A program made the translations under genes and the position numbers. A model generated the notes under the pieces. The model was not told the origin of the DNA, made no database searches, and worked only from the letters and a program-made list of their open reading frames with translations. From Thermus sp. CCB_US3_UF1 (GTDB taxonomy: Bacteria > Deinococcota > Deinococci > Deinococcales > Thermaceae), in assembly GCF_000236585.1 (NCBI RefSeq), contig NC_017278.1:124001-188000 (forward strand): 64,000 nucleotides of DNA. Direction: 5' to 3'. Of this stretch, positions 1-64,000 are shown in pieces (within the stretch, counting starts at the first letter, position 1; each line of letters begins with the position of its first letter).

Positions 1-168
1 CTGGTGCTCCTGGTCTACAGCCTCCAGGCGGCCTACCAGACCCGCTTCCGCAGCTTCCAAGGCATCCCCGGCTTCAGCTACAGCTGGGTGACCCTGAGCG
101 TGGCCCTGGGGAGCCTCCTCATGTTCCTCACCGCCTTGGGCAAGCTGCGCGCCGCCTTCTCGAGGTAA
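1..168 (+). CDS. dctQ: TRAP transporter small permease (DctQ-like), C-terminal part
   Basis: The reading frame is open from base 1 and ends at TAA 166-168, so only the last 55 residues are visible. They contain a hydrophobic helix, a short polar loop and a second hydrophobic helix ending in a basic tail, which fits the last two membrane segments of a DctQ subunit. The identification rests mainly on the DctM-type large permease that starts 3 bp downstream, because these subunits are encoded together and form one membrane complex. The sequence alone is too short for an independent family call. Confidence 0.7.
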   Translation: MVLLVYSLQAAYQTRFRSFQGIPGFSYSWVTLSVALGSLLMFLTALGKLRAAFSR

Positions 169-171
169 CCC

Positions 172-1446
172 ATGCTCTTGAGCTTCGCCGTCTTCTTGCT
201 CCTCCTCCTTTTGGGCATGCCTGTGGTTTTCGCCATCGGCATCGGCGGGCTGGTCTTCTTCCTGACCCAGCCGGGGTTGCAGCTCACCATGCCGGTCCAG
301 CTGGCCCTGGCGGAAACCCAGAACTTCTCCCTTTTGGCCATCCCCACCTTCATCCTGGCCAGCAACCTGATGAACGAGCTGGGGGTCACCCGCAGGCTCC
401 TCCAGTTCGCCTACGTGCTCACCGGTTTCCTGCGCGGGGGGCTGGCCCAGGTGAGCGTCCTCATGGGCTTCCTCATGGGAGGGGTTTCGGGGTCGGCCAT
501 CGCCGACGCCACCATGCAGGCCAGGCTCTTGGGGCCGGAAATGGTCCGCAAAGGGTACCCCCGCGGGTTCATCGCCGCCCTGCAGGGGTTCTCCGGCCTC
601 CTGGCCGTGGCCATCCCCCCCAGCATCGGCCTGATCCTCTACGGGAGCATCGGCCAGGTCTCCATCGGCCAGCTCTTCGCCGGGGGCATCGGGGTAGGGG
701 TGCTGATGGCCCTGAGCTACATGCTCACCGTGGCCTTTCTGGCGCGCCGCCAGGGGTACGCCCCCGAGGCCTCGGCTCCCCCCAAGGCCCGTGAGGTCTG
801 GCAGGCCTTGCGGCAGAGTTTCTGGGCGGTCCTCTTCCCCTTTTTGCTCCTGGCCAGCCTGCGCTTTGGGGTCTTCGTGCCCTCGGAGGTGGGGGCGGCG
901 GCGGTGGTCTACGCCCTCTTCGTGGGCCTGGTCTACCGGGAGCTCAGCCTGGAGCGCCTCGGCCGGGCCCTCTCCCACTCGGTGCGGGACGTGGGCATGG
1001 TGGCCCTCCTCATCTCCATGGCCGCCGTTCTGGGCTACGGGATGAAGTGGGAGATGGTGCCCCAGCAGGTTTCGGGGTTTCTGCTGGAGGCGATCCAGAA
1101 CCCCCAGGTGGCCCTCCTCCTCATCCTGATCACCCTCCTTCTCCTGGGCACGGTGCTGGACTCCACGGTGATGATCATCCTCCTCACCCCCATCCTGGTT
1201 CCGGCGGCCAAGGCCCTGGGGATCGATCTGGTCTACTTCGGCGTGCTCATGGTCCTGACCTGCGCGGTGGGCCTCCTCACCCCCCCGGTGGGCCTTTCCA
1301 TGTACTCGGTCTGCTCGGTGATGGGGTGTGGGATTGGGGAGTACGTGCGGGAGGGGTGGCCCCTCTTCCTGGCCACCCTTTGGGTCCTCCTTCTGGCCTA
1401 CCTCTTCCCCGGGGTGGTCCTCTTCCTGCCCCGGCTGCTCTTCTAA
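172..1446 (+). CDS. dctM: TRAP transporter large permease (DctM)
   Basis: This is a 424-residue, almost entirely hydrophobic protein with about a dozen membrane helices, the normal length of a DctM subunit. Typical features are an early Gly/Pro-rich segment (GMPVVFAIGIGGLVFF), the GVSGSAIADA stretch near residue 105 and a conserved LLTPPVG segment near the C-terminus. It is the sodium-coupled transport channel of a tripartite carboxylate or sugar-acid importer, working with DctQ and an extracytoplasmic binding protein that must lie upstream of the window. The following genes for keto-deoxy-sugar metabolism suggest a sugar acid as substrate, which is inference. Confidence 0.93.
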   Translation: MLLSFAVFLLLLLLGMPVVFAIGIGGLVFFLTQPGLQLTMPVQLALAETQNFSLLAIPTFILASNLMNELGVTRRLLQFAYVLTGFLRGGLAQVSVLMGFLMGGVSGSAIADATMQARLLGPEMVRKGYPRGFIAALQGFSGLLAVAIPPSIGLILYGSIGQVSIGQLFAGGIGVGVLMALSYMLTVAFLARRQGYAPEASAPPKAREVWQALRQSFWAVLFPFLLLASLRFGVFVPSEVGAAAVVYALFVGLVYRELSLERLGRALSHSVRDVGMVALLISMAAVLGYGMKWEMVPQQVSGFLLEAIQNPQVALLLILITLLLLGTVLDSTVMIILLTPILVPAAKALGIDLVYFGVLMVLTCAVGLLTPPVGLSMYSVCSVMGCGIGEYVREGWPLFLATLWVLLLAYLFPGVVLFLPRLLF

Positions 1447-1458
1447 GGGGGTAAAGGG

Positions 1459-2159
1459 ATGCGGCTTAAGGGCAAACGCGCGCTGGTGATCGCGGCGGGA
1501 CAGGGGATCGGGCGGGCCATCGCCCTGGCCTTCCGGGACGAGGGGGCCGAGGTCCTCGGGGCCACCCTGCACCCGGAGAAGCTGGAGGGGGTGGTGCCGG
1601 CGGTGCGCTTGGACGCCCGGGACAAAGGGGCCCTCCAGGCCCTCATCGGGGGGATGGCGCACCTGGACGTCCTGGTGAACGCCCAAGGGGTGGTGCCCGT
1701 GGGGGGGGTCCTCGAGGCCACGGACGAGGCCTGGGAGGAGGCCTTCCGCCTCAACGCCCAAAGCGTCTTCTGGGCCATGCAGGCCGCCCTACCCAAGATG
1801 GCGGCCCAAGGGGGCGGGAGCATCATCAACATCGCCTCCGTGGCCGCCTTCAAGGCGGTGCCCCAGCGCTTCGTCTACAGCGCCACCAAGGCCGCGGTGG
1901 TGGCCATGACCAGGGCAGCGGCCCTGGAGTTCGCCCCCCAGGGGGTGCGGGTCAACGCCATCTGCCCCGGCACCGTGGACACCCCCTCCCTGAGGGAGCG
2001 GGCCGGGGGAGAGGAGGGCCTGAAGGCCTTCGCCGAGCGCCAGCTCCTGAAGCGCCTGGGCCGTCCGGAGGAGATCGCCGCCCTGGCGGTCTACCTGGCC
2101 TCGGACGAGGGGGCCTTCGCCACGGGGGGCGCCTTCGTGGTGGACGGGGGGATGAGCCT

Positions 2160-2163
<4 letters not shown>
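1459..2163 (+). CDS. SDR-family dehydrogenase (DHRS6/BDH2-like)
   Basis: A 234-residue short-chain dehydrogenase. The N-terminal nucleotide loop reads IAAGQGIGRA, the altered glycine motif seen in DHRS6/BDH2-type enzymes rather than the usual TGxxxGxG. NAQG, the catalytic Ser in NIASVAAF and YSATK (YxxxK) follow in order, and the protein ends in the usual VDGGMSL. It probably oxidises a hydroxy-acid or deoxy-sugar acid with NAD+. It lies 12 bp after dctM and its stop overlaps the next start (ATGA), so the genes are translationally coupled. The substrate cannot be read from the sequence. Confidence 0.88.
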
Positions 2164-4128
<1,965 letters not shown>

Positions 4129-4138
4129 GGGTGGGAAG

Positions 4139-4867
4139 ATGCGCGTGGCGTTGGTGACAGGAGGAAGCCGGGGCATCGGCCTGGCCCTGGTTCAGGAACT
4201 GCTGGCCAAGGGGTTCAAGGTGGGCGTGGCCAGCCGCCACCCCGAGACCGCCGTGGCCGACCTGACCCGTCAGGGGCTGGCCGCTTTTGCGGTCCCCATA
4301 GACCTGGAGCACGAACCCCCCGAGAAGGCAGTGGCCCAGGCGGTGGCCCAAGGGGGGTTGCACGTTCTGGTCCACGCCGCAGGGATCAACGTGCGCAAGC
4401 CGGCCTTGGAGCTGGGCTACGAGGAGTGGCGGCGGGTGCTCTACCTGCACCTGGACGTGGCCTTTCTGTTGGCCAAGGCCGCGGCCCCCCACATGGCCCA
4501 GGCGGGCTGGGGACGGATCCTCTTCCTCGGCTCCGCCACCACCTTCACCTCCGGGGGCCCCGTACCCATCCCCGCCTACACCACGGCCAAGACCGCCCTG
4601 CTGGGCCTCACCCGGGCCTTGGCCAAGGAATGGGCCCCCTTGGGCATCCGGGTCAACCTCCTCTGCCCAGGCTACGTGAAGACGGAGTTCACCGCCCCGG
4701 TGTGGGGCAACCCCGAACTCTACAACCCCATCACCGCCCGGATCCCCCTGGGGCGGTGGGCCTCGCCGGAGGAGATCGCCAAGGTGGGGGCCTTCCTCTG
4801 CACGGACGAGGCCGGGTACCTGACCGGCCAGGCGGTGGTGGTGGACGGGGGGTTTTTGGCCTACTGA
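4139..4867 (+). CDS. SDR-family dehydrogenase (classical)
   Basis: A 242-residue classical short-chain dehydrogenase with TGGSRGIG (residues 7-14), HAAGIN, the catalytic Ser in FLGSATTF, YTTAK and a C-terminal VVDGGFLAY. It starts at an ATG preceded by GGGGTGGGA, 10 bp after kdgK. In this context it is a reasonable candidate for a keto-deoxygluconate 5-dehydrogenase or another sugar-acid dehydrogenase, but that substrate is inferred from neighbours. It is the last intact gene of the operon; the next reading frame converges on it and overlaps by 7 bp. Confidence 0.87.
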   Translation: MRVALVTGGSRGIGLALVQELLAKGFKVGVASRHPETAVADLTRQGLAAFAVPIDLEHEPPEKAVAQAVAQGGLHVLVHAAGINVRKPALELGYEEWRRVLYLHLDVAFLLAKAAAPHMAQAGWGRILFLGSATTFTSGGPVPIPAYTTAKTALLGLTRALAKEWAPLGIRVNLLCPGYVKTEFTAPVWGNPELYNPITARIPLGRWASPEEIAKVGAFLCTDEAGYLTGQAVVVDGGFLAY

Positions 4868-5229
4868 CCCTCCCCTCCCCCGGGCCTGCCCTTGGCCCAG
4901 ACCAGGGAGAGGAGGAGGACCAGGGCGGAAAGCCCCCAAAAGGCCAAAGCGGTGGGGCTCCCGAAGAGGTACCCCGGGTCCCCCGCCCCCAGGATGAGGG
5001 CCCGGCGCAGGTTGATCTCCATCAGGTAGCCCAGGACCAGGCCGAGGAGGATGGGGGGCAGGGGAACCTCCAGCTTGCGCAGCAGGTAACCCAGGAAGCC
5101 GAAAGCGGTCATGAGGAGGAGGTCAAAGGGGTTGTGGTTGACCGCGTACACCCCCACGAAGCTGATGGCCAGGATACTGGGAAGGAGGTAGTACGCCGGG
5201 ACCCTGAGCACCTGGACGAAGAGGACCAT
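4861..5229 (-). pseudogene. C-terminal relic of a TctA tricarboxylate transporter permease
   Basis: The 122 residues carry the last membrane helices of a TctA-type permease, including the family-typical VGVYAVNHNPFDLLLM and FGFLGYLLRKLEVPLPPILLGLVLG segments. A full TctA has about 500 residues, so roughly the first three quarters are missing. Upstream there is only a short stretch with an in-frame TAG, followed by the IS4-type element. The gene was therefore truncated by deletion before or during the IS insertion. It converges on the TRAP operon and suggests that a second carboxylate uptake system was once encoded here. Confidence 0.75.
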
Positions 5230-5257
5230 TGTAATCCCTAACGGCTAACATTTAGCC

Positions 5258-6349
5258 CTATGTACACGTCAAAACCTCCATAGGGCATAACCCCAAGGGA
5301 CTTCCGCGCCTTCCTCCCCCTGCACCCCAGAGGGCAAGCGCCCAAAGGGTGAGCAGGTCCAGCCCCGCCCGGAAGAGGCTCTGTCCCAGCCTCCCGTGCT
5401 TCTTGGGCCTCACCGGACGCACCCGGTGCAGCACAAGCCCCGTCCGAAACGCCCACACGAAGGCCAGGCTCAAGGGGACCAAAAGCCGCGAAAGCCTCTC
5501 CCCCCGCGTCACGTGCGTGGCCTCCAGGTCAAATCCCCGCCCCTTCAGGGCCCCAAAGAGCCGCTCTATCCCCCACCTGAGCCCGTACACCTCCAGCACC
5601 CGGTGAGGGTCCAGGTCCGTAGCCACAATCAGCCACTCCCGGACCCCAAGGCGCAACCCCACCACCCACATGCGCCGCCCGTAGACCCAGTACCGCCGCC
5701 TGGGCACCCGGCTCTCTCCCACCTTCAGGGAGGCAAAGAGCTCCCAGGCCCGAGGGCCCGAGCCCAACCGCCACATCCGGGTGTTGGCCTTGATTCGGAT
5801 GCACCGGGGGATGCCCTTCTCCTCCAGGTACCGGAACCACGCCTCCCCTATGAACTCCCGATCCGCCAGGAACCCCTCCACCCGGAGGTGGGGGAAGTGG
5901 GCCCTCAGGAAAGCCAAGGCCCTCTCCATCAGGGCGATGCGTTCGGGGGTGGAGGAGTTGCCGTCGTGGGGAAGGAAGCTCCAGAACAGGGGGACGGCCA
6001 GGCCTTGGTACAGGAAGGCCAGCATCAGGAGGTTGACCTTGCTCTTCCCCAGCTCCCACTCGGTCCGGTCCATGACCAGGAGGAGCCCTTGGGGTCGGAG
6101 GAGGGCGAAGATGAAGCGGGCATAGCCCTCCCCGTCCAGCCCCGGCCAGGCCAAGAACCGCTGGAACCTTCGGTAGGCGGAGCGGGGGTCAGGGCTGGCT
6201 ATGGAGCCGAGGGAAAGAGCGAGTCTGGGGCCGCTTGTGGTGCGGGCGGTGACCAGAGCCATCACCAGGGCGGCCAGGAAGGTGAGGCGCCTGAGGTCGG
6301 CCTTCCAGTATCGCTTCAAGGCGTTGATGAGTGGGGTAAGCTGTTCCAT
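5258..6349 (-). CDS. IS4-family transposase
   Basis: A 363-residue DDE transposase. The start is the ATG at 6349 because AGGAGGT stands 6 nt upstream; a GTG 9 nt earlier is in frame but would overlap that ribosome binding site. DDE residues are seen in LVMDRTEWE (first Asp) and FLADREFIG (second Asp), with the IS4 signature Y-(2)-R-(3)-E-(6)-K in YGLRWGIERLFGALK. The TAG stop is formed by the first three bases of the left terminal repeat, a compact arrangement. No frameshift or stop is visible, so the enzyme is probably active. Confidence 0.93.
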   Translation of the reverse strand: MEQLTPLINALKRYWKADLRRLTFLAALVMALVTARTTSGPRLALSLGSIASPDPRSAYRRFQRFLAWPGLDGEGYARFIFALLRPQGLLLVMDRTEWELGKSKVNLLMLAFLYQGLAVPLFWSFLPHDGNSSTPERIALMERALAFLRAHFPHLRVEGFLADREFIGEAWFRYLEEKGIPRCIRIKANTRMWRLGSGPRAWELFASLKVGESRVPRRRYWVYGRRMWVVGLRLGVREWLIVATDLDPHRVLEVYGLRWGIERLFGALKGRGFDLEATHVTRGERLSRLLVPLSLAFVWAFRTGLVLHRVRPVRPKKHGRLGQSLFRAGLDLLTLWALALWGAGGGRRGSPLGLCPMEVLTCT

Positions 6350-6436
6350 GGGGACCACCTCCTATGGGTACCTGCCCATCCACGTGGGCGCAGGTCCATC
6401 CTAAAGGGGTGGTCCCACGTTTTGACGTGTACTGAG
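5258..6436 (-). mobile_element. IS4-family insertion sequence, complete, with 9-bp target duplication
   Basis: The 1179-bp element is bounded by 18-bp terminal inverted repeats: ctatgtacacgtcaaaac at 5258-5275 and, read inward on the other strand from 6436, ctcagtacacgtcaaaac (16 of 18 identical). The 9-bp sequence catttagcc lies directly outside both ends (5249-5257 and 6437-6445) and is the target duplication. A single transposase gene fills the element. Intact ends, a clean duplication and an intact gene point to a recent insertion. The insertion point touches the edge of a 23-bp palindrome (6438-6460). Confidence 0.93.
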
Positions 6437-6437
6437 C

Positions 6438-6460
6438 ATTTAGCCACTCAGTGACTAAAT
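6438..6460. promoter_or_regulatory. 23-bp palindrome, operator-like
   Basis: The site has 11-bp arms (ATTTAGYCACT and its complement) around one central base, with a single mismatched pair. Length and symmetry resemble operators of TetR/AcrR-type repressors, but no such regulator gene lies nearby and the owner is unknown. The left 8 bases are shared with the 9-bp duplication made by the IS4-type element, so the element inserted exactly at its edge and separated it from the TctA relic. Confidence 0.55.
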
Positions 6461-6742
6461 ATCCACCATCTGCCCCTCTACCCCGTAGACCCCTTCTCAG
6501 GACCCGCGCCTCGGCCCGGACCCGCCCGTAGGGGTGGCAGGCCCTGGGGAGGCCGCATCTGCGGAGCCAGCCCTCCTGCATGGCGGCCTCGAGGAGGGTC
6601 CTAGGCGGTGTCCAGACCAAGGGGTCCAGGCGCCTCCCCCCAGTTGGGGGGCACGGTGGGGGCAAGGCGGGCCGCCCCGCCCCCACGCCACGGCCAAAGG
6701 GGGAGGAAGGCCTCGAGGACCCCCTACCGCTCGGGGAAATCC
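6461..6742. other. Intergenic stretch without a convincing gene
   Basis: This region lies between the IS element with its palindrome and the convergent end of the methyltransferase gene. The reading frames here lack a good start and ribosome binding site and do not resemble a known family. No RNA gene or strong terminator was recognised. Confidence 0.5.
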
Positions 6743-7708
6743 CTAACCGCCAAGGCCGCCATCTCCCACCTCCGCCACGAAAAGGTGCCAGGCCTCCCCC
6801 CCATCCCGCCGCACGGCCAGGTGGTAGTGGAAGGGCCTCAGGCGCGGGCTCACCTCCGCCAGGGCCCGCTCAAAGGGGGAAAGGAAGAAGTCCCGCCCCA
6901 TGGCCCACTCCCTTGGGCTAAGGGCGTGCCGGGGGCGCACCACCAGGACCAGCCTCCCCCCCGGCCTCAGGGCCGGAAGGGCGTAGTCCAAAAGGCCCTG
7001 CAGGTACTCCACGTAGGCGGCGTACCGCTCCTCCGGGGGCGCCTTCTCCCCCTCCTCCTTGAGCCAGGAGGCGAAGGTGGGGGGGTGAAGGACCAGGAGG
7101 GCGGCCTCCCCCTGGAAGCGGCGGGGCAGGTCCCGGATGTCCGCCCGCTCCACCCTCGGCCCTTTGGGGCAGGTATCCCCGCCCCAGGCTCGCCGCCCCA
7201 GGCCCAGGGCCTCCTCCACCACCGTGCCGTAGCCGGCCATGGGGTCCACCACCAGTTCCCCGGGGAGGGAGTAGAGGGCCACCAGGGCCCGGGCCACCCC
7301 GGGGGCCAGGGCCTCGGGCCGGGGGTCCTCCGGGTAGAGCCAGACGGGCGCCCCCAGGTCCACCCCCCCTTCCTCCCGGGGCAGGGCCTTGAGGGCCTCA
7401 GGGGGGCGGCCCTGGAGGTCCTCTAGGGCCAGCCTTCCCGCCCGGAGGAGGCGGTTTAGGCGGTGGGCGTGCCACAGGGGAAGCCCCGCCCTCAAGGCCT
7501 CCCGCAAGGGCTCAGGCAGGAAGGCCACGGGCAGGAGGTCGTGCCGCAGGTACTTGGGCTTCAGGCCCAAGCCCTGGGCGAAGGTGCGGAAAGCCTCCCG
7601 AGGAAGGGCCAGCAACCCCTGGACCACCTCCCCTTCCTCCCCTTCCAGACCCAGGCCTTGGGCTGCGCGCAAGACCTCCTCATAGACCTGCCAGGCACCC
7701 CGCTTCAT
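6743..7708 (-). CDS. Orphan DNA methyltransferase-like protein with ParB-type HTH
   Basis: A 321-residue protein. Residues about 30-90 resemble the helix-turn-helix region of ParB/KorB proteins (LKPKYLRHDLLPVAFLPEPL, then LREALRAGLPLWHAHRL). The C-terminal half is a class I methyltransferase fold with the SAM loop DPMAGYGT at 155-162. The catalytic motif IV position reads HPPTF at 208-212 instead of the usual (D/N/S)PP(Y/F), so activity is doubtful or the specificity unusual. No restriction enzyme gene is adjacent. It is divergent from repA (121 bp apart), so a role in plasmid replication or copy control is possible but unproven. Confidence 0.7.
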   Translation of the reverse strand: MKRGAWQVYEEVLRAAQGLGLEGEEGEVVQGLLALPREAFRTFAQGLGLKPKYLRHDLLPVAFLPEPLREALRAGLPLWHAHRLNRLLRAGRLALEDLQGRPPEALKALPREEGGVDLGAPVWLYPEDPRPEALAPGVARALVALYSLPGELVVDPMAGYGTVVEEALGLGRRAWGGDTCPKGPRVERADIRDLPRRFQGEAALLVLHPPTFASWLKEEGEKAPPEERYAAYVEYLQGLLDYALPALRPGGRLVLVVRPRHALSPREWAMGRDFFLSPFERALAEVSPRLRPFHYHLAVRRDGGEAWHLFVAEVGDGGLGG

Positions 7709-7828
7709 GCCCTTCAGGCTAGGCCCGCCCCGGGTTTCTGTTCAACCGACGGATCCCCCTGGCCCACCATGGACGACGGGTGGGGGCTCCTCGGGCTCCA
7801 CCGGGCCCGTGGATTAAACTGGTGGGCA

Positions 7829-9199
7829 ATGGCCGCTCACCGTACCTCCTCTAAGGAGGCCCTAGCCCGGCCCAAGCACTTTGATGAGGCCAACGTGGCC
7901 CGGCTGGGGCTCATCTCCATCCAGGAACGGATTCCGGAAGGGTACTCCTCCTGGGAGGAGGAGTTTGAGTTCCTCGGCAAGCCGGTGAAGCTGGCCTGCT
8001 ACGCCAGCGAGAAGGTGGGGGGCGTGCCCCACGGCCTGGACAACGAGGTGTCCCTGGCCCTCATCGCCCTCTACTTCAACGCCGGCAGCCCCGAGGACGG
8101 TACCTTTACCGCCACGCCTTACCAGATCCTCAAGCTCATGGGCCTGGACACCTCCGGCTACTACTACCAGGCCCTCAAGGAGAGCCTCATGCGCCTCACC
8201 ACCGCCACCTATGTCCTCTCCGAGGCCTGGCGGGCGGACGGGCGCTGGCAGAGCGTCACCTTCCGCTACATCGAGAAGCTGGAGTACACCTCCTCGGCCG
8301 AGGGCAAACTGGACCGGGCCAGCGTGCTGCGCATCACCTTGGCCAAGGAGATCGTGCGCTCCCTGAAGCAGAACTACGTCAAGCCCATCGACATCGAGTT
8401 CATGGCCAGCCTCAAGCGCCCCTTGAGCCGGGCCCTTTACCGCCTTCTGGACGCCCAGCGCTTCTCCCCCGAAAACCCCTCTCCCCTCCCCCGCTTTGAG
8501 GTGAACCTCATGGAGTGGGCCGCGGCCTGCAAGATCGTGCACAAGCGCCCCGACAAGGTGCGGCGTACCCTCGAGCCCGCCCACGAGGAGCTCATCGCCC
8601 GACGCTACCTCCAGTCGGTGGAGTACATCGGCCGGGGGCAGCAGCAGACCATCGTCTACGTCTTCGGCGAGGAGGCGGGCGGGGTGGCGGACATGGAGGC
8701 GGTGGACCTTCTCATGGCCGAGGGGCTTTCCTTCACCTCCGCCTACTCCTTGGCCCGGCGCTACTCCCTGGCCCACATCAAGGACCGGCTGGAGCGGTTC
8801 CGGAGCATCCTGGCCTCGGGGTACAAGCCCAAAAACCGGCTGGGCTTTCTGGTGGACGTGATCCGCGACGAAGAGGGCAAGTACCGCCGGGCCCTTCCCC
8901 CTGCCCAGGGCCGGCGGGCCCAGGCCCACCGGGAGGAGGAGGAGGCCCGGCGCATTGAGGAAGAAGCCGAGCGGGAGTGGCAGCGGATGCCTAAGGAGGC
9001 CCAGGTGCGCCGGGCCCTCCAGGTGGCCCAGCTGGTCCTGCGCTCCCGGATCAGCGTGGGGGAGCTGGAGGAGCTGGCCCGCCTCATGGAGGCGGGCCAG
9101 CTAGAGCCCAGGGCGGTGGTGGAGGAGCTGAAGGCCGCCGCCAGCGGGGGACGTTTAGAGGAATGGCTCCAAACATTTCGCCAGGGCCTCGCGGAATAG
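7829..9199 (+). CDS. repA: Plasmid replication initiator RepA
   Basis: About 456 residues. The block from ISIQERIPEGYSSWEEEFEF through the winged-helix-like regions (DNEVSLALIALYFNAG, YQILKLMGLDTSGYYY, LKRPLSRALYRLLDAQR) matches replication initiator protein A of Thermus plasmids. A charged coiled segment (EEEEARRIEEEAERE) and a helical C-terminus follow. The ATG at 7829 is preferred because TTAAAC 9 nt upstream could be a -10 box for a leaderless mRNA; an in-frame ATG at 7769 is the alternative. The protein should bind the nine iterons that begin 4 bp after its stop codon and open the origin. Confidence 0.9.
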   Translation: MAAHRTSSKEALARPKHFDEANVARLGLISIQERIPEGYSSWEEEFEFLGKPVKLACYASEKVGGVPHGLDNEVSLALIALYFNAGSPEDGTFTATPYQILKLMGLDTSGYYYQALKESLMRLTTATYVLSEAWRADGRWQSVTFRYIEKLEYTSSAEGKLDRASVLRITLAKEIVRSLKQNYVKPIDIEFMASLKRPLSRALYRLLDAQRFSPENPSPLPRFEVNLMEWAAACKIVHKRPDKVRRTLEPAHEELIARRYLQSVEYIGRGQQQTIVYVFGEEAGGVADMEAVDLLMAEGLSFTSAYSLARRYSLAHIKDRLERFRSILASGYKPKNRLGFLVDVIRDEEGKYRRALPPAQGRRAQAHREEEEARRIEEEAEREWQRMPKEAQVRRALQVAQLVLRSRISVGELEELARLMEAGQLEPRAVVEELKAAASGGRLEEWLQTFRQGLAE

Positions 9200-9202
9200 G
9201 GG

Positions 9203-9504
9203 TATCGGAAGACTTGGGGAGTCGGGAAGGGGCCTCGAGGGCCCAAGCGGGGCAAAACGCCTTCGTAACGGGCTTTTTCTGCTCACCCCCCCATATCGGA
9301 AGACTTGGGGAGTTTGGGGGGCAAAGTATCGGAAGACTTGGGGAGTTCGGCCCACCCCCCTATCGGAAGACTTGGGGAATTGGTATCGGAAGACTTGGGG
9401 AGTTTCTATCGGAAGACTTGGGGAGTTTGCGGGGAGGGGTATCGGAAGACTTGGGGAATTGGTATCGGAAGACTTGGGGAGTTCTATCGGAAGACTTGGG
9501 GAGT
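9203..9504 (+). repeat. Nine iterons of the plasmid origin
   Basis: A 20-bp direct repeat, tatcggaagacttggggagt, occurs nine times in the same orientation, starting at 9203, 9294, 9327, 9361, 9384, 9407, 9440, 9463 and 9485. Copies at 9361 and 9440 end in aat instead of agt; the core is otherwise invariant. Spacing is 22-23 or 33-34 bp except after the first copy, which stands alone 91 bp upstream. These steps are near two and three helical turns, so initiator monomers would sit on roughly one face of the DNA. The array directly follows repA. Confidence 0.95.
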
Positions 9505-9560
9505 TTACCACCCCGACTTGCGTCCTGGAGGCGCTTCCTCTCCCCTCCCCCCGCCCCCTT

Positions 9561-9620
9561 GTTGTTGATCAACATTTAGTCAAAGAATTAAGACCTTTAT
9601 CTTTTAAAAGAGATCAACAT
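9561..9620 (+). other. AT-rich putative DNA unwinding element of the origin
   Basis: In a GC-rich replicon this 60-bp segment is strikingly AT-rich and lies 57 bp after the last iteron. It is framed by two direct copies of gatcaacat (9567-9575 and 9612-9620), with cttttaaaag between them. Position and composition fit the strand-opening region of an iteron-type origin. Experimental proof of opening is absent. Confidence 0.75.
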
Positions 9621-9737
9621 CAAGGGCAGATTGCTTCACAAGGTTCCAAAAATACTCGACCACAAGATGCGAGCCCCTCCTGCGGGCCACAACCCCCTCA
9701 AGGGGAAAGTGCTGCCTCCTAGTCCCGCCCTTTCCTG

Positions 9738-9748
9738 TAGAATGAGGT
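9738..9748 (+). promoter_or_regulatory. -10 box and ribosome binding site before the helicase operon
   Basis: TAGAAT at 9738-9743 is a good -10 hexamer, though no strong -35 was seen. GAGGT at 9744-9748 lies 4 nt before the ATG at 9753 and can serve as the ribosome binding site. The promoter sits just downstream of the origin, so transcription of the operon starts next to the replication origin. Confidence 0.45.
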
Positions 9749-9752
9749 TTCA

Positions 9753-12700
9753 ATGGAACAGGCCTTGGCGGCGGATCGCGTGTGGGTGGCGTTGGACCTC
9801 GAGGCCACCTCGTCCCGTCCGGAGGAGGCGGAGATCCTGGAGGTGGCGGCGGTGGACACCTTGGGGCGCACCTTCCGCCGCTACCTGGTTACCCAAAACC
9901 CTCTGGGGCCGGATCACGAGGCGTTTCGCCTCACGGGGATTCCTTATGGGGAGTACCAAGCCAACAAGGTGCTCCCCGGGCAGGCCCTCGTGGAACTCTT
10001 GGAGTTTTTGGGGGCGCGGCCCCTGGTGGGCCACAACCTTCTCCGCTATGACCTTCCCCTTTTGGGGCGTTACCTGAAGGATCTGGACCTTTCCCTCCCG
10101 GCCAGGAGTGTCCTGGATACCCTACGCTTGGCTCACCTTCTCTTCCCTGTGCCTCCCCCGGGCCTCGAGGGATACCGCTTAGGCGACCTCTACCGCTTCT
10201 TCACCGGCCATGAGCTTCAAGGGGCACACCGGGCCCTGGAGGATGCCCGGGCCAACCTCCAGGTTCTGGACCACCTAATGGCTTGGGGAAAGGAGCACCT
10301 TGCCACCCATCCGGGTTTGGTAAGAGCCTGGCGGGAGCTTGGCCTTAGGGAGGCTGCCCTCTTCCCCGAGGTACCGGGCTTGGTGAAGGACCTCCTGGCG
10401 CGAGCGGCTGATGTGAGGGAGTTTTTTGTGGAGGCGGAGGGGAAGCCCCTGCCTTCCCTGGATAACCTGGGCCCCGACCTGCTACCTACCCGCCGGGAGG
10501 CTCAGCAAAGGATGTTCCACCTGGTGGCAGCGGCCTTGGACCAGGGTATTCCATTGCTCCTTCAAGCCCCTACAGGCACCGGGAAGACCAAGGGCTACCT
10601 CTACCCAGCCCTGGGGCGGGAGGGAGTAACCTGGGTGGCCACCCATACCAAAGTCCTCCAGGCCCAAGTCCTGGACGAGCTCCGTGAGGTGGCGCAAAGG
10701 GGCTACCGGGTTCGTGCGGCCCTGGTCAAAAGCGCCCGGGACGCCCTCTGTCCGGACCGCCTCCTGGAGGCATTTCTGGAAGAACGCAAGGCTGGCAGCG
10801 AGGAAGCGCGCTTGGCGGTGGGGGTTCTCCTCCACTATGCGGCCCTGGGCTTCCACGACCTCGAAGCCCTCCCTGCTTACTGGCATTTCCAGGAGGGCTT
10901 CCGCGCCGTGCGGGCCCGGGTAGGTACCAACCCCATACGCTGCCGCGAAGCCTGCCCCTTCTTCGCCTACTGCGCCTTCCAGCGGATGGAAGCAAAAAGG
11001 AAGAGGGCTACCCTTCTGGTGACCAACCAGGCTTACCTGCTGCAGCACTTCCTAGAGGCGGGCACCGGGCCCACCCTCGAGGCTACCCCCAGCCTGGTGG
11101 TGGACGAAGCCCACCACTTGGAGGAGGTGGCCACCGAGGCCCTAACGGAACAGGTAGACGGGGAAGGCTTGCGGCACCTCCTTGAACGCCTTGCTGACCA
11201 GGATAGGGGGCGGGGCCTTCTCCTTAACGAAGAATACCTCCGCCCACTGGGGGAAGAGGCCCGGGCCAAGGCCAAGGAGTTGGCAGCGGAAGGGGTACCC
11301 CGGGCTGCCGGGGTCCTGGAGGCTTATGGAAATCGCTTGGAGGCTTTTTTGAAGCAATGGGGCAGGGGAAGCCCTGAGTACGGGCTTTACCTGCCGCTGG
11401 ACCGCACCTGGCCCCGGCATGAGGCCTATCCCCTTCTCCGCCGCGAGGAGCAGGCCCTCATAAGGGTCCTCGCCTATCTTCTGGAAAAAGTTCAAGAACT
11501 ACGGGACCTTGCACCCCGCTCCCTGCTCGCCCTAGAGTTGGACTCCATTCTTCGGGAGTTTCGGATTTATTTGGATTTATTACGTGAAAGAGAGGAGGCC
11601 TTGGAAAAGGGGGGGGATGACAGCAGCCTGTACGTTTCCCGCCTTGATCCCGTAACCGGAACCTGGGCCCATCTGAAAGAGCCGGTGGAGGTGGCACCCC
11701 AGCTGGAACGGGGGTTGTGGCCCAAATTCCGTGGTGTGGTCCTGACCAGCGCCACCTTGAGGGTACCCACGGAGAAGGATCCGGAAGGGTTTTCCTTTTT
11801 GCAGCGGATCTTGGGCTTACCTGAGAAAGCCAAAAAGGAAGCCCTTCCCCCGAGCCTACCTTACGAGAAGGCGACCTTACTGGTACCCCACCATTTGCCA
11901 GAGGCCAGGGAGAGCACCCTTCCCCGCTTTCAACGCCTTTTGCACCAAGAACTCCGCCTGATCCTCCAGGCAGTGCCCCGCACCCTTACCCTTTTCACCA
12001 GCCTCCGGCGTCTGGAGGAAGCCAGAAGGGCCTTGGAGGACCTTCCCCATCTGCGCGCCCCCCTTACCCGCCGTGAGCGGGAGGATACCCTCCGCCTGGC
12101 CCGCGCCAACCCGGAGGCTCCCCTGGCCGCCCTAGGGTCCCGAAGCTTTATGGAGGGGGTGGATATTCCCCACCTCAAGCTGGTCAACCTGGAGCGCATA
12201 CCTTTCCCTTACCCTTCCCCCCTGGTGCGCAAACGCATGGAGCGGGCCTATGAGTATGGGCTGGACGGCTGGGAAGACTACTATCTGCCCAAGGCGGTGC
12301 TGGCCTTTGTCCAGGCTTTTGGCCGTCTGGTCCGGGATGACCGGAAGCGGGCGGGTAGGGGTGCTTTCGTCCTGTGGGATAAAAAACTACTCCATGCGTC
12401 GTACCAGGAGCCCTTCTACCGCGCTCTGCCCGAAGGTGTGGGCCGCCTCTTCCCCGGAACCCGGGAAGCCTTTTACCGAGCCTTGGGGGAGGCTTTGGAC
12501 CTCCCCCTACCGGTACCGGCCGAGGAGTTTCCTGAGGCACCCTGGGCCCAGGTTCAGGCCATCCTGAGGAACCCGCTGCTTTCCAACCTGGAGAAGGGCC
12601 GGCGGGTGGCTAAAGAGGTGTACCGGCTGGTGCTGGCCGAAGATCGCTGGGCCAAACAGGCGGAAGCCATCCAGGCAGCCCTCGAGGGCCACCACCTCCT

Positions 12701-14729
12701 CGCCCTACTCCCCACCGGTTTCGGTAAGAGCTTGGCCTTTCAGATCCCCGCCTGGCTCCAGGAGGGGCTTACCCTGGTGGTTTCGCCCCTGGTGGCCCTG
12801 ATGAAGGACCAGGCAGACCGGCTGGCGGAGCTAGGCTTGCCTGCCTTGGCCCTGCACGGGCTGATGTCGGGCGGGGAACAACGGGGCGTGCTGGACGAGG
12901 TGCGCCAAGGAAGGGTACACCTCCTGTACGTGGCCCCCGAGCGGATCAACCGAAGCAGCGAACTCCAGAAACTCCTGAAGGAGTTCCGCGCTGCGGGCAG
13001 GCTGGCCCGGGTGGTGTTTGACGAGGCCCACTGCCTCCTGGAGTGGGGCTTTGACTTCCGTCCCGACTACCTGCGGGCCCTGGAGTGGCTCAAAGGGCTG
13101 GCTCTGCCCATGAGCTTTTTCACCGCTACCTTGACCCCGGAGGAACGGGTGCGGCTTAAGCAGGTGGCGGGCCTGAGGGAGGTGGTGGAGGTCCTGCCCG
13201 ACACCTTCCACCGGGAGAACCTGCGCTTCGTGGTGCGTCAGGCCCGGGGAGAGGTGGACAAGTTTGCCCATCTGGCCCAGGCGCTACTTTGGGTGCAGAA
13301 GGAGGGGGGAAGCGCCATCGTCTACGCCACCAGCCGGGCGGAAACGGAGCGGCTGGCTTGGGCCTTGGGCAAGCTCTTCCCCGGGCTAGGGGTGGAAGCC
13401 TACCACGCGGGGCTCGGTCCCCACATCCGGCGCGAGGTCCAGGAGCGCTTTACCCAGGGGGTAAGCCGGGTGGTGGTGGCGACCACCGCCTTTGGCATGG
13501 GGGTGGATAAGGCGGACGTGCGTTTGGTGGCCCACTGGCGTCCCCCCTTGAGCCTCGAGGAGTACATCCAGCAGGCAGGCCGTGCGGGCCGGGATGGGAA
13601 GGAGGCCTACGCCTTCCTGCTCTACACCGTCGGGGACTGGAACTTCCTGCGCTGGATGGCCGGGCTAAGCAGGCGTTCTTCCTGGGAAGTCTACGCGGAA
13701 GCCCTCCTAAAGCGCCTGGAAACAGGGGCGTTCCGGGGGTACAAGAAAGACCTCTTGCAGAGCCTGCGCCAACAACTTGGAGAAAGTGTAGCGGAGGAGG
13801 TGGGAGTGGGGGAAGAGGAGGACGAGCCAGAGGGGATAGAAGGACCCGCTCCCCTTGGCTCAGAGGAACTGGACCTCCTGTTGGCCGGCCTGGAACGGGC
13901 GGGGGTTTTGCGTTTCCAGTACCTTCCCGGTAGGGCTTCCCTTCTCCTTTTCCCTGAGGAGTTGGACCGCCTGAGGCGCCGTGAGCCTGGGCTCTCTTCC
14001 CTGCTGGAGCGTGCTGTTTTCCGGGGCAGTCCTCGTCAGGGGGAGGTTTTTTTGGACATGAGCCGTCTTCCTCTGGAGCAGGCCGAGGAACTGGACAACG
14101 GCCTTTACCGTGCTTACCGGGAAGGATGGCTGCGCCTTTACCACTACCGGGAACCCCTCCTTTTGGTGGAGCGTTCCCCTACAGCCCAGGGCCAAAACCT
14201 GGATGCCTGGCGGCAGGATCGTGAGAAAGCCGTACGCCTGGCGCAGGAGCGCCTGGATGCGGTGCGGGAGTATGCCACCCGTAGCCGCTGCCGGGCTGGG
14301 GTTCTCCTGGCCCACATCAACGGGGAAAGGCGACGCTGCGGTACCTGCGATACTTGCTCGGGGGACCTGGGGCCTTGGGAAGGATTGGAAACCTTCCAAT
14401 CAGAAGAGCTTCTTCGCGCCTATAAGCCTTTGGATACGCTTCTGGCTTTCTTCCGTTGGGTGGAGGAACACTACCTCCAAAACCCTTATCTGGGCCGTCA
14501 GGCCACCCTTATGGCCTTGAGGGGTAAGGACCGGACCAAGGATGGCCTTCTTTCTCCCCGTTACCGCGATAACGCCTTGTTTGGTCACCTCTCCTTCCTG
14601 AAGCCTAAGCAGCTGGAGCGGGCCTTTGAGGAAGCGTTGCGGCTAGGGTACTTGGAGAAAAAGGCGGTTTGGCAGGGGCGCGACCTTTTCGGCCTAACCG
14701 AGGCAGGGCGGAAGCGGCTGCGGAGGTGA
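9753..14729 (+). CDS. DEDDh exonuclease - DinG/XPD helicase - RecQ helicase fusion
   Basis: A 1658-residue single chain with three enzymes in order. Residues 10-175 form a DEDDh 3'-5' exonuclease: D15 and E17 (DLEAT), D100 after GHN, H159 and D164. Residues about 240-960 form an XPD/DinG-like SF2 helicase with Walker A APTGTGKT (K278), four cysteines C333, C397, C401 and C407 placed as for a 4Fe-4S cluster, and DEAH at 451. Residues about 965-1658 form a RecQ helicase: PTGFGKS (K992), DEAH at 1090, QQAGRAGRDG, zinc cysteines C1513/C1529/C1532/C1535 and a C-terminal winged-helix-like region. All visible catalytic residues are intact. DinG-exonuclease fusions are known in Firmicutes; the addition of RecQ in one chain is unusual. 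It heads a tightly overlapping four-gene operon. Confidence 0.93.
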   Translation: MEQALAADRVWVALDLEATSSRPEEAEILEVAAVDTLGRTFRRYLVTQNPLGPDHEAFRLTGIPYGEYQANKVLPGQALVELLEFLGARPLVGHNLLRYDLPLLGRYLKDLDLSLPARSVLDTLRLAHLLFPVPPPGLEGYRLGDLYRFFTGHELQGAHRALEDARANLQVLDHLMAWGKEHLATHPGLVRAWRELGLREAALFPEVPGLVKDLLARAADVREFFVEAEGKPLPSLDNLGPDLLPTRREAQQRMFHLVAAALDQGIPLLLQAPTGTGKTKGYLYPALGREGVTWVATHTKVLQAQVLDELREVAQRGYRVRAALVKSARDALCPDRLLEAFLEERKAGSEEARLAVGVLLHYAALGFHDLEALPAYWHFQEGFRAVRARVGTNPIRCREACPFFAYCAFQRMEAKRKRATLLVTNQAYLLQHFLEAGTGPTLEATPSLVVDEAHHLEEVATEALTEQVDGEGLRHLLERLADQDRGRGLLLNEEYLRPLGEEARAKAKELAAEGVPRAAGVLEAYGNRLEAFLKQWGRGSPEYGLYLPLDRTWPRHEAYPLLRREEQALIRVLAYLLEKVQELRDLAPRSLLALELDSILREFRIYLDLLREREEALEKGGDDSSLYVSRLDPVTGTWAHLKEPVEVAPQLERGLWPKFRGVVLTSATLRVPTEKDPEGFSFLQRILGLPEKAKKEALPPSLPYEKATLLVPHHLPEARESTLPRFQRLLHQELRLILQAVPRTLTLFTSLRRLEEARRALEDLPHLRAPLTRREREDTLRLARANPEAPLAALGSRSFMEGVDIPHLKLVNLERIPFPYPSPLVRKRMERAYEYGLDGWEDYYLPKAVLAFVQAFGRLVRDDRKRAGRGAFVLWDKKLLHASYQEPFYRALPEGVGRLFPGTREAFYRALGEALDLPLPVPAEEFPEAPWAQVQAILRNPLLSNLEKGRRVAKEVYRLVLAEDRWAKQAEAIQAALEGHHLLALLPTGFGKSLAFQIPAWLQEGLTLVVSPLVALMKDQADRLAELGLPALALHGLMSGGEQRGVLDEVRQGRVHLLYVAPERINRSSELQKLLKEFRAAGRLARVVFDEAHCLLEWGFDFRPDYLRALEWLKGLALPMSFFTATLTPEERVRLKQVAGLREVVEVLPDTFHRENLRFVVRQARGEVDKFAHLAQALLWVQKEGGSAIVYATSRAETERLAWALGKLFPGLGVEAYHAGLGPHIRREVQERFTQGVSRVVVATTAFGMGVDKADVRLVAHWRPPLSLEEYIQQAGRAGRDGKEAYAFLLYTVGDWNFLRWMAGLSRRSSWEVYAEALLKRLETGAFRGYKKDLLQSLRQQLGESVAEEVGVGEEEDEPEGIEGPAPLGSEELDLLLAGLERAGVLRFQYLPGRASLLLFPEELDRLRRREPGLSSLLERAVFRGSPRQGEVFLDMSRLPLEQAEELDNGLYRAYREGWLRLYHYREPLLLVERSPTAQGQNLDAWRQDREKAVRLAQERLDAVREYATRSRCRAGVLLAHINGERRRCGTCDTCSGDLGPWEGLETFQSEELLRAYKPLDTLLAFFRWVEEHYLQNPYLGRQATLMALRGKDRTKDGLLSPRYRDNALFGHLSFLKPKQLERAFEEALRLGYLEKKAVWQGRDLFGLTEAGRKRLRR

Positions 14730-14731
14730 GC

Positions 14732-15601
14732 GTGAAGGAAAAGGGAGAGAGAACGCCGCCCACCTTTAGGGTCCCCTCCTTAGGGGAACTTCCTGAGCGC
14801 TCGGGAGGGTGTCGTCCGGAGGACCTTCCCAGGCCCGTCTTCACCCCGACCCCCGAGGGTGACCTTCCCTTGTTGGGGGAAGGTTCCCAGCAGGAGGATT
14901 CCGAAAACCCAAAGGAGGAACGACAGGTTTGGAGGCTGAAGCAACGCCTTCAGAAAAAGCACGCGGAGCTGGAGGACTTGCGACGCAGGTTGGCCAGATT
15001 GGAGCGGGAATGGCAGGTAGCCTTGCGGGCCAAGGGGAAGGCAGAGATGGAGGCCAGCCGCCTGCGCAAGGACTATGCGGCATTGGAGGAGGAGCTTGCC
15101 CAGCTGAGGAAGCAATGGGAGGAGGCCCAAGCCCAGCTCAACCTACTTCTTCCCTTGCGGGAGGAGAACAAAACCTTAAGGGAAGAGGTGGTTCGCTTGG
15201 GGGAAAAGGTAGCCTCCCTTCAAAAAGAGGCCAAGCGGGGGGAAGCCTGGGCCCGTGCTCAGGCTTTTCAGGAAGCCCTCCCGGCCCCCTTTCCCCTCGA
15301 GGTCTTCTCCCGGGTCCTCTTTTTGGACTATGGGGCTCTAGGGACTACCCCCGAGGAGCGCCTCTTGGCCTTGGCGGAAGGGTACAAGGCGCTCCTGGCC
15401 GGCCACGACCATCCTGCCCTTCAGGCTAGTACTCGGGAACTAATCCAAGGAGACCCTGAAGGCATTGCCCTGGTGGGCCTGGAGCGGCTCCTCTTGGACC
15501 TGGCCAATAGCCCCTTGCCCCGCTGGTTGCGAACCCATGCTTGGCTGCTGGAGGCCAGGCTGCGGGGGGGAGGGCTACATTCCCCCAGGGAGGAAGGATG
15601 A
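14732..15601 (+). CDS. Coiled-coil protein of the helicase operon
   Basis: About 289 residues. A disordered, charged first 70 residues is followed by a long coiled coil (about residues 75-180; heptad-like LKQRLQKKHAELEDLRRRLA onward), then a helical domain (PLEVFSRVLFLDYG, LALAEGYKALLAGHDHP). The GTG at 14732 is preferred because GGAGGT ends 4 nt before it; the GTG at 14726 overlaps the helicase stop codon and is the alternative. The stop overlaps the next ATG (ATGA). The family is not recognised. Its place in the operon suggests a structural or sensing partner of the helicase fusion. Confidence 0.8.
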   Translation: MKEKGERTPPTFRVPSLGELPERSGGCRPEDLPRPVFTPTPEGDLPLLGEGSQQEDSENPKEERQVWRLKQRLQKKHAELEDLRRRLARLEREWQVALRAKGKAEMEASRLRKDYAALEEELAQLRKQWEEAQAQLNLLLPLREENKTLREEVVRLGEKVASLQKEAKRGEAWARAQAFQEALPAPFPLEVFSRVLFLDYGALGTTPEERLLALAEGYKALLAGHDHPALQASTRELIQGDPEGIALVGLERLLLDLANSPLPRWLRTHAWLLEARLRGGGLHSPREEG

Positions 15602-16110
15602 CTCCGGAGGAGCGCCAGACCCTGGAGGCTAGGTTCCGGGAGGACCTGGCCTGGTACGAGCGGGAGTTAGAGGCCTGCTGGAAACGGCTTGCTGAGGAGC
15701 GGACAGCCTGGCAGGAAACGAAGAGGGGGCTACTAGAAGAGATAAGCCGTTGTTCGCACAGGATCCGGGCCTTGGAGGCTAAGGGCCGGGAGCGGGAAAA
15801 GGAGGTGGAAGCCCTTAAGCGTCGCTTGGAGGCCCTGAACCGACCCGCCCTCGGGGAGGGTTGGTTGGCGGCGTTGCGCGAGGAGCTGGGTCATTGGGAC
15901 CAGATGCTTGTGGAGAAGGTGGGGGCGGTGCGGGCGGGTAACCTCGAGGAGGCCTTGGAGGAACTGCTAGGAATGCGCCTAGAGGCCTTGCGCCGCCACC
16001 TTCAGGGGCAACAGCCCGACTTCAAGGCCCTGTACACGGCCTTGGTCCTCGAGTGGGCCCTTTGGGCCTGGTTGGAGGGAGAATGGCAGACCCTTGGCGA
16101 CACGCCGTGA
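15598..16110 (+). CDS. Small coiled-coil protein of the helicase operon
   Basis: 170 residues. Residues about 5-90 form a coiled coil (ERELEACWKRLAEERTAW, EKEVEALKRRLEALN), followed by an all-helical domain with LGHWDQMLVEKVGAVRAGNL and a tryptophan-rich end (LEWALWAWLEGEW). The architecture repeats that of the preceding gene at smaller size: coiled coil, then helical domain. Translation is coupled to both neighbours: the start overlaps the previous stop by 4 bp and the next start lies 28 bp inside this gene. No known family was recognised. Confidence 0.8.
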   Translation: MTPEERQTLEARFREDLAWYERELEACWKRLAEERTAWQETKRGLLEEISRCSHRIRALEAKGREREKEVEALKRRLEALNRPALGEGWLAALREELGHWDQMLVEKVGAVRAGNLEEALEELLGMRLEALRRHLQGQQPDFKALYTALVLEWALWAWLEGEWQTLGDTP

Positions 16111-17612
16111 ACCTCTATCGGGCGGTGGAGGAGGGGTTGCGCTTGGGGGATTTGCGCCGTGCTCCGGTGCGCTACGAGGATTACCTGGGGGTGAAGGAAA
16201 CGGTACGCAAGCTGTGGCTGGGGGAGTGGAGACCAGGGCTCCACAAGCCCACCAAGGATGGGGTGGTACCCGCGTACCTGCTCCTCGGCTTCTTGGCCGG
16301 CTACTTCTTCTACCGGAATTTGCCCGAGAACGACCTTGCCTTTTGGCCCGACTTCCTTAAGGCCTTAGGGGTGGATCAGCAGGAGCCGACCCCCGCTCAG
16401 CGGGACCTGCTTTGGCGGGTTCTTTCTGGGGTGCCCCTCGTTCAGCGCCACTTGCGCTTTCATGCTGACGGGAGCCGGGACTTCGTGGGCACCCTGGATG
16501 CGCTCTTCGGCTTTCGGGCGTTGCGCCTTCGCGATCTGCTGGCCCACCTCCGGCGCTACCGGGAGGAGGGAGTGCTTGCCGGGGAGCTGGGGGCGTACGG
16601 GGAGATCTTGTCCACCTTGAAGGAGGCCTTGGACCGCTTGGTCCAGGAGGGGCTGGCCGAAGAGGAGCTGGACGACCTCGAGGGTCTGGTGGCCCGACTG
16701 GAAAGCCTGGGCTTCTTCCCTCCCGATCCGCACCCTTTGCGGTTTCTCTTCCACCGTTCCCAGGAGGCTCTGCGAAGCCTTTACCGGGAGTGGCGAGGTG
16801 AGAAAAACGAGGCCACGCGCTACTCTAAGGTACGGGTAGAACTCCTCCAGGGAAAGGGCCTGGTAGAGCGGGTTGTGCCCCAGATGCGGCCCGAGCCTCT
16901 CTTGGAGGGCATGAAGGTTTATGGCCAGGTCCGCTTCCGGGACGGGACCTTTCAAGGTTTCACCTGGACGCCGAGGCTGGACGAGAAGGGTTTGCCGATC
17001 CCCGAGGAAAAGCGCCTGGTTCACCAGGAGGGGGAGGTGGTCTTCCGCCTCCATCACCGGGCTTGGGGCGTGCGCTTTCTTGACAGCTCGGGCAACCCGG
17101 TCCCCTTCTGGCGCTACCCAGAACCCTTCCGGGTGGAAAGCTTTCACTTTGACCCGGCGAAAAACCCCCTGGCGTTTTCCCTCGAGTCCGGGGGTGCGCC
17201 CGTGGAGGACCCCCGGGGGATTTCCCTTGACCAGGCGCTCTTGGAGGACATCCTCTTGGTAGAGGTTCTGGTTTCAGGCAAGCGGGAGCACGGGGAGTGG
17301 CGCCTCCTTGGGCGGCTTCCTGTGCGTTTCCATCCGCTGCTGACCCCTCGGCTTACGGAGGAGGCCTTGGAGCTAGGCCTCTCCCCACCAGGGGAACTGG
17401 AGGTGGAGCTTCTCCCCTCCCAGGCCCCTCCGCAACGGGCTAGGGGCAGCGTCCGCATACCGCGAGGGCGCCTGCCTTTTCGGGTCCGGGTCCGGGCCTT
17501 CGGCCAGGTCTGGGAGTACCAGGTGCCGCCTCGAGGCTGGCCCGCCGCTTTCTACCGGGCAGGGATGGCCTTTGGAAACCCAGGCCCCCTACGGCCTGAG
17601 GGGCCCGTGTGA
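16083..17612 (+). CDS. Unrecognised 509-residue protein of the helicase operon
   Basis: The start is the ATG at 16083, inside the end of the previous gene, giving 509 residues. The first half is helical with a YEDYLGVKETVRKLWLGEW motif and a hydrophobic stretch VPAYLLLGFLAGYFFY. The second half (from about residue 240) is rich in predicted strands and aromatic residues (VYGQVRFRDGTFQGFTWTP, VVFRLHHRAWGVRFLDSSG). No catalytic motif or known family is evident. As the last gene of the operon it may be the recognition or effector component; this is inference from position only. Confidence 0.8.
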   Translation: MADPWRHAVNLYRAVEEGLRLGDLRRAPVRYEDYLGVKETVRKLWLGEWRPGLHKPTKDGVVPAYLLLGFLAGYFFYRNLPENDLAFWPDFLKALGVDQQEPTPAQRDLLWRVLSGVPLVQRHLRFHADGSRDFVGTLDALFGFRALRLRDLLAHLRRYREEGVLAGELGAYGEILSTLKEALDRLVQEGLAEEELDDLEGLVARLESLGFFPPDPHPLRFLFHRSQEALRSLYREWRGEKNEATRYSKVRVELLQGKGLVERVVPQMRPEPLLEGMKVYGQVRFRDGTFQGFTWTPRLDEKGLPIPEEKRLVHQEGEVVFRLHHRAWGVRFLDSSGNPVPFWRYPEPFRVESFHFDPAKNPLAFSLESGGAPVEDPRGISLDQALLEDILLVEVLVSGKREHGEWRLLGRLPVRFHPLLTPRLTEEALELGLSPPGELEVELLPSQAPPQRARGSVRIPRGRLPFRVRVRAFGQVWEYQVPPRGWPAAFYRAGMAFGNPGPLRPEGPV

Positions 17613-17623
17613 AACTGGGAAAG

Positions 17624-17640
17624 GCCCTAGCCTTTAGGGC
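17624..17640 (+). terminator. Possible terminator hairpin after the helicase operon
   Basis: GCCCTA and TAGGGC form a 6-bp stem with a 5-base loop 12 bp after the operon's last stop codon. No run of T follows, so this may only be an mRNA-stabilising hairpin. Confidence 0.3.
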
Positions 17641-17669
17641 AGGCAGGGGCGGTTTCCGGTCTGCCCCGG

Positions 17670-18005
17670 TTAGGGGGCGAGCCGCACGGCTGTTCCGCTG
17701 GCGGTGACCATGAGCATGGAGTTCCCCTGGCCCAGGACCTCGTAGTCCACGTCGATCCCGATCACCGCGTTGGCCCCAAGCTGGCGGGCGGCCTCCGCCA
17801 GCTCCGAGAGGGCCATTTCCCGTGCCCGGCGCAGCTCGGCCTCGTAGGCCCCGCTCCGCCCCCCCACGATGTCCCGGATGGAGGCGAAGAGGTCGCGGAA
17901 GATGTTGGCGCCCACGATGGCCTCGCCGAAGACCACGCCCAAGTAGGCCTCCACGCGCTTGCCCTCCACAGTGCCCGTGGTGGTGAGGATCATCCCAGGT
18001 CCCAT
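17670..18005 (-). CDS. YbjQ-family heavy-metal-binding domain protein
   Basis: 111 residues from the ATG at 18005, chosen because GAGGA lies 6 nt upstream; an ATG at 18017 is the alternative. The protein matches the short YbjQ/UPF0145 family, with an N-terminal [21 protein letters not shown] strand pair, [20 protein letters not shown] in the middle and [14 protein letters not shown] near the end. These proteins form oligomeric rings; the biochemical role is not established. It stands alone between two unrelated loci. Confidence 0.85.
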
Positions 18006-18055
18006 GGTCTTCCTCATCCTAACCGGGGGCGGCCTCGAGGGGCCTTAAAGCCCCT

Positions 18056-20287
18056 TTAGGCCTCCTCCAGGCTGTGGTCCGCCTTCAGGGTGGCGCTGTT
18101 TTCCCGGAGAACCCGGGCCAGGTCCTCGGAAAACCCTCCTTCGGCCTCGGCCTGGACCTCCAGGTGGAGCTTCAGCCGCACCCCCGGTTCCTTTGCCAGG
18201 TGGAGCACGATCTCCTTGGCCAATAGCTCGGCCTCCTGCACCAGGCTATGGGGGGCCAGCTCCTTGCGGAGGTAGAAGCGCTTGGGTCGGGGCTTGGGGG
18301 CAGCGACGGGGGTCTTTTCCGGGGTTGGCGGCAAGGCACCGCCACCAGGGGGAGTGGGCCCATCTACGGCTACCTTGGCCTCCTCCCCCTGGGTGGCCTC
18401 GGCCACCTCCCTGCGCAGGAGGAAGCCCTGGAGGCTCGGGGTGACCCTTTCCCCCAGGAAAACCCCTTTGGGCTTGCCTTCCTGGAGGTGGGTTGCGTAG
18501 CCGAAAAGCCCCTCCTCCACCCCCCTTTTCACGCTCTCCAAGAGCACCTCCTCCCCCTGCAGCTTGGGCAGGTAGGGATAGGTGCAAAGGGCTTCCCAAA
18601 GCCAGCGCAAGGGGAGGACCCCTTGGGGCTCGCGGGAGGTGAAGAAACGGTACCGCTCCAGGGTTTCCAGAAGGAACCTAGGGTGCCACTCGGTGTACAC
18701 CAGGGCCTCGTGTTTGGCCTTGGCCGCAGCCCGCTCCGCGGGGTCGCCGCTTCCCAAAAGGCGGATGGCGGTGGGCTCCAGATGGGGGTTTTGGGAATCC
18801 GGCTGGGTGAAGCTTAGGAGGATACGGTATGCCTCCTTCAGGCGGGCCTCGAGGGTATCCCCTGCCTCCTTGAGCCGCGCCTCCACCTGCCGCAGGTCCG
18901 CCTGGCCCAGGTTCAGGGCCTCCCGGTCCTCCCAGATGCCCTTCCAGGCCAGATAGCGCCGGGTGGCTTCCTCCAGGTCGGGCACGAGGGAGGCCTCCGC
19001 CGCCAAGAAGAGGAGGGTGTTGCGGTAGAGCCTGGGGGCCTGGCGGCGGGTTTCCAGGATTTCCCGGGCCCGCCTCTCCCCTTCCGATCCCCCCTTGGCG
19101 TAGGGGGCGGTGGGGGGAAGGAGGACCAGGCGCAGGGCAGGCTCGTCAGGCACGTCCGCGGTGCTCTCGGGGGCCGCGTGCAGGGCGGCGAAAGGGGTGC
19201 GGCCCCTGGCCCAGCCCTTGAGGCGGCCCGCTATCTCCCGCCTTGCCTCCTCTGGGTCCAGGCGGGTCGCCCGCTCCTGGGCCAGGCGGTTGAGGCTGGG
19301 CCGGGTTTCAAACCAGTACCGGTCCCCTTCCGCGTGGAAGTAGGTGAGGTGGTCGGCCAGGGCCCTTAGGGCGTCGGCCACCAGGGCCGGGCTTTCCCCC
19401 GGCTGGACCACCCCCAGGCGCACCCGCACCCCCTCCACCCCTCGAGGCCGCCCCACGGGGGCCGCCGCCCCTGGAGCCGTGGCCATGAAGACCGCCCGGG
19501 CGGTGCGCCGGGCCATCTGCTGTCGGCCCAGGGCGAGCCGCTCGTTGTCCAGGACCAAGGCCCTGGCGTTCACCCCGTCCACGTCCGCGTCCAGCACCCC
19601 ATCAAAGCCCTCCAGGAAGCGGGAGAGGTGGCGGGTGAGCTCATAGCGCGGCCCGCCGGGGTCCAAGGGCAGGCCGCCGGGCAGGATCATGAGGGAGGTG
19701 TCCCCGCGGCTCCAGAGGGCGTAGACCACGGCGGCCATGAAGCGGAGAACCCCCCGGGTGCGCTGGAAGCCTTCCAGGGTGGACCAGTCCCCATAGAGGC
19801 GGTCAAAGAGCTCGGGATGGATGGGGTAGGCCAGCTTCAGGCGGCGCTCGTAGTCCGGCTCCAGGGTTTCCGGGGGGAACTCCCCCTTGTGCTCCCGGTA
19901 AAGGCGCATAAAGGCCTGGACCACCGCGTCCCGGGCCCGGTAGCCCTCCTCCGAAAGGGGGAGGAAAAGCCGCCTCCGGACGATCTCGTAGGACTCGTCC
20001 TGGGTGGCAGGCTGCCACACGGACTCCAGCCGGCCAAAAACGTTCTGGAGCCTGAAGAGGGCCTCCCGCCCCCGCTCTCCCCCCACCTCGGCGTCGGAGG
20101 CGGGCAGGGAGGCCACCAAGAGGGTGCGGCGGCTCCTCTTGGCCGCCTCGGTCAGGGCCTGGGCGAAGGTGAGGTTCTGGTCAAAGGTGCCCGCGGGTAG
20201 GTCTTCCCCGTGAAGGTTGCGCAGGTAGGCTACCCACTCGTCCATGAGGATCAGGGCGGGCGCGAAGCGGTCAAAGAGCTCCATGAA
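18056..20287 (-). pseudogene. DUF499 ATPase, C-terminal part (gene interrupted)
   Basis: About 742 residues continuing the DUF499 family from its Walker B region (ALILMDEWVAYLRNL) to the C-terminus. The N-terminal part with Walker A lies at 22392-23419. In family members the block ending SDTLN joins directly to ELFDRFAPALILMDEW, so the insertion of about 2.1 kb sits exactly at that joint. Upstream an in-frame TAG belongs to the end of the inserted TnpB gene. DUF499 ATPases accompany DUF1156 methylases in defence-type clusters related to BREX. No independent start signal is evident, so this half is probably not translated. Confidence 0.88.
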
Positions 20288-20836
20288 CTACCCACGACCA
20301 ACCGCTATCGCGGCATGGTCGGGGTTTCGCAGTTCAACGGGGCCAGTCAGCCCCTCCCCGCCCCCTGGTTCCCAGGGGTCTAAGGCCCATCTCAGCATGA
20401 CCAAGGCCGCGGCCTGGTCGCGGGGCATCTCGCACCCGCAAGGGCATTGGTGTACACGTTGAGAGAGTAGTTTTTTCTCCTGGCGTAGGCAGAGGGGACA
20501 GGTCTGTGAGGGCTTGACCTTTGAGGTGGGCACCTCTACCAGCCGCGTACCAGCCTCTGCCGCTTTGTACGCCAGCTTCCGTAGAATGTCGCCGATCCCC
20601 ACGTCAAGCATTGCCCGGTTGAGACCCGCCTTTCTGCTCCCACCCCTTGCCGTCATGTTTTTGACCTTGAGGGCCTCGGTTGCAATGAGCCCATATTTCG
20701 CAACCCAACCAGCAGTAAGCTTGTGCTGGAAGTCGTCTCGCTGGTTGGCAACCTTCCGGTGTATGCGAGCGATAGCCCTTTTTGTTCGCATCCAGCGATT
20801 GCTGCCTTGCTTTTGCCGGGATAGTTTGCGTTGCAG
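20288..20836 (-). pseudogene. TnpB C-terminal fragment
   Basis: The roughly 183 residues from TLQRKLSRQKQGSNRWMRTK onward are the C-terminal half of a TnpB protein. They include IATEALKVKNM (RuvC-II region), the zinc ribbon CPLCLRQEKKLLSQRVHQCPC and PRDQAAALVM with the final RuvC Asp. The 5' side is cut by the IS256-type element at 20837. TnpB proteins are RNA-guided nucleases ancestral to Cas12; this copy lacks the first RuvC motif and cannot work. Confidence 0.9.
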
Positions 20837-22094
20837 GGTCGTGTAAGGATTTATGTGTAAGGGTCCGTGTTTAATAGGGGGGCACACCTTAGCACGAGGA
20901 GGTGCCCCGTGGACCAGGATACCTTGCGGATCTTGCTGAGGGAAGCGGTGCGGGAGACAGTAGCCGAGGTTCTGCAGACGGTTCTGGAGCTGGACCGGAC
21001 GGCCTTCTTGCAGGTGCACGGAGGCCGCAGGAACGGCTACTACCCCCGCAAGCTGGAGACCACCTTCGGCCAGGTGGACCTGAAGGTCCCTAGGGATCGG
21101 GAATCTCGGTATTACCCGGCTTTCCTTAAGCCCTACGTCCGCCGCCTGGTGGACGTGGGGGAAGTGGCGGTAGCCCTTTACGCCGCCGGGGTCAGTCAGC
21201 GCAAGGCGGCCGAGATACTGAGCCTGCTCTTAGGCCACCGCTACTCCCACGAGACCCTGAGCGCCCTGACGGACGAGGTCCTGGAGGCGGCAGGAGCCTT
21301 CCGCACCCGGCCTTTGCCCGAGGAGATGGCCTTCGTCTACCTGGACGGGCTTTCCCTAAAGGTCTTCAGGGAAGGAGAAGGGATCGTACGGGAAAGCGTG
21401 TATGTGGCCCTGGGCATCGCCCCTAATGGGGAGAGGCGGGTCCTGGGGTTTTGGCTGTTGCCCACGGAGAGCGCCCTGGGATGGGAGGGGGTCCTGGGGG
21501 AGCTTTGGCAGCGGGGCCTGCGGCGGGTATTGCTCTTCATCACCGACGGGCTGCCCGGGCTTCCTGAAGCGATCCGCAGGGTCTACCCTCAGGCGGAATG
21601 GCAGCGGTGCGTGGTGCACGGGGTGCGGTGGAGCCTGTCCCAGGTGCGGGCGCGGGACCGGGGCCTGCTGGCGGAGGACCTGAGGCGGGTGTACGGGGCG
21701 GAGAGCCGGGAAGAAGCTCTTGGGGCCTTGGAGGAGGTGAAGGCCGCCTGGGGTTCGCGGTACCCGGGGGTGGTGGGGCTTTGGGTACAGGATTCGGGGG
21801 CCTTCCTGCGGTTCTACGGGTACCCCAAGGTGCTTTGGCCGTACCTGCGGAGCACCAACCTGATGGAGCGGTTTATCCGGGAAGTGCGGCGGGGGACGAA
21901 GGTGCGGGACCACAAGTTTCCTAAGGAAGAGGCGGTGTACAAGCTTCTTTACCTGGAGTCGGAGAGGCAGGAAGGGAGGTGGGCAGAACGGAAACTAAAG
22001 GGGTTCTCGGAGGTGAAGGAGGTGCTGGAGAAGATGCTTCAGGAGCGGTATGCCCCCCGTACACAGACTCTTACACATAACTCTTGACACGACC
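20837..22094 (+). mobile_element. IS256-family element, copy 1
   Basis: The 1258-bp element begins ggtcgtgtaaggatttatgt and ends with the imperfect inverse (ataactcttgacacgacc). The ends share GTCGTGT, TTATGTGTAAG and GTGT blocks as terminal inverted repeats. Copy 2 at 48632-49889 has exactly the same length, and its transposase is identical throughout. The flanking 8-mers (cgttgcag and tcgcagtg) differ, so there is no target duplication, and TnpB residues are missing across the insertion. A deletion next to the element or recombination between copies has therefore occurred. Confidence 0.92.
20909..22087 (+). CDS. IS256-family transposase, copy 1
   Basis: 392 residues from the GTG at 20909, preceded by GAGGAGGT with good spacing. 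An upstream extension in the same frame runs into the terminal repeat and is not credible. The DDE residues are visible in AFVYLDGLSLKVF, LLFITDGLPGLPEAI and the C-terminal STNLMERFIREVRRGTKVRD segment typical of IS256/Mutator transposases. The reading frame is intact. The identical copy at 48704-49882 implies recent transposition within this replicon. Confidence 0.94.
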   Translation: MDQDTLRILLREAVRETVAEVLQTVLELDRTAFLQVHGGRRNGYYPRKLETTFGQVDLKVPRDRESRYYPAFLKPYVRRLVDVGEVAVALYAAGVSQRKAAEILSLLLGHRYSHETLSALTDEVLEAAGAFRTRPLPEEMAFVYLDGLSLKVFREGEGIVRESVYVALGIAPNGERRVLGFWLLPTESALGWEGVLGELWQRGLRRVLLFITDGLPGLPEAIRRVYPQAEWQRCVVHGVRWSLSQVRARDRGLLAEDLRRVYGAESREEALGALEEVKAAWGSRYPGVVGLWVQDSGAFLRFYGYPKVLWPYLRSTNLMERFIREVRRGTKVRDHKFPKEEAVYKLLYLESERQEGRWAERKLKGFSEVKEVLEKMLQERYAPRTQTLTHNS

Positions 22095-22180
22095 TCGCAG
22101 TGCAGCCCATTCCACCGTTCCAAGGTTTCAAGCTGGGCTCGGTTCGGATACAGCTTGTAGCGCACCTGGCGGGCCTGCAC
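22095..22180 (-). pseudogene. TnpB N-terminal fragment
   Basis: The ATG at 22180 opens MQARQVRYKLYPNRAQLETL, a textbook TnpB N-terminus, and continues for about 28 residues before running into the IS256-type element at 22094. The following 150 or so residues expected before the 20836 fragment are absent. The roughly 210 bp upstream (22181-22391) are the left end of the IS605-type element and contain no gene. Confidence 0.8.
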
Positions 22181-22391
22181 GCCTCTAGTGTATCGTCAAA
22201 CTCAAGACCGCCAACAACGCTGCTTTCCACCTCTCGTCTGACGGCGGGTGGTGCGCCCTTGGAGGTGCTCAAGCCATACATCCAGGGCCAGCGCAGGCCA
22301 CGGGGGTAGCCGCCTTTGGCGGCGCGGGGTTATCCTTCTCCCACGGACCAAACTACGGTCTGGTCGGAGACTGCCGCCCCGCACCCCGGTG

Positions 22392-23419
22392 GTTCAGGGT
22401 GTCCGATCCCAGGGCCACGCCCCGCCGGTCCCCCTCCTCCACCAGCCGGTACCCCTCCACCCCCCCGAGCTGGTAGGCCATCTCCCCCAAAGGGTGTGGA
22501 CCAGGAGGCCTTCGGGCTTGGGGCGGGGCCTGGCGGGGTCCAGGGCGGTGCCCACCAGCACCGCCCGGCGGGCCGTGGGCACCCGGGCCAGGCCGGCCTC
22601 CTTCAGCACCTCCTCGAGGCCCGGCACCTCGTGGGGGTCTACCCGGCCCCCGAAGAGGTGGTAAAGGGCCAGCATGGAGTGGGTCTTGCCCCCACCGAAG
22701 GCGGTCTGGAGCTCCACCACCGGGTCGCCCCCCTCCCCGCTGAGCCGCCTCAGGGCGTTCAGCAAAAGCTGCCTGAGCCCCCCGGTGAAGTGGGTGCGGC
22801 GGAAGAACTCCAGGGGGTCCCCGTACTCGGGGCTGGCCTCCCCCTGGAGCACCTCGGCCAGGTCGGCGGCGAACTCCGCCTCGGTGAAGCGGCCCGAGGC
22901 CACGTCCGCATGCGGGGTGACCACCTCCCGCCAGGGCTTGAGCCCCGAGGGGGTGGGGGCTTGGGGAAGCTTCGCGGCCTTTTCCGCTTCCCGCCGGGCC
23001 TCCTCCTCAAACCGCCTGCGGAGGAGCTCGCGGGCCATGCGGTTCGTTTCGGCCCTTTCCTCGGCGGCCACCATCTCCAGGAGGCGGGTGATGGTGTCCA
23101 GGGCCCGGTGGGCGTCCTCCAGGGAAAAGGGGTTCTGGTGGGCGAAGCGGTTGCGCACCTCCAGGAGCTCCTTGACCAGGGTGCGGCCCCAACGGCCCAG
23201 CTTCTCGTCAAAGACCTCGTTCCAGCGGAAGTCCATGAGCTTGAGGAGGGCCTGGCCGTCGGGGTCTTGGAGGCTTGCCCGGTCCTTCAGGACCTCGAGG
23301 GCCTCCTCGGCCCATGCCTCACCGTAAACCCTTTGGTACTCCCGTTCCACAAAAGGGGCCAGGCCTGCCCTCAGGAGGTCCAGGCCGCGGCCCACGATTT
23401 CCCGGTTGCTGAGCGCCAT
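22392..23419 (-). pseudogene. DUF499 ATPase, N-terminal part, frameshifted
   Basis: The ATG at 23419 follows TATGCT (plus-strand agcata, 23426-23431) by 6 nt, a leaderless-type promoter. The N-terminal 120 residues (NREIVGRGLDLLRAGLAPFV onward) resemble a Swt1-type HEPN domain. Walker A is TAFGGGKTHS. After LVHTLWG the frame is lost: reading on from a run of five C bases (22484-22488, plus strand) in the next frame restores the family sequence GEMAYQLGGVEGYRLV and GVALGSDTLN, which ends at the insertion. A one-base deletion in that run explains the shift. The gene is therefore broken twice. Confidence 0.88.
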
Positions 23420-23464
23420 ATCCCAAGCATAAAGGCCAAACCGCCTGGGCCTGGCCAACACAGC

Positions 23465-23911
23465 CTATGTCCGGGCCCTCATTGAGTTTTTGGGGGAAGC
23501 TTCTTCCTTGAGCACGCGGAGCTCTCTTTTGAGCACGGCAAGAGGAAGGCGCTCCGAAAGCAGGCTAACGATAAACTGGTTCAGGCTTACTCCTTCTGCC
23601 CGGGCTTCCTCATCCAGGCGGCGGTGGAGGCTTTTGGGCATTCGCACCAAAATCCTGCCGCTGTATTCCTTGGCTGAGGAAGGAAGAGGGATTTCGTCCC
23701 CGTGTTCGTAGGCGGTTTCTATCCAAAGCTGGCGTGCCTCTTCCAGATTGGCTAGGGCTTCTTCTTCCGTTTCACCCACAGAAACGCAGCCCTCCAGGTC
23801 TGGCAAAAGGGCAGTAAACCCCCCCTCGGGTTCGGGGACCAACAGCACGGGGTACCTCAGGTTGAGGTAGTATTCAAGGGGCTTGTTTTCCTTCCAAGTT
23901 TGGCGTCTCAT
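23465..23911 (-). CDS. hicB: HicB-family antitoxin
   Basis: 148 residues. The N-terminal half is the HicB partial RNase H-like fold (EGGFTALLPDLEGCVSVGETEEEALANLEEA). The C-terminal half carries a ribbon-helix-helix DNA-binding segment (ILVRMPKSLHRRLDEEARAEGVSLNQFIVSLL). It overlaps the upstream hicA by 4 bp. It should neutralise HicA and repress the operon through the palindrome at 24194-24211. Both genes are intact, unlike the DUF499 and DUF1156 remnants on either side. Confidence 0.92.
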   Translation of the reverse strand: MRRQTWKENKPLEYYLNLRYPVLLVPEPEGGFTALLPDLEGCVSVGETEEEALANLEEARQLWIETAYEHGDEIPLPSSAKEYSGRILVRMPKSLHRRLDEEARAEGVSLNQFIVSLLSERLPLAVLKRELRVLKEEASPKNSMRART

Positions 23912-24177
23912 TCTTCCTCTATCAGCTCTTCCAGGGTCTTACCCGTGACACATTCCAGGGCGGCTATCACCTGCTTGAGGTAGGTTCGGGTCACGGTTTG
24001 GCCTTTTCGTTTGGGGACTGTTAGCATACGCCCTCCCGGATGGCGGAACTGCTGGTGGCTTCCCTTGGAGCGAACGCACTCAAAGCCGAAGGCTACCAGC
24101 ACCTTTTCCACGTCTTCATACCGCATCTCCGGGGGTAGGGCGAAGAGCTTTTCCAGCAGCTTTCGCTTTTTACCCAC
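23908..24177 (-). CDS. hicA: HicA-family mRNA interferase toxin
   Basis: 89 residues from a GTG at 24177. The HicA double-stranded RNA-binding-like fold is recognisable from YEDVEKVLVAFGFECVRSKG and SHQQFRHPGGRMLTVPKRKG, which holds the catalytic His of the SHxxF motif. The C-terminal TYLKQVIAALE helix is also typical. HicA cleaves mRNA when free of HicB. It is first in the toxin-antitoxin operon, 30 bp downstream of the promoter/operator region. Confidence 0.92.
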   Translation of the reverse strand: MGKKRKLLEKLFALPPEMRYEDVEKVLVAFGFECVRSKGSHQQFRHPGGRMLTVPKRKGQTVTRTYLKQVIAALECVTGKTLEELIEEE

Positions 24178-24193
24178 CCCTATCCCCCATTAG

Positions 24194-24211
24194 GATATCA
24201 CAGGTGATATC
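24194..24211 (-). promoter_or_regulatory. hicAB promoter with palindromic operator
   Basis: GATATCAC-AG-GTGATATC is a perfect 8-bp inverted repeat with a 2-base spacer. On the minus strand TTGAGG (-35) and TATCCT (-10) are 17 bp apart and the palindrome covers the spacer and reaches the -10, the ideal place for autorepression by the ribbon-helix-helix domain of HicB. Confidence 0.7.
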
Positions 24212-24237
24212 ATACCTCAAGCCCTGGTGTGCCCGCC

Positions 24238-26820
24238 TTAGAACAGCTCCCCCTGCACCGCGCCCCGTCTCCGGGCGGCTTCCACGTGGAGGTGGCCGTA
24301 GCTGCCCGCCAGGAGGTTGAAGTCCTGGGCTTCCTCGGTGCGTCCCTTGCGCTCGGCGATGCCGTAGAGGCGGTAAGCCAGGGCCCGGGCTCCCTCGGCC
24401 AGGTCGGGTGGTACCTGGGACAGGAGGGTGGCGGCGGCGCTCTCCCCTGCTTGCTTTAGGGCGCGGATGAGCTGGTGGGCCACCTCCCAGGCGCTGAGGC
24501 GGCGGTCCGTTTGGGGGTCCCAGCCTTCGGGGTACTCCTCCGGCTTCAGAAGGCGCACCTTGCCCGCCTTGGCCCGCAGGATGCCGCCCTCCTCCAGGGC
24601 GGCCACGGCCACGTTCTTGGCCTTGGCCAGGGTTTCTGCGTCCCCGAAGGGGCCTTCCCCATACCCATACTGCTCGTACCAGGCGATGGCGAAGCGGGTG
24701 GCGCTGTCCAGCTCGGCCTCCTCCTCGGCCAGGAACTCGTCCAGGACGCTGTTGATGAGGACGAGGGCCTCCCGCACGGAAAGGGCCCGGCCGCTGGGCT
24801 CCACCACCTGGCGGTAGCGGCTGAAGACGGCCATGCCCGGGCCGATGGCGCTTTGGGCTAGGTCCACAGGGGGAATGCTCCCCTGGGTAAGTTTTCTTAG
24901 GGCCTCCGGAAGCTCCTGGCGCAGGGCCCGGAGAAACTCCTGCCGGGTGGCCAAGGGGGCGTCTTGGGGCCGGGGGCGGCAGACCAGGACGATGGAGGAG
25001 GCCAGGGCGTTGGACCCCTGGCCCTGGGGGCGGTTGGCCAGCTCGGTGCGCATGGGCCAGGTGGCGGTGATCTGGAAGCCCGCGTCCACCAGGCCCTGCA
25101 GAAAGGTTTCCCACCCCGTGGAGGCCAGGGTGGGGGCGCCATTGCCCTCCTCGTCCGCCTCCTCTTCTTGTTGCTTGAAGGCGTAGTAGAGGGTTAAAGG
25201 GTAGTCCGGGTGGGCCTTTTGGCGCAGGTTCCGGAAGACCTGGCGCATGCCCTCCTCAAAGTGGCGCTTGGCGGCCTCTTTGCTTCCGTGGCGGTAGGGG
25301 TCGGCCACCAGCTCTTCGGCCTTGGGGGTAAGAAGGGTGCGGAAGAGGTCGGGATAGGTGGGTTCTAGGGTTTTGCGCAACCAAACATAGAAGAAGTCCG
25401 AAAGGATAGCATAACTGATGTTGTCATAGTAGGGGGGATCAGTGGAAATGAGGGGTGGGGTGGGTACGCCGTTCACGGACTCCTGGGCATTGAGCTGCCG
25501 GGCCTGGCCGGGAGGATGGGCGGGGAGGGCTTCCAGGGCGGTGGCTACCCATTCCAGCATGTTGTCCCAGCTTCCAGACGATTGGCTAAAGGGGTTGGCC
25601 TCAGCAAGGTCCCATACCATGGGGAGGGCTTGCCGGGTGAAGGTATTCCTAATATTTTCCCTGCTTGTGTGCCAGCTGCAAAGGGCTGGGTGGTAGTCCA
25701 CAAGCCTCCCCACAGCCAGGGCCAGGTACACCCCCACCGCTTCCGCGTACGCTCTAGCGCCCCGGCCTCCCTCGGCCAGGGGGGTATCGTCATCAGGCAT
25801 GCCGGCTTGGAGGGCGTCTTGGTAGACCCTTTCCCGGGCTTCGTCCACCAGGTCGGCGAAGGTGGCCAGGGCCAGGAGCTGGCGGGGGGTGAAGAGGTCG
25901 GCGTGGGTAGCGAGGCCGTACTGCACGCACCAGATGTTCCTGGGGTCGTGGACGAGCTGGGTCAAGGGTTTCCAGGTTGGCAAGGCTTGGTGGGCAATCG
26001 CCTCGTGTTCCTCGTTTGGCGCGTGGTAGTTCCTGCCTCCCTTCCCCTCCGTCATGAGGGCCATTAGTTTGGCCCCCAGGCGTCCCGCCCTTCCCTCTTG
26101 GCGCACATGCTCCAGGGAAAAGGGGGTTCCGCATACCAGGCACCGGGCCCCCTTGCGGTTCACGGTGCCCTCCACCGGGGGTTCCCCTCCCCTTTCCACC
26201 CGGAAGAACACCTGCCCGGAACGCACCTCGGGCACCACAAAGGCTTCCCTGCCCCTCTTTTTGGAAAGCCAGAAGGAGCGCACCAAGGGAGTTTCCGCGC
26301 GGCAGCCGGGGCTGGGGCAGGTTACGGTGTGGGCCCAAAGCCAGGCGATGACGGTTTCCCCGTTCAGCTCGGGGTAGAGGTGGCCGATGCGCCTCCTGGC
26401 CTCCTCCCGCACCCAGGCCCCGTAGTGGCGCACGTCCCAGGCCAGGCCCTTGGCCCCTGGCAGGGCCTCTCCTTCCCTGGCCTTGGCCCGGTACTCTGGG
26501 TTAACGGGCAAAAGGCCAAGGAAACGGGGTGGGATTTCCACCAGGGCCTTGTTGATGAGTACGGCCACGGGGTTGAGGTCGGAGGCGTAGGCCCTAAGCC
26601 CCAGGCGCTGGGCCTCCAGGGGAATGGTGCCGCCGCCGGCGAAGGGGTCCAGCACGGGAGGAGCTTCCTCCAGCAGGGCCGCTATGGTCTCACGGTCGTT
26701 CGTGGAAGCTGGCGGGGTTTTGCCTAAGCTTTGGGCCAGGCTTTTGGCAATCTCATACTGGGCCTCGGCCACCACCCCTTTCCTGGGGTCCAGGGCTTCT
26801 TGGGGGTCCTTCACATGGTC
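24238..26820 (-). pseudogene. DUF1156 adenine-specific DNA methylase, N-terminally truncated and fused to helicase remnant
   Basis: About 860 residues of a COG1743/DUF1156-type methyltransferase. The SAM motif DPFAGGGTIPLEAQRLGL and catalytic motif IV STDPPYYDNISYAILSDFFY are intact, and a CxxC pair (CLVCGTPF) marks the inserted zinc-binding region. The usual N-terminus with the RHGHPSTLHLWWARRPL region is absent. Instead the frame runs without a break from a helicase C-terminus (joint near 26820, LPGKPL/DHVKDPQ), so a deletion fused two genes in frame. Whether anything is translated is uncertain, because an in-frame stop lies upstream at 27226. Such methylases are the modification partner of DUF499 ATPases. 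Confidence 0.85.
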
Positions 26821-27468
26821 CAAGGGCTTGCCGGGCAGGGCCACCTTGTCCTTGTGGAAGGTGACCCGCTGGTAGCTCCTCAGGATGCCGGGCCTGGCCT
26901 GGCGCACCCGGGGAGGGACGAAGCTCACCTCCATCCGTCCCGCTTCCCGCAGGTGCACGCTGCCCCCCAGGCGCTCCAAGGCCTCGCGGAAGAAGCTTCC
27001 CAGGAAGTGGGGTCGGAGCTTCCTGGCCTCGGCCCGCTCCAGTTCCAGCCGAAGGGCCTGTACCTGTTTGGGGCTCAGAACCTCCTTGGCCAGGGCGTTT
27101 TGCAGCAGGCGTTCCAGGCGCTTGAGGTCCACGGCCCCTTCCACCTGGCGCAAAAGCCGGGCCCGCACCTCGGGGTCCTCGCCGTAGCGGATGGACTCGA
27201 GGAGGAGGTCCCTTAAGGGTTTTTCCTAGAAGAGCTGGCCCAGCACGTCAAACACCTTTCCCCCGAGGGCCCGGCTGGCCTCTTCCAGTTTGGCCAGGAG
27301 CCGCCGGTATACCTCCCCCTCCCGGGTGTTCTCCGCCACCAGGTAGACCTCGGTCTGGCCGATGCGGTGGATGCGGCCAAAGCGCTGCTCCAGGCGGGCG
27401 GGGTTCCAGGGGAGATCGTAGTTGATGAGGAGGTGGGCCTGCTGGAGGTTCACCCCTTCCCCGGCAGG
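26820..27468 (-). pseudogene. SNF2/SF2 helicase C-terminal remnant with in-frame stop
   Basis: The remnant begins in helicase motif V ([21 protein letters not shown]), continues through motif VI ([17 protein letters not shown]) and VFDVLGQLF, and meets TAG at 27226-27228. The same frame continues after the stop with EKPLRDLLLESIRYGEDPEV and on to LPGKPL, so this is a nonsense mutation within one gene. Motifs I to IV are missing: the joint near 27468 connects to a parB-like fragment. The helicase would have been the third component of the DUF499/DUF1156 cluster. Confidence 0.85.
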
Positions 27469-27600
27469 AGGCGGAGGAGGGGGAGGCGGGTGCGGACAAA
27501 GCTCTCCCAGGTCATGCGGCCAAGGAGGCGGAAGACCTCTTCCACCTTCTTCCCCTCGGGGCTACCCAAAACGTTTTGGGTAACTTCCCCCTGTTTCTTC
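27469..27600 (-). pseudogene. parB-like gene fragment
   Basis: The minus strand encodes [18 protein letters not shown] followed by [20 protein letters not shown]. This matches the middle of the intact ParB encoded at 28541-29419 (VPHNVMGSPEAGKVEEVF, then [20 protein letters not shown]). The corresponding DNA is at about 28843-28972. Similarity is high but not perfect, so this is an old or foreign parB copy rather than a recent duplication. It is joined out of frame to helicase motif V. Confidence 0.8.
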
Positions 27601-27622
27601 CCGACTCATCGATGCCATGAGC

Positions 27623-27628
27623 TACAAT
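27623..27628 (+). promoter_or_regulatory. -10 box of the vapBC-like operon
   Basis: TACAAT lies 10 nt before the ATG at 27639, which supports that start and a leaderless or nearly leaderless transcript. No clear -35 hexamer was identified. Confidence 0.5.
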
Positions 27629-27638
27629 GGTAGTCGGC

Positions 27639-27857
27639 ATGAGGGTTTCCAAGGCTTACTTCAAGGCGCATGCCCTGGAACTCCTTCGCCAGGTAGAGGC
27701 CACGGGGGAACCCCTTATCCTCACCCACAGGGGAAAGCCCGTTTTGGAGGTCCGCCCCTACCGGGAGGAGAACCCCTTAGAGGAGCTCAGGGGCACCCTC
27801 CTCCGCTATGAGGGACCCACAGAACCCACGGAGGGGGTTTGGGAGGCCCTCCGTTGA
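27639..27857 (+). CDS. Phd/YefM-family antitoxin
   Basis: 72 residues. MRVSKAYFKAHALELLRQVE, then TGEPLILTHRGKPVLEVRPY, is the Phd/YefM antitoxin fold, which binds DNA with its N-terminus and the toxin with its C-terminus. The ATG at 27639 is preferred over ATG 27627 because the latter lies within the -10 box. The stop codon overlaps the start of the PIN-domain gene, as is normal for such pairs. It should repress its own promoter. Confidence 0.88.
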   Translation: MRVSKAYFKAHALELLRQVEATGEPLILTHRGKPVLEVRPYREENPLEELRGTLLRYEGPTEPTEGVWEALR

Positions 27858-28255
27858 GGCCTTTTCTCCTGGATACCCACGCCTGGGTTTGGTTTCTGAC
27901 CAGTCCTGAGCTCCTGCCCTCGTCTCTGCTTGCTCGCCTTGAAGCGGCTAGGAGGCGAAAAGCCCTGTACATCTCCGCCATCACTCCTTGGGAGGTGGCG
28001 GTACTGGCCCAGAAGGGCCGGATTGCTTTGGCCTTGGAATCCTGGCACTGGTTGAAAAAGGCTCTACAGGTAGAGGGTATCAGGGTCATACCTTTGGATG
28101 TGGGGATTGTCCTGGATGGTGCCTATATGGACTTGCCTCATCCTGACCCTGCTGACCGCTTTATCGCTGCGACGGCTCTACGCCTAGGTGCGGTTTTGAT
28201 AACCAAGGATGCCAACCTGAGACGGCACCCTAGGTTAGACACCCTGTGGGAATGA
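27854..28255 (+). CDS. vapC: VapC-like PIN-domain ribonuclease toxin
   Basis: About 133 residues from the TTG at 27854, which overlaps the antitoxin stop; a TTG at 27839 is also possible. The four PIN acidic positions are present: Asp in FLLDTHAWVW, Glu in TPWEVAVLA, Asp in DPADRFIAATA and Asp in LITKDANLR. PIN toxins cleave RNA, often tRNA or rRNA, and are blocked by the cognate antitoxin. The pair lies between the broken defence locus and parAB, where it may stabilise the plasmid. Confidence 0.9.
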   Translation: MRPFLLDTHAWVWFLTSPELLPSSLLARLEAARRRKALYISAITPWEVAVLAQKGRIALALESWHWLKKALQVEGIRVIPLDVGIVLDGAYMDLPHPDPADRFIAATALRLGAVLITKDANLRRHPRLDTLWE

Positions 28256-28540
28256 GGCGCGGCTTCAGAACCCCATGAGGCCTAAATCAAAGGGTTCGAG
28301 CCGTGGAGATTCATCCTGGGAAACCCAGTCAGGTCCGCCTACAGGGGGGCTGTACGGACAGGGGCAACCGCATAGCCGGGTCCTTTTCCGTTGCACCCCC
28401 TTCGGCTTCCCACGTGACACCGATCCGGTCACTCCGACGACGCTCGATAGGCGAGTATAGCTACAACCCGGCCCGATCATCGGGCCCAGCTTGCAGCCGC
28501 TTTCCCTCGGGAGGACTCCCGGCTTCAGATGCAAGATGGC
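28256..28540 (-). other. Gene-free stretch, possible TnpB 3'-end relic
   Basis: No intact gene fits. On the minus strand a frame ends in SQDESPRLEPFDLGLMGF, and the DNA around gaatctccacggctcg resembles the 3' end of IS1341/IS605-type TnpB genes. The upstream part lacks recognisable TnpB motifs, so the assignment is weak. Base composition is less GC-rich than the neighbouring genes. Confidence 0.35.
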
Positions 28541-29419
28541 CTACTCTGCAAGTAGCTGCCGCAAGGCTTTTAGATGCTTCTCCACCTCCTGCCGCTTGGC
28601 CTCGGGAAGGCTCTCTAGGTCCAGCCGGGCCAGCCTGGCCGCCACCTCCTTGTGCCAGGGCGGGGGAGGGGCGGGGCGCTTCAGGGCTTGCCGCACCCGC
28701 ACCCTCAGCTCCCGCAAGGGGAGGCCGGCCCTGGCTTCCGCCAGGAGGCCCTTCCTGACTCCCTCGTCCTTCACCTTCTTCAACTCCAAGGCCGCGGTGT
28801 AAGGGATGGAGCCCTCCTCCAGGGCCTCCCGGAGGTCAGGGGGGAGGCGGAGGAGGGGAAGGCGGTTCTGGACGAAGCTCTCCCAGGTCATGCGGCCAAG
28901 GAGGCGGAAGACCTCTTCCACCTTTCCTGCCTCGGGGCTCCCCATAACGTTATGGGGAACTTTCCCCTTTCGTTCATCCCGCATCCGGTGCAGGAGGCCC
29001 ACCACCTCCTCCCGCTCCCGGCCCAGCTCCAGGGCCAGGAGGTCCAGGACCCCGAGGGTCTCCTCGTAGGGGTTGAGGTCCTCCCGCTGGAGGTTCTCCA
29101 TGAGGGCTAGGGCCTGGGCGGTCTTCTCGTCGGCCTCCAGGACCACCACAGGCACCTCTGAAAGGCCTGCCATCCGGGCCGCCCGGTACCGCCTCTCCCC
29201 GGCGATGATCTCGTACCGCCCCTCCCCCACGGGCCGGACCAGGAGGGGCTCCAGGACCCCGTGGGCCCGGATCGAGTCGGCGAGAGTGGCCAAGGAGGCC
29301 TCGTCAAAGCGGCGCCGGGGCTGGGGCCGGGGCACCAGCTCGGCCAGGGGCAGGGTGGAGGTGGCGGGGCGCTTGGCCTCCTCCACCAGACCCTTGAGGT
29401 AGGCGCGGATGGCGCTCAT
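28541..29419 (-). CDS. parB: Plasmid partition protein ParB
   Basis: 292 residues. The ParB/Srx CTPase-type domain is seen in LVPRPQPRRRFDEASLATLADSI and GRYEIIAGERRYRAARMAGL, followed by LMENLQREDLNPYEETLG. The central helix-turn-helix domain follows (EVVGLLHRMRDERKG to LPPDLREALEEG) and a C-terminal dimerisation region. The start overlaps the end of parA (ATGA). ParB binds a centromere site and works with ParA to segregate the plasmid. A fragment of a related gene lies at 27469-27600. Confidence 0.94.
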   Translation of the reverse strand: MSAIRAYLKGLVEEAKRPATSTLPLAELVPRPQPRRRFDEASLATLADSIRAHGVLEPLLVRPVGEGRYEIIAGERRYRAARMAGLSEVPVVVLEADEKTAQALALMENLQREDLNPYEETLGVLDLLALELGREREEVVGLLHRMRDERKGKVPHNVMGSPEAGKVEEVFRLLGRMTWESFVQNRLPLLRLPPDLREALEEGSIPYTAALELKKVKDEGVRKGLLAEARAGLPLRELRVRVRQALKRPAPPPPWHKEVAARLARLDLESLPEAKRQEVEKHLKALRQLLAE

Positions 29420-30378
29420 GCCGGCACCCCCTCGAGGCGGAACACCCGTTCCAGGAGGAAGTCGGCCAGCCGGGCGATCTCCTCCACGGCCTCCTTGTCC
29501 CCGGCGGCGTGGATGGGCACCCCCTCCTCCGTGGCCTTGCGGTGGGGCCCGGGGCGGTAGGCCACCTTGGGGGCCACGGGGGCTACCTCCTCCAGCTCCC
29601 CGATGAGCTGGAGGACGCGGTTATCCCCTTGGGTACGGGCGTCGTACTTGGTGGGGATGAAGGCGCGGATGATGTGGGCGCGGCCCGCCACGGCCTCGGG
29701 GGCCACCTTCCTCAGGGCTTCCCGGTACTCCTTGGCCACCTGGACCACCGCCTGCAGGGCCTGCACCCCCTTGGCCCCGGTTTCCACCGGCACCAGGAGG
29801 CCGTCCCCGGCCAGGGCGGCCATCACCGCCAGGGAGCCCAAGGAGGGGAGGGAGTCCACCAGGACCAGGTCGTAGCCCTCCCGCCGCTCCAGGGCCGTGC
29901 GCAGGGCCAGGGCCCCCAGGGGCTTGCGGTCCAGCTCCAGCTCCCCCACGGCCAGGTTCACCGAGGCGGGGATGAGGAAGAGGTTGCGGCCCACCGGCCG
30001 GGGTTGGGGGAGGGTGTCGTGGCGGATCACCCGCAGGAGGGTTTCCTCGTCGGCCACGCTCCCGGGCTCCACCCCCAGCCAGGCGGTGAGGTTGGCCTGG
30101 GGGTCGGCGTCCACCAGGAGGACCCGGTACCCCCGGGAAGCCAGCTCAAACCCCAGGTCCCGGGCCAGCGAGGTCTTGCCTGCCCCTCCGGCGTGGGTGA
30201 AGAGGGTGTAGGCCTGGCCCCGGCCCTCGGGCCCCTCCACCACCTCGGGGACGTACCAGTAGTGGCCCAGGCGGACGGCCTCGAGGCGGCCCTCCCGGAT
30301 CCACTTCCGGGCCAGGCTTTCGGAGATCCCTTCCCGCCGCGCCCACTCCGGCAGGGGCACCAACCTTTCCCGTTTCAT
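29416..30378 (-). CDS. parA: Plasmid partition ATPase ParA with N-terminal HTH
   Basis: About 320 residues from the ATG at 30378; a longer frame to 30459 lacks signals. Residues 1-45 form a MerR/excisionase-type helix-turn-helix (LPEWARREGISESLARKWIR, GHYWYVPE), so the protein can probably repress its own promoter. The ATPase has AGGAGKTSL, LLVDADPQANLT and LVDSLPSLG. The position of the signature lysine in the deviant Walker A of ParA/MinD proteins (KGGxGKT) is alanine here, which is unusual. It is followed by parB with a 4-bp overlap. Confidence 0.92.
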   Translation of the reverse strand: MKRERLVPLPEWARREGISESLARKWIREGRLEAVRLGHYWYVPEVVEGPEGRGQAYTLFTHAGGAGKTSLARDLGFELASRGYRVLLVDADPQANLTAWLGVEPGSVADEETLLRVIRHDTLPQPRPVGRNLFLIPASVNLAVGELELDRKPLGALALRTALERREGYDLVLVDSLPSLGSLAVMAALAGDGLLVPVETGAKGVQALQAVVQVAKEYREALRKVAPEAVAGRAHIIRAFIPTKYDARTQGDNRVLQLIGELEEVAPVAPKVAYRPGPHRKATEEGVPIHAAGDKEAVEEIARLADFLLERVFRLEGVPA

Positions 30379-30384
30379 GCGGAA

Positions 30385-30414
30385 AGCATACCCGCGCGGT
30401 GCGGTATGGCGCAA
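30385..30414 (-). promoter_or_regulatory. parAB promoter
   Basis: On the minus strand TTGCGC (-35, plus 30409-30414) and TATGCT (-10, plus 30385-30390) are separated by 18 bp, and TATGCT stands 6 nt before the parA ATG. This predicts a leaderless mRNA and settles the parA start. Confidence 0.7.
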
Positions 30415-30452
30415 GGGAGGCCTGGACCCGGGGCCAGAGCCCCCTATATCCT

Positions 30453-30484
30453 TGCTCATTCAGCATGTCCATGCTAAATGAGCA
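30453..30484. promoter_or_regulatory. 32-bp palindrome upstream of parA, candidate centromere or operator
   Basis: Arms of 15 bp (tgctcattcagcatg and catgctaaatgagca) flank a 2-base centre; 14 of 15 positions pair. It lies 39 bp beyond the parA -35 box and ends 3 bp before the divergent ATPase gene. It does not resemble the chromosomal parS consensus. It could be the ParB-binding site of this plasmid, or an operator for the divergent gene, whose -10 region it overlaps. Confidence 0.6.
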
Positions 30485-30957
30485 GGGATGATTATCCCTC
30501 GCCGCCTGGAACCCATCCTGGAGGCGCGGTTGCGGGAGGTGCCGGTGGTGGTCCTCACCGGTCCCCGCCAGGCGGGGAAGACCACCCTAGCCCTCAGGGT
30601 AGGGGAGCGCTGGGGGGCCCTCTACCTGGACCTGGAGTCGGAGCGGGACCGGGCCAAGCTGGCCGAGCCTGAGCTCTACCTGGAGGGCTTTTGGGGCCGC
30701 CTGGTGATCCTGGACGAGGTGCACCGCATGCCGGGGCTCTTTCCCGTCCTCCGCAGCCTGGTGGACCGGGCGCGGCGGGGCCACAGGGCCGACCTCTACC
30801 TTCTCCTCGGCTCGGTCTCCCCGGAAGTGTCCCGGCAGGCGGGGGAGAGCTTGGCGGGAAGGGCGGGTTACAAAAGGGGGTGTGGGGGGCTGCAAAGCCC
30901 ACCTCTTTCAAGGGTGGGATGTAGCAGCCCCCCACGTGGTCCCGTGGGCCACACAGC

Positions 30958-31231
30958 ATGGTGAGCGGCTGGTGTGCTAGACTGTCAGCACCCTACAAAC
31001 ACAACAACACCTCCGTCTCGCTACTGCGATACCATTTCGTGTGGTGTCCCAAGCGTCGCCGAAAGGTGCTGGTGGGTGCGTTAGCTGAACGGCTGAAAGA
31101 ACTCCTGCGGGAGAAGGCCGGGCAACTAGGCTGGGAGATAATCGCCCTTGAAGTCATGCCTGACCATGTACACCTGTTCATTTCGGTAGACCCAAAGGTT
31201 GCTCCTGTGCAAGTGATGCACCGCCTTAAGG
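30958..31231 (+). pseudogene. tnpA: IS200-type TnpA (Y1 transposase), truncated
   Basis: The segment LLRYHFVWCPKRRRKVL begins the TnpA fold, and MPDHVHLFISVDP carries the HUH metal-binding histidines. The protein is cut after VMHRLKG at the junction with IS256-derived DNA, so the catalytic tyrosine helix is missing. Such a protein cannot cleave DNA. Confidence 0.88.
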
Positions 31232-31282
31232 GGTCGTGTAAGGATTTATGTGTAAGGGTCCGTGTTTAATAGGGGGGCACAC
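31232..31282 (+). repeat. Solitary 51-bp left end of the IS256-type element
   Basis: These 51 bp are identical to the first 51 bp of both complete IS256-type copies (20837 and 48632) and then diverge abruptly into the IS200 right end. No matching right end lies nearby. It marks a former insertion into tnpA that was followed by a deletion removing the rest of the element and the 3' part of tnpA. Confidence 0.9.
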
Positions 31283-31939
31283 GGAGACGCTAAACGCTTG
31301 GGGAGTCTCTGTAAGACCCGCGCGCAGCGGGCAGGAGACGATGAACCAAGAATCCCACCGGCTTTAGCCGTGGGAGTGTCAACTTCTGCGGCGGCTACCT
31401 CCCTATGAGGCCAACGTGGGCAAGCGCCTGGTCAAAACCCCCAAGCTCTACCTGAGGGACTCGGGCTTGGTACATGCCCTTTTGGGTCTTCCCCACCGGG
31501 AGGCCCTCCTGGGTCACCCGGTGGTGGGTGCGAGCTGGGAGGGCTTTGTGGTGGAGAACCTGCTGCGGGTCCTGCCCTGGGGGGCCGAGGCCTTCTTCTA
31601 CCGCACCCGTGCCGGGGCCGAGGTGGACCTGGTGGTCCGCTTCCCTTCCGGGACCCTCTGGGCGGTGGAGGCCAAACGGAGCCTCACCCCCAGGCCCACC
31701 CGGGGCTTCTTTGAGGCCCTTGGGGATCTGAACCCCGAGAGGGCCTTCGTGGTCTACCCAGGGGAGGAGGCCTTCCCGGTGGCTCCCGGGGTGGAGGCCC
31801 TGCCCCTGCGCGCCCTCATGGCCAGGCTTGGAGGGGCTCCCTAGGGCGGGGTTGCCGGGAGGGAGCGCAGGGGCCTGGCCCACGCGGGGGTCTTCCGGGG
31901 TAGGCCCGGGGTTGGCCGGGCTAAGATGGGAGGAAGGCC

Positions 31940-33652
31940 ATGCTCAGGACCCTGGGTGGACTTTGGTGGGAAGGCCAACCCTTTCGCCGGACCAAGCCCC
32001 TCCTCCTCCTGGCCTACCTGGCCCTCGAGGGCCCCAAGCCCCGGCGCCACCTGGCGGAGCTCTTCTGGCCTGGGGCCCAGGACGGCCTCAACAGCCTCTC
32101 GGTGGCCCTGAACCAGCTGCGCCCCCTAGGGGTGGTGGAAGGGGGAGAGGTGCTTTCCGCCCGGGTGGAAAGCGACGTGGGGGCCTTGCTGGCGGCCCTC
32201 CGGGCCGGGGACCTGGAAGGGGTCCGCCGCCTGTACCGCGGGGCCTTTCTGGAGGGGCTGGACCTGCCCTTGGGCGAGGAGCTGGAGGAGTGGGTATGGG
32301 CGCGGCGGGAGGCCCTCGCCCTGGAGGTCTACCGCCTCTTTGCCCGGCGGGCCCGGGCCCATTTCGCCCTGGGCCTGGCCGAGGAGGGGCGGGCCCTGCT
32401 CGGGGAGGCCCTGGCCCTGGGGGGGGTGCGCCACGCGGTGGAGGTGGCCGAGGAACCTCCTCCCCATCCCCAACCCCTCCCCCGGGAGGTGCGCAGGGCC
32501 TACTGGGCCTTCCACCTCCTGCCCGGCAAGGCCCCGGAGGTGTGCCCCTTGGAGCCCGAGGCCTTGGAGCGCCTCCACGAGGAAGGCCTCCTCAGCCCGG
32601 GCGGCTACCCCTTGCTCCCCTTGGGCCTCGAGGCCCTGCCCCCGGAGGCCCAGGAGGTGGCCCTGGAGCTGGCCCGCCGCCTTCCCTTGCGGGAGGCCTT
32701 GCCCCTGTACCGCCTGGCCCGCTTCTTCTGGACCGAGGAGGACCGCCGCCGGGCCGGGCAGGCCCTCCTGGCGGAGGCGCGGCGCTGGCTTTCGGAAAAC
32801 CCCCTGCAGGGCCTGGAGCTTCTCCAGGGCCTGCCCCGGGACCCCCAGGTCCAGCTCCTCAGGGCCAGGGCCCTGGAGCGGCTTGGCCGCTATGGGGAAG
32901 CCCTGGAGGAGCTGGAGGGCCTGGAGGAGGAAGACCCCGAGGCCGCGGCGGTGCGCGGGGGCATCCTCTTCCGCTTGGGGAGGGTGGGGGAGGCCCTGGC
33001 CGAGGCGGAAAGGGCTGCGGGCGGAAGCCCCTGGGCCCAGGGGGAGGCCTGGAACCTCCGGGGCCTCCTCGCCTTCAGCCAGGGCCGCTTCGCCGAGGCT
33101 GCCGCCCTCTTCGCCCGGGCAGCGGTGCGCTTTCTGGCGGCAGGCGAGACCGCCCGCCAGGTGGACGCCCTGAACAACCGGGCCGTGGCCCTGGTGGAGG
33201 GAGGGAGCCCGGAGGCTGAGGGGGTGCTGGCCGAGGCCCTGCGGGCGGCGGGGGAGGCTCCCCTTCTGCGGGCCCGGGTTCTCCTGAACCTGGGGGTGGT
33301 GCGGGAGCGGCAGGGCAGGCCAGAGGAGGCCGAGGCCCTCTACCGGGCCTCCCTGGAGGCGGCGGAGCGGGCGGGGAGCCTCGAGGCCTTGGGCCGTGCC
33401 TGGAACAACCTGGGGGCCCTCTTCCACCGCCAAGGGCGCCTTGGGGAGGCCGAGGCCGCCTACCGCCAGGCCCTGGCCCTGGCCAAGGAGGGGCGGGAGT
33501 GGGTGCTCACCGCCGCGGTTCTGGCCAACCTGGCCGAGCTCCAGGGGGACCCCGCCAGCCTGGAGGAGGCCATCGCCCTGCTGCAGGAGGCCCGGTACAC
33601 CGTCCTGGCCGAGCGCTACCGGGCCCGCCTCGAGGCGTTCAGGGGGCGTTAA
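31940..33652 (+). CDS. BTAD-domain regulator with TPR repeats
   Basis: 570 residues; GGAGG lies 6 nt upstream of the ATG. The N-terminus (LRTLGGLWWEGQPFRRTKPL, then LAYLALEGPKPRRHLAELFW) is the winged-helix DNA-binding segment of SARP/BTAD regulators. The BTAD helical domain follows, with LYRGAFLEGLDLPLGEELEEWVWARREAL. From about residue 280 to the end there are TPR-like repeats (LNLGVVRERQGRPEEAEALYRASL; WNNLGALFHRQGRLGEAEAAYRQAL). Unlike the SARP gene at 47801 there is no NTPase domain. It lies 192 bp upstream of a subtilisin-like gene that it may regulate. Confidence 0.85.
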   Translation: MLRTLGGLWWEGQPFRRTKPLLLLAYLALEGPKPRRHLAELFWPGAQDGLNSLSVALNQLRPLGVVEGGEVLSARVESDVGALLAALRAGDLEGVRRLYRGAFLEGLDLPLGEELEEWVWARREALALEVYRLFARRARAHFALGLAEEGRALLGEALALGGVRHAVEVAEEPPPHPQPLPREVRRAYWAFHLLPGKAPEVCPLEPEALERLHEEGLLSPGGYPLLPLGLEALPPEAQEVALELARRLPLREALPLYRLARFFWTEEDRRRAGQALLAEARRWLSENPLQGLELLQGLPRDPQVQLLRARALERLGRYGEALEELEGLEEEDPEAAAVRGGILFRLGRVGEALAEAERAAGGSPWAQGEAWNLRGLLAFSQGRFAEAAALFARAAVRFLAAGETARQVDALNNRAVALVEGGSPEAEGVLAEALRAAGEAPLLRARVLLNLGVVRERQGRPEEAEALYRASLEAAERAGSLEALGRAWNNLGALFHRQGRLGEAEAAYRQALALAKEGREWVLTAAVLANLAELQGDPASLEEAIALLQEARYTVLAERYRARLEAFRGR

Positions 33653-33844
33653 GCCCCCTGGGACCACCTTGGAAGGGGTGAGGAGTCCATGGAAACCCTA
33701 AGGAGAAGGGGGAAGTCCGCCCGGAGGCCCAGGCCCCGCTGCCCGGCCGTCCCTGGAGGGAACGGCCTTCCCCTCCCCTAACCATGCCCATCTGGGTGCT
33801 GGATTTGGGCGGGCGGAGCGTGCTTCTCCTGGAAGGAGAGGAAG

Positions 33845-35176
33845 ATGACCCAACGCGCCAAGGGCTTATGGCTGGTCTGGGTGCTCTTGGGGGCCTGGCT
33901 TGCGGGGTGTGGCCCTTCGGAGCCCTCCCTCACCCTCTACCCCTCCCGGGCGGTTCCGGGGGAGGAGGTGGAGGCCAGGCTTTCGGGGATGGGGGGGCTG
34001 GAGGCCCGGGTCTACGTGGGGGAGGTGGAGGCGGAGGTGACGGCCCGTGAGGTCCGGGCGGTCCGCTTCCGGGTCCCCGCCCTTCCTGGGGGCCCCAAAC
34101 CGGTCCGGGTGGTGTCGGGGAGCCAGGAGGCCCAGGGCACCTTGGGCCTCCTGGGCCGGGTGGACCCTAGCCGGGTCCTCCTGCGCCTGCCCCTGGGCCG
34201 CGAGCCCCGTCTGCCCAAGGGGTTCACCCTCCTCCGCCAGGATTCCCTTTCCGCCTGCGGCTTTGCCCTGGCCGAGCTGGGGTACAGCGGGGAGGCCCTG
34301 GGAAGGGCCTTGGAGGAACTGGAGGCCCAGGACCCGGCCTACAAGGCCGATCCGGAAAGCCTCTGGAGCCTGGGGGGTGTTTCGGGCGGGGAGGCCGTGG
34401 GGGCGCCCCTGGCCCATAGGCGGGGGCGCACGGGCAAAGGGGTGCGGGTGGCCGTGCTGGACACCGGGGTGGACGCGGCTATCCCCCAGCTTCCCGGCTA
34501 CGACTTCGTGGAGGACGACCCCGTCCCCCAGGATGCCTTCCCCGGGGGCCACGGCACCGGGGCCGCCGGGCTGGTGAAGGAGGTGGCCCCTGACGCCCAG
34601 ATCGTCCCGGTGCGGGTATGCGACGGGAACGGGGTCTGCCGGGCCAGCCGGGTGGTGCGGGGGGTGTGCTGGGTGGTGGCCAACCGCCAGGGGCCCACGG
34701 TGCTCAGCCTGAGCCTGGGCGGGGATACCCCGGTGGAGGCCCTGCGCTTGGCCCTCGAGGCCGCCCTGGCCCAGGGCCTCCCCGTGGCCGCGGCCGCGGG
34801 CAACCAGGGGAACCAGGGGAGCCCGGCCCACTACCCCGCAGCCCTGGACCTTCCCGGCCTGGTGGCGGTGGGGGCCTTGGAAGAGGTCCAGGGGGAGTGG
34901 AAGCCCGCGGCCTACAGCACCCGGGGGACCTACGTGGACCTCGCCGCCCCCGGCACCGACCTGGACTGCGTCCTTCCGGGTGGGGGCAGGGGAAGCTGCA
35001 CCGGCACCTCCTTCGCCACCCCCCTGGTGGCCGGGGCCATGGCCCTTTGGCTGGAGGCCCAGCCGGGCCTCACCCCGGCCCAGGTACAAGGCCACTTGAT
35101 GCAGAGCGCCAAAGCCCTTCCCCAACCGACCCAAGCGGTGGGGGCGGGGATGCTGGACCTGGGGCAGGCCCCCTGA
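33845..35176 (+). CDS. Subtilisin-like serine protease, lipoprotein (S8)
   Basis: 443 residues. An N-terminal helix ending in WLAGC gives a lipobox (Cys22), so the protein is probably lipid-anchored. After a strand-rich prodomain-like region, the S8 triad is present: D206 in VAVLDTGVD, H236 in GGHGTGAAG and S389 in GTSFATPLVAG, with the oxyanion Asn in AAAGNQGNQ. GGAGAGG is the ribosome binding site. It may process surface proteins. It is 192 bp downstream of the BTAD regulator. Confidence 0.92.
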   Translation: MTQRAKGLWLVWVLLGAWLAGCGPSEPSLTLYPSRAVPGEEVEARLSGMGGLEARVYVGEVEAEVTAREVRAVRFRVPALPGGPKPVRVVSGSQEAQGTLGLLGRVDPSRVLLRLPLGREPRLPKGFTLLRQDSLSACGFALAELGYSGEALGRALEELEAQDPAYKADPESLWSLGGVSGGEAVGAPLAHRRGRTGKGVRVAVLDTGVDAAIPQLPGYDFVEDDPVPQDAFPGGHGTGAAGLVKEVAPDAQIVPVRVCDGNGVCRASRVVRGVCWVVANRQGPTVLSLSLGGDTPVEALRLALEAALAQGLPVAAAAGNQGNQGSPAHYPAALDLPGLVAVGALEEVQGEWKPAAYSTRGTYVDLAAPGTDLDCVLPGGGRGSCTGTSFATPLVAGAMALWLEAQPGLTPAQVQGHLMQSAKALPQPTQAVGAGMLDLGQAP

Positions 35177-35303
35177 GGGGCTTTAGGGCCCTTGCCCTCT
35201 TAGCGGTGGGTCTTCCGTTCAGGGGCCGTTCACCCTCCCCGGGGTAGTTTGCCCTCGAGGCTTCCAGGAAAACCGGCCTGGTCCCTCAGAAAGGAAGCGG
35301 GAG

Positions 35304-36407
35304 ATGCGCAAGCTCTTCGTTGGAGTCTGGATAGGGGCCTTTGCGGGCCTGCTGCTTGCGGGGTGCAACCTGGGGGGCGGTACCGATCCCTTGAACGAAG
35401 CCCTAGCGGCGGAGGATGCGGTGTACGGGGCCGTCCTGGCCTGGGTGGAGGGGGTGGAGGCCTCGGCCCAAGGGCTTACCCCCCAAGGGGATGGGGGGCG
35501 GCCCCTGACCCTGGTCAAGGACTCGGACGGCCTCACCGTCCTGGCCCAGGCCACGGGCTGGACTCCGCCCCAGGACCCGGGAGGGCTTCTGGGACAGCCC
35601 CTGGGCATCACCATCAAGTGCAGCAGCGACGGGCGCCGGTGCGCCTACGCCCCCATGGAGCTGGTGGGGGATGGGGAAGGGGGCTACCGCATGGTCTGGC
35701 GCGGGCGGACGGGGGAGGGTACCCCCATCGAGGAGGCTACCCCGGCCACGGCGGAGCCCGGAGGCCCGGGGACGGACCCCACGGCCAAGCCCCGCTGGAG
35801 CTACAACAAGATAGGGCTAGGGGGGTTCTGGGCGGATAGCCTTATCCAATATCCCTTCCGCCTCCACCTGGCCGCTCCTGGCCCGGAGGGGCTTGCCGGG
35901 TGGGCGGGTCCCACCCCCCCGCAAAACCCCACGGCCTCCCTGGAGGAGGCCTTGCGCCAGGCCTTCAGCCTGCCCAAGCCCTTCAGCCTTTCCTGGCCCC
36001 CGGCCCTCCTCTTGCGGGAAGACCTGGTCTTGGCCTTTGCCCCCTACCAAAACCCCGCCTTTTCCACCGCCCGAAGCCCAGCGGACCTGGTGGGCCAGCC
36101 CCTGGGGGTGGCCTACTGGCGGGGTGGGAAGGGGGCCAAGCTCACCAAGGCCGATGCCGCCCGCCTCTTGAGCCTTTCCTTGACCCAGGAGCCCGGGGGC
36201 GGGTACGGGCTCGAGGCCCAGGACCTCCGCAACCCCGGCCAGGTCCTGCGCTTCCGGGTGGGGGAGGTGGGCTGGTGCGACGGGTGCTTCGGCCAGGACC
36301 CCCGCCCCCGGTACCTGGGCATTGAGGACAGGCTCCAGGGGCCGCCCCTGGTCCACCTCCAGGTGGGGGGCCTTCTCCTGCGGGGGATTGAGAAGAAGGA
36401 CCGCTAG
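35304..36407 (+). CDS. Uncharacterised lipoprotein
   Basis: 367 residues with a clear lipobox (AGLLLAGCN; Cys near residue 22). The mature part has no recognised domain; it holds two similar-looking segments, LLGQPLGITIKCSSDGRR and LVGQPLGVAYWRGGKGAK, which hints at an internal duplication. It follows the subtilisin-like gene by about 130 bp in the same direction. It may be a partner or substrate of that protease, but nothing in the sequence shows this directly. Confidence 0.75.
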   Translation: MRKLFVGVWIGAFAGLLLAGCNLGGGTDPLNEALAAEDAVYGAVLAWVEGVEASAQGLTPQGDGGRPLTLVKDSDGLTVLAQATGWTPPQDPGGLLGQPLGITIKCSSDGRRCAYAPMELVGDGEGGYRMVWRGRTGEGTPIEEATPATAEPGGPGTDPTAKPRWSYNKIGLGGFWADSLIQYPFRLHLAAPGPEGLAGWAGPTPPQNPTASLEEALRQAFSLPKPFSLSWPPALLLREDLVLAFAPYQNPAFSTARSPADLVGQPLGVAYWRGGKGAKLTKADAARLLSLSLTQEPGGGYGLEAQDLRNPGQVLRFRVGEVGWCDGCFGQDPRPRYLGIEDRLQGPPLVHLQVGGLLLRGIEKKDR

Positions 36408-36454
36408 TCCCTTTGGCCTTTGGGCCCGGGAAGGCCCTCCTCCCGGGCCCTGGC

Positions 36455-38365
36455 CTACAGGGGGAGAAGGCGCCCGGCCACCAGAAGGTAGGCCTCCTGG
36501 GCCGCCTCCGCCGCCAAGCGGTTCACCTCGCCCAGGAGGTCGCGGTAGCGGCGGGCCAGGGGGTTGGCGGGGACGATGCCCATGCCCACCTCGTTGCTCA
36601 CCAGGATCACCCGCTTGCCACTTTCCTGGGCTGCCTTCAGGAAGCGCCCCGCCTCCGCCAGGGGGTCCAGGCCCCGCTCCAGGAGGTTGGACACCCAGAG
36701 GGTCAGGCAGTCCACCACCACCACGGGGTGCTGGGCCCGGGCCAGGGCCCCCACCAGGTCCAGGGGCTCCTCCAGGGTTTCCCAGGTGGGGGGGCGCTCC
36801 GCCCGGTGGCGGGCGATGCGCTCCGCCATCTCCCCGTCCCGGGCCTCGGCGGTGGCGATGAGGGTGGCGAAGGGCCCGGCCAGGCGCTGGGCCTGGCGGC
36901 TCTTGCCGCTCCTTGCCCCACCCAGGAAGAGGACCAGGCCGGGGGCGGGCGGGGGGTCTGGGGCCTGGGGCCTGGGGGCGGGGTGGACCCCTCCCACAAG
37001 CCCCAGGGCCCGGTGGAGGGCGGGGAGGTCCAGGTGGGCCTCCAGGGCGTCCGCGGCCCCCTCCAGGGCCTCCTCCAGCCCCCTGGCCTCCCGGCCGAAG
37101 AGGGCCCGCTGCACCCCGGGGTCCTCCAGGAGGCCGTGGAGCCAGGTGGCCAGGAGGGGGCCTTCCTGGTGGAGGAGGGGGAGGCCCTGGCCGTGGTGGA
37201 TCTCGTACCCCGTGGCCTCGAGGCCGTTGAGCCGCCCCCAGAAGCCCTGGAGCCCCCCAAAGCGCACCCGGGTCCGGCGCACCGTCTTCTCCCGCTCCAT
37301 GCGCACCCGGAAGGGGAGGAGGCCAAGCCCGGGGAAGACCCCTTGCGCCTCCACCCCCTCCTCGTCCACCAGGGCCTCCGAGAGCATCTCCGCCCCGCCG
37401 CACACCGCCAGGACCGGCCTTCCCGCCTCCAGGTGGCGCCGGAGGAGGGGGAGGAAGGCCCTAAGCCAGGGGAGGTCGCGGGCGGGAAGGCGGCTTCCCG
37501 GGAGGATGAGGAGGTCCGCCCCCTCGGCCTCCTCGGGGGTGCGGGCGTGGACCAGGCGGACCAGCTCCCCCAGGGCCCAGAACTCGTCCAGGTTGGCCGC
37601 GTGGGGGTAGCGGAGGAGGGCCACCTTGGGACCCTCCCCCTCCTTGGGCCGGTGGCGGAAGCCGTCCTCCTCGGGAAGCTCCAGGGGCAGGAGGGGCAAG
37701 GTGCCCAGGACGGGCACCCCCGTCCACCCCTCCAGGAGGGCATACGCCGGCTCCAAAAGGCTCAGGTCCCCCCGGAACTTGTTGAAGACGAAGCCCAAAA
37801 GCCGCTCCCGGTGCTCCCCCAGAAGGGCCCAGGTGCCGAAGAAGGCGGCCAGGGAACCCCCCTGGTCCACGTCCGCCACCAGGAGGGCCCGGGCCCCGGC
37901 CCAGACGGCCACCTGGAGGTTGGGCAGGTCCGGCCAGAGGTTCCGCTCCACCGGGCTTCCCGCCCCCTCCAGGACCAGGAGGTCGTACTCCCCAAGAAGC
38001 CCCTCCAGGGCCTCCCGCACCGGGGCCAGGAGGTGGGCCTTCCGCTCCTTCCAGGGCAAGTGGGAAAGCCTGGGGTCCACCCGGCCTAGGACCACCACCT
38101 GGCTTCCCCCTTCCCCGAAGGGCTTCACCAGGATGGGGTTCATCCGCGGGTCCGGCTCAGCCCCGGCGGCCAGGGCCTGGAGCCACTGGGCGCTGGCCAT
38201 CTCCCCCCCGGCCACCACCCGGGCGTGGTTGGACATGTTCTGGGCCTTGAAGGGGGCGGCCTTTAGGCCCAGGCGGCGGAAGTGGCGGAGGAGGGCCGCG
38301 GCGAGGAAGCTTTTGCCCACCCCGCTCCCCGTGCCCCAGACGGCCAGGGCCCTAGCCCTTCCCAA
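36455..38365 (-). CDS. cobQ-cobU: Cobyric acid synthase - adenosylcobinamide kinase fusion (CobQ-CobU)
   Basis: 636 residues from a TTG at 38365 with GGAGGT 5 nt upstream. Residues 1-455 are CobQ: VWGTGSGVGKS at the N-terminus, MSNHARVV, Cys322 of the glutaminase domain (AVCGGAEML) and His410 (WLHGLL). CobQ amidates cobyrinic acid side chains with glutamine and ATP. Residues 475-636 are CobU: P-loop GGARSGKS (482-489), DCLTLWVSN and VSNEVGMGIVP. CobU phosphorylates and guanylylates adenosylcobinamide. Fusion joins steps either side of CbiB. A proline-rich linker (460-475) separates the two. Confidence 0.94.
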   Translation of the reverse strand: MGRARALAVWGTGSGVGKSFLAAALLRHFRRLGLKAAPFKAQNMSNHARVVAGGEMASAQWLQALAAGAEPDPRMNPILVKPFGEGGSQVVVLGRVDPRLSHLPWKERKAHLLAPVREALEGLLGEYDLLVLEGAGSPVERNLWPDLPNLQVAVWAGARALLVADVDQGGSLAAFFGTWALLGEHRERLLGFVFNKFRGDLSLLEPAYALLEGWTGVPVLGTLPLLPLELPEEDGFRHRPKEGEGPKVALLRYPHAANLDEFWALGELVRLVHARTPEEAEGADLLILPGSRLPARDLPWLRAFLPLLRRHLEAGRPVLAVCGGAEMLSEALVDEEGVEAQGVFPGLGLLPFRVRMEREKTVRRTRVRFGGLQGFWGRLNGLEATGYEIHHGQGLPLLHQEGPLLATWLHGLLEDPGVQRALFGREARGLEEALEGAADALEAHLDLPALHRALGLVGGVHPAPRPQAPDPPPAPGLVLFLGGARSGKSRQAQRLAGPFATLIATAEARDGEMAERIARHRAERPPTWETLEEPLDLVGALARAQHPVVVVDCLTLWVSNLLERGLDPLAEAGRFLKAAQESGKRVILVSNEVGMGIVPANPLARRYRDLLGEVNRLAAEAAQEAYLLVAGRLLPL

Positions 38366-38765
38366 GGGCCACCTCCACGGCCTTCAGGATGGCCTGGGCG
38401 TCCATAAGGGCCTTTTGGGCCTCCTCCTGGGTGTAGGCCTCCTTGGGGGTGAGGCCCGGCAGGGCGTCGGGGTAGCGGGTGGGGATGTAGAGCTTGTCCA
38501 GGGCCAGGGCCTGGGGAAGGAGGGGCTGGAGGGCCCCGCCCATCCCCTCGGGCAGGTCCCGGATCAGCCGGGCCAGACTGTGCCCCCAAGGGTCCAGGCC
38601 AAGGGCAATCCAGAGGGCCTTGAGGGCCTTCTCCCCCGCCTGCTGGGCCAGGAAGGCCGCCTGGGCGAATTTCCCCGCCCCGAGGAGGGCCTCCCCCGCC
38701 TCCCAGTCGTCCTGGGCCTGGGCGAGCCATCTCAGGCCCTCTTCACGCCGCTTTTCCGCGCTCAT
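38352..38765 (-). CDS. HEPN-domain toxin (HEPN/MNT module 1)
   Basis: 137 residues of the short HEPN family: WLAQAQDDWEAGEALLGAGK, AFLAQQAGEKALKALW, HSLARLIRDL and a TRYPDALPGLTPKEAYTQEEA tail. HEPN proteins of this type are predicted ribonucleases or AMPylation targets neutralised by an MNT nucleotidyltransferase. The start overlaps the end of the MNT gene by 23 bp, and the stop overlaps the cobQU start by 14 bp. The pair is thus embedded in the cobalamin operon. Confidence 0.88.
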   Translation of the reverse strand: MSAEKRREEGLRWLAQAQDDWEAGEALLGAGKFAQAAFLAQQAGEKALKALWIALGLDPWGHSLARLIRDLPEGMGGALQPLLPQALALDKLYIPTRYPDALPGLTPKEAYTQEEAQKALMDAQAILKAVEVALGKG

Positions 38766-39069
38766 AGAGGGGCTTGGCCTCCCGCAACACCCCCTTGAGG
38801 AAGGGGAGCTCTCTCCTTTCGGCCAGTTCCTCGGGGGTCAGGACCAGGGCCTCCACGGGCAGGGGGGCGTCGGCCAAGAGCTGGAGGACCAGCTCCAGGC
38901 GGGCCAGGGGCGGGAGGGGGGTGCGGGCCACCACCAGGAGGTCCAGGTCCGACCTCCGGTCCGCGGTACCCCGGGCGTGGGAGCCGAAGAGGTAGAGGGC
39001 CTCCAGGTCCAGGGCTTCCCTGAGCCGCTCCGTGGCCTGGGCCAGGTAGGCTTCCAGGTCGGCCTCCAT
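38743..39069 (-). CDS. MNT-type nucleotidyltransferase antitoxin (module 1)
   Basis: 108 residues. The minimal nucleotidyltransferase motif LFGSHARGTADRRSDLDLLV (GSxARG then SDxDL) is complete, followed by a third acidic strand region (LPVEALVLTPEEL). In HEPN/MNT pairs this enzyme modifies or sequesters the HEPN toxin. Here MNT precedes HEPN, the reverse of module 2. The ATG at 39069 lies 9 bp after the stop of module 2's MNT gene. Confidence 0.9.
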   Translation of the reverse strand: MEADLEAYLAQATERLREALDLEALYLFGSHARGTADRRSDLDLLVVARTPLPPLARLELVLQLLADAPLPVEALVLTPEELAERRELPFLKGVLREAKPLYERGKAA

Positions 39070-39078
39070 GCCCCTAGC

Positions 39079-39408
39079 TTAGCCCATCAGGGGCACGGCC
39101 CCCTGGAGCATCCGGGCGAGGACGGGCCCCAGGGCCTGGGCCTCCTCCAGGGTGTAGGCGTGGAGCTCCAGGGGGAGGCCGGGAAAGGCCCGCCGGGCCA
39201 GGCGGTGCAGGTCCTCCCGGCGGGGGCCCCGGTAGAGGAGGAGGAGGTCCACGTCGCTTCCCGCCACGGCCCGCCCCCTGGCCCAGGAGCCAAAGAGGTA
39301 GGCGGCCTCCAGGGGCACCTCCTGGGCCAGGGCCTCGAGGCCCTTCCTAAGGCGTTCCAGGAGGGTTTCCCTGTTCCAGGGAGGATAGAAGACCTGCACA
39401 GAAGGCAT
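39079..39408 (-). CDS. MNT-type nucleotidyltransferase antitoxin (module 2)
   Basis: 109 residues from the ATG at 39408 (MPSVQVFYPPWNRETLLERL). The motif YLFGSWARGRAVAGSDVDLLL is complete. Its start lies 62 nt inside the end of the original HEPN frame (see 39347-39765). Because of a one-base deletion in that HEPN gene, this frame is now continuous with the HEPN N-terminus, producing an apparent HEPN-MNT fusion of 228 residues. Confidence 0.82.
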   Translation of the reverse strand: MPSVQVFYPPWNRETLLERLRKGLEALAQEVPLEAAYLFGSWARGRAVAGSDVDLLLLYRGPRREDLHRLARRAFPGLPLELHAYTLEEAQALGPVLARMLQGAVPLMG

Positions 39409-39765
39409 GGATTTCCTCCGCATGTGCAAGAAGCCGCTCGGCCTCCGCCCTTCGGTAATGCGCGAAGGGCGCTCCCTCGGCAGGGCGTCGGGGTAGCGGC
39501 TAGGGATGTAGGCCTTGTCCAGCTCGCTGGCCCCATCCAGGAGGGCCTCCGGCACGGGAAAGGTCTGGGCAAGTTCCTCTAGAAGCCTGGCCACAGAATG
39601 TCCCCAGGCCACAGCCCCCAGCCGTTGGAAAACCGCCTTCACCGCCTTCTCTGCCCCCTGCTGGGCGGCAAAGGCTGCCCACCCGTAGAACCCTTCCCTG
39701 AGGGAAAGCCGGGCCTGTTCCAGGTCCCGCCCCGCCTGGAGGAGGAAGTCCCGGCTCCGCTCCAC
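39347..39765 (-). pseudogene. HEPN-domain toxin (module 2), frameshifted
   Basis: The gene starts at a GTG 4 nt after cbiB. The sequence LQAGRDLEQARLSLREGF, AAFAAQQGAEKAVKAVF and HSVARLLEEL is HEPN up to SRYPDALP near 39480. There the family sequence continues in another frame as EGAPFAHYRRAEAERLLAHA then EEIHAFCAGLLSSLEQGNPP, ending at TAG 39347-39349. A single missing G near 39478-39481 (plus-strand ctcgg) explains it. It may be a true inactivation or a sequencing error. Confidence 0.78.
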
Positions 39766-39769
39766 CCCT

Positions 39770-40621
39770 TCAGCCTACCACCTCCAGGAGGATTCCCAGG
39801 GCTAGCCCGAGCCCGTAGCCCCAGGCTCCCGCCAGCCATACCCCCCGGCGCAGGTGGGCGGGGGTGGGGGAGGGGGCGGTGGGGTTCAGGGCGTAGACCC
39901 CCGGCTTGCGCAGGCGCACCCCCAGGCGGAGGGCCATGGCCCCCATGGGGAAGCCGGCGTTGGGGGAGGGGGTTTTCCGGGCCTCCTGGAGGAGCCTGGG
40001 CCATAGCCTTGGGGGGCATAGGAGGAAGCCCGCAAGCCGGGCGGGGAGGAGGTTCAAGAGGTCGTCCGCCCGGGCGGCGAAGGCCCCCCTCTCCCCGTGC
40101 TCGGGGTAGCCCCACATGGCGTCGGCGGTGTTGGCGTAGCGGTAGAGGGCAGCCCCCGCCAGGCCCAAGAGGGCGTAGTAGAGGAGGGGGGCGAGGAGGC
40201 TATCGGAGAGGTTTTCCGCCAGGCTCTCCAGGGCCGCTTCCCGCACCTCCTCCTCGCTGAGCCCGCCCGTAGGGCGGCTCACCAGGCGGGCCACCTGCCT
40301 ACGGCCCGCCTCCAGCCCCTTCCCCAGGGCCCTTTCCACCTCGAGGACCTCGAGGAGGAGCATCCTCAGGCTGAAGAGGGGCTTGAGGAGGAGGCCGAGG
40401 AGGAGCCAGCCCAGGCCCAGGGGCCTCAGGAGGAGGTCCAGGAGGAGGGCTGGAAGGGTGAAGAGGAGGGCCCCCAGGCCCCAGTAGAGGGCCCCGGACC
40501 AAAACCCCCGCACCCGGGGCCAGGCCCAGGCCAGGTACCGCCCCATGAGGACCACGGGGTGCCCCCGGGCCGGGGGCTCCCCCAAGAGGGCGTCCAGAAG
40601 GAGGGCCAAAAGGAGGCTCAC
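39770..40621 (-). CDS. cbiB: Adenosylcobinamide-phosphate synthase (CbiB/CobD)
   Basis: 283 residues from a GTG that overlaps the cobC stop (GTGA). It is a multi-spanning membrane protein with the family features LLLDALLGEPP and HPVVLMGR at the N-terminus, LSEEEVREAALESLAENLSD, and ALYRYANTADAMWGY, then SPNAGFPMGAMALRLGVRL near the C-terminus. It attaches aminopropanol phosphate to adenosylcobyric acid, the step between CobQ and CobU. Its stop lies 4 nt before the module 2 HEPN gene. Confidence 0.94.
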   Translation of the reverse strand: MSLLLALLLDALLGEPPARGHPVVLMGRYLAWAWPRVRGFWSGALYWGLGALLFTLPALLLDLLLRPLGLGWLLLGLLLKPLFSLRMLLLEVLEVERALGKGLEAGRRQVARLVSRPTGGLSEEEVREAALESLAENLSDSLLAPLLYYALLGLAGAALYRYANTADAMWGYPEHGERGAFAARADDLLNLLPARLAGFLLCPPRLWPRLLQEARKTPSPNAGFPMGAMALRLGVRLRKPGVYALNPTAPSPTPAHLRRGVWLAGAWGYGLGLALGILLEVVG

Positions 40622-41136
40622 GGGCTAGGGAGGATCCGGTCCAAGACCCTCTTGGGCCACTCCAGGACCACGGCGCTCCCTAAGGGGATGAGGCCATCCT
40701 CCCCCAGGGCCCTGAGGGCGGCCCGGATCACCCCGCCGTGGGTGAAGAGGACCGCGGGGGCCCTAAGGCCCCCCAGGAAGGCCAGGACCCGCTCCTGGAA
40801 CCGGTCCAGGCTCTCCCCCTCGGGGGGGTGGAACCCCTGGAAGCGGAGCATGGCCTCCTTGAGGCCGGGGTCCAGGGCGTCCCAGAGGGCCCCCTCCAGG
40901 GAGCCGAAGTGGATCTCCCGCAGGGAGGGGGTGGGGGTGGGGGAGAAGCCCGCCAGGAGGGCCGTCCTCAGGGCCCGGGAGAGGTCGGAGCTGTAGGCGG
41001 GAAGGGGGGGAAGAAGCCCCTGGAGGGCCCTGGCCTGGGCCTCCCCCAGGGGGGTGAGGGGGAGGTCGGTCCAGCCCAAAAGCCTCCCCTCCCGGTTCCA
41101 CAGGGTCTCCCCGTGGCGCACCAGCCAGAGTTCCAT
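40618..41136 (-). CDS. cobC: Alpha-ribazole phosphatase (CobC), histidine phosphatase family
   Basis: 172 residues. LVRHGETLWNREGRLLG carries the RHG catalytic histidine of the phosphoglycerate mutase/histidine phosphatase superfamily, YSSDLSRAL follows, and FTHGGVIRA contains the second catalytic His. Position in the cobalamin cluster identifies it as the phosphatase that removes the 5'-phosphate of alpha-ribazole or adenosylcobalamin phosphate. It is the first gene of the minus-strand operon and is divergent from cobT. Confidence 0.88.
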   Translation of the reverse strand: MELWLVRHGETLWNREGRLLGWTDLPLTPLGEAQARALQGLLPPLPAYSSDLSRALRTALLAGFSPTPTPSLREIHFGSLEGALWDALDPGLKEAMLRFQGFHPPEGESLDRFQERVLAFLGGLRAPAVLFTHGGVIRAALRALGEDGLIPLGSAVVLEWPKRVLDRILPSP

Positions 41137-41178
41137 AGGGCCAGTCTAAGCCGGGTGGGGGGTGGGTATAGTGGGGGC
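41137..41178. promoter_or_regulatory. Divergent leaderless promoters of cobC and cobT
   Basis: The 42-bp gap serves both operons. For cobT, TATAGT (41167-41172) is 6 nt before its ATG; for cobC, TAGACT on the minus strand (41143-41148) is 6 nt before its ATG. The two promoters overlap. There is no room for a cobalamin riboswitch. Confidence 0.65.
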
Positions 41179-42186
41179 ATGGAGGGGATCAGGGAAGCGG
41201 CCCAAAGGCGCATGGAGCGCCTCACCAAGCCGCCCCGCTCCTTGGGGCGGCTGGAGGAGGTGGCCTTAAGGCTTGCCGCCATCCAGGGCCGGGTGAGGCC
41301 CGAGCTCGGTCCGGGGGGGGTGGTGGTGGCGGCCGCGGACCACGGGGTGGCGGAGGAGGGGGTTTCCGCCTATCCCCAGGAGGTCACCCGGCAGATGGTC
41401 CTGAACTTCCTCCGGGGCGGGGCGGCCATCAACCAGTTCGCCCAGGTGGCGGGGTGCGAGGTCTACGTCCTGGACGTGGGGGTCAAGGGGGAGCTTCCCG
41501 ACCACCCCAGGCTCCTCAAGGCCAAGGTGCGGGAGGGAAGCCGCAACCTGGCCCGGGAGGCGGCCTTGACCCTGGAGGAGGCGGAAAGGGCCCTCGAGGC
41601 CGGGCGGGAGGCGGCCCGGAGGGCCATCGCCGAAGGGGCCACCCTCCTGGCCGCGGGGGACATGGGCATCGGCAACACCACCACCGCCGCCGCCCTCACC
41701 GCAGCCCTCCTGGGCCTCCCCCCGGAGGCGGTGGTGGGCCGGGGGACCGGGGTGGGGGAGGAAGGCCTAAGGCGGAAGCGGGAGGCCGTGGCCCGGGCCC
41801 TAGGGCGGCTGGGGCCGGGGATGGGGCCCCTGGAGGTGGCCGCCCAGGTGGGGGGGCTGGAGCTCCTCGCCATCGCCGGGGTCTACCTGGAGGGGTACGC
41901 CCGGGGGCTTCCCCTGGTCCTGGACGGCTTTCCCGTGACGAGCGGGGCCCTTTTGGCCTGGCGGCTTGCCCCCGGGATCCGGGACCACCTCTTTGCCGGC
42001 CACCTCTCCCGGGAGCCCGGGCACCGGCACGCCCTCGAGGCCCTGGACCTAAAGCCCCTCCTGGACCTGGACCTGGCCCTGGGGGAGGGGACGGGGGCGG
42101 TCCTGGCCATGCCCCTCCTGCGGGCCGCGGCCCGCATCCTGCACATGGCCACCTTTGAGGAGGCCGGGGTTTCCGACCGGCTCTAG
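41179..42186 (+). CDS. cobT: Nicotinate-nucleotide-dimethylbenzimidazole phosphoribosyltransferase (CobT)
   Basis: 335 residues. The family sequence is clear: KPPRSLGRLEEVALRLAAIQ at the N-terminus, VVVAAADHGVAEEGVSAYP, MGIGNTTTAAAL, GRGTGV and FPVTSGALLA. The C-terminus has HLSREPGHRHALEAL and LGEGTGAVLAMPLL with the catalytic Glu. It makes alpha-ribazole phosphate for the lower ligand of cobalamin. The ATG follows the -10 box by 6 nt. It is the first gene of the plus-strand cobT-cobS-cobA operon. Confidence 0.95.
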   Translation: MEGIREAAQRRMERLTKPPRSLGRLEEVALRLAAIQGRVRPELGPGGVVVAAADHGVAEEGVSAYPQEVTRQMVLNFLRGGAAINQFAQVAGCEVYVLDVGVKGELPDHPRLLKAKVREGSRNLAREAALTLEEAERALEAGREAARRAIAEGATLLAAGDMGIGNTTTAAALTAALLGLPPEAVVGRGTGVGEEGLRRKREAVARALGRLGPGMGPLEVAAQVGGLELLAIAGVYLEGYARGLPLVLDGFPVTSGALLAWRLAPGIRDHLFAGHLSREPGHRHALEALDLKPLLDLDLALGEGTGAVLAMPLLRAAARILHMATFEEAGVSDRL

Positions 42187-42190
42187 GCCC

Positions 42191-42889
42191 GTGCTCCTCG
42201 CCTTTCGCCTGGCCCTGGCCCTCCTCACCCTCCTGCCCGTGGCCCCCCACGGGGCCAAGGAGGAGGACTTCCGCCGGAGCACGGCCTTCTTCCCCCTGGT
42301 GGGCTACCTCCTGGGCCTGCCCCTGGCCCTCTTGGCCCCCCTCCCCCTGCCCGAGGGCCTCTGGGGGGCCCTGGCCCTGGGCCTCCTCCTGGGCCTCACG
42401 GGCTTTCTCCACCTGGATGGCCTCCTGGACGCGGCAGACGCCCTCCTCGGGACCAGGACCCGGGAGGAGCGGCTCCGCATCCTCAAGGACCCTCACCTGG
42501 GGGCCTTTGCCTTCGGGGTGGGCGGGGTCTACCTCCTCTTCCTCTGGCAGGCCCTGGCCCTGGTGAGGGACCCCCTTTTCCTCCTCCTCTTCCCCGGCTT
42601 CGCCCGCTTCCTCCCCCTGCCCCTCCTCCACCGCTACCCCCTCCTGGGCCCGGGGATGGCGGGCCTCATCCGCGGGGGGCCCCTCCTCCTTCCTGCCCTC
42701 CTCGCCCTGCCCTTCCCCCTCCTCTACCCCCTGCCCGCCCTCCTGGCCCTCCTCGCCGCCTGGGGGGTGGCCCGCCTGGCCCTCCTACGCCTGGGGGGGC
42801 TCAACGGGGACGTGCTGGGGGCGGGCATCGCCCTTGCGGAGCTTTCCGCCCTCTTAAGCTATGCCCTATGGAGGAGCCTAAGCGGGTGA
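42191..42889 (+). CDS. cobS: Adenosylcobinamide-GDP ribazoletransferase / cobalamin synthase (CobS)
   Basis: 232 residues from the GTG at 42191, 4 nt after cobT; a longer frame would overlap cobT and adds residues the family does not have. The protein is highly hydrophobic and has the CobS signatures [36 protein letters not shown]-like (here GAFAFG) and [17 protein letters not shown]. It joins adenosylcobinamide-GDP and alpha-ribazole in the membrane. It ends 22 bp inside cobA. Confidence 0.93.
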
Positions 42890-43431
42890 AGCCCTACCGG
42901 AAGCCGGAGGGGGAGAGGCGGGGCCTCCTTTTGGTCTACACGGGGGAGGGGAAGGGGAAGAGCACCGCGGCCTTCGGCCTGGCCCTGCGGGCCCACGGGC
43001 GGGGCCTTAGGGTGCGCATCTTCCAGTTCCTGAAGCACCAGGGGGCGCGGTTTGGGGAACACCGGGCCTTTGCCCTCTTGGGGGTGCCGGTGGAGGGGCT
43101 GGGGGACGGGTTTACCTGGAGGAGCCGGGACCTGGAGGCCACGGCGGGGCTGGCCCGGGAGGGGTGGGCCCGGGCCAAGGGGGTTCTCCTTTCGGGGGAG
43201 GCGGACCTGGTGGTCCTGGACGAGGCTACCTACCCCTTGCGCTACGGCTGGATTCCCCTAGAGGAGTTCCTGGAGGCCCTGAAGGCCCGCCCCCGGCACG
43301 TGCACCTGGTGGTGACGGGGCGTGGGGCGCCGGAGGCCCTGGTGGCCCTGGCGGACACGGTGACGGAGATGCGCAAGGTGAAGCACGCCTTTGACCAGGG
43401 GGTGCCGGCCCAGCGGGGGATGGAGCACTGA
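42868..43431 (+). CDS. cobA: Cob(I)alamin adenosyltransferase (CobA/CobO/BtuR type)
   Basis: 187 residues. P-loop [20 protein letters not shown] (residues 25-44), [22 protein letters not shown] and a [18 protein letters not shown] segment define the CobA/CobO family. It transfers the adenosyl group of ATP to reduced corrinoid, producing the form used by CobQ, CbiB, CobU and CobS. The start overlaps the end of cobS by 22 bp. It is the last gene of the operon. Confidence 0.94.
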
Positions 43432-43438
43432 AGAGCTA

Positions 43439-43472
43439 AGGGGGTTTTGGCCCGATTAGGACCCAACCCCCT
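43439..43472. terminator. Bidirectional terminator-like hairpin
   Basis: AGGGGGTT (43439-43446) pairs with AACCCCCT (43465-43472) around an 18-base loop, between the convergent ends of cobA and the ComZ-like gene. It is well placed for both operons, although T-runs are short. Confidence 0.45.
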
Positions 43473-43495
43473 ATACCCCATTACCTAGGAACCAT

Positions 43496-45415
43496 TCAGT
43501 ACACCTGTTCCCGTTGCCCGTAGCTGAACACGCTCACCCCCATCACCTGGTCAACGCCCGTGGTGGGGAAGAAGGGTGGTGCTAACCCCTGGAGGAAGCG
43601 GCGGTCGTAGGTGAAAGCCCGCCCGTATCCCGTGTTGTTCTGCCCGGTTTGTGGGTTGAAGGTGCCAAAGGCCCCGTAGAACCTTTCGATGATCCCGCCG
43701 ATGAGGTACACGTTGCCCTTGTTGGCTATGGAATTGTAGTTTTCTACCTGCACCACGCCCCTGGCGCTCATGAGGGTTCCGTGAATGTGAAGATCCCTAG
43801 GCGCGCCCTGATCGATTAAGACATCGCCGTTTTGGCTGAAGATGCCCAGCACGTTTTCAGCCGAGAGGTTATCGCAGCTGGCCGGGTTCACGGTGCCGTT
43901 GGGGTTCCGCGTGGGTGTCCCTGAGCAGGGCGGGTTTTCGTACTTGAGATCCCCAGTGATCTGGATGGTGTTGTTGGCGGCCACGGTGATCTGGGCAAAC
44001 TCGGCCAAGGCAGGCCCAGCCGTGTTGGGGTCGTTGGCATTTGTCCTGCTTGGTCCGGACAGGTTCTGGATTTCGCCGTCGCTGAAGATGACCCCGTTAA
44101 AGTACACGTCGTTGTTGTTACGCCTTACGGGCTGCCAGGTGGTGGTGTTGCCCTGGGTTACCCTTTGGTAGAGTTTCAGGTCGGGCCCATAGCGGTAGAT
44201 CTCGGTGGCGGTCTGGTTGCAGTTGTTGTTGGCGCAGTACGTGACGGTAATGTACTGGAACTTGCTCACGCCCACGGGCAGAGGGAGCGCGCACGTTACC
44301 TCAAGACCTGTGAGGTTTTCGATGCACTTACGCTCCAGGCGCAGGTTAGTAATGGTCCGCTGGAAGTAAAGGCCTCCGCTTTGGGCTGCGCTGCGTTGAT
44401 CCTGGTTGTTCTGGGGCAAAGGGATGAAAGGGGCATTCCAGTCTACCCCGGCGGTAAATTCTGGGGCGTGGGTACCGAAGGTGTTGGTGTAAGAAGGCGC
44501 ACTGGCGCTGGGCTGCATGTTGGTGGCCAGCACCAGGTTGCCCCCGTTGACCCCATAGAAGTAGGCTCCCGCCCGGGTTTGACCCGAACAGGAGGAGTCT
44601 CCCGGGTTGGTACAGCCCGCACTGGTCACCTCGCCCCCGAACCAGGGCCTGCGGTAGAGGCGCAGGTGGCTATTGGTGTGCACGGGGCCGTCGAACAGGG
44701 TTCGCTCGGTGAACCACACATCCGTACCGTCAGGAAGGGTGTGGATGTGGGTGAAAAGAGCCCAGCGGGCAAAGCTGGCCCGGCCCACGGTAAACCGATA
44801 CTCCCCTTGCAGGACCACGTTGCGGCGGTAGGGGCCCATCTCGGCCTGGGCTACCATCACGAAGGGCAAAGCGTAGGTCTGTGCGGTGTTGGAAGCCCCT
44901 GCGGTTCTCGGACTGCCGTCCACAAAGCGACCTGCGGGTAGCTGGGTCCCAGGTGGAAGTCCCTGCCCGCAGGCGGTGGCGGTGAAGTGGAGCCGGAGGG
45001 TTACGTTGGCGTTCAGTCCGCTTGGGGCCAGGTTCCTTGGGGTACCGTTAGGGCAGAGGGACCCATCCACTTGGCTCTGGAGCTGGGAGGCCACGGTCCC
45101 CAGGGCTTGGGCTACGGCCACGGGGTCAGGAGTCTGCCCTGACTGGCAGTTGGCGTTGCCGCCATAAGCCCAGCACGCGGTGTTGCTGGCCGTGTTGCGA
45201 ACGATGGTGTTCAGGCGGTCGCGGCCCGTGGTGCTCAGGAAAGTACCCCCTACGTTGGCGGCGCCACGGGCCAGCATCAAGGTTTGCACGATGCCCTGGT
45301 CCTGGCCGCTGTGCCGGATCTCCCCCAGGGTGCGCACGAAGAGGAGGGTGCCGATGCCCGAAACCACCACCAGGGTGGCCAAGGCGATTACCAGTGCAAT
45401 GCCCTTTCTGCTCAT
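43496..45415 (-). CDS. ComZ/PilX-like surface protein of a pseudopilin cluster
   Basis: 639 residues from the ATG at 45415, with GGGAGG 6 nt upstream. MSRKGIALVIALATLVVVSG is a PilX-type N-terminal hydrophobic helix without a typical prepilin Glu5 context, followed by a long strand-rich, Asn/Thr- and Cys-containing exported region. Gene order (three pseudopilin-like genes, then this one) mirrors the pilA1-pilA2-pilA3-comZ locus of T. thermophilus, where ComZ sits at the pilus tip and binds DNA. I therefore call it ComZ-like, which is inference from order and architecture. Codon and base use are less GC-rich than neighbours. Confidence 0.72.
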   Translation of the reverse strand: MSRKGIALVIALATLVVVSGIGTLLFVRTLGEIRHSGQDQGIVQTLMLARGAANVGGTFLSTTGRDRLNTIVRNTASNTACWAYGGNANCQSGQTPDPVAVAQALGTVASQLQSQVDGSLCPNGTPRNLAPSGLNANVTLRLHFTATACGQGLPPGTQLPAGRFVDGSPRTAGASNTAQTYALPFVMVAQAEMGPYRRNVVLQGEYRFTVGRASFARWALFTHIHTLPDGTDVWFTERTLFDGPVHTNSHLRLYRRPWFGGEVTSAGCTNPGDSSCSGQTRAGAYFYGVNGGNLVLATNMQPSASAPSYTNTFGTHAPEFTAGVDWNAPFIPLPQNNQDQRSAAQSGGLYFQRTITNLRLERKCIENLTGLEVTCALPLPVGVSKFQYITVTYCANNNCNQTATEIYRYGPDLKLYQRVTQGNTTTWQPVRRNNNDVYFNGVIFSDGEIQNLSGPSRTNANDPNTAGPALAEFAQITVAANNTIQITGDLKYENPPCSGTPTRNPNGTVNPASCDNLSAENVLGIFSQNGDVLIDQGAPRDLHIHGTLMSARGVVQVENYNSIANKGNVYLIGGIIERFYGAFGTFNPQTGQNNTGYGRAFTYDRRFLQGLAPPFFPTTGVDQVMGVSVFSYGQREQVY

Positions 45416-45426
45416 CCTTACCCTCC

Positions 45427-46335
45427 CTATTGGCACGGGATGATCCGCTTGACCTGATACTGGGTGTTGGAGGAGAGCTCCACCTGGCTGGTGTAGGTTC
45501 GCTCGAACGTTCGTCCCCGGGATGCGAACCCGGCGGAGAGGGTAAGGGACAGTCGTTTTAGGGTGTAGGTTTTTCCCGCGGCGGTGAACTGGTAGGGGGG
45601 TGAGGCCGAAGGAGCCCCATAGTTGTAAGGGCCAGGATTCACCAACACATCCTGGCTGCCCGCTTCATAGACGTAATCGATGCGGAAGCCTGTGAGGTCA
45701 AAGGCCATGGGAAGGGGGTTGCCCGAGCCTTCCCTGTAAGACAGTTGTTTGGTGGCAGGGTCGTAGGTTAGGCCCACGGTTCGGACGCGAAAGAGCAGCG
45801 TATTGGGAGTGTAGTCAATGGTGTTGCCGCACCCCGCATGGACCACGTGCCACCGGTTGGCTTGGCCACCCACGGCGTTGACGCCAGTTACCGGGAGGAT
45901 GACCCCATCCCCATTGCGGTTGACCATGAGGACATAATCCCCTCGGTTGATGCCGATTTGCGAAGCCTGGGTTGCCAGGGCGAGAATTTTGACCTCCGCC
46001 GCTTGTTTGAAGCTGTTGTTGTTGCCGCTGTCGTGAGGCAGAACCGGATACCCTGCTCCCCCGTCGATGAGGGCGAAGGAGATGCTGTTCCTCCCCGTAG
46101 GGTAAGGCGTGGAGGCCAGGCCCCCGAATACGGCGCTGCGCAGGTCTTGGGTAAAGACCTCCACGATCCGCCGGAGCTTGGCTTGAGCGCTTACCGTGGC
46201 ATCTAGGTCGGAGCGGGTCTGCATAAACTGGACGACGCTGCCGTAGGCGATGGCCATTACGATACCGAAAATGGTAAGGGCCAGAAGGACCTCAACCAGC
46301 GAAAGCCCCCGATTTCCAAGACCCTTTGCGCGCAT
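45427..46335 (-). CDS. PilW-like pseudopilin
   Basis: 302 residues from the ATG at 46335 with GGAGG 7 nt upstream. The type III signal MRAKGLGNRG/LSLVEVLLALTIFG has the conserved Gly before the cleavage site and Glu5 after it, then a hydrophobic helix and the coiled segment TVSAQAKLRRIVEVFTQDLR. Length and LSLVEVLLALTIF resemble PilW/GspJ-type minor pilins. It should be cut by a prepilin peptidase encoded elsewhere. It stops 12 nt before the ComZ-like gene. Confidence 0.85.
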   Translation of the reverse strand: MRAKGLGNRGLSLVEVLLALTIFGIVMAIAYGSVVQFMQTRSDLDATVSAQAKLRRIVEVFTQDLRSAVFGGLASTPYPTGRNSISFALIDGGAGYPVLPHDSGNNNSFKQAAEVKILALATQASQIGINRGDYVLMVNRNGDGVILPVTGVNAVGGQANRWHVVHAGCGNTIDYTPNTLLFRVRTVGLTYDPATKQLSYREGSGNPLPMAFDLTGFRIDYVYEAGSQDVLVNPGPYNYGAPSASPPYQFTAAGKTYTLKRLSLTLSAGFASRGRTFERTYTSQVELSSNTQYQVKRIIPCQ

Positions 46336-46351
46336 CTTAGCCTCCAGACCT

Positions 46352-46840
46352 TCAGTTGATCCCCTCCAAGGGGGGCGTGCTCGGGCTTGCGGTGGAAGGA
46401 GGCGCGGAGAAGGTCCTTCCCTCGGCGCAATGCTCCCGGCCACCTTGCCGCCAGCATACGAGGATCCGGTACTCGTTGACGCCTACCCCTAGGGAACTGG
46501 CCCACGTGGGGGTTCCCAGGTTGCTGATGGCCACCCGGTACAGGTCGGGGTTGGCGAAGCGCACCTCCTGGGGCAGATCGGGAAAGTTCTGACGCAAGGA
46601 GCCGTAGCCGTAGTTGAGGGGTGTGGAACCGGGGAGAAGGAGGGTTTCCCCGCCCACGATCCTGCGCCCCACGTAGTTGAGGATCTGCACCGCCTGCGTC
46701 CGTGCGCCCGAGATAGAGGTGTGCCGCAGGCTGGAAACCAGGAGGGCGTTGAGCGCGAGGAGCACCAGGCTAAGCACCGTAATGGCGATGAGAACTTCAA
46801 CCAAGGTAAGCCCCTTGCGGAAAAACCCCCCACGCTTCAT
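46352..46840 (-). CDS. PilV-like pseudopilin
   Basis: 162 residues. MKRGGFFRKG/LTLVEVLIAITVLSLVLLAL is a standard prepilin leader with Gly-1 and Glu5. The globular part is short and contains two cysteines (VCWRQGGREHCAEG) that could form a disulfide. The ATG overlaps the stop of the preceding gene (ATGA). PilV/GspI-type minor pilins join the tip complex of type IV pili. Confidence 0.86.
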   Translation of the reverse strand: MKRGGFFRKGLTLVEVLIAITVLSLVLLALNALLVSSLRHTSISGARTQAVQILNYVGRRIVGGETLLLPGSTPLNYGYGSLRQNFPDLPQEVRFANPDLYRVAISNLGTPTWASSLGVGVNEYRILVCWRQGGREHCAEGRTFSAPPSTASPSTPPLEGIN

Positions 46841-47274
46841 GGTGCCCCCTTGACCTCACCGATGAGCGAGACCGTATAGGCGTATGTCCTTTGGCCTATG
46901 CTGATGGTGAAGGATAAGGGAGAGGAGAGGTTCTGGCCCTGCGCGTCCAGGAGCTTACCTGGGGGGGAGAAGCGGACCACCGTTCCTTGGGGAAGGGAAA
47001 GGTTCACGCCTTGAGGTATGTCCACCGTGCGCAGGGTTTGGCTTCCCAAGCGGAGCTGGAGGCGATTACCTTGCCGCACCAGGCTGAGTTCCGCGCCGCG
47101 GCTCGCCGCTTCCGTGGCCCCTTGCCAGAAAAGACCTTGCACTGTTCGCAGAAACGCGGTTTGCTCCTGGCCAAGAAGGGTTCGGCGCCCGTTGAATGCC
47201 GCGATGGTGAAAATGACCGCCAGGATGACCAAGACCACAAGGAGCTCCGTAACAGTGAAGCCTTTTGTCTTCAA
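46837..47274 (-). CDS. GspH/FimT-like pseudopilin, first gene of the cluster
   Basis: 145 residues from a TTG at 47274. It is chosen over the upstream ATG (47304) because GGAGGT lies 6 nt before the TTG and the leader is then the normal short MKTKG/FTVTELLVVLVILAV with Gly-1 and Glu5. The remainder (LRTVQGLFWQGATEAASRGAEL, then LRLGSQTLRTVDIPQGVNLS) is the GspH/FimT type. It is the promoter-proximal gene of the four-gene cluster. Confidence 0.86.
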   Translation of the reverse strand: MKTKGFTVTELLVVLVILAVIFTIAAFNGRRTLLGQEQTAFLRTVQGLFWQGATEAASRGAELSLVRQGNRLQLRLGSQTLRTVDIPQGVNLSLPQGTVVRFSPPGKLLDAQGQNLSSPLSFTISIGQRTYAYTVSLIGEVKGAP

Positions 47275-47800
47275 CGGGTTACCTCCCCAAGGACACATTG
47301 TCATTCTAATACTAACCAGGAAGCCCTTGTGCAGGCATCCCCCATGGGGGGGCTAGAGTCGCTCAAGTGGGTGATGGGCACTTGTGCGAGATCCAGACAA
47401 GGATTGTTGCTTCCGCACCCGTAGGCTAAACGTTTGCATTGGGTTGCCCTTAGGCTGCCCTCTGTGCGGGAGGGATTCGTGGTCATGAACCGTAGCCTAT
47501 TAGCCTAGATACCCCAGGGGTTTGCGGAGGCTTGCTGCACCTCGGCCTGCCTGGTGGGTCGGATGCCCTGGCTTATTGGTGACCTGGTCCTCAGGCCCAG
47601 GGAGCTGGAGGATCCCTGTATGCCATGATCTTTGGGGAAAGGGAAAGAGTCTTCTGCGCCTCGATACGAGGCCCCGAGTTTTGAAGGGTACGCCCCTACT
47701 CGATGGGGCTTTTCTAGGGTTCGCGGGAGAGTCATGGCTAGGCCCTATTTGCAAGCTTCGTCCTGGGCCAAGAGGGATGCGGTAGGCTAAGGGGTAAGCC
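47275..47800. other. Divergent intergenic region between pseudopilin cluster and SARP gene
   Basis: About 520 bp without a supported gene. On the minus strand TAGAAT (plus-strand attcta, 47303-47308) is a candidate -10 box for the pseudopilin operon. CCCCCATGGGGG (47339-47350) is a perfect 12-bp palindrome. A TAGGCT hexamer 12 nt before the SARP ATG may be its -10 box. Base composition is lower in GC than the coding neighbours, fitting regulatory DNA. Small frames inside lack ribosome binding sites. Confidence 0.5.
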
Positions 47801-48631
47801 ATGCTGCGTTTCCGCCTGCTGGGTATCCCTGCTCTGGAGCAGGCGGGAAGGCGGGTGGCCTTGCCCACCCACAAGCTCTTGGCCCTGCTGGCCTACTTGG
47901 CCCTGGAAGGCCCCACGGCACGGACCAAGCTGGCAGGGCTACTTTGGAGCGAGCAGGACGAGGCCGGCGCCCGGGCCAACCTGCGCCGTGAACTCAATCG
48001 TTTGCGGCACACGCCCGTGGCCGCGGTGTTGCGGACCGAAGGCGGCTGGCTTGCCCTTGAGCCCTTGGAAACCGATGTGGAGGCCTTTAGGGCCTCCGTT
48101 GAGCACGGAGATTTGCAGGCCGCTCTTAGCCTCTACCAGGGGCCTCTGCTGGAAGGATTAGACCTGCCGGGGGCCACGGGGTTTGCCGACTGGCTCGAGG
48201 GACGGCGGGAAGGTCTAGCCCAGCTTTGGCGGGAGGCTTTGCACCGGCAGGCTCAGCGCCTCGAGGCCGCCCACGACCTGCGGGGGGCTTTGGCCAGCCG
48301 GCTTACCCTCCTACGGGAGGACGAACTCCAGGAGTTCCACCATCGGGAAGCCATGCGCTTGCAGGCCCTTTTGGGTGAGCGGGAGGCGGCGTTGGCCAGG
48401 TTTGCCCGCCTGAAAGAGCTCCTCCGGTGCGAGCTCCACCTAGAGCCCCTTCCGGAAACCCTGGAGTTGGTCCGGCAGATCCAGGAGGGGACCCTAAACC
48501 CGGTAAGGCTCCCCCCGGTGCGCGAGGTCATAGGGGTTGTGTCCCGGGTTCCCTTCGTGGGGCGGGAGCAGGAATGGGCCCAGATGGAAGCAGCTTGGAG
48601 GGCGCAACAGGCCATCTACGTTTCCGGACCT
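47801..48631 (+). pseudogene. SARP-family regulator, N-terminal part (interrupted by IS256)
   Basis: 277 codons: winged-helix segment (FRLLGIPALEQAGRRVALPT, then LLALLAYLALEGPTARTKLAGLLW), BTAD domain (LYQGPLLEGLDLPGATGFADWLEGRREGL onward) and the start of an NTPase domain (FVGREQEWAQMEAAWRAQQA, then IYVSGP). The frame enters the IS256-type element and stops soon after. Removing the element and one 8-bp repeat restores VSGPPGVGKTRLLLEF, a perfect Walker A. The intact gene would encode about 1166 residues. Confidence 0.92.
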
Positions 48632-49889
48632 GGTCGTGTAAGGATTTATGTGTAAGGGTCCGTGTTTAATAGGGGGGCACACCTTAGCACGAGGAGGTGC
48701 CCCGTGGACCAGGATACCTTGCGGATCTTGCTGAGGGAAGCGGTGCGGGAGACAGTAGCCGAGGTTCTGCAGACGGTTCTGGAGCTGGACCGGACGGCCT
48801 TCTTGCAGGTGCACGGAGGCCGCAGGAACGGCTACTACCCCCGCAAGCTGGAGACCACCTTCGGCCAGGTGGACCTGAAGGTCCCTAGGGATCGGGAATC
48901 TCGGTATTACCCGGCTTTCCTTAAGCCCTACGTCCGCCGCCTGGTGGACGTGGGGGAAGTGGCGGTAGCCCTTTACGCCGCCGGGGTCAGTCAGCGCAAG
49001 GCGGCCGAGATACTGAGCCTGCTCTTAGGCCACCGCTACTCCCACGAGACCCTGAGCGCCCTGACGGACGAGGTCCTGGAGGCGGCAGGAGCCTTCCGCA
49101 CCCGGCCTTTGCCCGAGGAGATGGCCTTCGTCTACCTGGACGGGCTTTCCCTAAAGGTCTTCAGGGAAGGAGAAGGGATCGTACGGGAAAGCGTGTATGT
49201 GGCCCTGGGCATCGCCCCTAATGGGGAGAGGCGGGTCCTGGGGTTTTGGCTGTTGCCCACGGAGAGCGCCCTGGGATGGGAGGGGGTCCTGGGGGAGCTT
49301 TGGCAGCGGGGCCTGCGGCGGGTATTGCTCTTCATCACCGACGGGCTGCCCGGGCTTCCTGAAGCGATCCGCAGGGTCTACCCTCAGGCGGAATGGCAGC
49401 GGTGCGTGGTGCACGGGGTGCGGTGGAGCCTGTCCCAGGTGCGGGCGCGGGACCGGGGCCTGCTGGCGGAGGACCTGAGGCGGGTGTACGGGGCGGAGAG
49501 CCGGGAAGAAGCTCTTGGGGCCTTGGAGGAGGTGAAGGCCGCCTGGGGTTCGCGGTACCCGGGGGTGGTGGGGCTTTGGGTACAGGATTCGGGGGCCTTC
49601 CTGCGGTTCTACGGGTACCCCAAGGTGCTTTGGCCGTACCTGCGGAGCACCAACCTGATGGAGCGGTTTATCCGGGAAGTGCGGCGGGGGACGAAGGTGC
49701 GGGACCACAAGTTTCCTAAGGAAGAGGCGGTGTACAAGCTTCTTTACCTGGAGTCGGAGAGGCAGGAAGGGAGGTGGGCAGAACGGAAACTAAAGGGGTT
49801 CTCGGAGGTGAAGGAGGTGCTGGAGAAGATGCTTCAGGAGCGGTATGCCCCCCGTACACAGACTCTTACACATAACTCTTGACACGACC
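48632..49889 (+). mobile_element. IS256-family element, copy 2, with 8-bp target duplication
   Basis: The 1258-bp element has the same ends and length as copy 1. The 8-bp sequence ccggacct lies directly on both sides (48624-48631 and 49890-49897). The element splits the Walker A codons of a SARP-type regulator. The clean duplication and identity to copy 1 show a recent simple insertion. Confidence 0.96.
48704..49882 (+). CDS. IS256-family transposase, copy 2
   Basis: 392 residues from the GTG at 48704 with GAGGAGGT upstream, identical in protein sequence to the product of 20909-22087. It has the IS256 features AVSYAAG-like VALYAAGVSQRKAAEILSLL, the two Asp regions (VYLDGLS, FITDGLPG) and the C-terminal Glu region (NLMERFIREVRRGTK). 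The element is oriented with the interrupted SARP gene. Confidence 0.95.
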   Translation: MDQDTLRILLREAVRETVAEVLQTVLELDRTAFLQVHGGRRNGYYPRKLETTFGQVDLKVPRDRESRYYPAFLKPYVRRLVDVGEVAVALYAAGVSQRKAAEILSLLLGHRYSHETLSALTDEVLEAAGAFRTRPLPEEMAFVYLDGLSLKVFREGEGIVRESVYVALGIAPNGERRVLGFWLLPTESALGWEGVLGELWQRGLRRVLLFITDGLPGLPEAIRRVYPQAEWQRCVVHGVRWSLSQVRARDRGLLAEDLRRVYGAESREEALGALEEVKAAWGSRYPGVVGLWVQDSGAFLRFYGYPKVLWPYLRSTNLMERFIREVRRGTKVRDHKFPKEEAVYKLLYLESERQEGRWAERKLKGFSEVKEVLEKMLQERYAPRTQTLTHNS

Positions 49890-52567
49890 CCGGACCTCCT
49901 GGGGTAGGAAAGACCCGGCTGCTGTTGGAGTTTGCCCAGCGCCAGGGCCCCATGTTTTTCCTGCGGGCGGATCCCTCCGACGGGGGCATCCCCTACGCCT
50001 TCTACACCCGGGGTCTCCGCGAGTCCCTAGGGCAATTCCCGGCTTTGGAGCTTCCTCTTTGGGCAAGGAGGGAAGTTTCCCGGCTCCTGCCTGAGCTTGG
50101 GGAAGGATCCCTGGCCCCTGCTTCGGGCCTCGAGGGCAAGGTGCGCTTGCTGGAAGCCATCACCGAGGTGATCCGGGCCTTGGGGCGACAGGGGGTGAGG
50201 AGCGTGGTGGCCGATGATCTGCACTTCGTCCGCGACGCGGCCAGCCTCGAGGCGGCCACCTATGCCATGGCCCGGCTTCTGCCGGAGGGGATGTTGCGCC
50301 CGTTGGTGGCCTTCCGCCCGGAGGAGCTGGATCCTGCCTTCCTGAGGGCCATCCGAGAGCAGGTTGAAGGAGGGAAGGCCATTCTGCTTGAGCTGAAGCC
50401 GCTTTCCGAGACCGACCTCTTGCGGCTGGTGCGGGCGCTTTCGGGCTCCTCTGGGGCCACCCGTTTTACCCAACGGCTTTACCAAGCCACTGGGGGCAAT
50501 CCCTTGTTTGTGCTGGAAACCCTCAAGGCGCTCTTCGAGTCGGGGGCCTTGCAGGTGGGCCCCGAGGGCTGGCACACCCCCTACGACCAGGAAACCACCG
50601 ACTACCGCGAGCTGCCCCTGCCCGCCTCGGTGCGGGAGGCCGTGTGGCGGCGCATCGAGGGGCTGGGAGCTGCGCCCCGGCGGCTCCTGGAGGCGGCCAG
50701 CCTGGCGGGGGATGGCTTCAGCCTGGAGGTGCTGAGGGGGGCCACCGCCCTTTCGGAGTGGGAAAGCCTGGAGGCCCTCGAGCAGGCCCTGGCCGCCGAC
50801 CTGTTGCGCCGCCAGGACGCCGGCTATGCCTTCAGCCACGAGCTGGTGCGGCGCTCGGTGCGCGAAGGGCTGGGCCCGGAGCGACGCCGGCTCCTGCACC
50901 GCAAAATGGCCCAGAGCCTGGCCCGCCAGGGCGGTAGCCCGGCCCGCGTGGCCGAACACTGGGAAGAGGGCGGTAGGCCCCAGGAGGCCATCCCCTGGCG
51001 CCTCCGGGCTGCCCTAGCCGCGGTCCGGGTCTATGCCCACCGGGAGGCCTTGGAGCAGTACCAGCTGGCCCTGTCGGACGGCGCCGAAGGCAAAGTGGCC
51101 TACGAGATAGAGCGCGAGCGGGCCCGGCTCTGGCAGACCCTGGACGAACGCACCCCCTGGGCCGAGGCCCTGGGGGCGATGGAGCGGCTGGCCCAGGAAC
51201 TGGGAGAGGCCGCCTTGCAGGCCGAAACCCGGCTGGGCTGGGCCGAGCACCACCTGCTCTGTGGGCGCTATAAGGAGGCGCTGGCGGAGGCCGAAGGGGT
51301 GGGGCAGTCCGGGCCTCTGGCCGCTCCCTTACAGGCCAAGGCGCTCTACCTGGGGGGCCGGGCCCTGGGGGCGATGGGGGAGCTTGGGGCCGCCGAAGCC
51401 CGTTTGCTGCAAGCCCAGGTCCTACTGCCGGCCGAGCCCCTGACCCTGGAGGTCTACGACTGGCTCAGCATCTTTGCCTACCGGCAGGGCAAGCTGGAGG
51501 CCGCCCTGGGCTACACCGAGGCCGAGCGGGCCCTGGCGCAAAAGCTGGGCAACCGCACCGGTCAGAACAACGCCCTGCAAAACGCCGCCACCTTCACCGC
51601 CGCCCAGGGCCGCTACCAGGAGGCCGTGCAGCTGGCCGAACGGGCCATCGCCGAGGCCAGGGAGATGGGGGACATAACCCTGCTGCGCTACGCCCTTTTG
51701 AACCTGTTTGCCATCCACTACCAGCGCAGCAACTTCGAAGCTGCCCTGGGCCCCCTCGAGGAGGGCCTGCAAATGGCCCGTGAGCCGCAAAACCCCGAGA
51801 TGGAGGCCAAGTTTCTGAACAACCTGAGCTTGGTGCACTGGTACCGGGGGGCCCTGGGGGAGGCCTACCGGGCGGTGTCCCGGGCGCTGGAACTGAGCCA
51901 GAGAAGCGGCCACCGGGCCGATGCCCTCTTTTACCAGGTGGTGCTGGCCGACGACCTGCACTGGCTGGGCCAGCCCGCCGAAGCCCGGCGGTTGCTGGAG
52001 GCGGCGGTTCGGTCCATACAGGAACTGGGCTTGTGGGGCCGCCTGCCCTGGGCCGAGACCCACCTGGCCCGCTGCGAGGTCTCGCTGGGGCAGCCCGAGC
52101 AAGCCCTAAAGCGGCTGGGGCGCCTGCGCCAGGAACCCCACCTGGCCGACTCCCTGAACCCCCCGCGCGTGGCCTGGGTGGAGGGGCTGGCCTGGCTGAG
52201 GCTGGATCAACCGGCCCGCGCCTTGCAGGCCGTGCAGGACACCCACTCCGACGACCCCACCACCACCTCGCAGCTCTGGAGCGTTCGGCTTTGGGCCCAG
52301 GCCCGGCTTGGGCAGGTTTCCCAGGATGACCTCCAAGCAGGGCTAAAGTTTTTGCAGGCCCCGGAAATACCCCCCTTAGAAAAGCTCGCGCTGCGCCAGG
52401 CGGTGACGGCGGCCTTGCGTGCCCGGGGCAATTTGCGCCAGGCCCAGGAGCAGCAACGCCTGTGCGAGCAGGCCTTGCGGGCCCTATGCGAGAGCCTCGA
52501 GGGGTACCCCCTCCTTAAGGAGGCCTGTAGGAAAGCGTACGGTCTTTATCCGGGTTCGCCTTCCTGA
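49890..52567 (+). pseudogene. SARP-family regulator, C-terminal part (ATPase and TPR)
   Basis: Continues from the second target-duplication copy in the correct frame: PPGVGKTRLLLEFAQRQGPM, VRSVVADDLHFVRDAAS (Walker B region), LYQATGGNPLFVLETLKAL and a winged-helix-like segment. About 450 residues of TPR-like repeats follow (LGWAEHHLLCGRYKEALAEA; LFAIHYQRSNFEAALGPLEE). The part after the insertion has an in-frame ATG at 49925 but lacks Walker A and the DNA-binding domain. No other damage is seen, so excision would restore the gene. Confidence 0.92.
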
Positions 52568-52643
52568 TGCCTTCTTCCAAGAGAGGGGCAGCGCCCTCTG
52601 CTTTGCCCCCATGGAGGGCGCCCTTGCACCCCCTGCCACGCTT

Positions 52644-52672
52644 TTGCCACGCCTACCCGGCTAAGGTAAACC
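52644..52672 (+). promoter_or_regulatory. Promoter of the papain-like lipoprotein operon
   Basis: TTGCCA (52644-52649) and TAAACC (52667-52672) are separated by 17 bp and lie 17 bp before the GTG of the small gene at 52690. The placement fits a normal housekeeping promoter after the end of the SARP gene. Confidence 0.6.
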
Positions 52673-52689
52673 GCACAAGGAGGTGAGGC

Positions 52690-52860
52690 GTGGACGAGGA
52701 AGAAAGCCAACGCGAATACCGGCTCATCGTGCGGTTGCCGGACGAAACCCACCCCTGGCAGGCCCGCCTTGAGCGGGCAGGAGAGGTGCTTGAGTTCGCG
52801 AGCCCCCTGGAACTGGTGGCCTGGCTTGAGGCCGCCTTCCATCACGAGGGCTTGTCTTGA
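52690..52860 (+). CDS. Small acidic protein, 56 residues
   Basis: A GTG start with AGGAGGT (52678-52684) 5 nt upstream and a promoter just before it. The product MDEEESQREYRLIVRLPDET to HHEGLS contains a strand-like YRLIVRLPDE and an amphipathic LELVAWLEAAFHHEG helix, and no signal peptide. The length is below usual gene-calling cut-offs. It ends 10 bp before the papain-like gene, so the two are co-transcribed. The family was not recognised. Confidence 0.7.
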   Translation: MDEEESQREYRLIVRLPDETHPWQARLERAGEVLEFASPLELVAWLEAAFHHEGLS

Positions 52861-52870
52861 CGGGAGTCAC

Positions 52871-55282
52871 ATGAAGCCCAAGCTGATGTTGGCGCTGTTT
52901 CTGGGTATCCTGGGGGCCTGCACCAGCCCCTCCCCGCAAGGGGGACCGGTCGGTCCGGATATCCAGGAGTTCTTGACGGTAGGAGGTTACCCAGCGGTGC
53001 GGCTGGGCAACGGAGAGGTCAAGCGCCTGGATAAACCCGAGGAAACCGCCTGGTACTTGGATCGCTTTCCCCCACCGGCCACCCCGGGGTTGGCCCAGGT
53101 GGGTCCGCAAAACCTGCCCCTCGCGGTGGACCTTACCCCTTACCAAACCCCGGTGAAGGACCAAGGAGGCCGGGGTACCTGCACGGCTTTTGCGGTGGTG
53201 GGGGCCCTCGAGGCGGCCTACAAGCGCGCTTATAACCTTACCCTGGACCTCTCGGAGGAGTTCCTAAACTGGCAGGACAAGGTCAACGTGCTGGATACCC
53301 AAAGCCCACCCGTGCCTCCCAGTCAGTCCGAGAATTTCCTGGCGGTTTGGGGTGGGGGTAGCGTAAACTATAAGCTGCAAAGCATCTTGAACGGGGAGCG
53401 GGGCATTCCCCTGGAAAACCAGGCTCCGTACAATGGACAGGAATCCTTTGGGGACTCAGGCCAGTGGCTCCCCCCCATCACCCGCAATAGCCCGCAGCGC
53501 TCCATGGGCGAGGCCAATCTCAGCCAGCGCAGCCAAACCTACCGCATCCCCTTCCCGCTGGACTGGCTGATGCTTCCCCAGCTGGCCCTGGAGGAAGGCC
53601 GCTACCGGGTCAACCAGGCGGTCTTCGCCGGTGGGAGTCAGCTCACCAACCCCGAATGGTTCAAGGCCCAGCTAGCCGCTGGGCGCGAGGTGGCCTTTGG
53701 GGTTCGCATACCCAATAATGGCAAAGGCGTCAAGGGCGGGATTTGGATGCCCGGGGATATGGACTGGGGCGACCACGCCATGCTGATGGTGGGCTACGAC
53801 GACAGCAAGCAAGCTTTCCGTGTCAAAAACTCCTGGGGCACGAGCTGGAACGAGGGAGGATATGTCTGGATGAGCTACGAGTTTGTGCGGCGGGGCAAGG
53901 TTTACGAGGCTGCCAGCATCCTGAGCGTGATGCCGCCTAACTTTGCGGTCTATACGCCCCAGCTCTTCTTTGGCCGCTACCTGCTCAGCCACGACGGCTG
54001 GCGCGGGGTGCTGGACATCTACCATATCCCCAACCCCAGTCTGTTCCGGTTCCAGAACGATACCGACCGCCGCCTGGGTACCTACTACGGCGCGGACGGT
54101 ATGGCCCGGCGGGTCAATGGGGTCATCCACGGGCGGCAGATCGACTTTTACCTCGACTGGGGCAACACCGTGGCCCGTAGCTATGGCGAGTTGAGCGGCA
54201 TGCGTTTCACAGGCTTCCTGGCCGACGACAACCGCACCCTAGCCGGCACCCTGGACGACGGTAGCGGCACTACCCAGGGCTTTTATGCCGTCAAGTTGCG
54301 GGATTACCTGAGCGGCACCCCCGGCGGCAGCCTGGGCCTGAGCGCTTATCTGGGCAACTGGCAAATAGATGGGCTGGACGTGACGGCAGGCAGCTTTTCC
54401 ATAACAGCGGTAAATCCCAGCACCGGGCAGGTTACCGGTACCGTCTTTGGTGGTGACCCCCTGGTTGGAACGGTTAGCCCCACCCAGCCCCGGCGCTTTA
54501 CCTTTCAACTGGGCGGCCAGAGTTACGAGGGCTATATGTTGGCCCTCGACCCCGGGGTGATGGCCGGGAAGGTGGGCTCGAGCAAGGGCTTCATCGCTAC
54601 CCGTCGCGACTTCAGCGCCCCTCAGGTGAGCATCCAGAGCCCCCAGTCGGGCGCAACCCTCTACCGCACCCAGACCTACACCCTGAGCGGGCAGGCCAGG
54701 GGCGACAATGGCAGCGGGTTTATCGTAGACCTGCCCTGCCGCTGGGCGAGCAGCGACGCGGGCGATACCCAGTTCCCCCTCCAGGGTAGCTGCAACCCTA
54801 CCTTTACCCTTCGCCCCGGAAGCCCTGCCAGCGTTACCTTCACGCTATCAGCAACGGCCCAGGGCGGGGCCAGCGCCCAGACCAGTGTGACGGTTAACGT
54901 GCAGAACCCGCCTAACAGCGGCCCGCCCAGTGTGAGCATCATTGAACCCGCGAGCGGAAGCTCGGCCAGTGTGGGCAGCACGGTGACGCTTGGGGGCCGG
55001 GCAGTAGGTGGAACCCCACCGTATCGCAACTACCGCTGGAGCTGGCAAGCCAGCAAGCCCGGCTGTGCCGAGATCGACATCTCTGTCCGAGCGCTGCCCA
55101 ACCAGCCCATTGGCGGGGGTCAGTACTGGGAGTGGAACACCGCTGGGGCGCAAAACATCCCAAACGGTTGTGGTTTCGATAATGCCGGCGGCACCCTCCG
55201 GCTCTATGTTACCGATGACCTCAACCTCACCGGCTCGGCCTCTATTGCCTTCCGGCTTTTCTATGTTCCGCCGCCCAACTGA
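52871..55282 (+). CDS. Papain-like cysteine protease (C1A) lipoprotein with Ig-like C-terminus
   Basis: 803 residues from the ATG at 52871 (GGGAG 5 nt upstream). The leader ends in GILGAC, a lipobox. The C1 protease domain has Cys104 in KDQGGRGTCTAFAV, His302 in WGDHAMLMVGYDD and Asn320 in KNSWGTSWNEGGY, the full papain triad in order. From about residue 360 to the end are strand-rich regions, including two Ig-like modules (APQVSIQSPQSGATLYRTQT; PSVSIIEPASGSSASVGSTV). It should be an outer or periplasmic lipid-anchored protease. It lies downstream of the SARP gene and the small acidic gene. Confidence 0.92.
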   Translation: MKPKLMLALFLGILGACTSPSPQGGPVGPDIQEFLTVGGYPAVRLGNGEVKRLDKPEETAWYLDRFPPPATPGLAQVGPQNLPLAVDLTPYQTPVKDQGGRGTCTAFAVVGALEAAYKRAYNLTLDLSEEFLNWQDKVNVLDTQSPPVPPSQSENFLAVWGGGSVNYKLQSILNGERGIPLENQAPYNGQESFGDSGQWLPPITRNSPQRSMGEANLSQRSQTYRIPFPLDWLMLPQLALEEGRYRVNQAVFAGGSQLTNPEWFKAQLAAGREVAFGVRIPNNGKGVKGGIWMPGDMDWGDHAMLMVGYDDSKQAFRVKNSWGTSWNEGGYVWMSYEFVRRGKVYEAASILSVMPPNFAVYTPQLFFGRYLLSHDGWRGVLDIYHIPNPSLFRFQNDTDRRLGTYYGADGMARRVNGVIHGRQIDFYLDWGNTVARSYGELSGMRFTGFLADDNRTLAGTLDDGSGTTQGFYAVKLRDYLSGTPGGSLGLSAYLGNWQIDGLDVTAGSFSITAVNPSTGQVTGTVFGGDPLVGTVSPTQPRRFTFQLGGQSYEGYMLALDPGVMAGKVGSSKGFIATRRDFSAPQVSIQSPQSGATLYRTQTYTLSGQARGDNGSGFIVDLPCRWASSDAGDTQFPLQGSCNPTFTLRPGSPASVTFTLSATAQGGASAQTSVTVNVQNPPNSGPPSVSIIEPASGSSASVGSTVTLGGRAVGGTPPYRNYRWSWQASKPGCAEIDISVRALPNQPIGGGQYWEWNTAGAQNIPNGCGFDNAGGTLRLYVTDDLNLTGSASIAFRLFYVPPPN

Positions 55283-55298
55283 GAAAGGAGCGAAGCAC

Positions 55299-55835
55299 AT
55301 GAAGCGGTTCCTCATTTTTGCGCTGGTACTGGGTTCCCTGGGCCTGGCCCAGAAAGACCCTCACCCCTGCTACCTGATGGGCATCTTTAACCCCAACAAC
55401 ACCCCCAACGCCCTGGGCTCGGTGGGCTTTGTGATGAGCAACGAAGGCCTCTTGCAGGATGGCAAGCCCCTGAGCAGCCCTGGCGGCCAGGCGGTGGCCC
55501 AGGCCATGGCGCAGTCCATCGGCTCGGTACAGCCCATGTACTACTGCATTCACAACCTGTCCGGTGGGGTCGTCCAACTGCAATACTTCCGCAGCAGCCC
55601 TGAAGGGGCCAAGGACTGGCTGGGCAAAATCCGCAAGGGGGCCCCCAGCTGGGTAGGCCTGCAAGTGGGCGACGAGGCCGGGTTGTTTCGCGGCGACCAG
55701 AGCCAGCCGGGTTTCAACCTGGCCTTCCGCTACCGCGAGTATGCCTTCTTGCTTACCAACAGCAGTGTGAACGACCCCGAGAGCTACCGCAAGTGGGCCC
55801 TGGCCGTCATTGAACGGGTACAGAAGTTCAAGTAG
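55299..55835 (+). CDS. Exported protein of unknown function
   Basis: 178 residues from the ATG at 55299 with AAAGGAG upstream, 16 bp after the protease gene. MKRFLIFALVLGSLGLAQ is a signal peptide. The mature part has two cysteines (PCYLM, YYCIHN) and no recognised domain. Gene spacing indicates an operon with the protease and the next exported protein. Confidence 0.78.
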   Translation: MKRFLIFALVLGSLGLAQKDPHPCYLMGIFNPNNTPNALGSVGFVMSNEGLLQDGKPLSSPGGQAVAQAMAQSIGSVQPMYYCIHNLSGGVVQLQYFRSSPEGAKDWLGKIRKGAPSWVGLQVGDEAGLFRGDQSQPGFNLAFRYREYAFLLTNSSVNDPESYRKWALAVIERVQKFK

Positions 55836-55883
55836 GGTGCAGGTCTCAGGTTGCAAGACGAGTCACAGAAAAAGGAGAAGACC

Positions 55884-56567
55884 ATGAACAAGCTCTGGCA
55901 AACAATCCTGGTACTGGCGCTGGGCCTCTCGCTGCTGGCGCTGGCCCAAAGCGCCCAGCGGCTGATCCTGAACGGGCAGGTGGCCTCCACGCGGGTGATC
56001 GTGGTGCAGGGGGTGGCCTACGTGCCGCTGGCCGACGTGGCCAAGGCCCTGGGCCAGACGGTGGTCAAGGTGCAGGGCGGCTACGAGATTCGCGCCGCCG
56101 GGGGAGCCAACCAACTGATGGGACAGTTCCAGGGCAAGGTGGGGGATCAGATTCTGACCGGGCTCTTCCGGGTGCAGGTGCAGAAGGTGGAGCGGATGGA
56201 GAGCTACACTACCCGCTTCGACGGGGGTAACCGGGCGATCCAGCCCAACAATGCCCAGGAAGAGCTGGTGGTGGTGACCGGGGTGCTCAAAAACGCCAAA
56301 CAGTCGGGCACGGTGGCTCCCTCGCTGGGTACCAACAACCCCGGCAATACCGCCCTGGCCGGGGCCGATGGACGCTCGTTCCCACCCATCGCCTACGACA
56401 GCCCGGCAGGGGTCAATGTGGGCGGGGGGTTTACCCTGTTGCCGGGAGCGGCCTTGAACTTCGCAGTGATCTTCTCCGTGCCCCGCGGGACCGAGGCCAA
56501 AGCATTGGTGCTGAGGGTTGGGGAGTATGGCGAGGTTGGCAGCAAGGACGTGCGCGTGGCCTTTTAA
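55884..56567 (+). CDS. Exported protein with copper-amine-oxidase-N-like stalk domain
   Basis: 227 residues. MNKLWQTILVLALGLSLLAL is the signal peptide. RLILNGQVASTRVIVVQGVAYVPLADVAKAL with VKVQGGYEI is the short repeat domain called copper amine oxidase N-terminal-like, common in exported Thermus and Firmicutes proteins. The rest is a strand-rich domain (ELVVVTGVLKNAKQSGTVAP), perhaps of DUF4352-like fold. AAAGGAG is the ribosome binding site. It is the last gene of the operon. Confidence 0.8.
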   Translation: MNKLWQTILVLALGLSLLALAQSAQRLILNGQVASTRVIVVQGVAYVPLADVAKALGQTVVKVQGGYEIRAAGGANQLMGQFQGKVGDQILTGLFRVQVQKVERMESYTTRFDGGNRAIQPNNAQEELVVVTGVLKNAKQSGTVAPSLGTNNPGNTALAGADGRSFPPIAYDSPAGVNVGGGFTLLPGAALNFAVIFSVPRGTEAKALVLRVGEYGEVGSKDVRVAF

Positions 56568-56588
56568 AGGCTGGGACATGGGCTTGGG

Positions 56589-56617
56589 TTGCTGGTGTGG
56601 GCCAGGCAGGGAACAAT
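56589..56617 (+). promoter_or_regulatory. Leaderless promoter of the alcohol dehydrogenase gene
   Basis: TTGCTG (56589-56594), a 17-bp spacer and AACAAT (56612-56617) stand 6 nt before the ATG at 56624. No ribosome binding site is seen, which suggests a leaderless mRNA. Confidence 0.6.
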
Positions 56618-56623
56618 AGGGCC

Positions 56624-57607
56624 ATGCGGGCCATGGTGTTGCGGAGGGTAGGGGAGCCCCTGGCCCTGGAGGATCTCTCCCTCCCCCGCCCGGGTCCGGG
56701 GGAGGTTCTCCTGAAGGTGGAGGCCTGCGGGGTCTGCCGCACGGACCAGCACATCGCCGATGGGGAGCTTCCCCCGCCCAGGTTGCCCTTGGTCCTGGGG
56801 CACCAGGTGGTGGGGCGGGTGGCTGCCCTGGGGGAGGGGGTGGAGGGCATCCCCTTGGGGGCCCGGCGGGGGGTGGGGTGGCTGGGGGGAACCTGTGGGG
56901 CCTGCAAGTTCTGCCGCCGAGGCCAGGAGAACCTCTGTCCGCAGGCGGAGTTCACCGGCTACGGGCGGGACGGGGGGTATGCGGAGTACACCCTGGCCCG
57001 GGCGGCCTTCACCTACCCCTTGCCCGAAGGGCTTCCCGCGGAGGGCCTGGCCCCTTGGCTTTGTGCCGGGCTCATCGGCTACCGGGCCTACCGGATGGTG
57101 CGGGACCGGGAGGTCCTTGGCCTTTACGGCTTCGGGGCCGCGGCCCACCTCCTTCTCCAGGTGGCGCGCCATGAGGGGAAGCGGGTCTACGCCTTTGTCC
57201 GCCCAGGGGACGAGGCGGCCAAGGCCTTTGCCCGAGAGCTAGGGGCGGTCTGGGCGGGGGACTCCACGGAAGACCCCCCGGAGCCCCTGGAAGGGGCCCT
57301 CATCTTTGCCCCCGTGGGGGAGCTGGTGCCCAAGGCCTTGGCGGACACGGAGCCAGGAGGGGTGGTGGTCCTGGGGGGGATCCACATGAGCCCCATCCCC
57401 TCCATGCCCTACCGCCTCCTCTGGGGGGAGCGGACCCTCCGTTCCGTGGCCAACCTCACCCGGGAGGATGCCCGGGCCTTCCTGGAGGTAGCCCCGAAGG
57501 TTCCGGTGCGGGCGGAGGTGGAGGTCTTCCCCCTGGAGGAGGCCAACCGGGCCCTCGAGGCCCTCCGGGGAGGCGGGCTTAGAGGGGCAGCGGTGCTGGT
57601 GCCTTAG
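56624..57607 (+). CDS. Zinc-binding alcohol dehydrogenase family protein
   Basis: 327 residues of the medium-chain dehydrogenase family. VEACGVCRTDQHIADGEL gives the catalytic-zinc Cys, LPLVLGHQVVGRV the His and Glu-like region, and GTCGACKFCRRGQENLC the four cysteines of the structural zinc. The nucleotide-binding glycine region is weakly conserved (LYGFGAAAHLLLQVA), as in the YhdH-like/AdhA-type Thermus proteins. It is a monocistronic gene with its own promoter. The substrate is not evident. Confidence 0.9.
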   Translation: MRAMVLRRVGEPLALEDLSLPRPGPGEVLLKVEACGVCRTDQHIADGELPPPRLPLVLGHQVVGRVAALGEGVEGIPLGARRGVGWLGGTCGACKFCRRGQENLCPQAEFTGYGRDGGYAEYTLARAAFTYPLPEGLPAEGLAPWLCAGLIGYRAYRMVRDREVLGLYGFGAAAHLLLQVARHEGKRVYAFVRPGDEAAKAFARELGAVWAGDSTEDPPEPLEGALIFAPVGELVPKALADTEPGGVVVLGGIHMSPIPSMPYRLLWGERTLRSVANLTREDARAFLEVAPKVPVRAEVEVFPLEEANRALEALRGGGLRGAAVLVP

Positions 57608-57688
57608 CGGTGGGTTTGCGGGCGCACCTTGTACGCACCACCTACCTTACCTGGGCTGAAGGGAAAGGGGAAGGCCTCGAGGGCACCC

Positions 57689-57877
57689 CTACCGCTTGCG
57701 GTAAGCGTAGAGGACCAGGGCCACCCCACCCGCGAAAAACAGGATGCCTGGCCAGATTCCCCTCCAGATCCCCTGCCATCCCCCTTCCTTCTGGAGCTCG
57801 TACAACCATACCCCAAAAAGGGCCCCGAGGAGGGCCAACCAGAACTCGCGGTAGCTAGACCGGGGTTTGGAAGCCAT
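57689..57877 (-). CDS. Small two-helix membrane protein
   Basis: 62 residues from an ATG at 57877: a basic N-terminus, helix FWLALLGALFGVWLYEL, an amphipathic linker, helix GILFFAGGVALVLYAY and a KR end. No ribosome binding site is clear; the upstream CATTCT/TAGCAT could be a -10 for a leaderless mRNA. No family was recognised. Confidence 0.5.
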   Translation of the reverse strand: MASKPRSSYREFWLALLGALFGVWLYELQKEGGWQGIWRGIWPGILFFAGGVALVLYAYRKR

Positions 57878-57947
57878 TAATGCTAGAATGGCACTTCCCT
57901 GTCAGCCCTGGGTCAAGGAGGGTCCGGGGCGTTTCGCCGGGGGGGCC

Positions 57948-58118
57948 TCAGGGGCAGACGGGCTCGGGCGAGGGCCGGTGGAGGAGGAAGCCTTGGGCCA
58001 GGTCGCACCCCAGGTGGCGGGCCAAGGCCACCTCCTCCTCCCTCTCCACCCCCTCCAGGACCACCCCCAGCCCCAGGCCGTGGGCCATCTCCACCAGGTG
58101 GGCCAGGATGGGGCCCAT
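57948..58118 (-). pseudogene. EAL-domain C-terminal fragment
   Basis: 57 codons read MGPILAHLVEMAHGLGLGVV, then LEGVEREEEVALARHLGCDL and AQGFLLHRPSPEP, ending at TGA. This is the end of an EAL c-di-GMP phosphodiesterase (the EGVE, LGCDLAQGFLL and RP positions). A complete EAL domain has about 240 residues. Upstream DNA (towards 58213) contains no continuation, so the gene was truncated. It is divergent from an intact HD-GYP gene. Confidence 0.8.
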
Positions 58119-58212
58119 ACCACCTTTCCCTAGACCATGAGCTCAAAGGCTCCCTGGGTTTCCGCGGGGTAATATTGCGAGCGGACGGGGGTAGACCCCC
58201 TTTCACGAGGCC

Positions 58213-59673
58213 ATGCGTTCCGTAGCCCTGTTTCTTCACCTGATGCGCGCCGAAACCCTCCCTGAGCTTCACGCCTGGGCGGCCCAAGGAGCCATGCACC
58301 TGGCCCAAGCCGAGGGGGCCTACCTTCTCCGGGCGGAGATGGGGCGTTTCCGGGTGGTGGGGGCCGCCGGGGTGGGGCGGGTAGCCCGGGGCCTGCGTCT
58401 GCCCCTGGAGTGGGAGCCTTACCGCGGCCCCACCCCTCCTCCCGGCCCCTTGGGCTTTTCCCCTGACGGCAAGGCCCGGTGGGGGTACCTGGCGCACCGG
58501 GGGCACCTGGTTCTGGCCCTCGAAGGAACCCCATCCCTTTCCGAGGACCAGGAGGAGCTACTTCAGATGCTCCTGGAGGCCGTGGCCCTGCGGGAGGGCC
58601 GCATGGTGGGGCTCAGCACCTTGGAGGGCCTTCTCTCCCTGTCCCGTCGCCTGCGGGAGGGGGCCTCCCTAGAGGCCGAGGTGCGGGGGGTCCTGGAGGA
58701 GCTGCTGCGCTACCTGGGTTTGGATGCGGGCTTTTTGTTCGGTTTGGCCGAGGGGGTGTTGGTCCCTTGGGTGGCGGCAGGGGAGTTTCCCAAGGGCTAC
58801 CCGGAACTCTACCGCCGTTTTCCGGTGGTCCTGGGTGAAGGGGCGACCCGGGCCCTAGAGGGAGGGAAGGCTTTTGCCCTGATCCCCGACTACCAGGAGT
58901 ACCCCCATGCCCTTCCCCCCATGAAGCAGGCAGGCCTGCGTACCGTGCTCCTGATCCGCCTGGAGCGGGGGGATAGCCCCTATGGGGTTTTGGTCCTGGC
59001 CAGTTTTCGCCGCCCCCGGGATGTGCCTCCCGAGGCCCAGACCTTTCTCCTGGTGGCCCGGGGCGAGCTGGAAGCCCACTTGGAAAGGCGCTTGCAAGTG
59101 GAGGGCACCCTGGAGGCCATCGCCGCCATCCTGGAACGGCTGGATTACGAAACGGAGGGGCACATGCGCCGGGTTTCGGAGCTGGCGGTTCTTCTGGGGG
59201 AGCGGGCGGGGGTGAAGGACCTGGAGGGCCTGCGCATGGGGGCGTACCTGCACGATCTGGGCAAGCTCTTCATTCCCCGGGAGATCCTGGAGAAGGACGC
59301 CCCCCTTGTCACGCAGGAGTGGCGGGTGGTCAAGACCCACCCCGAGGCCGGTCACGAGGTGCTTTCCCGGATCCCCTTCCTGCCCCAGACGGCCTTGGAG
59401 GTGGTCCTCCACCATCACGAGCACTGGGACGGCACGGGGTACCCCTTGGGGCTAAAAGGGGAGGCCATTCCCCTGGCCGCCCGGGTGTTCGCGGTGGTGG
59501 ACGTGTGGGATGCCCTTAGGTCGGCGCGGCCCTACAAGCCTGCCTACCCTGAGGAGGAGGCCATGGCCGAGCTCCTTGCCATGGCGGGGCGGAAACTGGA
59601 TCCTCGGTTGGTGGAGCTCTTTTTGCTCCTGGTGCGGGAGAAGGTCCTAACAGGAAAGGAGAAGCGGAGATGA
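58213..59673 (+). CDS. HD-GYP domain protein with GAF-like sensors (c-di-GMP phosphodiesterase)
   Basis: 486 residues. The N-terminal 300 residues contain two GAF-like segments (LPELHAWAAQGAMHLAQAEG; EELLRYLGLDAGFLFGL to ASFRRPRD). The HD-GYP domain follows, with GHMRRVSELA, YLHDLGKLFIP (H347, D348), THPEAGHEVL, HHHEHWDGTGYP (from residue 400) and VVDVWDALRS. These enzymes hydrolyse c-di-GMP. A TAATAT at 58170-58175 could be the -10 box. The gene overlaps the following small gene by 4 bp. It neighbours an EAL relic, so the region has long been linked to c-di-GMP. Confidence 0.93.
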   Translation: MRSVALFLHLMRAETLPELHAWAAQGAMHLAQAEGAYLLRAEMGRFRVVGAAGVGRVARGLRLPLEWEPYRGPTPPPGPLGFSPDGKARWGYLAHRGHLVLALEGTPSLSEDQEELLQMLLEAVALREGRMVGLSTLEGLLSLSRRLREGASLEAEVRGVLEELLRYLGLDAGFLFGLAEGVLVPWVAAGEFPKGYPELYRRFPVVLGEGATRALEGGKAFALIPDYQEYPHALPPMKQAGLRTVLLIRLERGDSPYGVLVLASFRRPRDVPPEAQTFLLVARGELEAHLERRLQVEGTLEAIAAILERLDYETEGHMRRVSELAVLLGERAGVKDLEGLRMGAYLHDLGKLFIPREILEKDAPLVTQEWRVVKTHPEAGHEVLSRIPFLPQTALEVVLHHHEHWDGTGYPLGLKGEAIPLAARVFAVVDVWDALRSARPYKPAYPEEEAMAELLAMAGRKLDPRLVELFLLLVREKVLTGKEKRR

Positions 59674-59894
59674 AAGGCGAAACCCTGGAGATCTTTTTGG
59701 ATACCCCCGAACTGCCGGAGGCGCAGCGGGAAGCCTTGGCCCGGGAACTCCAGGCGGCGGTGGAGCGCCACCTGCCCGGTCGGCCGGTCCGCCTTTTGTC
59801 GGGGGTAGACGGGCAGGGGCGAAGGTGGTTGCGCCTGGTCATTGAGATGGAACCGGGCCGTTCCCTCGAGGCTCCTAAGGAAGTCCGGGGCTAA
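59670..59894 (+). CDS. Small conserved-looking protein, 74 residues
   Basis: The ATG overlaps the HD-GYP stop (ATGA). The product (MKGETLEIFLDTPELPEAQR; EALARELQAAVERHLPGRPV) looks like a compact alpha-beta protein with a central helix and strands RLLSGVDG and WLRLVIEME. No signal peptide or known family is seen. Coupling suggests a regulatory partner of the HD-GYP protein. Confidence 0.68.
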   Translation: MKGETLEIFLDTPELPEAQREALARELQAAVERHLPGRPVRLLSGVDGQGRRWLRLVIEMEPGRSLEAPKEVRG

Positions 59895-59944
59895 CCACCT
59901 CCCAAGAACCCGGTGTAGGCTTTCCCTGAGGCGACGGAGGGCAG

Positions 59945-62494
59945 GTGAAACGCCTAGGGTTATGGCTTTTCCTTGCGGCCCTGCCCGGCCTGTTGGGTGG
60001 GTGCCGCGAGGGAGGGCCCTCCTTTCCCCCGCCTTATGCCGCCCGGCCCGATGGGGTGTACAAGGGAGGGGCCCTGTTGCCCCTCTACGGCCTCAACTGG
60101 TTCGGGCTGGAGACCTGCGACCGGGCCCCCCACGGCCTCTGGGCCGGGCGGAGCGTGGGGGAGTTCCTGGCCCAGGTGCGGGGGCTTGGGTTCAACGCCC
60201 TCCGCCTCCCCGTGTCCCCCGAGGTCCTGCGGGACCAAGGGCAGGTGGCCCCCTGGGCCCGCACGGGGGATCCCGGCTACCCCCAAAGCCCCCTGGCGGG
60301 CCTGCGCTACGTGCTGGAGAGGGCCCAGGGGCTTGGCTTCCACGTTCTTCTGGACCTCCACACCTTCCGCTGCGACCTCATCGGCGGCAGCCTTCCCGGC
60401 AGGCCCTTTGACCCGGCCCGGGGCTACACCAGGGGGGACTGGCACGCGGACCTCAGGCGGCTGGCCCGGCTTTCCCTGGAGTTTCCCAACGTTTTTGCCA
60501 TAGACCTCTTCAACGAGCCCCACGGCCTTACCTGGTCGGAGTGGAAGGCCCTGGTCCAGGAGGCGGCCCAGGAGGTCCTCAAGGTGAACCCGCGGATCCT
60601 GGTGGCCGTGGAGGGGGTGGGGAACCTTTCGGACCACGGGGGCTACCCGGCCTTCTGGGGGGGCAACCTCAAGGAGGCCACGGACGACCTGGGCCTGGGG
60701 GACCGCCTGCTCTACTTGCCCCACGTGTACGGGCCCTCGGTGCACGCCATGCCCTATTTCAGCCACCCCGGCTTTCCCGAGAACCTCCCCCCCATCTGGG
60801 ACCTCCACTTCGGGCACCTTTCGGGGCGGGGCCTCCCCTGGGGGGTAGGGGAGTTTGGGGGCAGGTACACGGGCCAGGACCAGGTGTGGCAGGACCGCTT
60901 TGCCCTGTACCTGCGGCAGAAGGGGGTCAAGGTCTGGTTTTACTGGGCCCTGAACCCCAACTCGGGGGATACGGGGGGGATTCTCCAGGATGACTGGCGA
61001 ACCCCCGTGGCGGGCAAGGTGAACCTCCTCAAGGGGCTCATGGGGGCTCCATCGGGCCAGGCCTTTGACTTCCTGCCCGAGGGGGGCGAGGTGCCCGGGC
61101 CGGAGCGGGGCTTTTCCGTGGACTCCCACTACCCGAACACCCCCCTTTTGGACGCCCCGGGCCTGGTGGCCCAATGGCGGGCCCAAGGGTTTGAGGTGCG
61201 CCTCATCCGCCGGGTGTACTACCTGCACGCCTTCGCCGGCCAGGACACCCTTCCCCAGGCTTTTCTCCACACCCTGGCCCAGGACCTGGCCTCGGCGGAG
61301 GCGGCGGGGGTGAAGCTGATCCTGCGCTTCGCCTACCGGCCCGATGAGAACCGCGCCGGAGGACCCACCTACTGCGACCCACCCACGGCCAGGATCCTGG
61401 GCCACATCGCCCAGCTGGGGCCGGTTCTCAGGTCCCGCATTGGGGTCATCGCCTACCTGGAGGCGGGCTTCATCGGCCCCTGGGGGGAGTGGCACTCGGC
61501 AAGCCCCGAGGCGGCCCTCATGGACCCCCTTCCTGGCTACCAGGAGGGTGCGCAACCCCCTTGCGGCCGGCAGAACTACGACCGCAAACTCCCCAACGCC
61601 GCCACCCTGGAGATCGTCCAGGCCCTTCTCGGGGAGGTTCCCGGGCGGAAGGTGGCCCTGCGCTACCCCATGGCCAAGGCCAAGCTGGTGGAGCTGGCGC
61701 AAGGGGGTGTGGCGGGCACCTACCCAAGCCCCTCCTCCTTCACCCCCCTTACGCCCCAGGAGGCCCACGGGAACACCCTCAAGGCCCGCCTGGGGGCCCA
61801 CAACGACTGCTTCCTGGCCTCAGCGGACGATTACGGCACCTACTACTACACCCCAGGTCCCCAACAGGAGCGGGAAAAGGAGTACTGGAGCCAGGACAAC
61901 CGCTTCACGGTGATGGGAGGGGAGACCTGCACCCCTGCTCCCCACGTCCCTTCCGGGGAGGACCCTGCTCGGTACGTGTACGAGCAGTTCCGTCGCTACC
62001 GCTACAACAACCTCAACCTCCTCTACCACCCCGACATGATGGCTTGGTTCCGGAGCCAGCCTTTCGGGACAGGTACCCTGCTGGAGGCCCTGAAGCGGGA
62101 CCTGGGGTACCGGCTTTACCTGAGGCGGGTGGAGGTGAGCGGCGTGCACCTTTCCCCCAACCAGGCCTTTACCGTGAGGCTTTACCTGGAGAACCAGGGC
62201 TTTGGGGGGCTCTACAACCCCAAGGGGCTGGAACTGGTCTTCATCCGGGAGGGGGACGGGCTGAGGGTGGCCCGCACCCTGCAGGCCACGGGCTTTTACG
62301 GCCCGCCCCCGGGGGAGGAGGGGATGTACGCCTACACCGTTCCTGCCCCGGGCCAGCCTGGGACCTATGCCCTGTGGCTGCGGATTTATGACCCGGACCT
62401 CCCCAATAACCCTGCCTACAGCGTTCCCTTGGCGAGCCGGCTGGAGCGCCGGGAGGGGCGGAACGCTTTGGGGTTTGTCGTGGAGGTTAGGTAG
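59945..62494 (+). CDS. GH5-like glycosidase fused to DUF4874/DUF4832-type domains, lipoprotein
   Basis: 849 residues from a GTG at 59945. The leader ends in LPGLLGGC, a lipobox. Residues about 45-350 are a GH5 (cellulase-type) TIM barrel: LYGLNWFGLET, GFNALRLPVSPE, FAIDLFNEPHG with acid/base Glu191 and GVGEFGGRY with nucleophile Glu303. From about residue 380, PGPERGFSVDSHYPNT, LILRFAYRPDE, IAYLEAGFIGPWGEWH and ADDYGTYYY fit the DUF4874/DUF4832 pair found in other exported carbohydrate-related proteins. A final strand-rich domain follows. It probably degrades or remodels a polysaccharide at the cell surface. Confidence 0.85.
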   Translation: MKRLGLWLFLAALPGLLGGCREGGPSFPPPYAARPDGVYKGGALLPLYGLNWFGLETCDRAPHGLWAGRSVGEFLAQVRGLGFNALRLPVSPEVLRDQGQVAPWARTGDPGYPQSPLAGLRYVLERAQGLGFHVLLDLHTFRCDLIGGSLPGRPFDPARGYTRGDWHADLRRLARLSLEFPNVFAIDLFNEPHGLTWSEWKALVQEAAQEVLKVNPRILVAVEGVGNLSDHGGYPAFWGGNLKEATDDLGLGDRLLYLPHVYGPSVHAMPYFSHPGFPENLPPIWDLHFGHLSGRGLPWGVGEFGGRYTGQDQVWQDRFALYLRQKGVKVWFYWALNPNSGDTGGILQDDWRTPVAGKVNLLKGLMGAPSGQAFDFLPEGGEVPGPERGFSVDSHYPNTPLLDAPGLVAQWRAQGFEVRLIRRVYYLHAFAGQDTLPQAFLHTLAQDLASAEAAGVKLILRFAYRPDENRAGGPTYCDPPTARILGHIAQLGPVLRSRIGVIAYLEAGFIGPWGEWHSASPEAALMDPLPGYQEGAQPPCGRQNYDRKLPNAATLEIVQALLGEVPGRKVALRYPMAKAKLVELAQGGVAGTYPSPSSFTPLTPQEAHGNTLKARLGAHNDCFLASADDYGTYYYTPGPQQEREKEYWSQDNRFTVMGGETCTPAPHVPSGEDPARYVYEQFRRYRYNNLNLLYHPDMMAWFRSQPFGTGTLLEALKRDLGYRLYLRRVEVSGVHLSPNQAFTVRLYLENQGFGGLYNPKGLELVFIREGDGLRVARTLQATGFYGPPPGEEGMYAYTVPAPGQPGTYALWLRIYDPDLPNNPAYSVPLASRLERREGRNALGFVVEVR

Positions 62495-62892
62495 AAGGGT
62501 CTCCGCCCCTCTCCCGGCCCCTGCCCGGGGAGGTTGGCCTGAGGGTTCCCTGTTTTCAGCTTCTGCGGCCTGGCCCCCACCTCTCCCGTGCCTGGGCCGG
62601 AGATCGGGATCCGCACCCGGGGTTTTGGGTCCCGAAGGCCTTCACAGGGGTGGGAGTTCCGAGGCGCAGAGGGTAGGGGCCCCCTAGGCCAAGGCTGGCC
62701 CCGGGAGGAGCGAGGGAAAAAGCCGCCCTATGCCCGCGAGGTCCGGAGGGGTCAGGATCCCTGCGGGGGCCTTTGGTGTGAAAAGGGCTTCATTCCCCTC
62801 GAGGGGAAAGCGCGTGGGTGTGGGGCTGGGGTGGCCTCGAGGGTTTTCACACGGTTTTCACACGCCCTCGGGATGATCTACCGGGGGTAGGT
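62495..62892 (+). promoter_or_regulatory. Intergenic region with three TTTTCACAC motifs
   Basis: About 400 bp without a gene. ggttttcacac is tandemly repeated (62842-62852 and 62853-62863), and an inverted copy of its core, gtgtgaaaa, lies at 62776-62784. The tandem pair ends 29 bp before the ATG at 62893, a position suited to a regulator acting on the two exported proteins downstream. No clear -10/-35 pair was identified. Confidence 0.5.
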
Positions 62893-63381
62893 ATGCGCAA
62901 AGCCCTTGTTCCAGCCCTTTTCCTAGCCTTGCTCGTGGCCCTGGCCCAGGCCCTTAACCTGGACCTCCGGCCCTATCTGGTAAAGGCGGTGGAAGGCAAG
63001 GAAACCTACGAAGAGAACCCCTTGGGCGTCAGGCCGGGCGACCTCCTGGAGTGGCGCCTCCTGGCGGAGAACCGCTCCCAAGGGGCCCTGCGCCAGGTGG
63101 CCTTGGTGATCCCCATTCCCAAGGAAACCCGCTATCTGGAGGGGACCGCCAAGCCCCTAAGCCTTGGTTCGGCCACCATCCGCCCGGAGTTCAGCTTTGA
63201 CGGGGGGAAGACCTTTGGTTTCCCCCCCCTGAAGAAGCGGATCCGGGTGGTGGAAAACGGGAAGGAGGTGGAAAAGGAAGTGGAGGTCAAACCAGAGGAG
63301 TACACGCACGCCAGGTGGGTTCTCCCCGAGATGCCTAAGGGCGCCAGGGTGCAGGTGTCCCTGCGCACGGTTGTGAAGTGA
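62893..63381 (+). CDS. Exported protein with DUF11-like domain
   Basis: 162 residues; MRKALVPALFLALLVALAQA is a signal peptide. The mature part (GVRPGDLLEWRLLAENRSQG; ALRQVALVIPIPKETRYLEG) has the shape of a DUF11/conserved-repeat domain, an Ig-like fold common in bacterial surface proteins. It lies 16 bp before the next exported protein, with which it shares the domain type. Confidence 0.8.
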   Translation: MRKALVPALFLALLVALAQALNLDLRPYLVKAVEGKETYEENPLGVRPGDLLEWRLLAENRSQGALRQVALVIPIPKETRYLEGTAKPLSLGSATIRPEFSFDGGKTFGFPPLKKRIRVVENGKEVEKEVEVKPEEYTHARWVLPEMPKGARVQVSLRTVVK

Positions 63382-63397
63382 AGGAGGTTTGAGGAGG

Positions 63398-64000
63398 ATG
63401 AAGCGCATACATGTAGGGTTTCTTTTGGTCGTGCTGATGGGCCTGGCCTTGGCGGCTGGTACCCCTGCGGGTACCGCCATCACCAACCAGGCCACCGCCA
63501 CCTACATAGACTCGGCCGGCCAGCCTAGGACCACCACGTCCAACCTGGTCACCACCATCGTCCAGCAGGTCTACAGCTTTACCATTACCCCTGACGGGAA
63601 CAACGAGGGCAATCCCGGCCAGGTCCGCAGCGGTCTTCCCGGGTCCCAGGTGCTTTTCAACTACCGGGTGAGGAACAACGGTAACGGCACCGACACCATC
63701 AACCTGTCCATAGCCCAGGGCACCAGCGACAACTTTGACCTGCAAAACGTACGCATCCACCTGGATGCCAACTGCAACGGCAACGTGGACGCCGGGGAGG
63801 GGCAGGTCACCCAGGTGACCCTGCCGGCGGACGGCGAGGCCTGCCTGGTGGTGGCTGCGGTCATCCCCAGTGGGGCCACGTCCGGACAGTACGGCAACCT
63901 CAACTTGGTGGGAACTTCCCAAGGCAATGCCAGCGTAGTGGATAACAACAACTGGGCCCGGGCGGTGGCCACGGCCCAGGCAGCCCTTACGGCCTTCAAG
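63398..64000 (+). CDS. Surface protein with DUF11-like repeats, partial
   Basis: The ATG at 63398 follows GAGGAGG, and the frame is open to the window end (201 codons). A signal peptide (HVGFLLVVLMGLALA) is followed by GTAITNQATATYIDSAGQPR, a phrase typical of large DUF11-containing surface proteins, and Asn/Thr-rich strands (VLFNYRVRNNGNGTDTINLS). Such proteins are usually long and cell-envelope attached. The rest lies outside the window. Confidence 0.85.
   Translation, partial: MKRIHVGFLLVVLMGLALAAGTPAGTAITNQATATYIDSAGQPRTTTSNLVTTIVQQVYSFTITPDGNNEGNPGQVRSGLPGSQVLFNYRVRNNGNGTDTINLSIAQGTSDNFDLQNVRIHLDANCNGNVDAGEGQVTQVTLPADGEACLVVAAVIPSGATSGQYGNLNLVGTSQGNASVVDNNNWARAVATAQAALTAFK

Follow-up and report, generated by a model that had tools for sequence, protein, structure and literature searches.

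The four adjacent genes A to D, which reach to position 17612 of the window (the whole analyzed stretch of 64,000 nucleotides from Thermus sp. CCB_US3_UF1), are a translationally coupled operon, and we give a probability of roughly 50% to the view that they constitute one accessory, horizontally spreading Thermales system targeting foreign or aberrant DNA. The first-pass annotation had picked out gene A as a single chain carrying three nucleic-acid enzymes. This protein is real, but the partners B, C, and D had been missed, with which the functional unit extends past position 14729.

Gene A (9753-14729, on the plus strand like all features of the operon) starts with ATG and encodes an exonuclease-DinG-RecQ fusion of 1658 residues, in which Pfam and NCBIfam profile searches placed all three of the claimed modules. 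The first is a DEDDh (DnaQ/RNase T) exonuclease domain at 9786-10268 (residues 12-172; Pfam RNase_T, PF00929, 1.1e-13, 52.5 bits, cut-off 24) that contains the complete set D15, E17, D100, H159, and D164. The second, at 10491-12437 (about residues 247-895), has the features of a DinG/XPD-type Fe-S SF2 helicase, namely a Walker A lysine (K278), a DEAH box (451-454), the Helicase_C_2 domain (PF13307, residues 742-894, 2.2e-25, over the cut-off), and four cysteines of the Fe-S type (333, 397, 401, and 407), which form a predicted Fe-S site. The third is a RecQ helicase core at 12651-13667 (about residues 967-1305; Pfam DEAD at 968-1130, 2.4e-38, and Helicase_C at 1170-1282) with K992, the sequence DEAHC at 1090 (DEAH 1090-1093), and QQAGRAGRDG at 1273. 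With 309.2 bits, gene A clearly exceeds the cut-off of 219.8 of the NCBIfam family recQ_fam (TIGR00614) and thus belongs to the RecQ family, whereas the RecQ equivalog TIGR01389 (cut-off 640.2) matched the core only, with 322.7 bits. The core is separated from a RecQ zinc module at 14217-14357 (residues 1489-1535; RecQ_Zn_bind, 24.9 bits versus a cut-off of 25; cysteines 1513, 1529, 1532, and 1535) by a segment of about 183 residues (1306-1488, 13668-14216), which had no match in the Pfam search and which is less conserved and contains an acidic stretch in an alignment of 14 sequences. The conserved C-terminal extension (residues 1536-1658, 14358-14726) had no Pfam match either and appears winged-helix-like by inspection. 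Eight of the nine cysteines of the entire chain belong to the two metal-site quartets, and the ninth is C1094 of DEAHC.

The catalytic residues that had been named as intact are all present, and the orthologs in the 14-sequence alignment retain the residues of the Walker, DEAH, exonuclease, and zinc motifs, with the first three of the zinc cysteines being invariant. In two orthologs of one outgroup family (loci L050 and L068), C401 of the Fe-S quartet is missing while the other three cysteines remain. Full-length single-frame orthologs with 40-68% identity occur in many Thermales. As these come from independent genomes and plasmids, a fusion produced by sequencing error, frameshift, or misassembly is excluded; the chain is genuine and evolves under constraint.

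Gene B (14726-15601, 291 residues) starts with GTG within a GTGA overlap with the stop codon of gene A, gene C (15598-16110, 170 residues) starts with ATG within an ATGA overlap with the stop codon of gene B, and gene D (16083-17612, 509 residues) starts with an ATG inside gene C. The order A-B-C-D is kept in at least 12 loci, including those of T. thermophilus, T. aquaticus, T. brockianus, T. oshimai, T. parvatiensis, Meiothermus, and Allomeiothermus. The order is also kept in three genomes that are more distant, with an open reading frame of similar size in the place of gene C, which has diverged too far to be scored. The search for the same domain order and its neighbors returned orthologs that were accompanied by the B-D partners in every intact locus inspected. 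Among the PLSDB plasmids, full-length gene A is present in 21 records, and gene D (E<=0.01) was found in exactly these 21 and no others; four records that contain only the exonuclease part of gene A lack gene D. The distance matrices of A and D (r=0.978) and of A and B (r=0.957) are strongly correlated, a degree reached by none of 2000 permutations. All four genes are under purifying selection, with dN/dS values of about 0.26-0.31 between the window and HB27 that are rough, as dS exceeds 1. B, C, and D are probably needed for function. In Meiothermus sp. KatS3mg071 (L061, 7140-10318; L063, 6300-9478), gene B appears as two fragments separated by about 2.3 kb and was probably split by an insertion.

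The partner proteins have little in common with known families. Both B and C are coiled-coil proteins in which the C-terminal domain is conserved, and their database matches are weak and of the usual coiled-coil cross-hit type; the match of gene B to JetC, the MukB-like Wadjet protein, has 16 bits and is confined to a coiled-coil stretch, which does not place it in that family. PADLOC contains no model covering B, C, or D, and D is an orphan with no match in Pfam, NCBIfam, PADLOC, PHROGs, or PDB sequences. The AlphaFold model of D (mean pLDDT 84; pTM 0.47, so that the domain arrangement is uncertain) predicts an all-helical N domain (1-236) and an Ig/Fn3-like beta-sandwich part (250-480). A structure search with the full model returned only Ig/Fn3-like sandwiches, with CD4 as the best match (Z 7.5, rmsd 7.8, 128 residues), and this likeness may simply be that of a widespread fold. 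The N domain folded alone gave a more confident model (pLDDT 88.5, pTM 0.83) for which Foldseek returned no match at E<=0.001 (best Z 2.9), although this is no proof that the fold is new. A related exonuclease-DinG-RecQ fusion on the Deinococcus actinosclerus plasmid CP029776 (L030, 7782-15739) is followed by a different partner of 886 residues that matches neither B nor D, has no other homolog in PLSDB, and shows a weak match to the anti-phage protein ProA (18.3 bits, cut-off 1500). This difference suggests partner exchange. We did not count this locus as an A-B-C-D system, as its partner does not match B or D.

How such a system could work can be outlined from the families involved. RecQ enzymes move in the 3'-5' direction and DinG/XPD enzymes in the 5'-3' direction. 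If the motors of gene A share these polarities, they would each follow one strand and travel in the same direction along the duplex, as RecB and RecD do, which are motors on opposite strands that move jointly. The N-terminal DEDDh domain would degrade the 3'-ended strand as it becomes exposed. The three partners would bring A to its target or license it there, thereby supplying target choice or control, with contacts possibly made by the coiled coils and by the two parts of D, helical and beta-sandwich. We infer that the proteins form a complex with a role in defense, and its targets would be phage, incoming plasmid, or competence DNA. The exonuclease step is the one step with biochemical support, which comes from a truncated version of gene A. 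A point against defense is that gene D has so far been found only in Thermales, which is an unusually narrow range for a defense system.

This truncated version is found in T. thermophilus HB8. The plasmids of HB27 and HB8 share 99.8% DNA identity from upstream of gene A to about codon 249, after which a deletion has removed about 7.3 kb in HB8, comprising the remainder of A together with B, C, and D in full. The remaining stump (NC_006462, 172275-173165) encodes the first ~249 residues of A, that is, its exonuclease part, followed by a tail of about 47 unrelated residues. By gene order, counting from reverse gyrase as TTHB172, we read the stump as TTHB178. This protein was published under the name "T. 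thermophilus exonuclease I" as an exonuclease acting on ssDNA in the 3'-5' direction. It degrades ssDNA, deaminated bases included, has been described as an exonuclease of DNA repair that responds to H2O2, and resembles RNase T in the responses to H2O2 and UV (PMC5957452). TTHB178 thus shares with the intact locus the promoter and 5' end of HB27 gene A and differs from it by the loss of DinG, RecQ, B, C, and D. Read as the leftover of a deletion, it may have a repair phenotype that does not reflect the function of the intact system.

The published work on HB8 also supports a co-regulation with CRISPR genes, as CRP was reported to control tthb178 along with them (PMC3084264), and phage infection induces many HB8 defense genes (PMC4406477). 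Using a CRP consensus, we found an identical CRP-like site 50-63 bp upstream of the operon in HB27, HB8, and T. parvatiensis. The same promoter scan revealed no such site upstream of the window operon or of most of its relatives, and CRP regulation is therefore not general. Together with the description of TTHB178 as a repair enzyme, this counts against a defense function.

The distribution of the operon fits an accessory system rather than a core repair enzyme. A RecQ-family match was absent from 19 of the 27 genomes of the genus set, and most Thermus genomes lack both RecQ and the exonuclease-DinG-RecQ fusion. In the tree of gene A, four Thermus loci cluster with those of Meiothermus and Allomeiothermus instead of with the window and HB27 (support 99/97), which indicates horizontal exchange between genera. 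Gene A is broken into pieces on the plasmid of T. thermophilus SG0.5JP17-16. In HB27, the recQ gene on pTT27 was classified by Tn-seq as a "Highly Permissive" shell gene (PMC13140390), in line with dispensability. The patchy distribution and the Tn-seq data rule out a housekeeping protein, and the earlier assignment as an accessory gene is confirmed. A phage or viral origin was likewise rejected, as the search for close relatives returned no viral contig with gene A, and its coverage by phage records does not exceed 42%, with the modules found separately. Outside Deinococcota, no fusion was found in the PLSDB plasmids and in one peptide-seeded genome scan.

RecQ and DinG family members are repair enzymes in most cases, and the strongest competing explanation is an accessory module for DNA repair or recombination, in which A would resect or remodel damaged forks and 3' ends with B-D as cofactors, and would make up for the RecQ and DinG functions missing from most Thermus chromosomes. 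Genomes with the fusion usually have no other strong match to RecQ or to the DinG C-terminal domain, and the locus of T. brockianus lies near dnaE and an S24 peptidase. The RNase T-like stress responses of TTHB178 point in the same direction, as does the listing of HB27 recQ with recJ among the repair helicase-nuclease pairs in the Tn-seq study. Nevertheless, we consider this explanation rather unlikely, as the operon is patchy, horizontally exchanged, decaying, and dispensable, most Thermus genomes manage without RecQ, the orphan partners are unlike those of ordinary repair enzymes, and the reported regulation in T. thermophilus links the stump to CRISPR genes.

The genomic neighborhood bears on both the defense reading and the remaining alternatives. 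The window operon is flanked by a block of RepA and about ten TATCGGAAGACTTGGGGAGTT iterons (7463-9510) and, on the other side, by a decayed Hma system, a helicase-methylase-ATPase defense system, which bears out the previously noted defense-type locus. HmaC (18056-20284, minus strand) has lost its N-terminal part beside insertion sequences (20288-22087), which separate it from HmaB (24238-27168, minus strand), the first ~120 residues of which match HmaA as if they were a fused remnant. Elsewhere, the operon neighbors Cas3 and Cmr in HB27, cas4-cas1-cas2, TROVE, and WYL in A. silvanus, BrxL, TROVE, and vWA/tubulin-like genes in T. oshimai, and VapBC in T. aquaticus. In JL-18 the neighbors are non-defensive (sugar transport and reverse gyrase), and this variation is a further point against defense. 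Overall, the defense-type neighbors across these loci may support a defense role.

The previously noted position next to a plasmid origin was correct insofar as RepA and the iterons are real, but these, together with ParAB (28541-30459), are embedded in a chromosome-sized contig of 2.24 Mb, so that a plasmid replicon has apparently been integrated into the chromosome or joined to it in the assembly. A module for maintenance or replication of the carrier (mega)plasmid would explain this arrangement, the proximity to RepA/ParAB in Meiothermus taiwanensis and to ParB in T. brockianus, and the 21 plasmid records. We regard it as distinctly improbable, as the unit also occurs in other chromosome-sized contigs (G039, 2.27 Mb, and G024, 2.06 Mb, besides the window contig), most loci are not adjacent to Rep, pTT27 of HB8 persists though most of the unit is lost, and insertions are tolerated in HB27 (PMC13140390). 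From the two possibilities first put forward, anti-invader defense and plasmid maintenance, the former thus stands as the inferred function, whereas the latter has lost ground. A role as a CRISPR helper, with A as a type IV-like DinG effector or as a spacer-processing helicase-nuclease that cooperates with the Cas proteins of its host, is very unlikely: although PADLOC typeIV_DinG matches the middle module of A, a published table gives DinG with type IV for HB27, T. oshimai, and T. filiformis (PMC5529391), and CRISPR genes lie near the operon in HB27 and A. silvanus, NCBIfam cas_csf4 gave 41.8 bits against a cut-off of 400, csf genes are annotated around the operon in no inspected locus, in disagreement with type IV membership, and most loci have no CRISPR genes beside the operon. 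The type IV calls made from "DinG" for HB27 and T. oshimai (PMC5529391, Table 3) may be misread exonuclease-DinG-RecQ fusions.

Within the preferred reading of an anti-invader function, we tentatively advance a more specific proposal, against which the odds lean slightly: A-B-C-D would be an undescribed system consisting of a bipolar, RecBCD-like RecQ/XPD-DinG/DnaQ helicase-nuclease and three orphan directors, with "exonuclease I" as its stump. If this is true, "T. thermophilus exonuclease I" is the stump of a defense machine and not a dedicated repair enzyme. With HB27 carrying the intact operon and HB8 the deletion, both tractable strains, the question is directly testable.

The three-domain order had been reported before. 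The HB27 fusion was published in 2005 as "REC_DNA" by Omelchenko (PMC1274311), and this is the same protein family, domain order, and locus as HB27 gene A. In its available part, that paper names the fusion but neither a unit with B-D nor a link to TTHB178. The literature searched, in which most subscription journals were outside the scope, contained neither the conserved four-gene unit nor the orphan D nor the interpretation of TTHB178 as a deletion remnant; these may be new, unlike the fusion itself. The exonuclease-DinG proteins of Firmicutes (TIGR01407; solved DinG 8zef) resemble gene A in having an exonuclease followed by a DinG-type helicase but lack RecQ and B-D, and gene A scores well below the family cut-offs (TIGR01407, 209.2 bits versus 547.7; PRK08074, 236.9 versus 789). 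The eukaryotic exonuclease-RecQ protein WRN likewise combines a 3'-5' DEDD-type exonuclease with RecQ in one chain, and the RecQ part of gene A matches it at about 1e-49, but gene A has the additional DinG module and other accessory domains and partners. DpdF, PsyrT, and other RecQ-like defense helicases share a RecQ-type core within defense operons. Here the match is confined to this core, with 192 bits for DpdF against a cut-off of 550; B-D are unrelated to the Dpd partners, and neither a Dpd nor a PsyrA partner was seen. The comparison with RecBCD/AddAB concerns the way of working only, as both would combine motors with a nuclease on DNA ends; they are not homologous, since gene A has SF2 motors of the RecQ/XPD type instead of SF1 motors and a DEDDh nuclease instead of one of the RecB type. 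If the proposal holds, gene A would unite in a single chain two SF2 motors of opposite polarity and an exonuclease, a combination otherwise known from RecBCD-type complexes.
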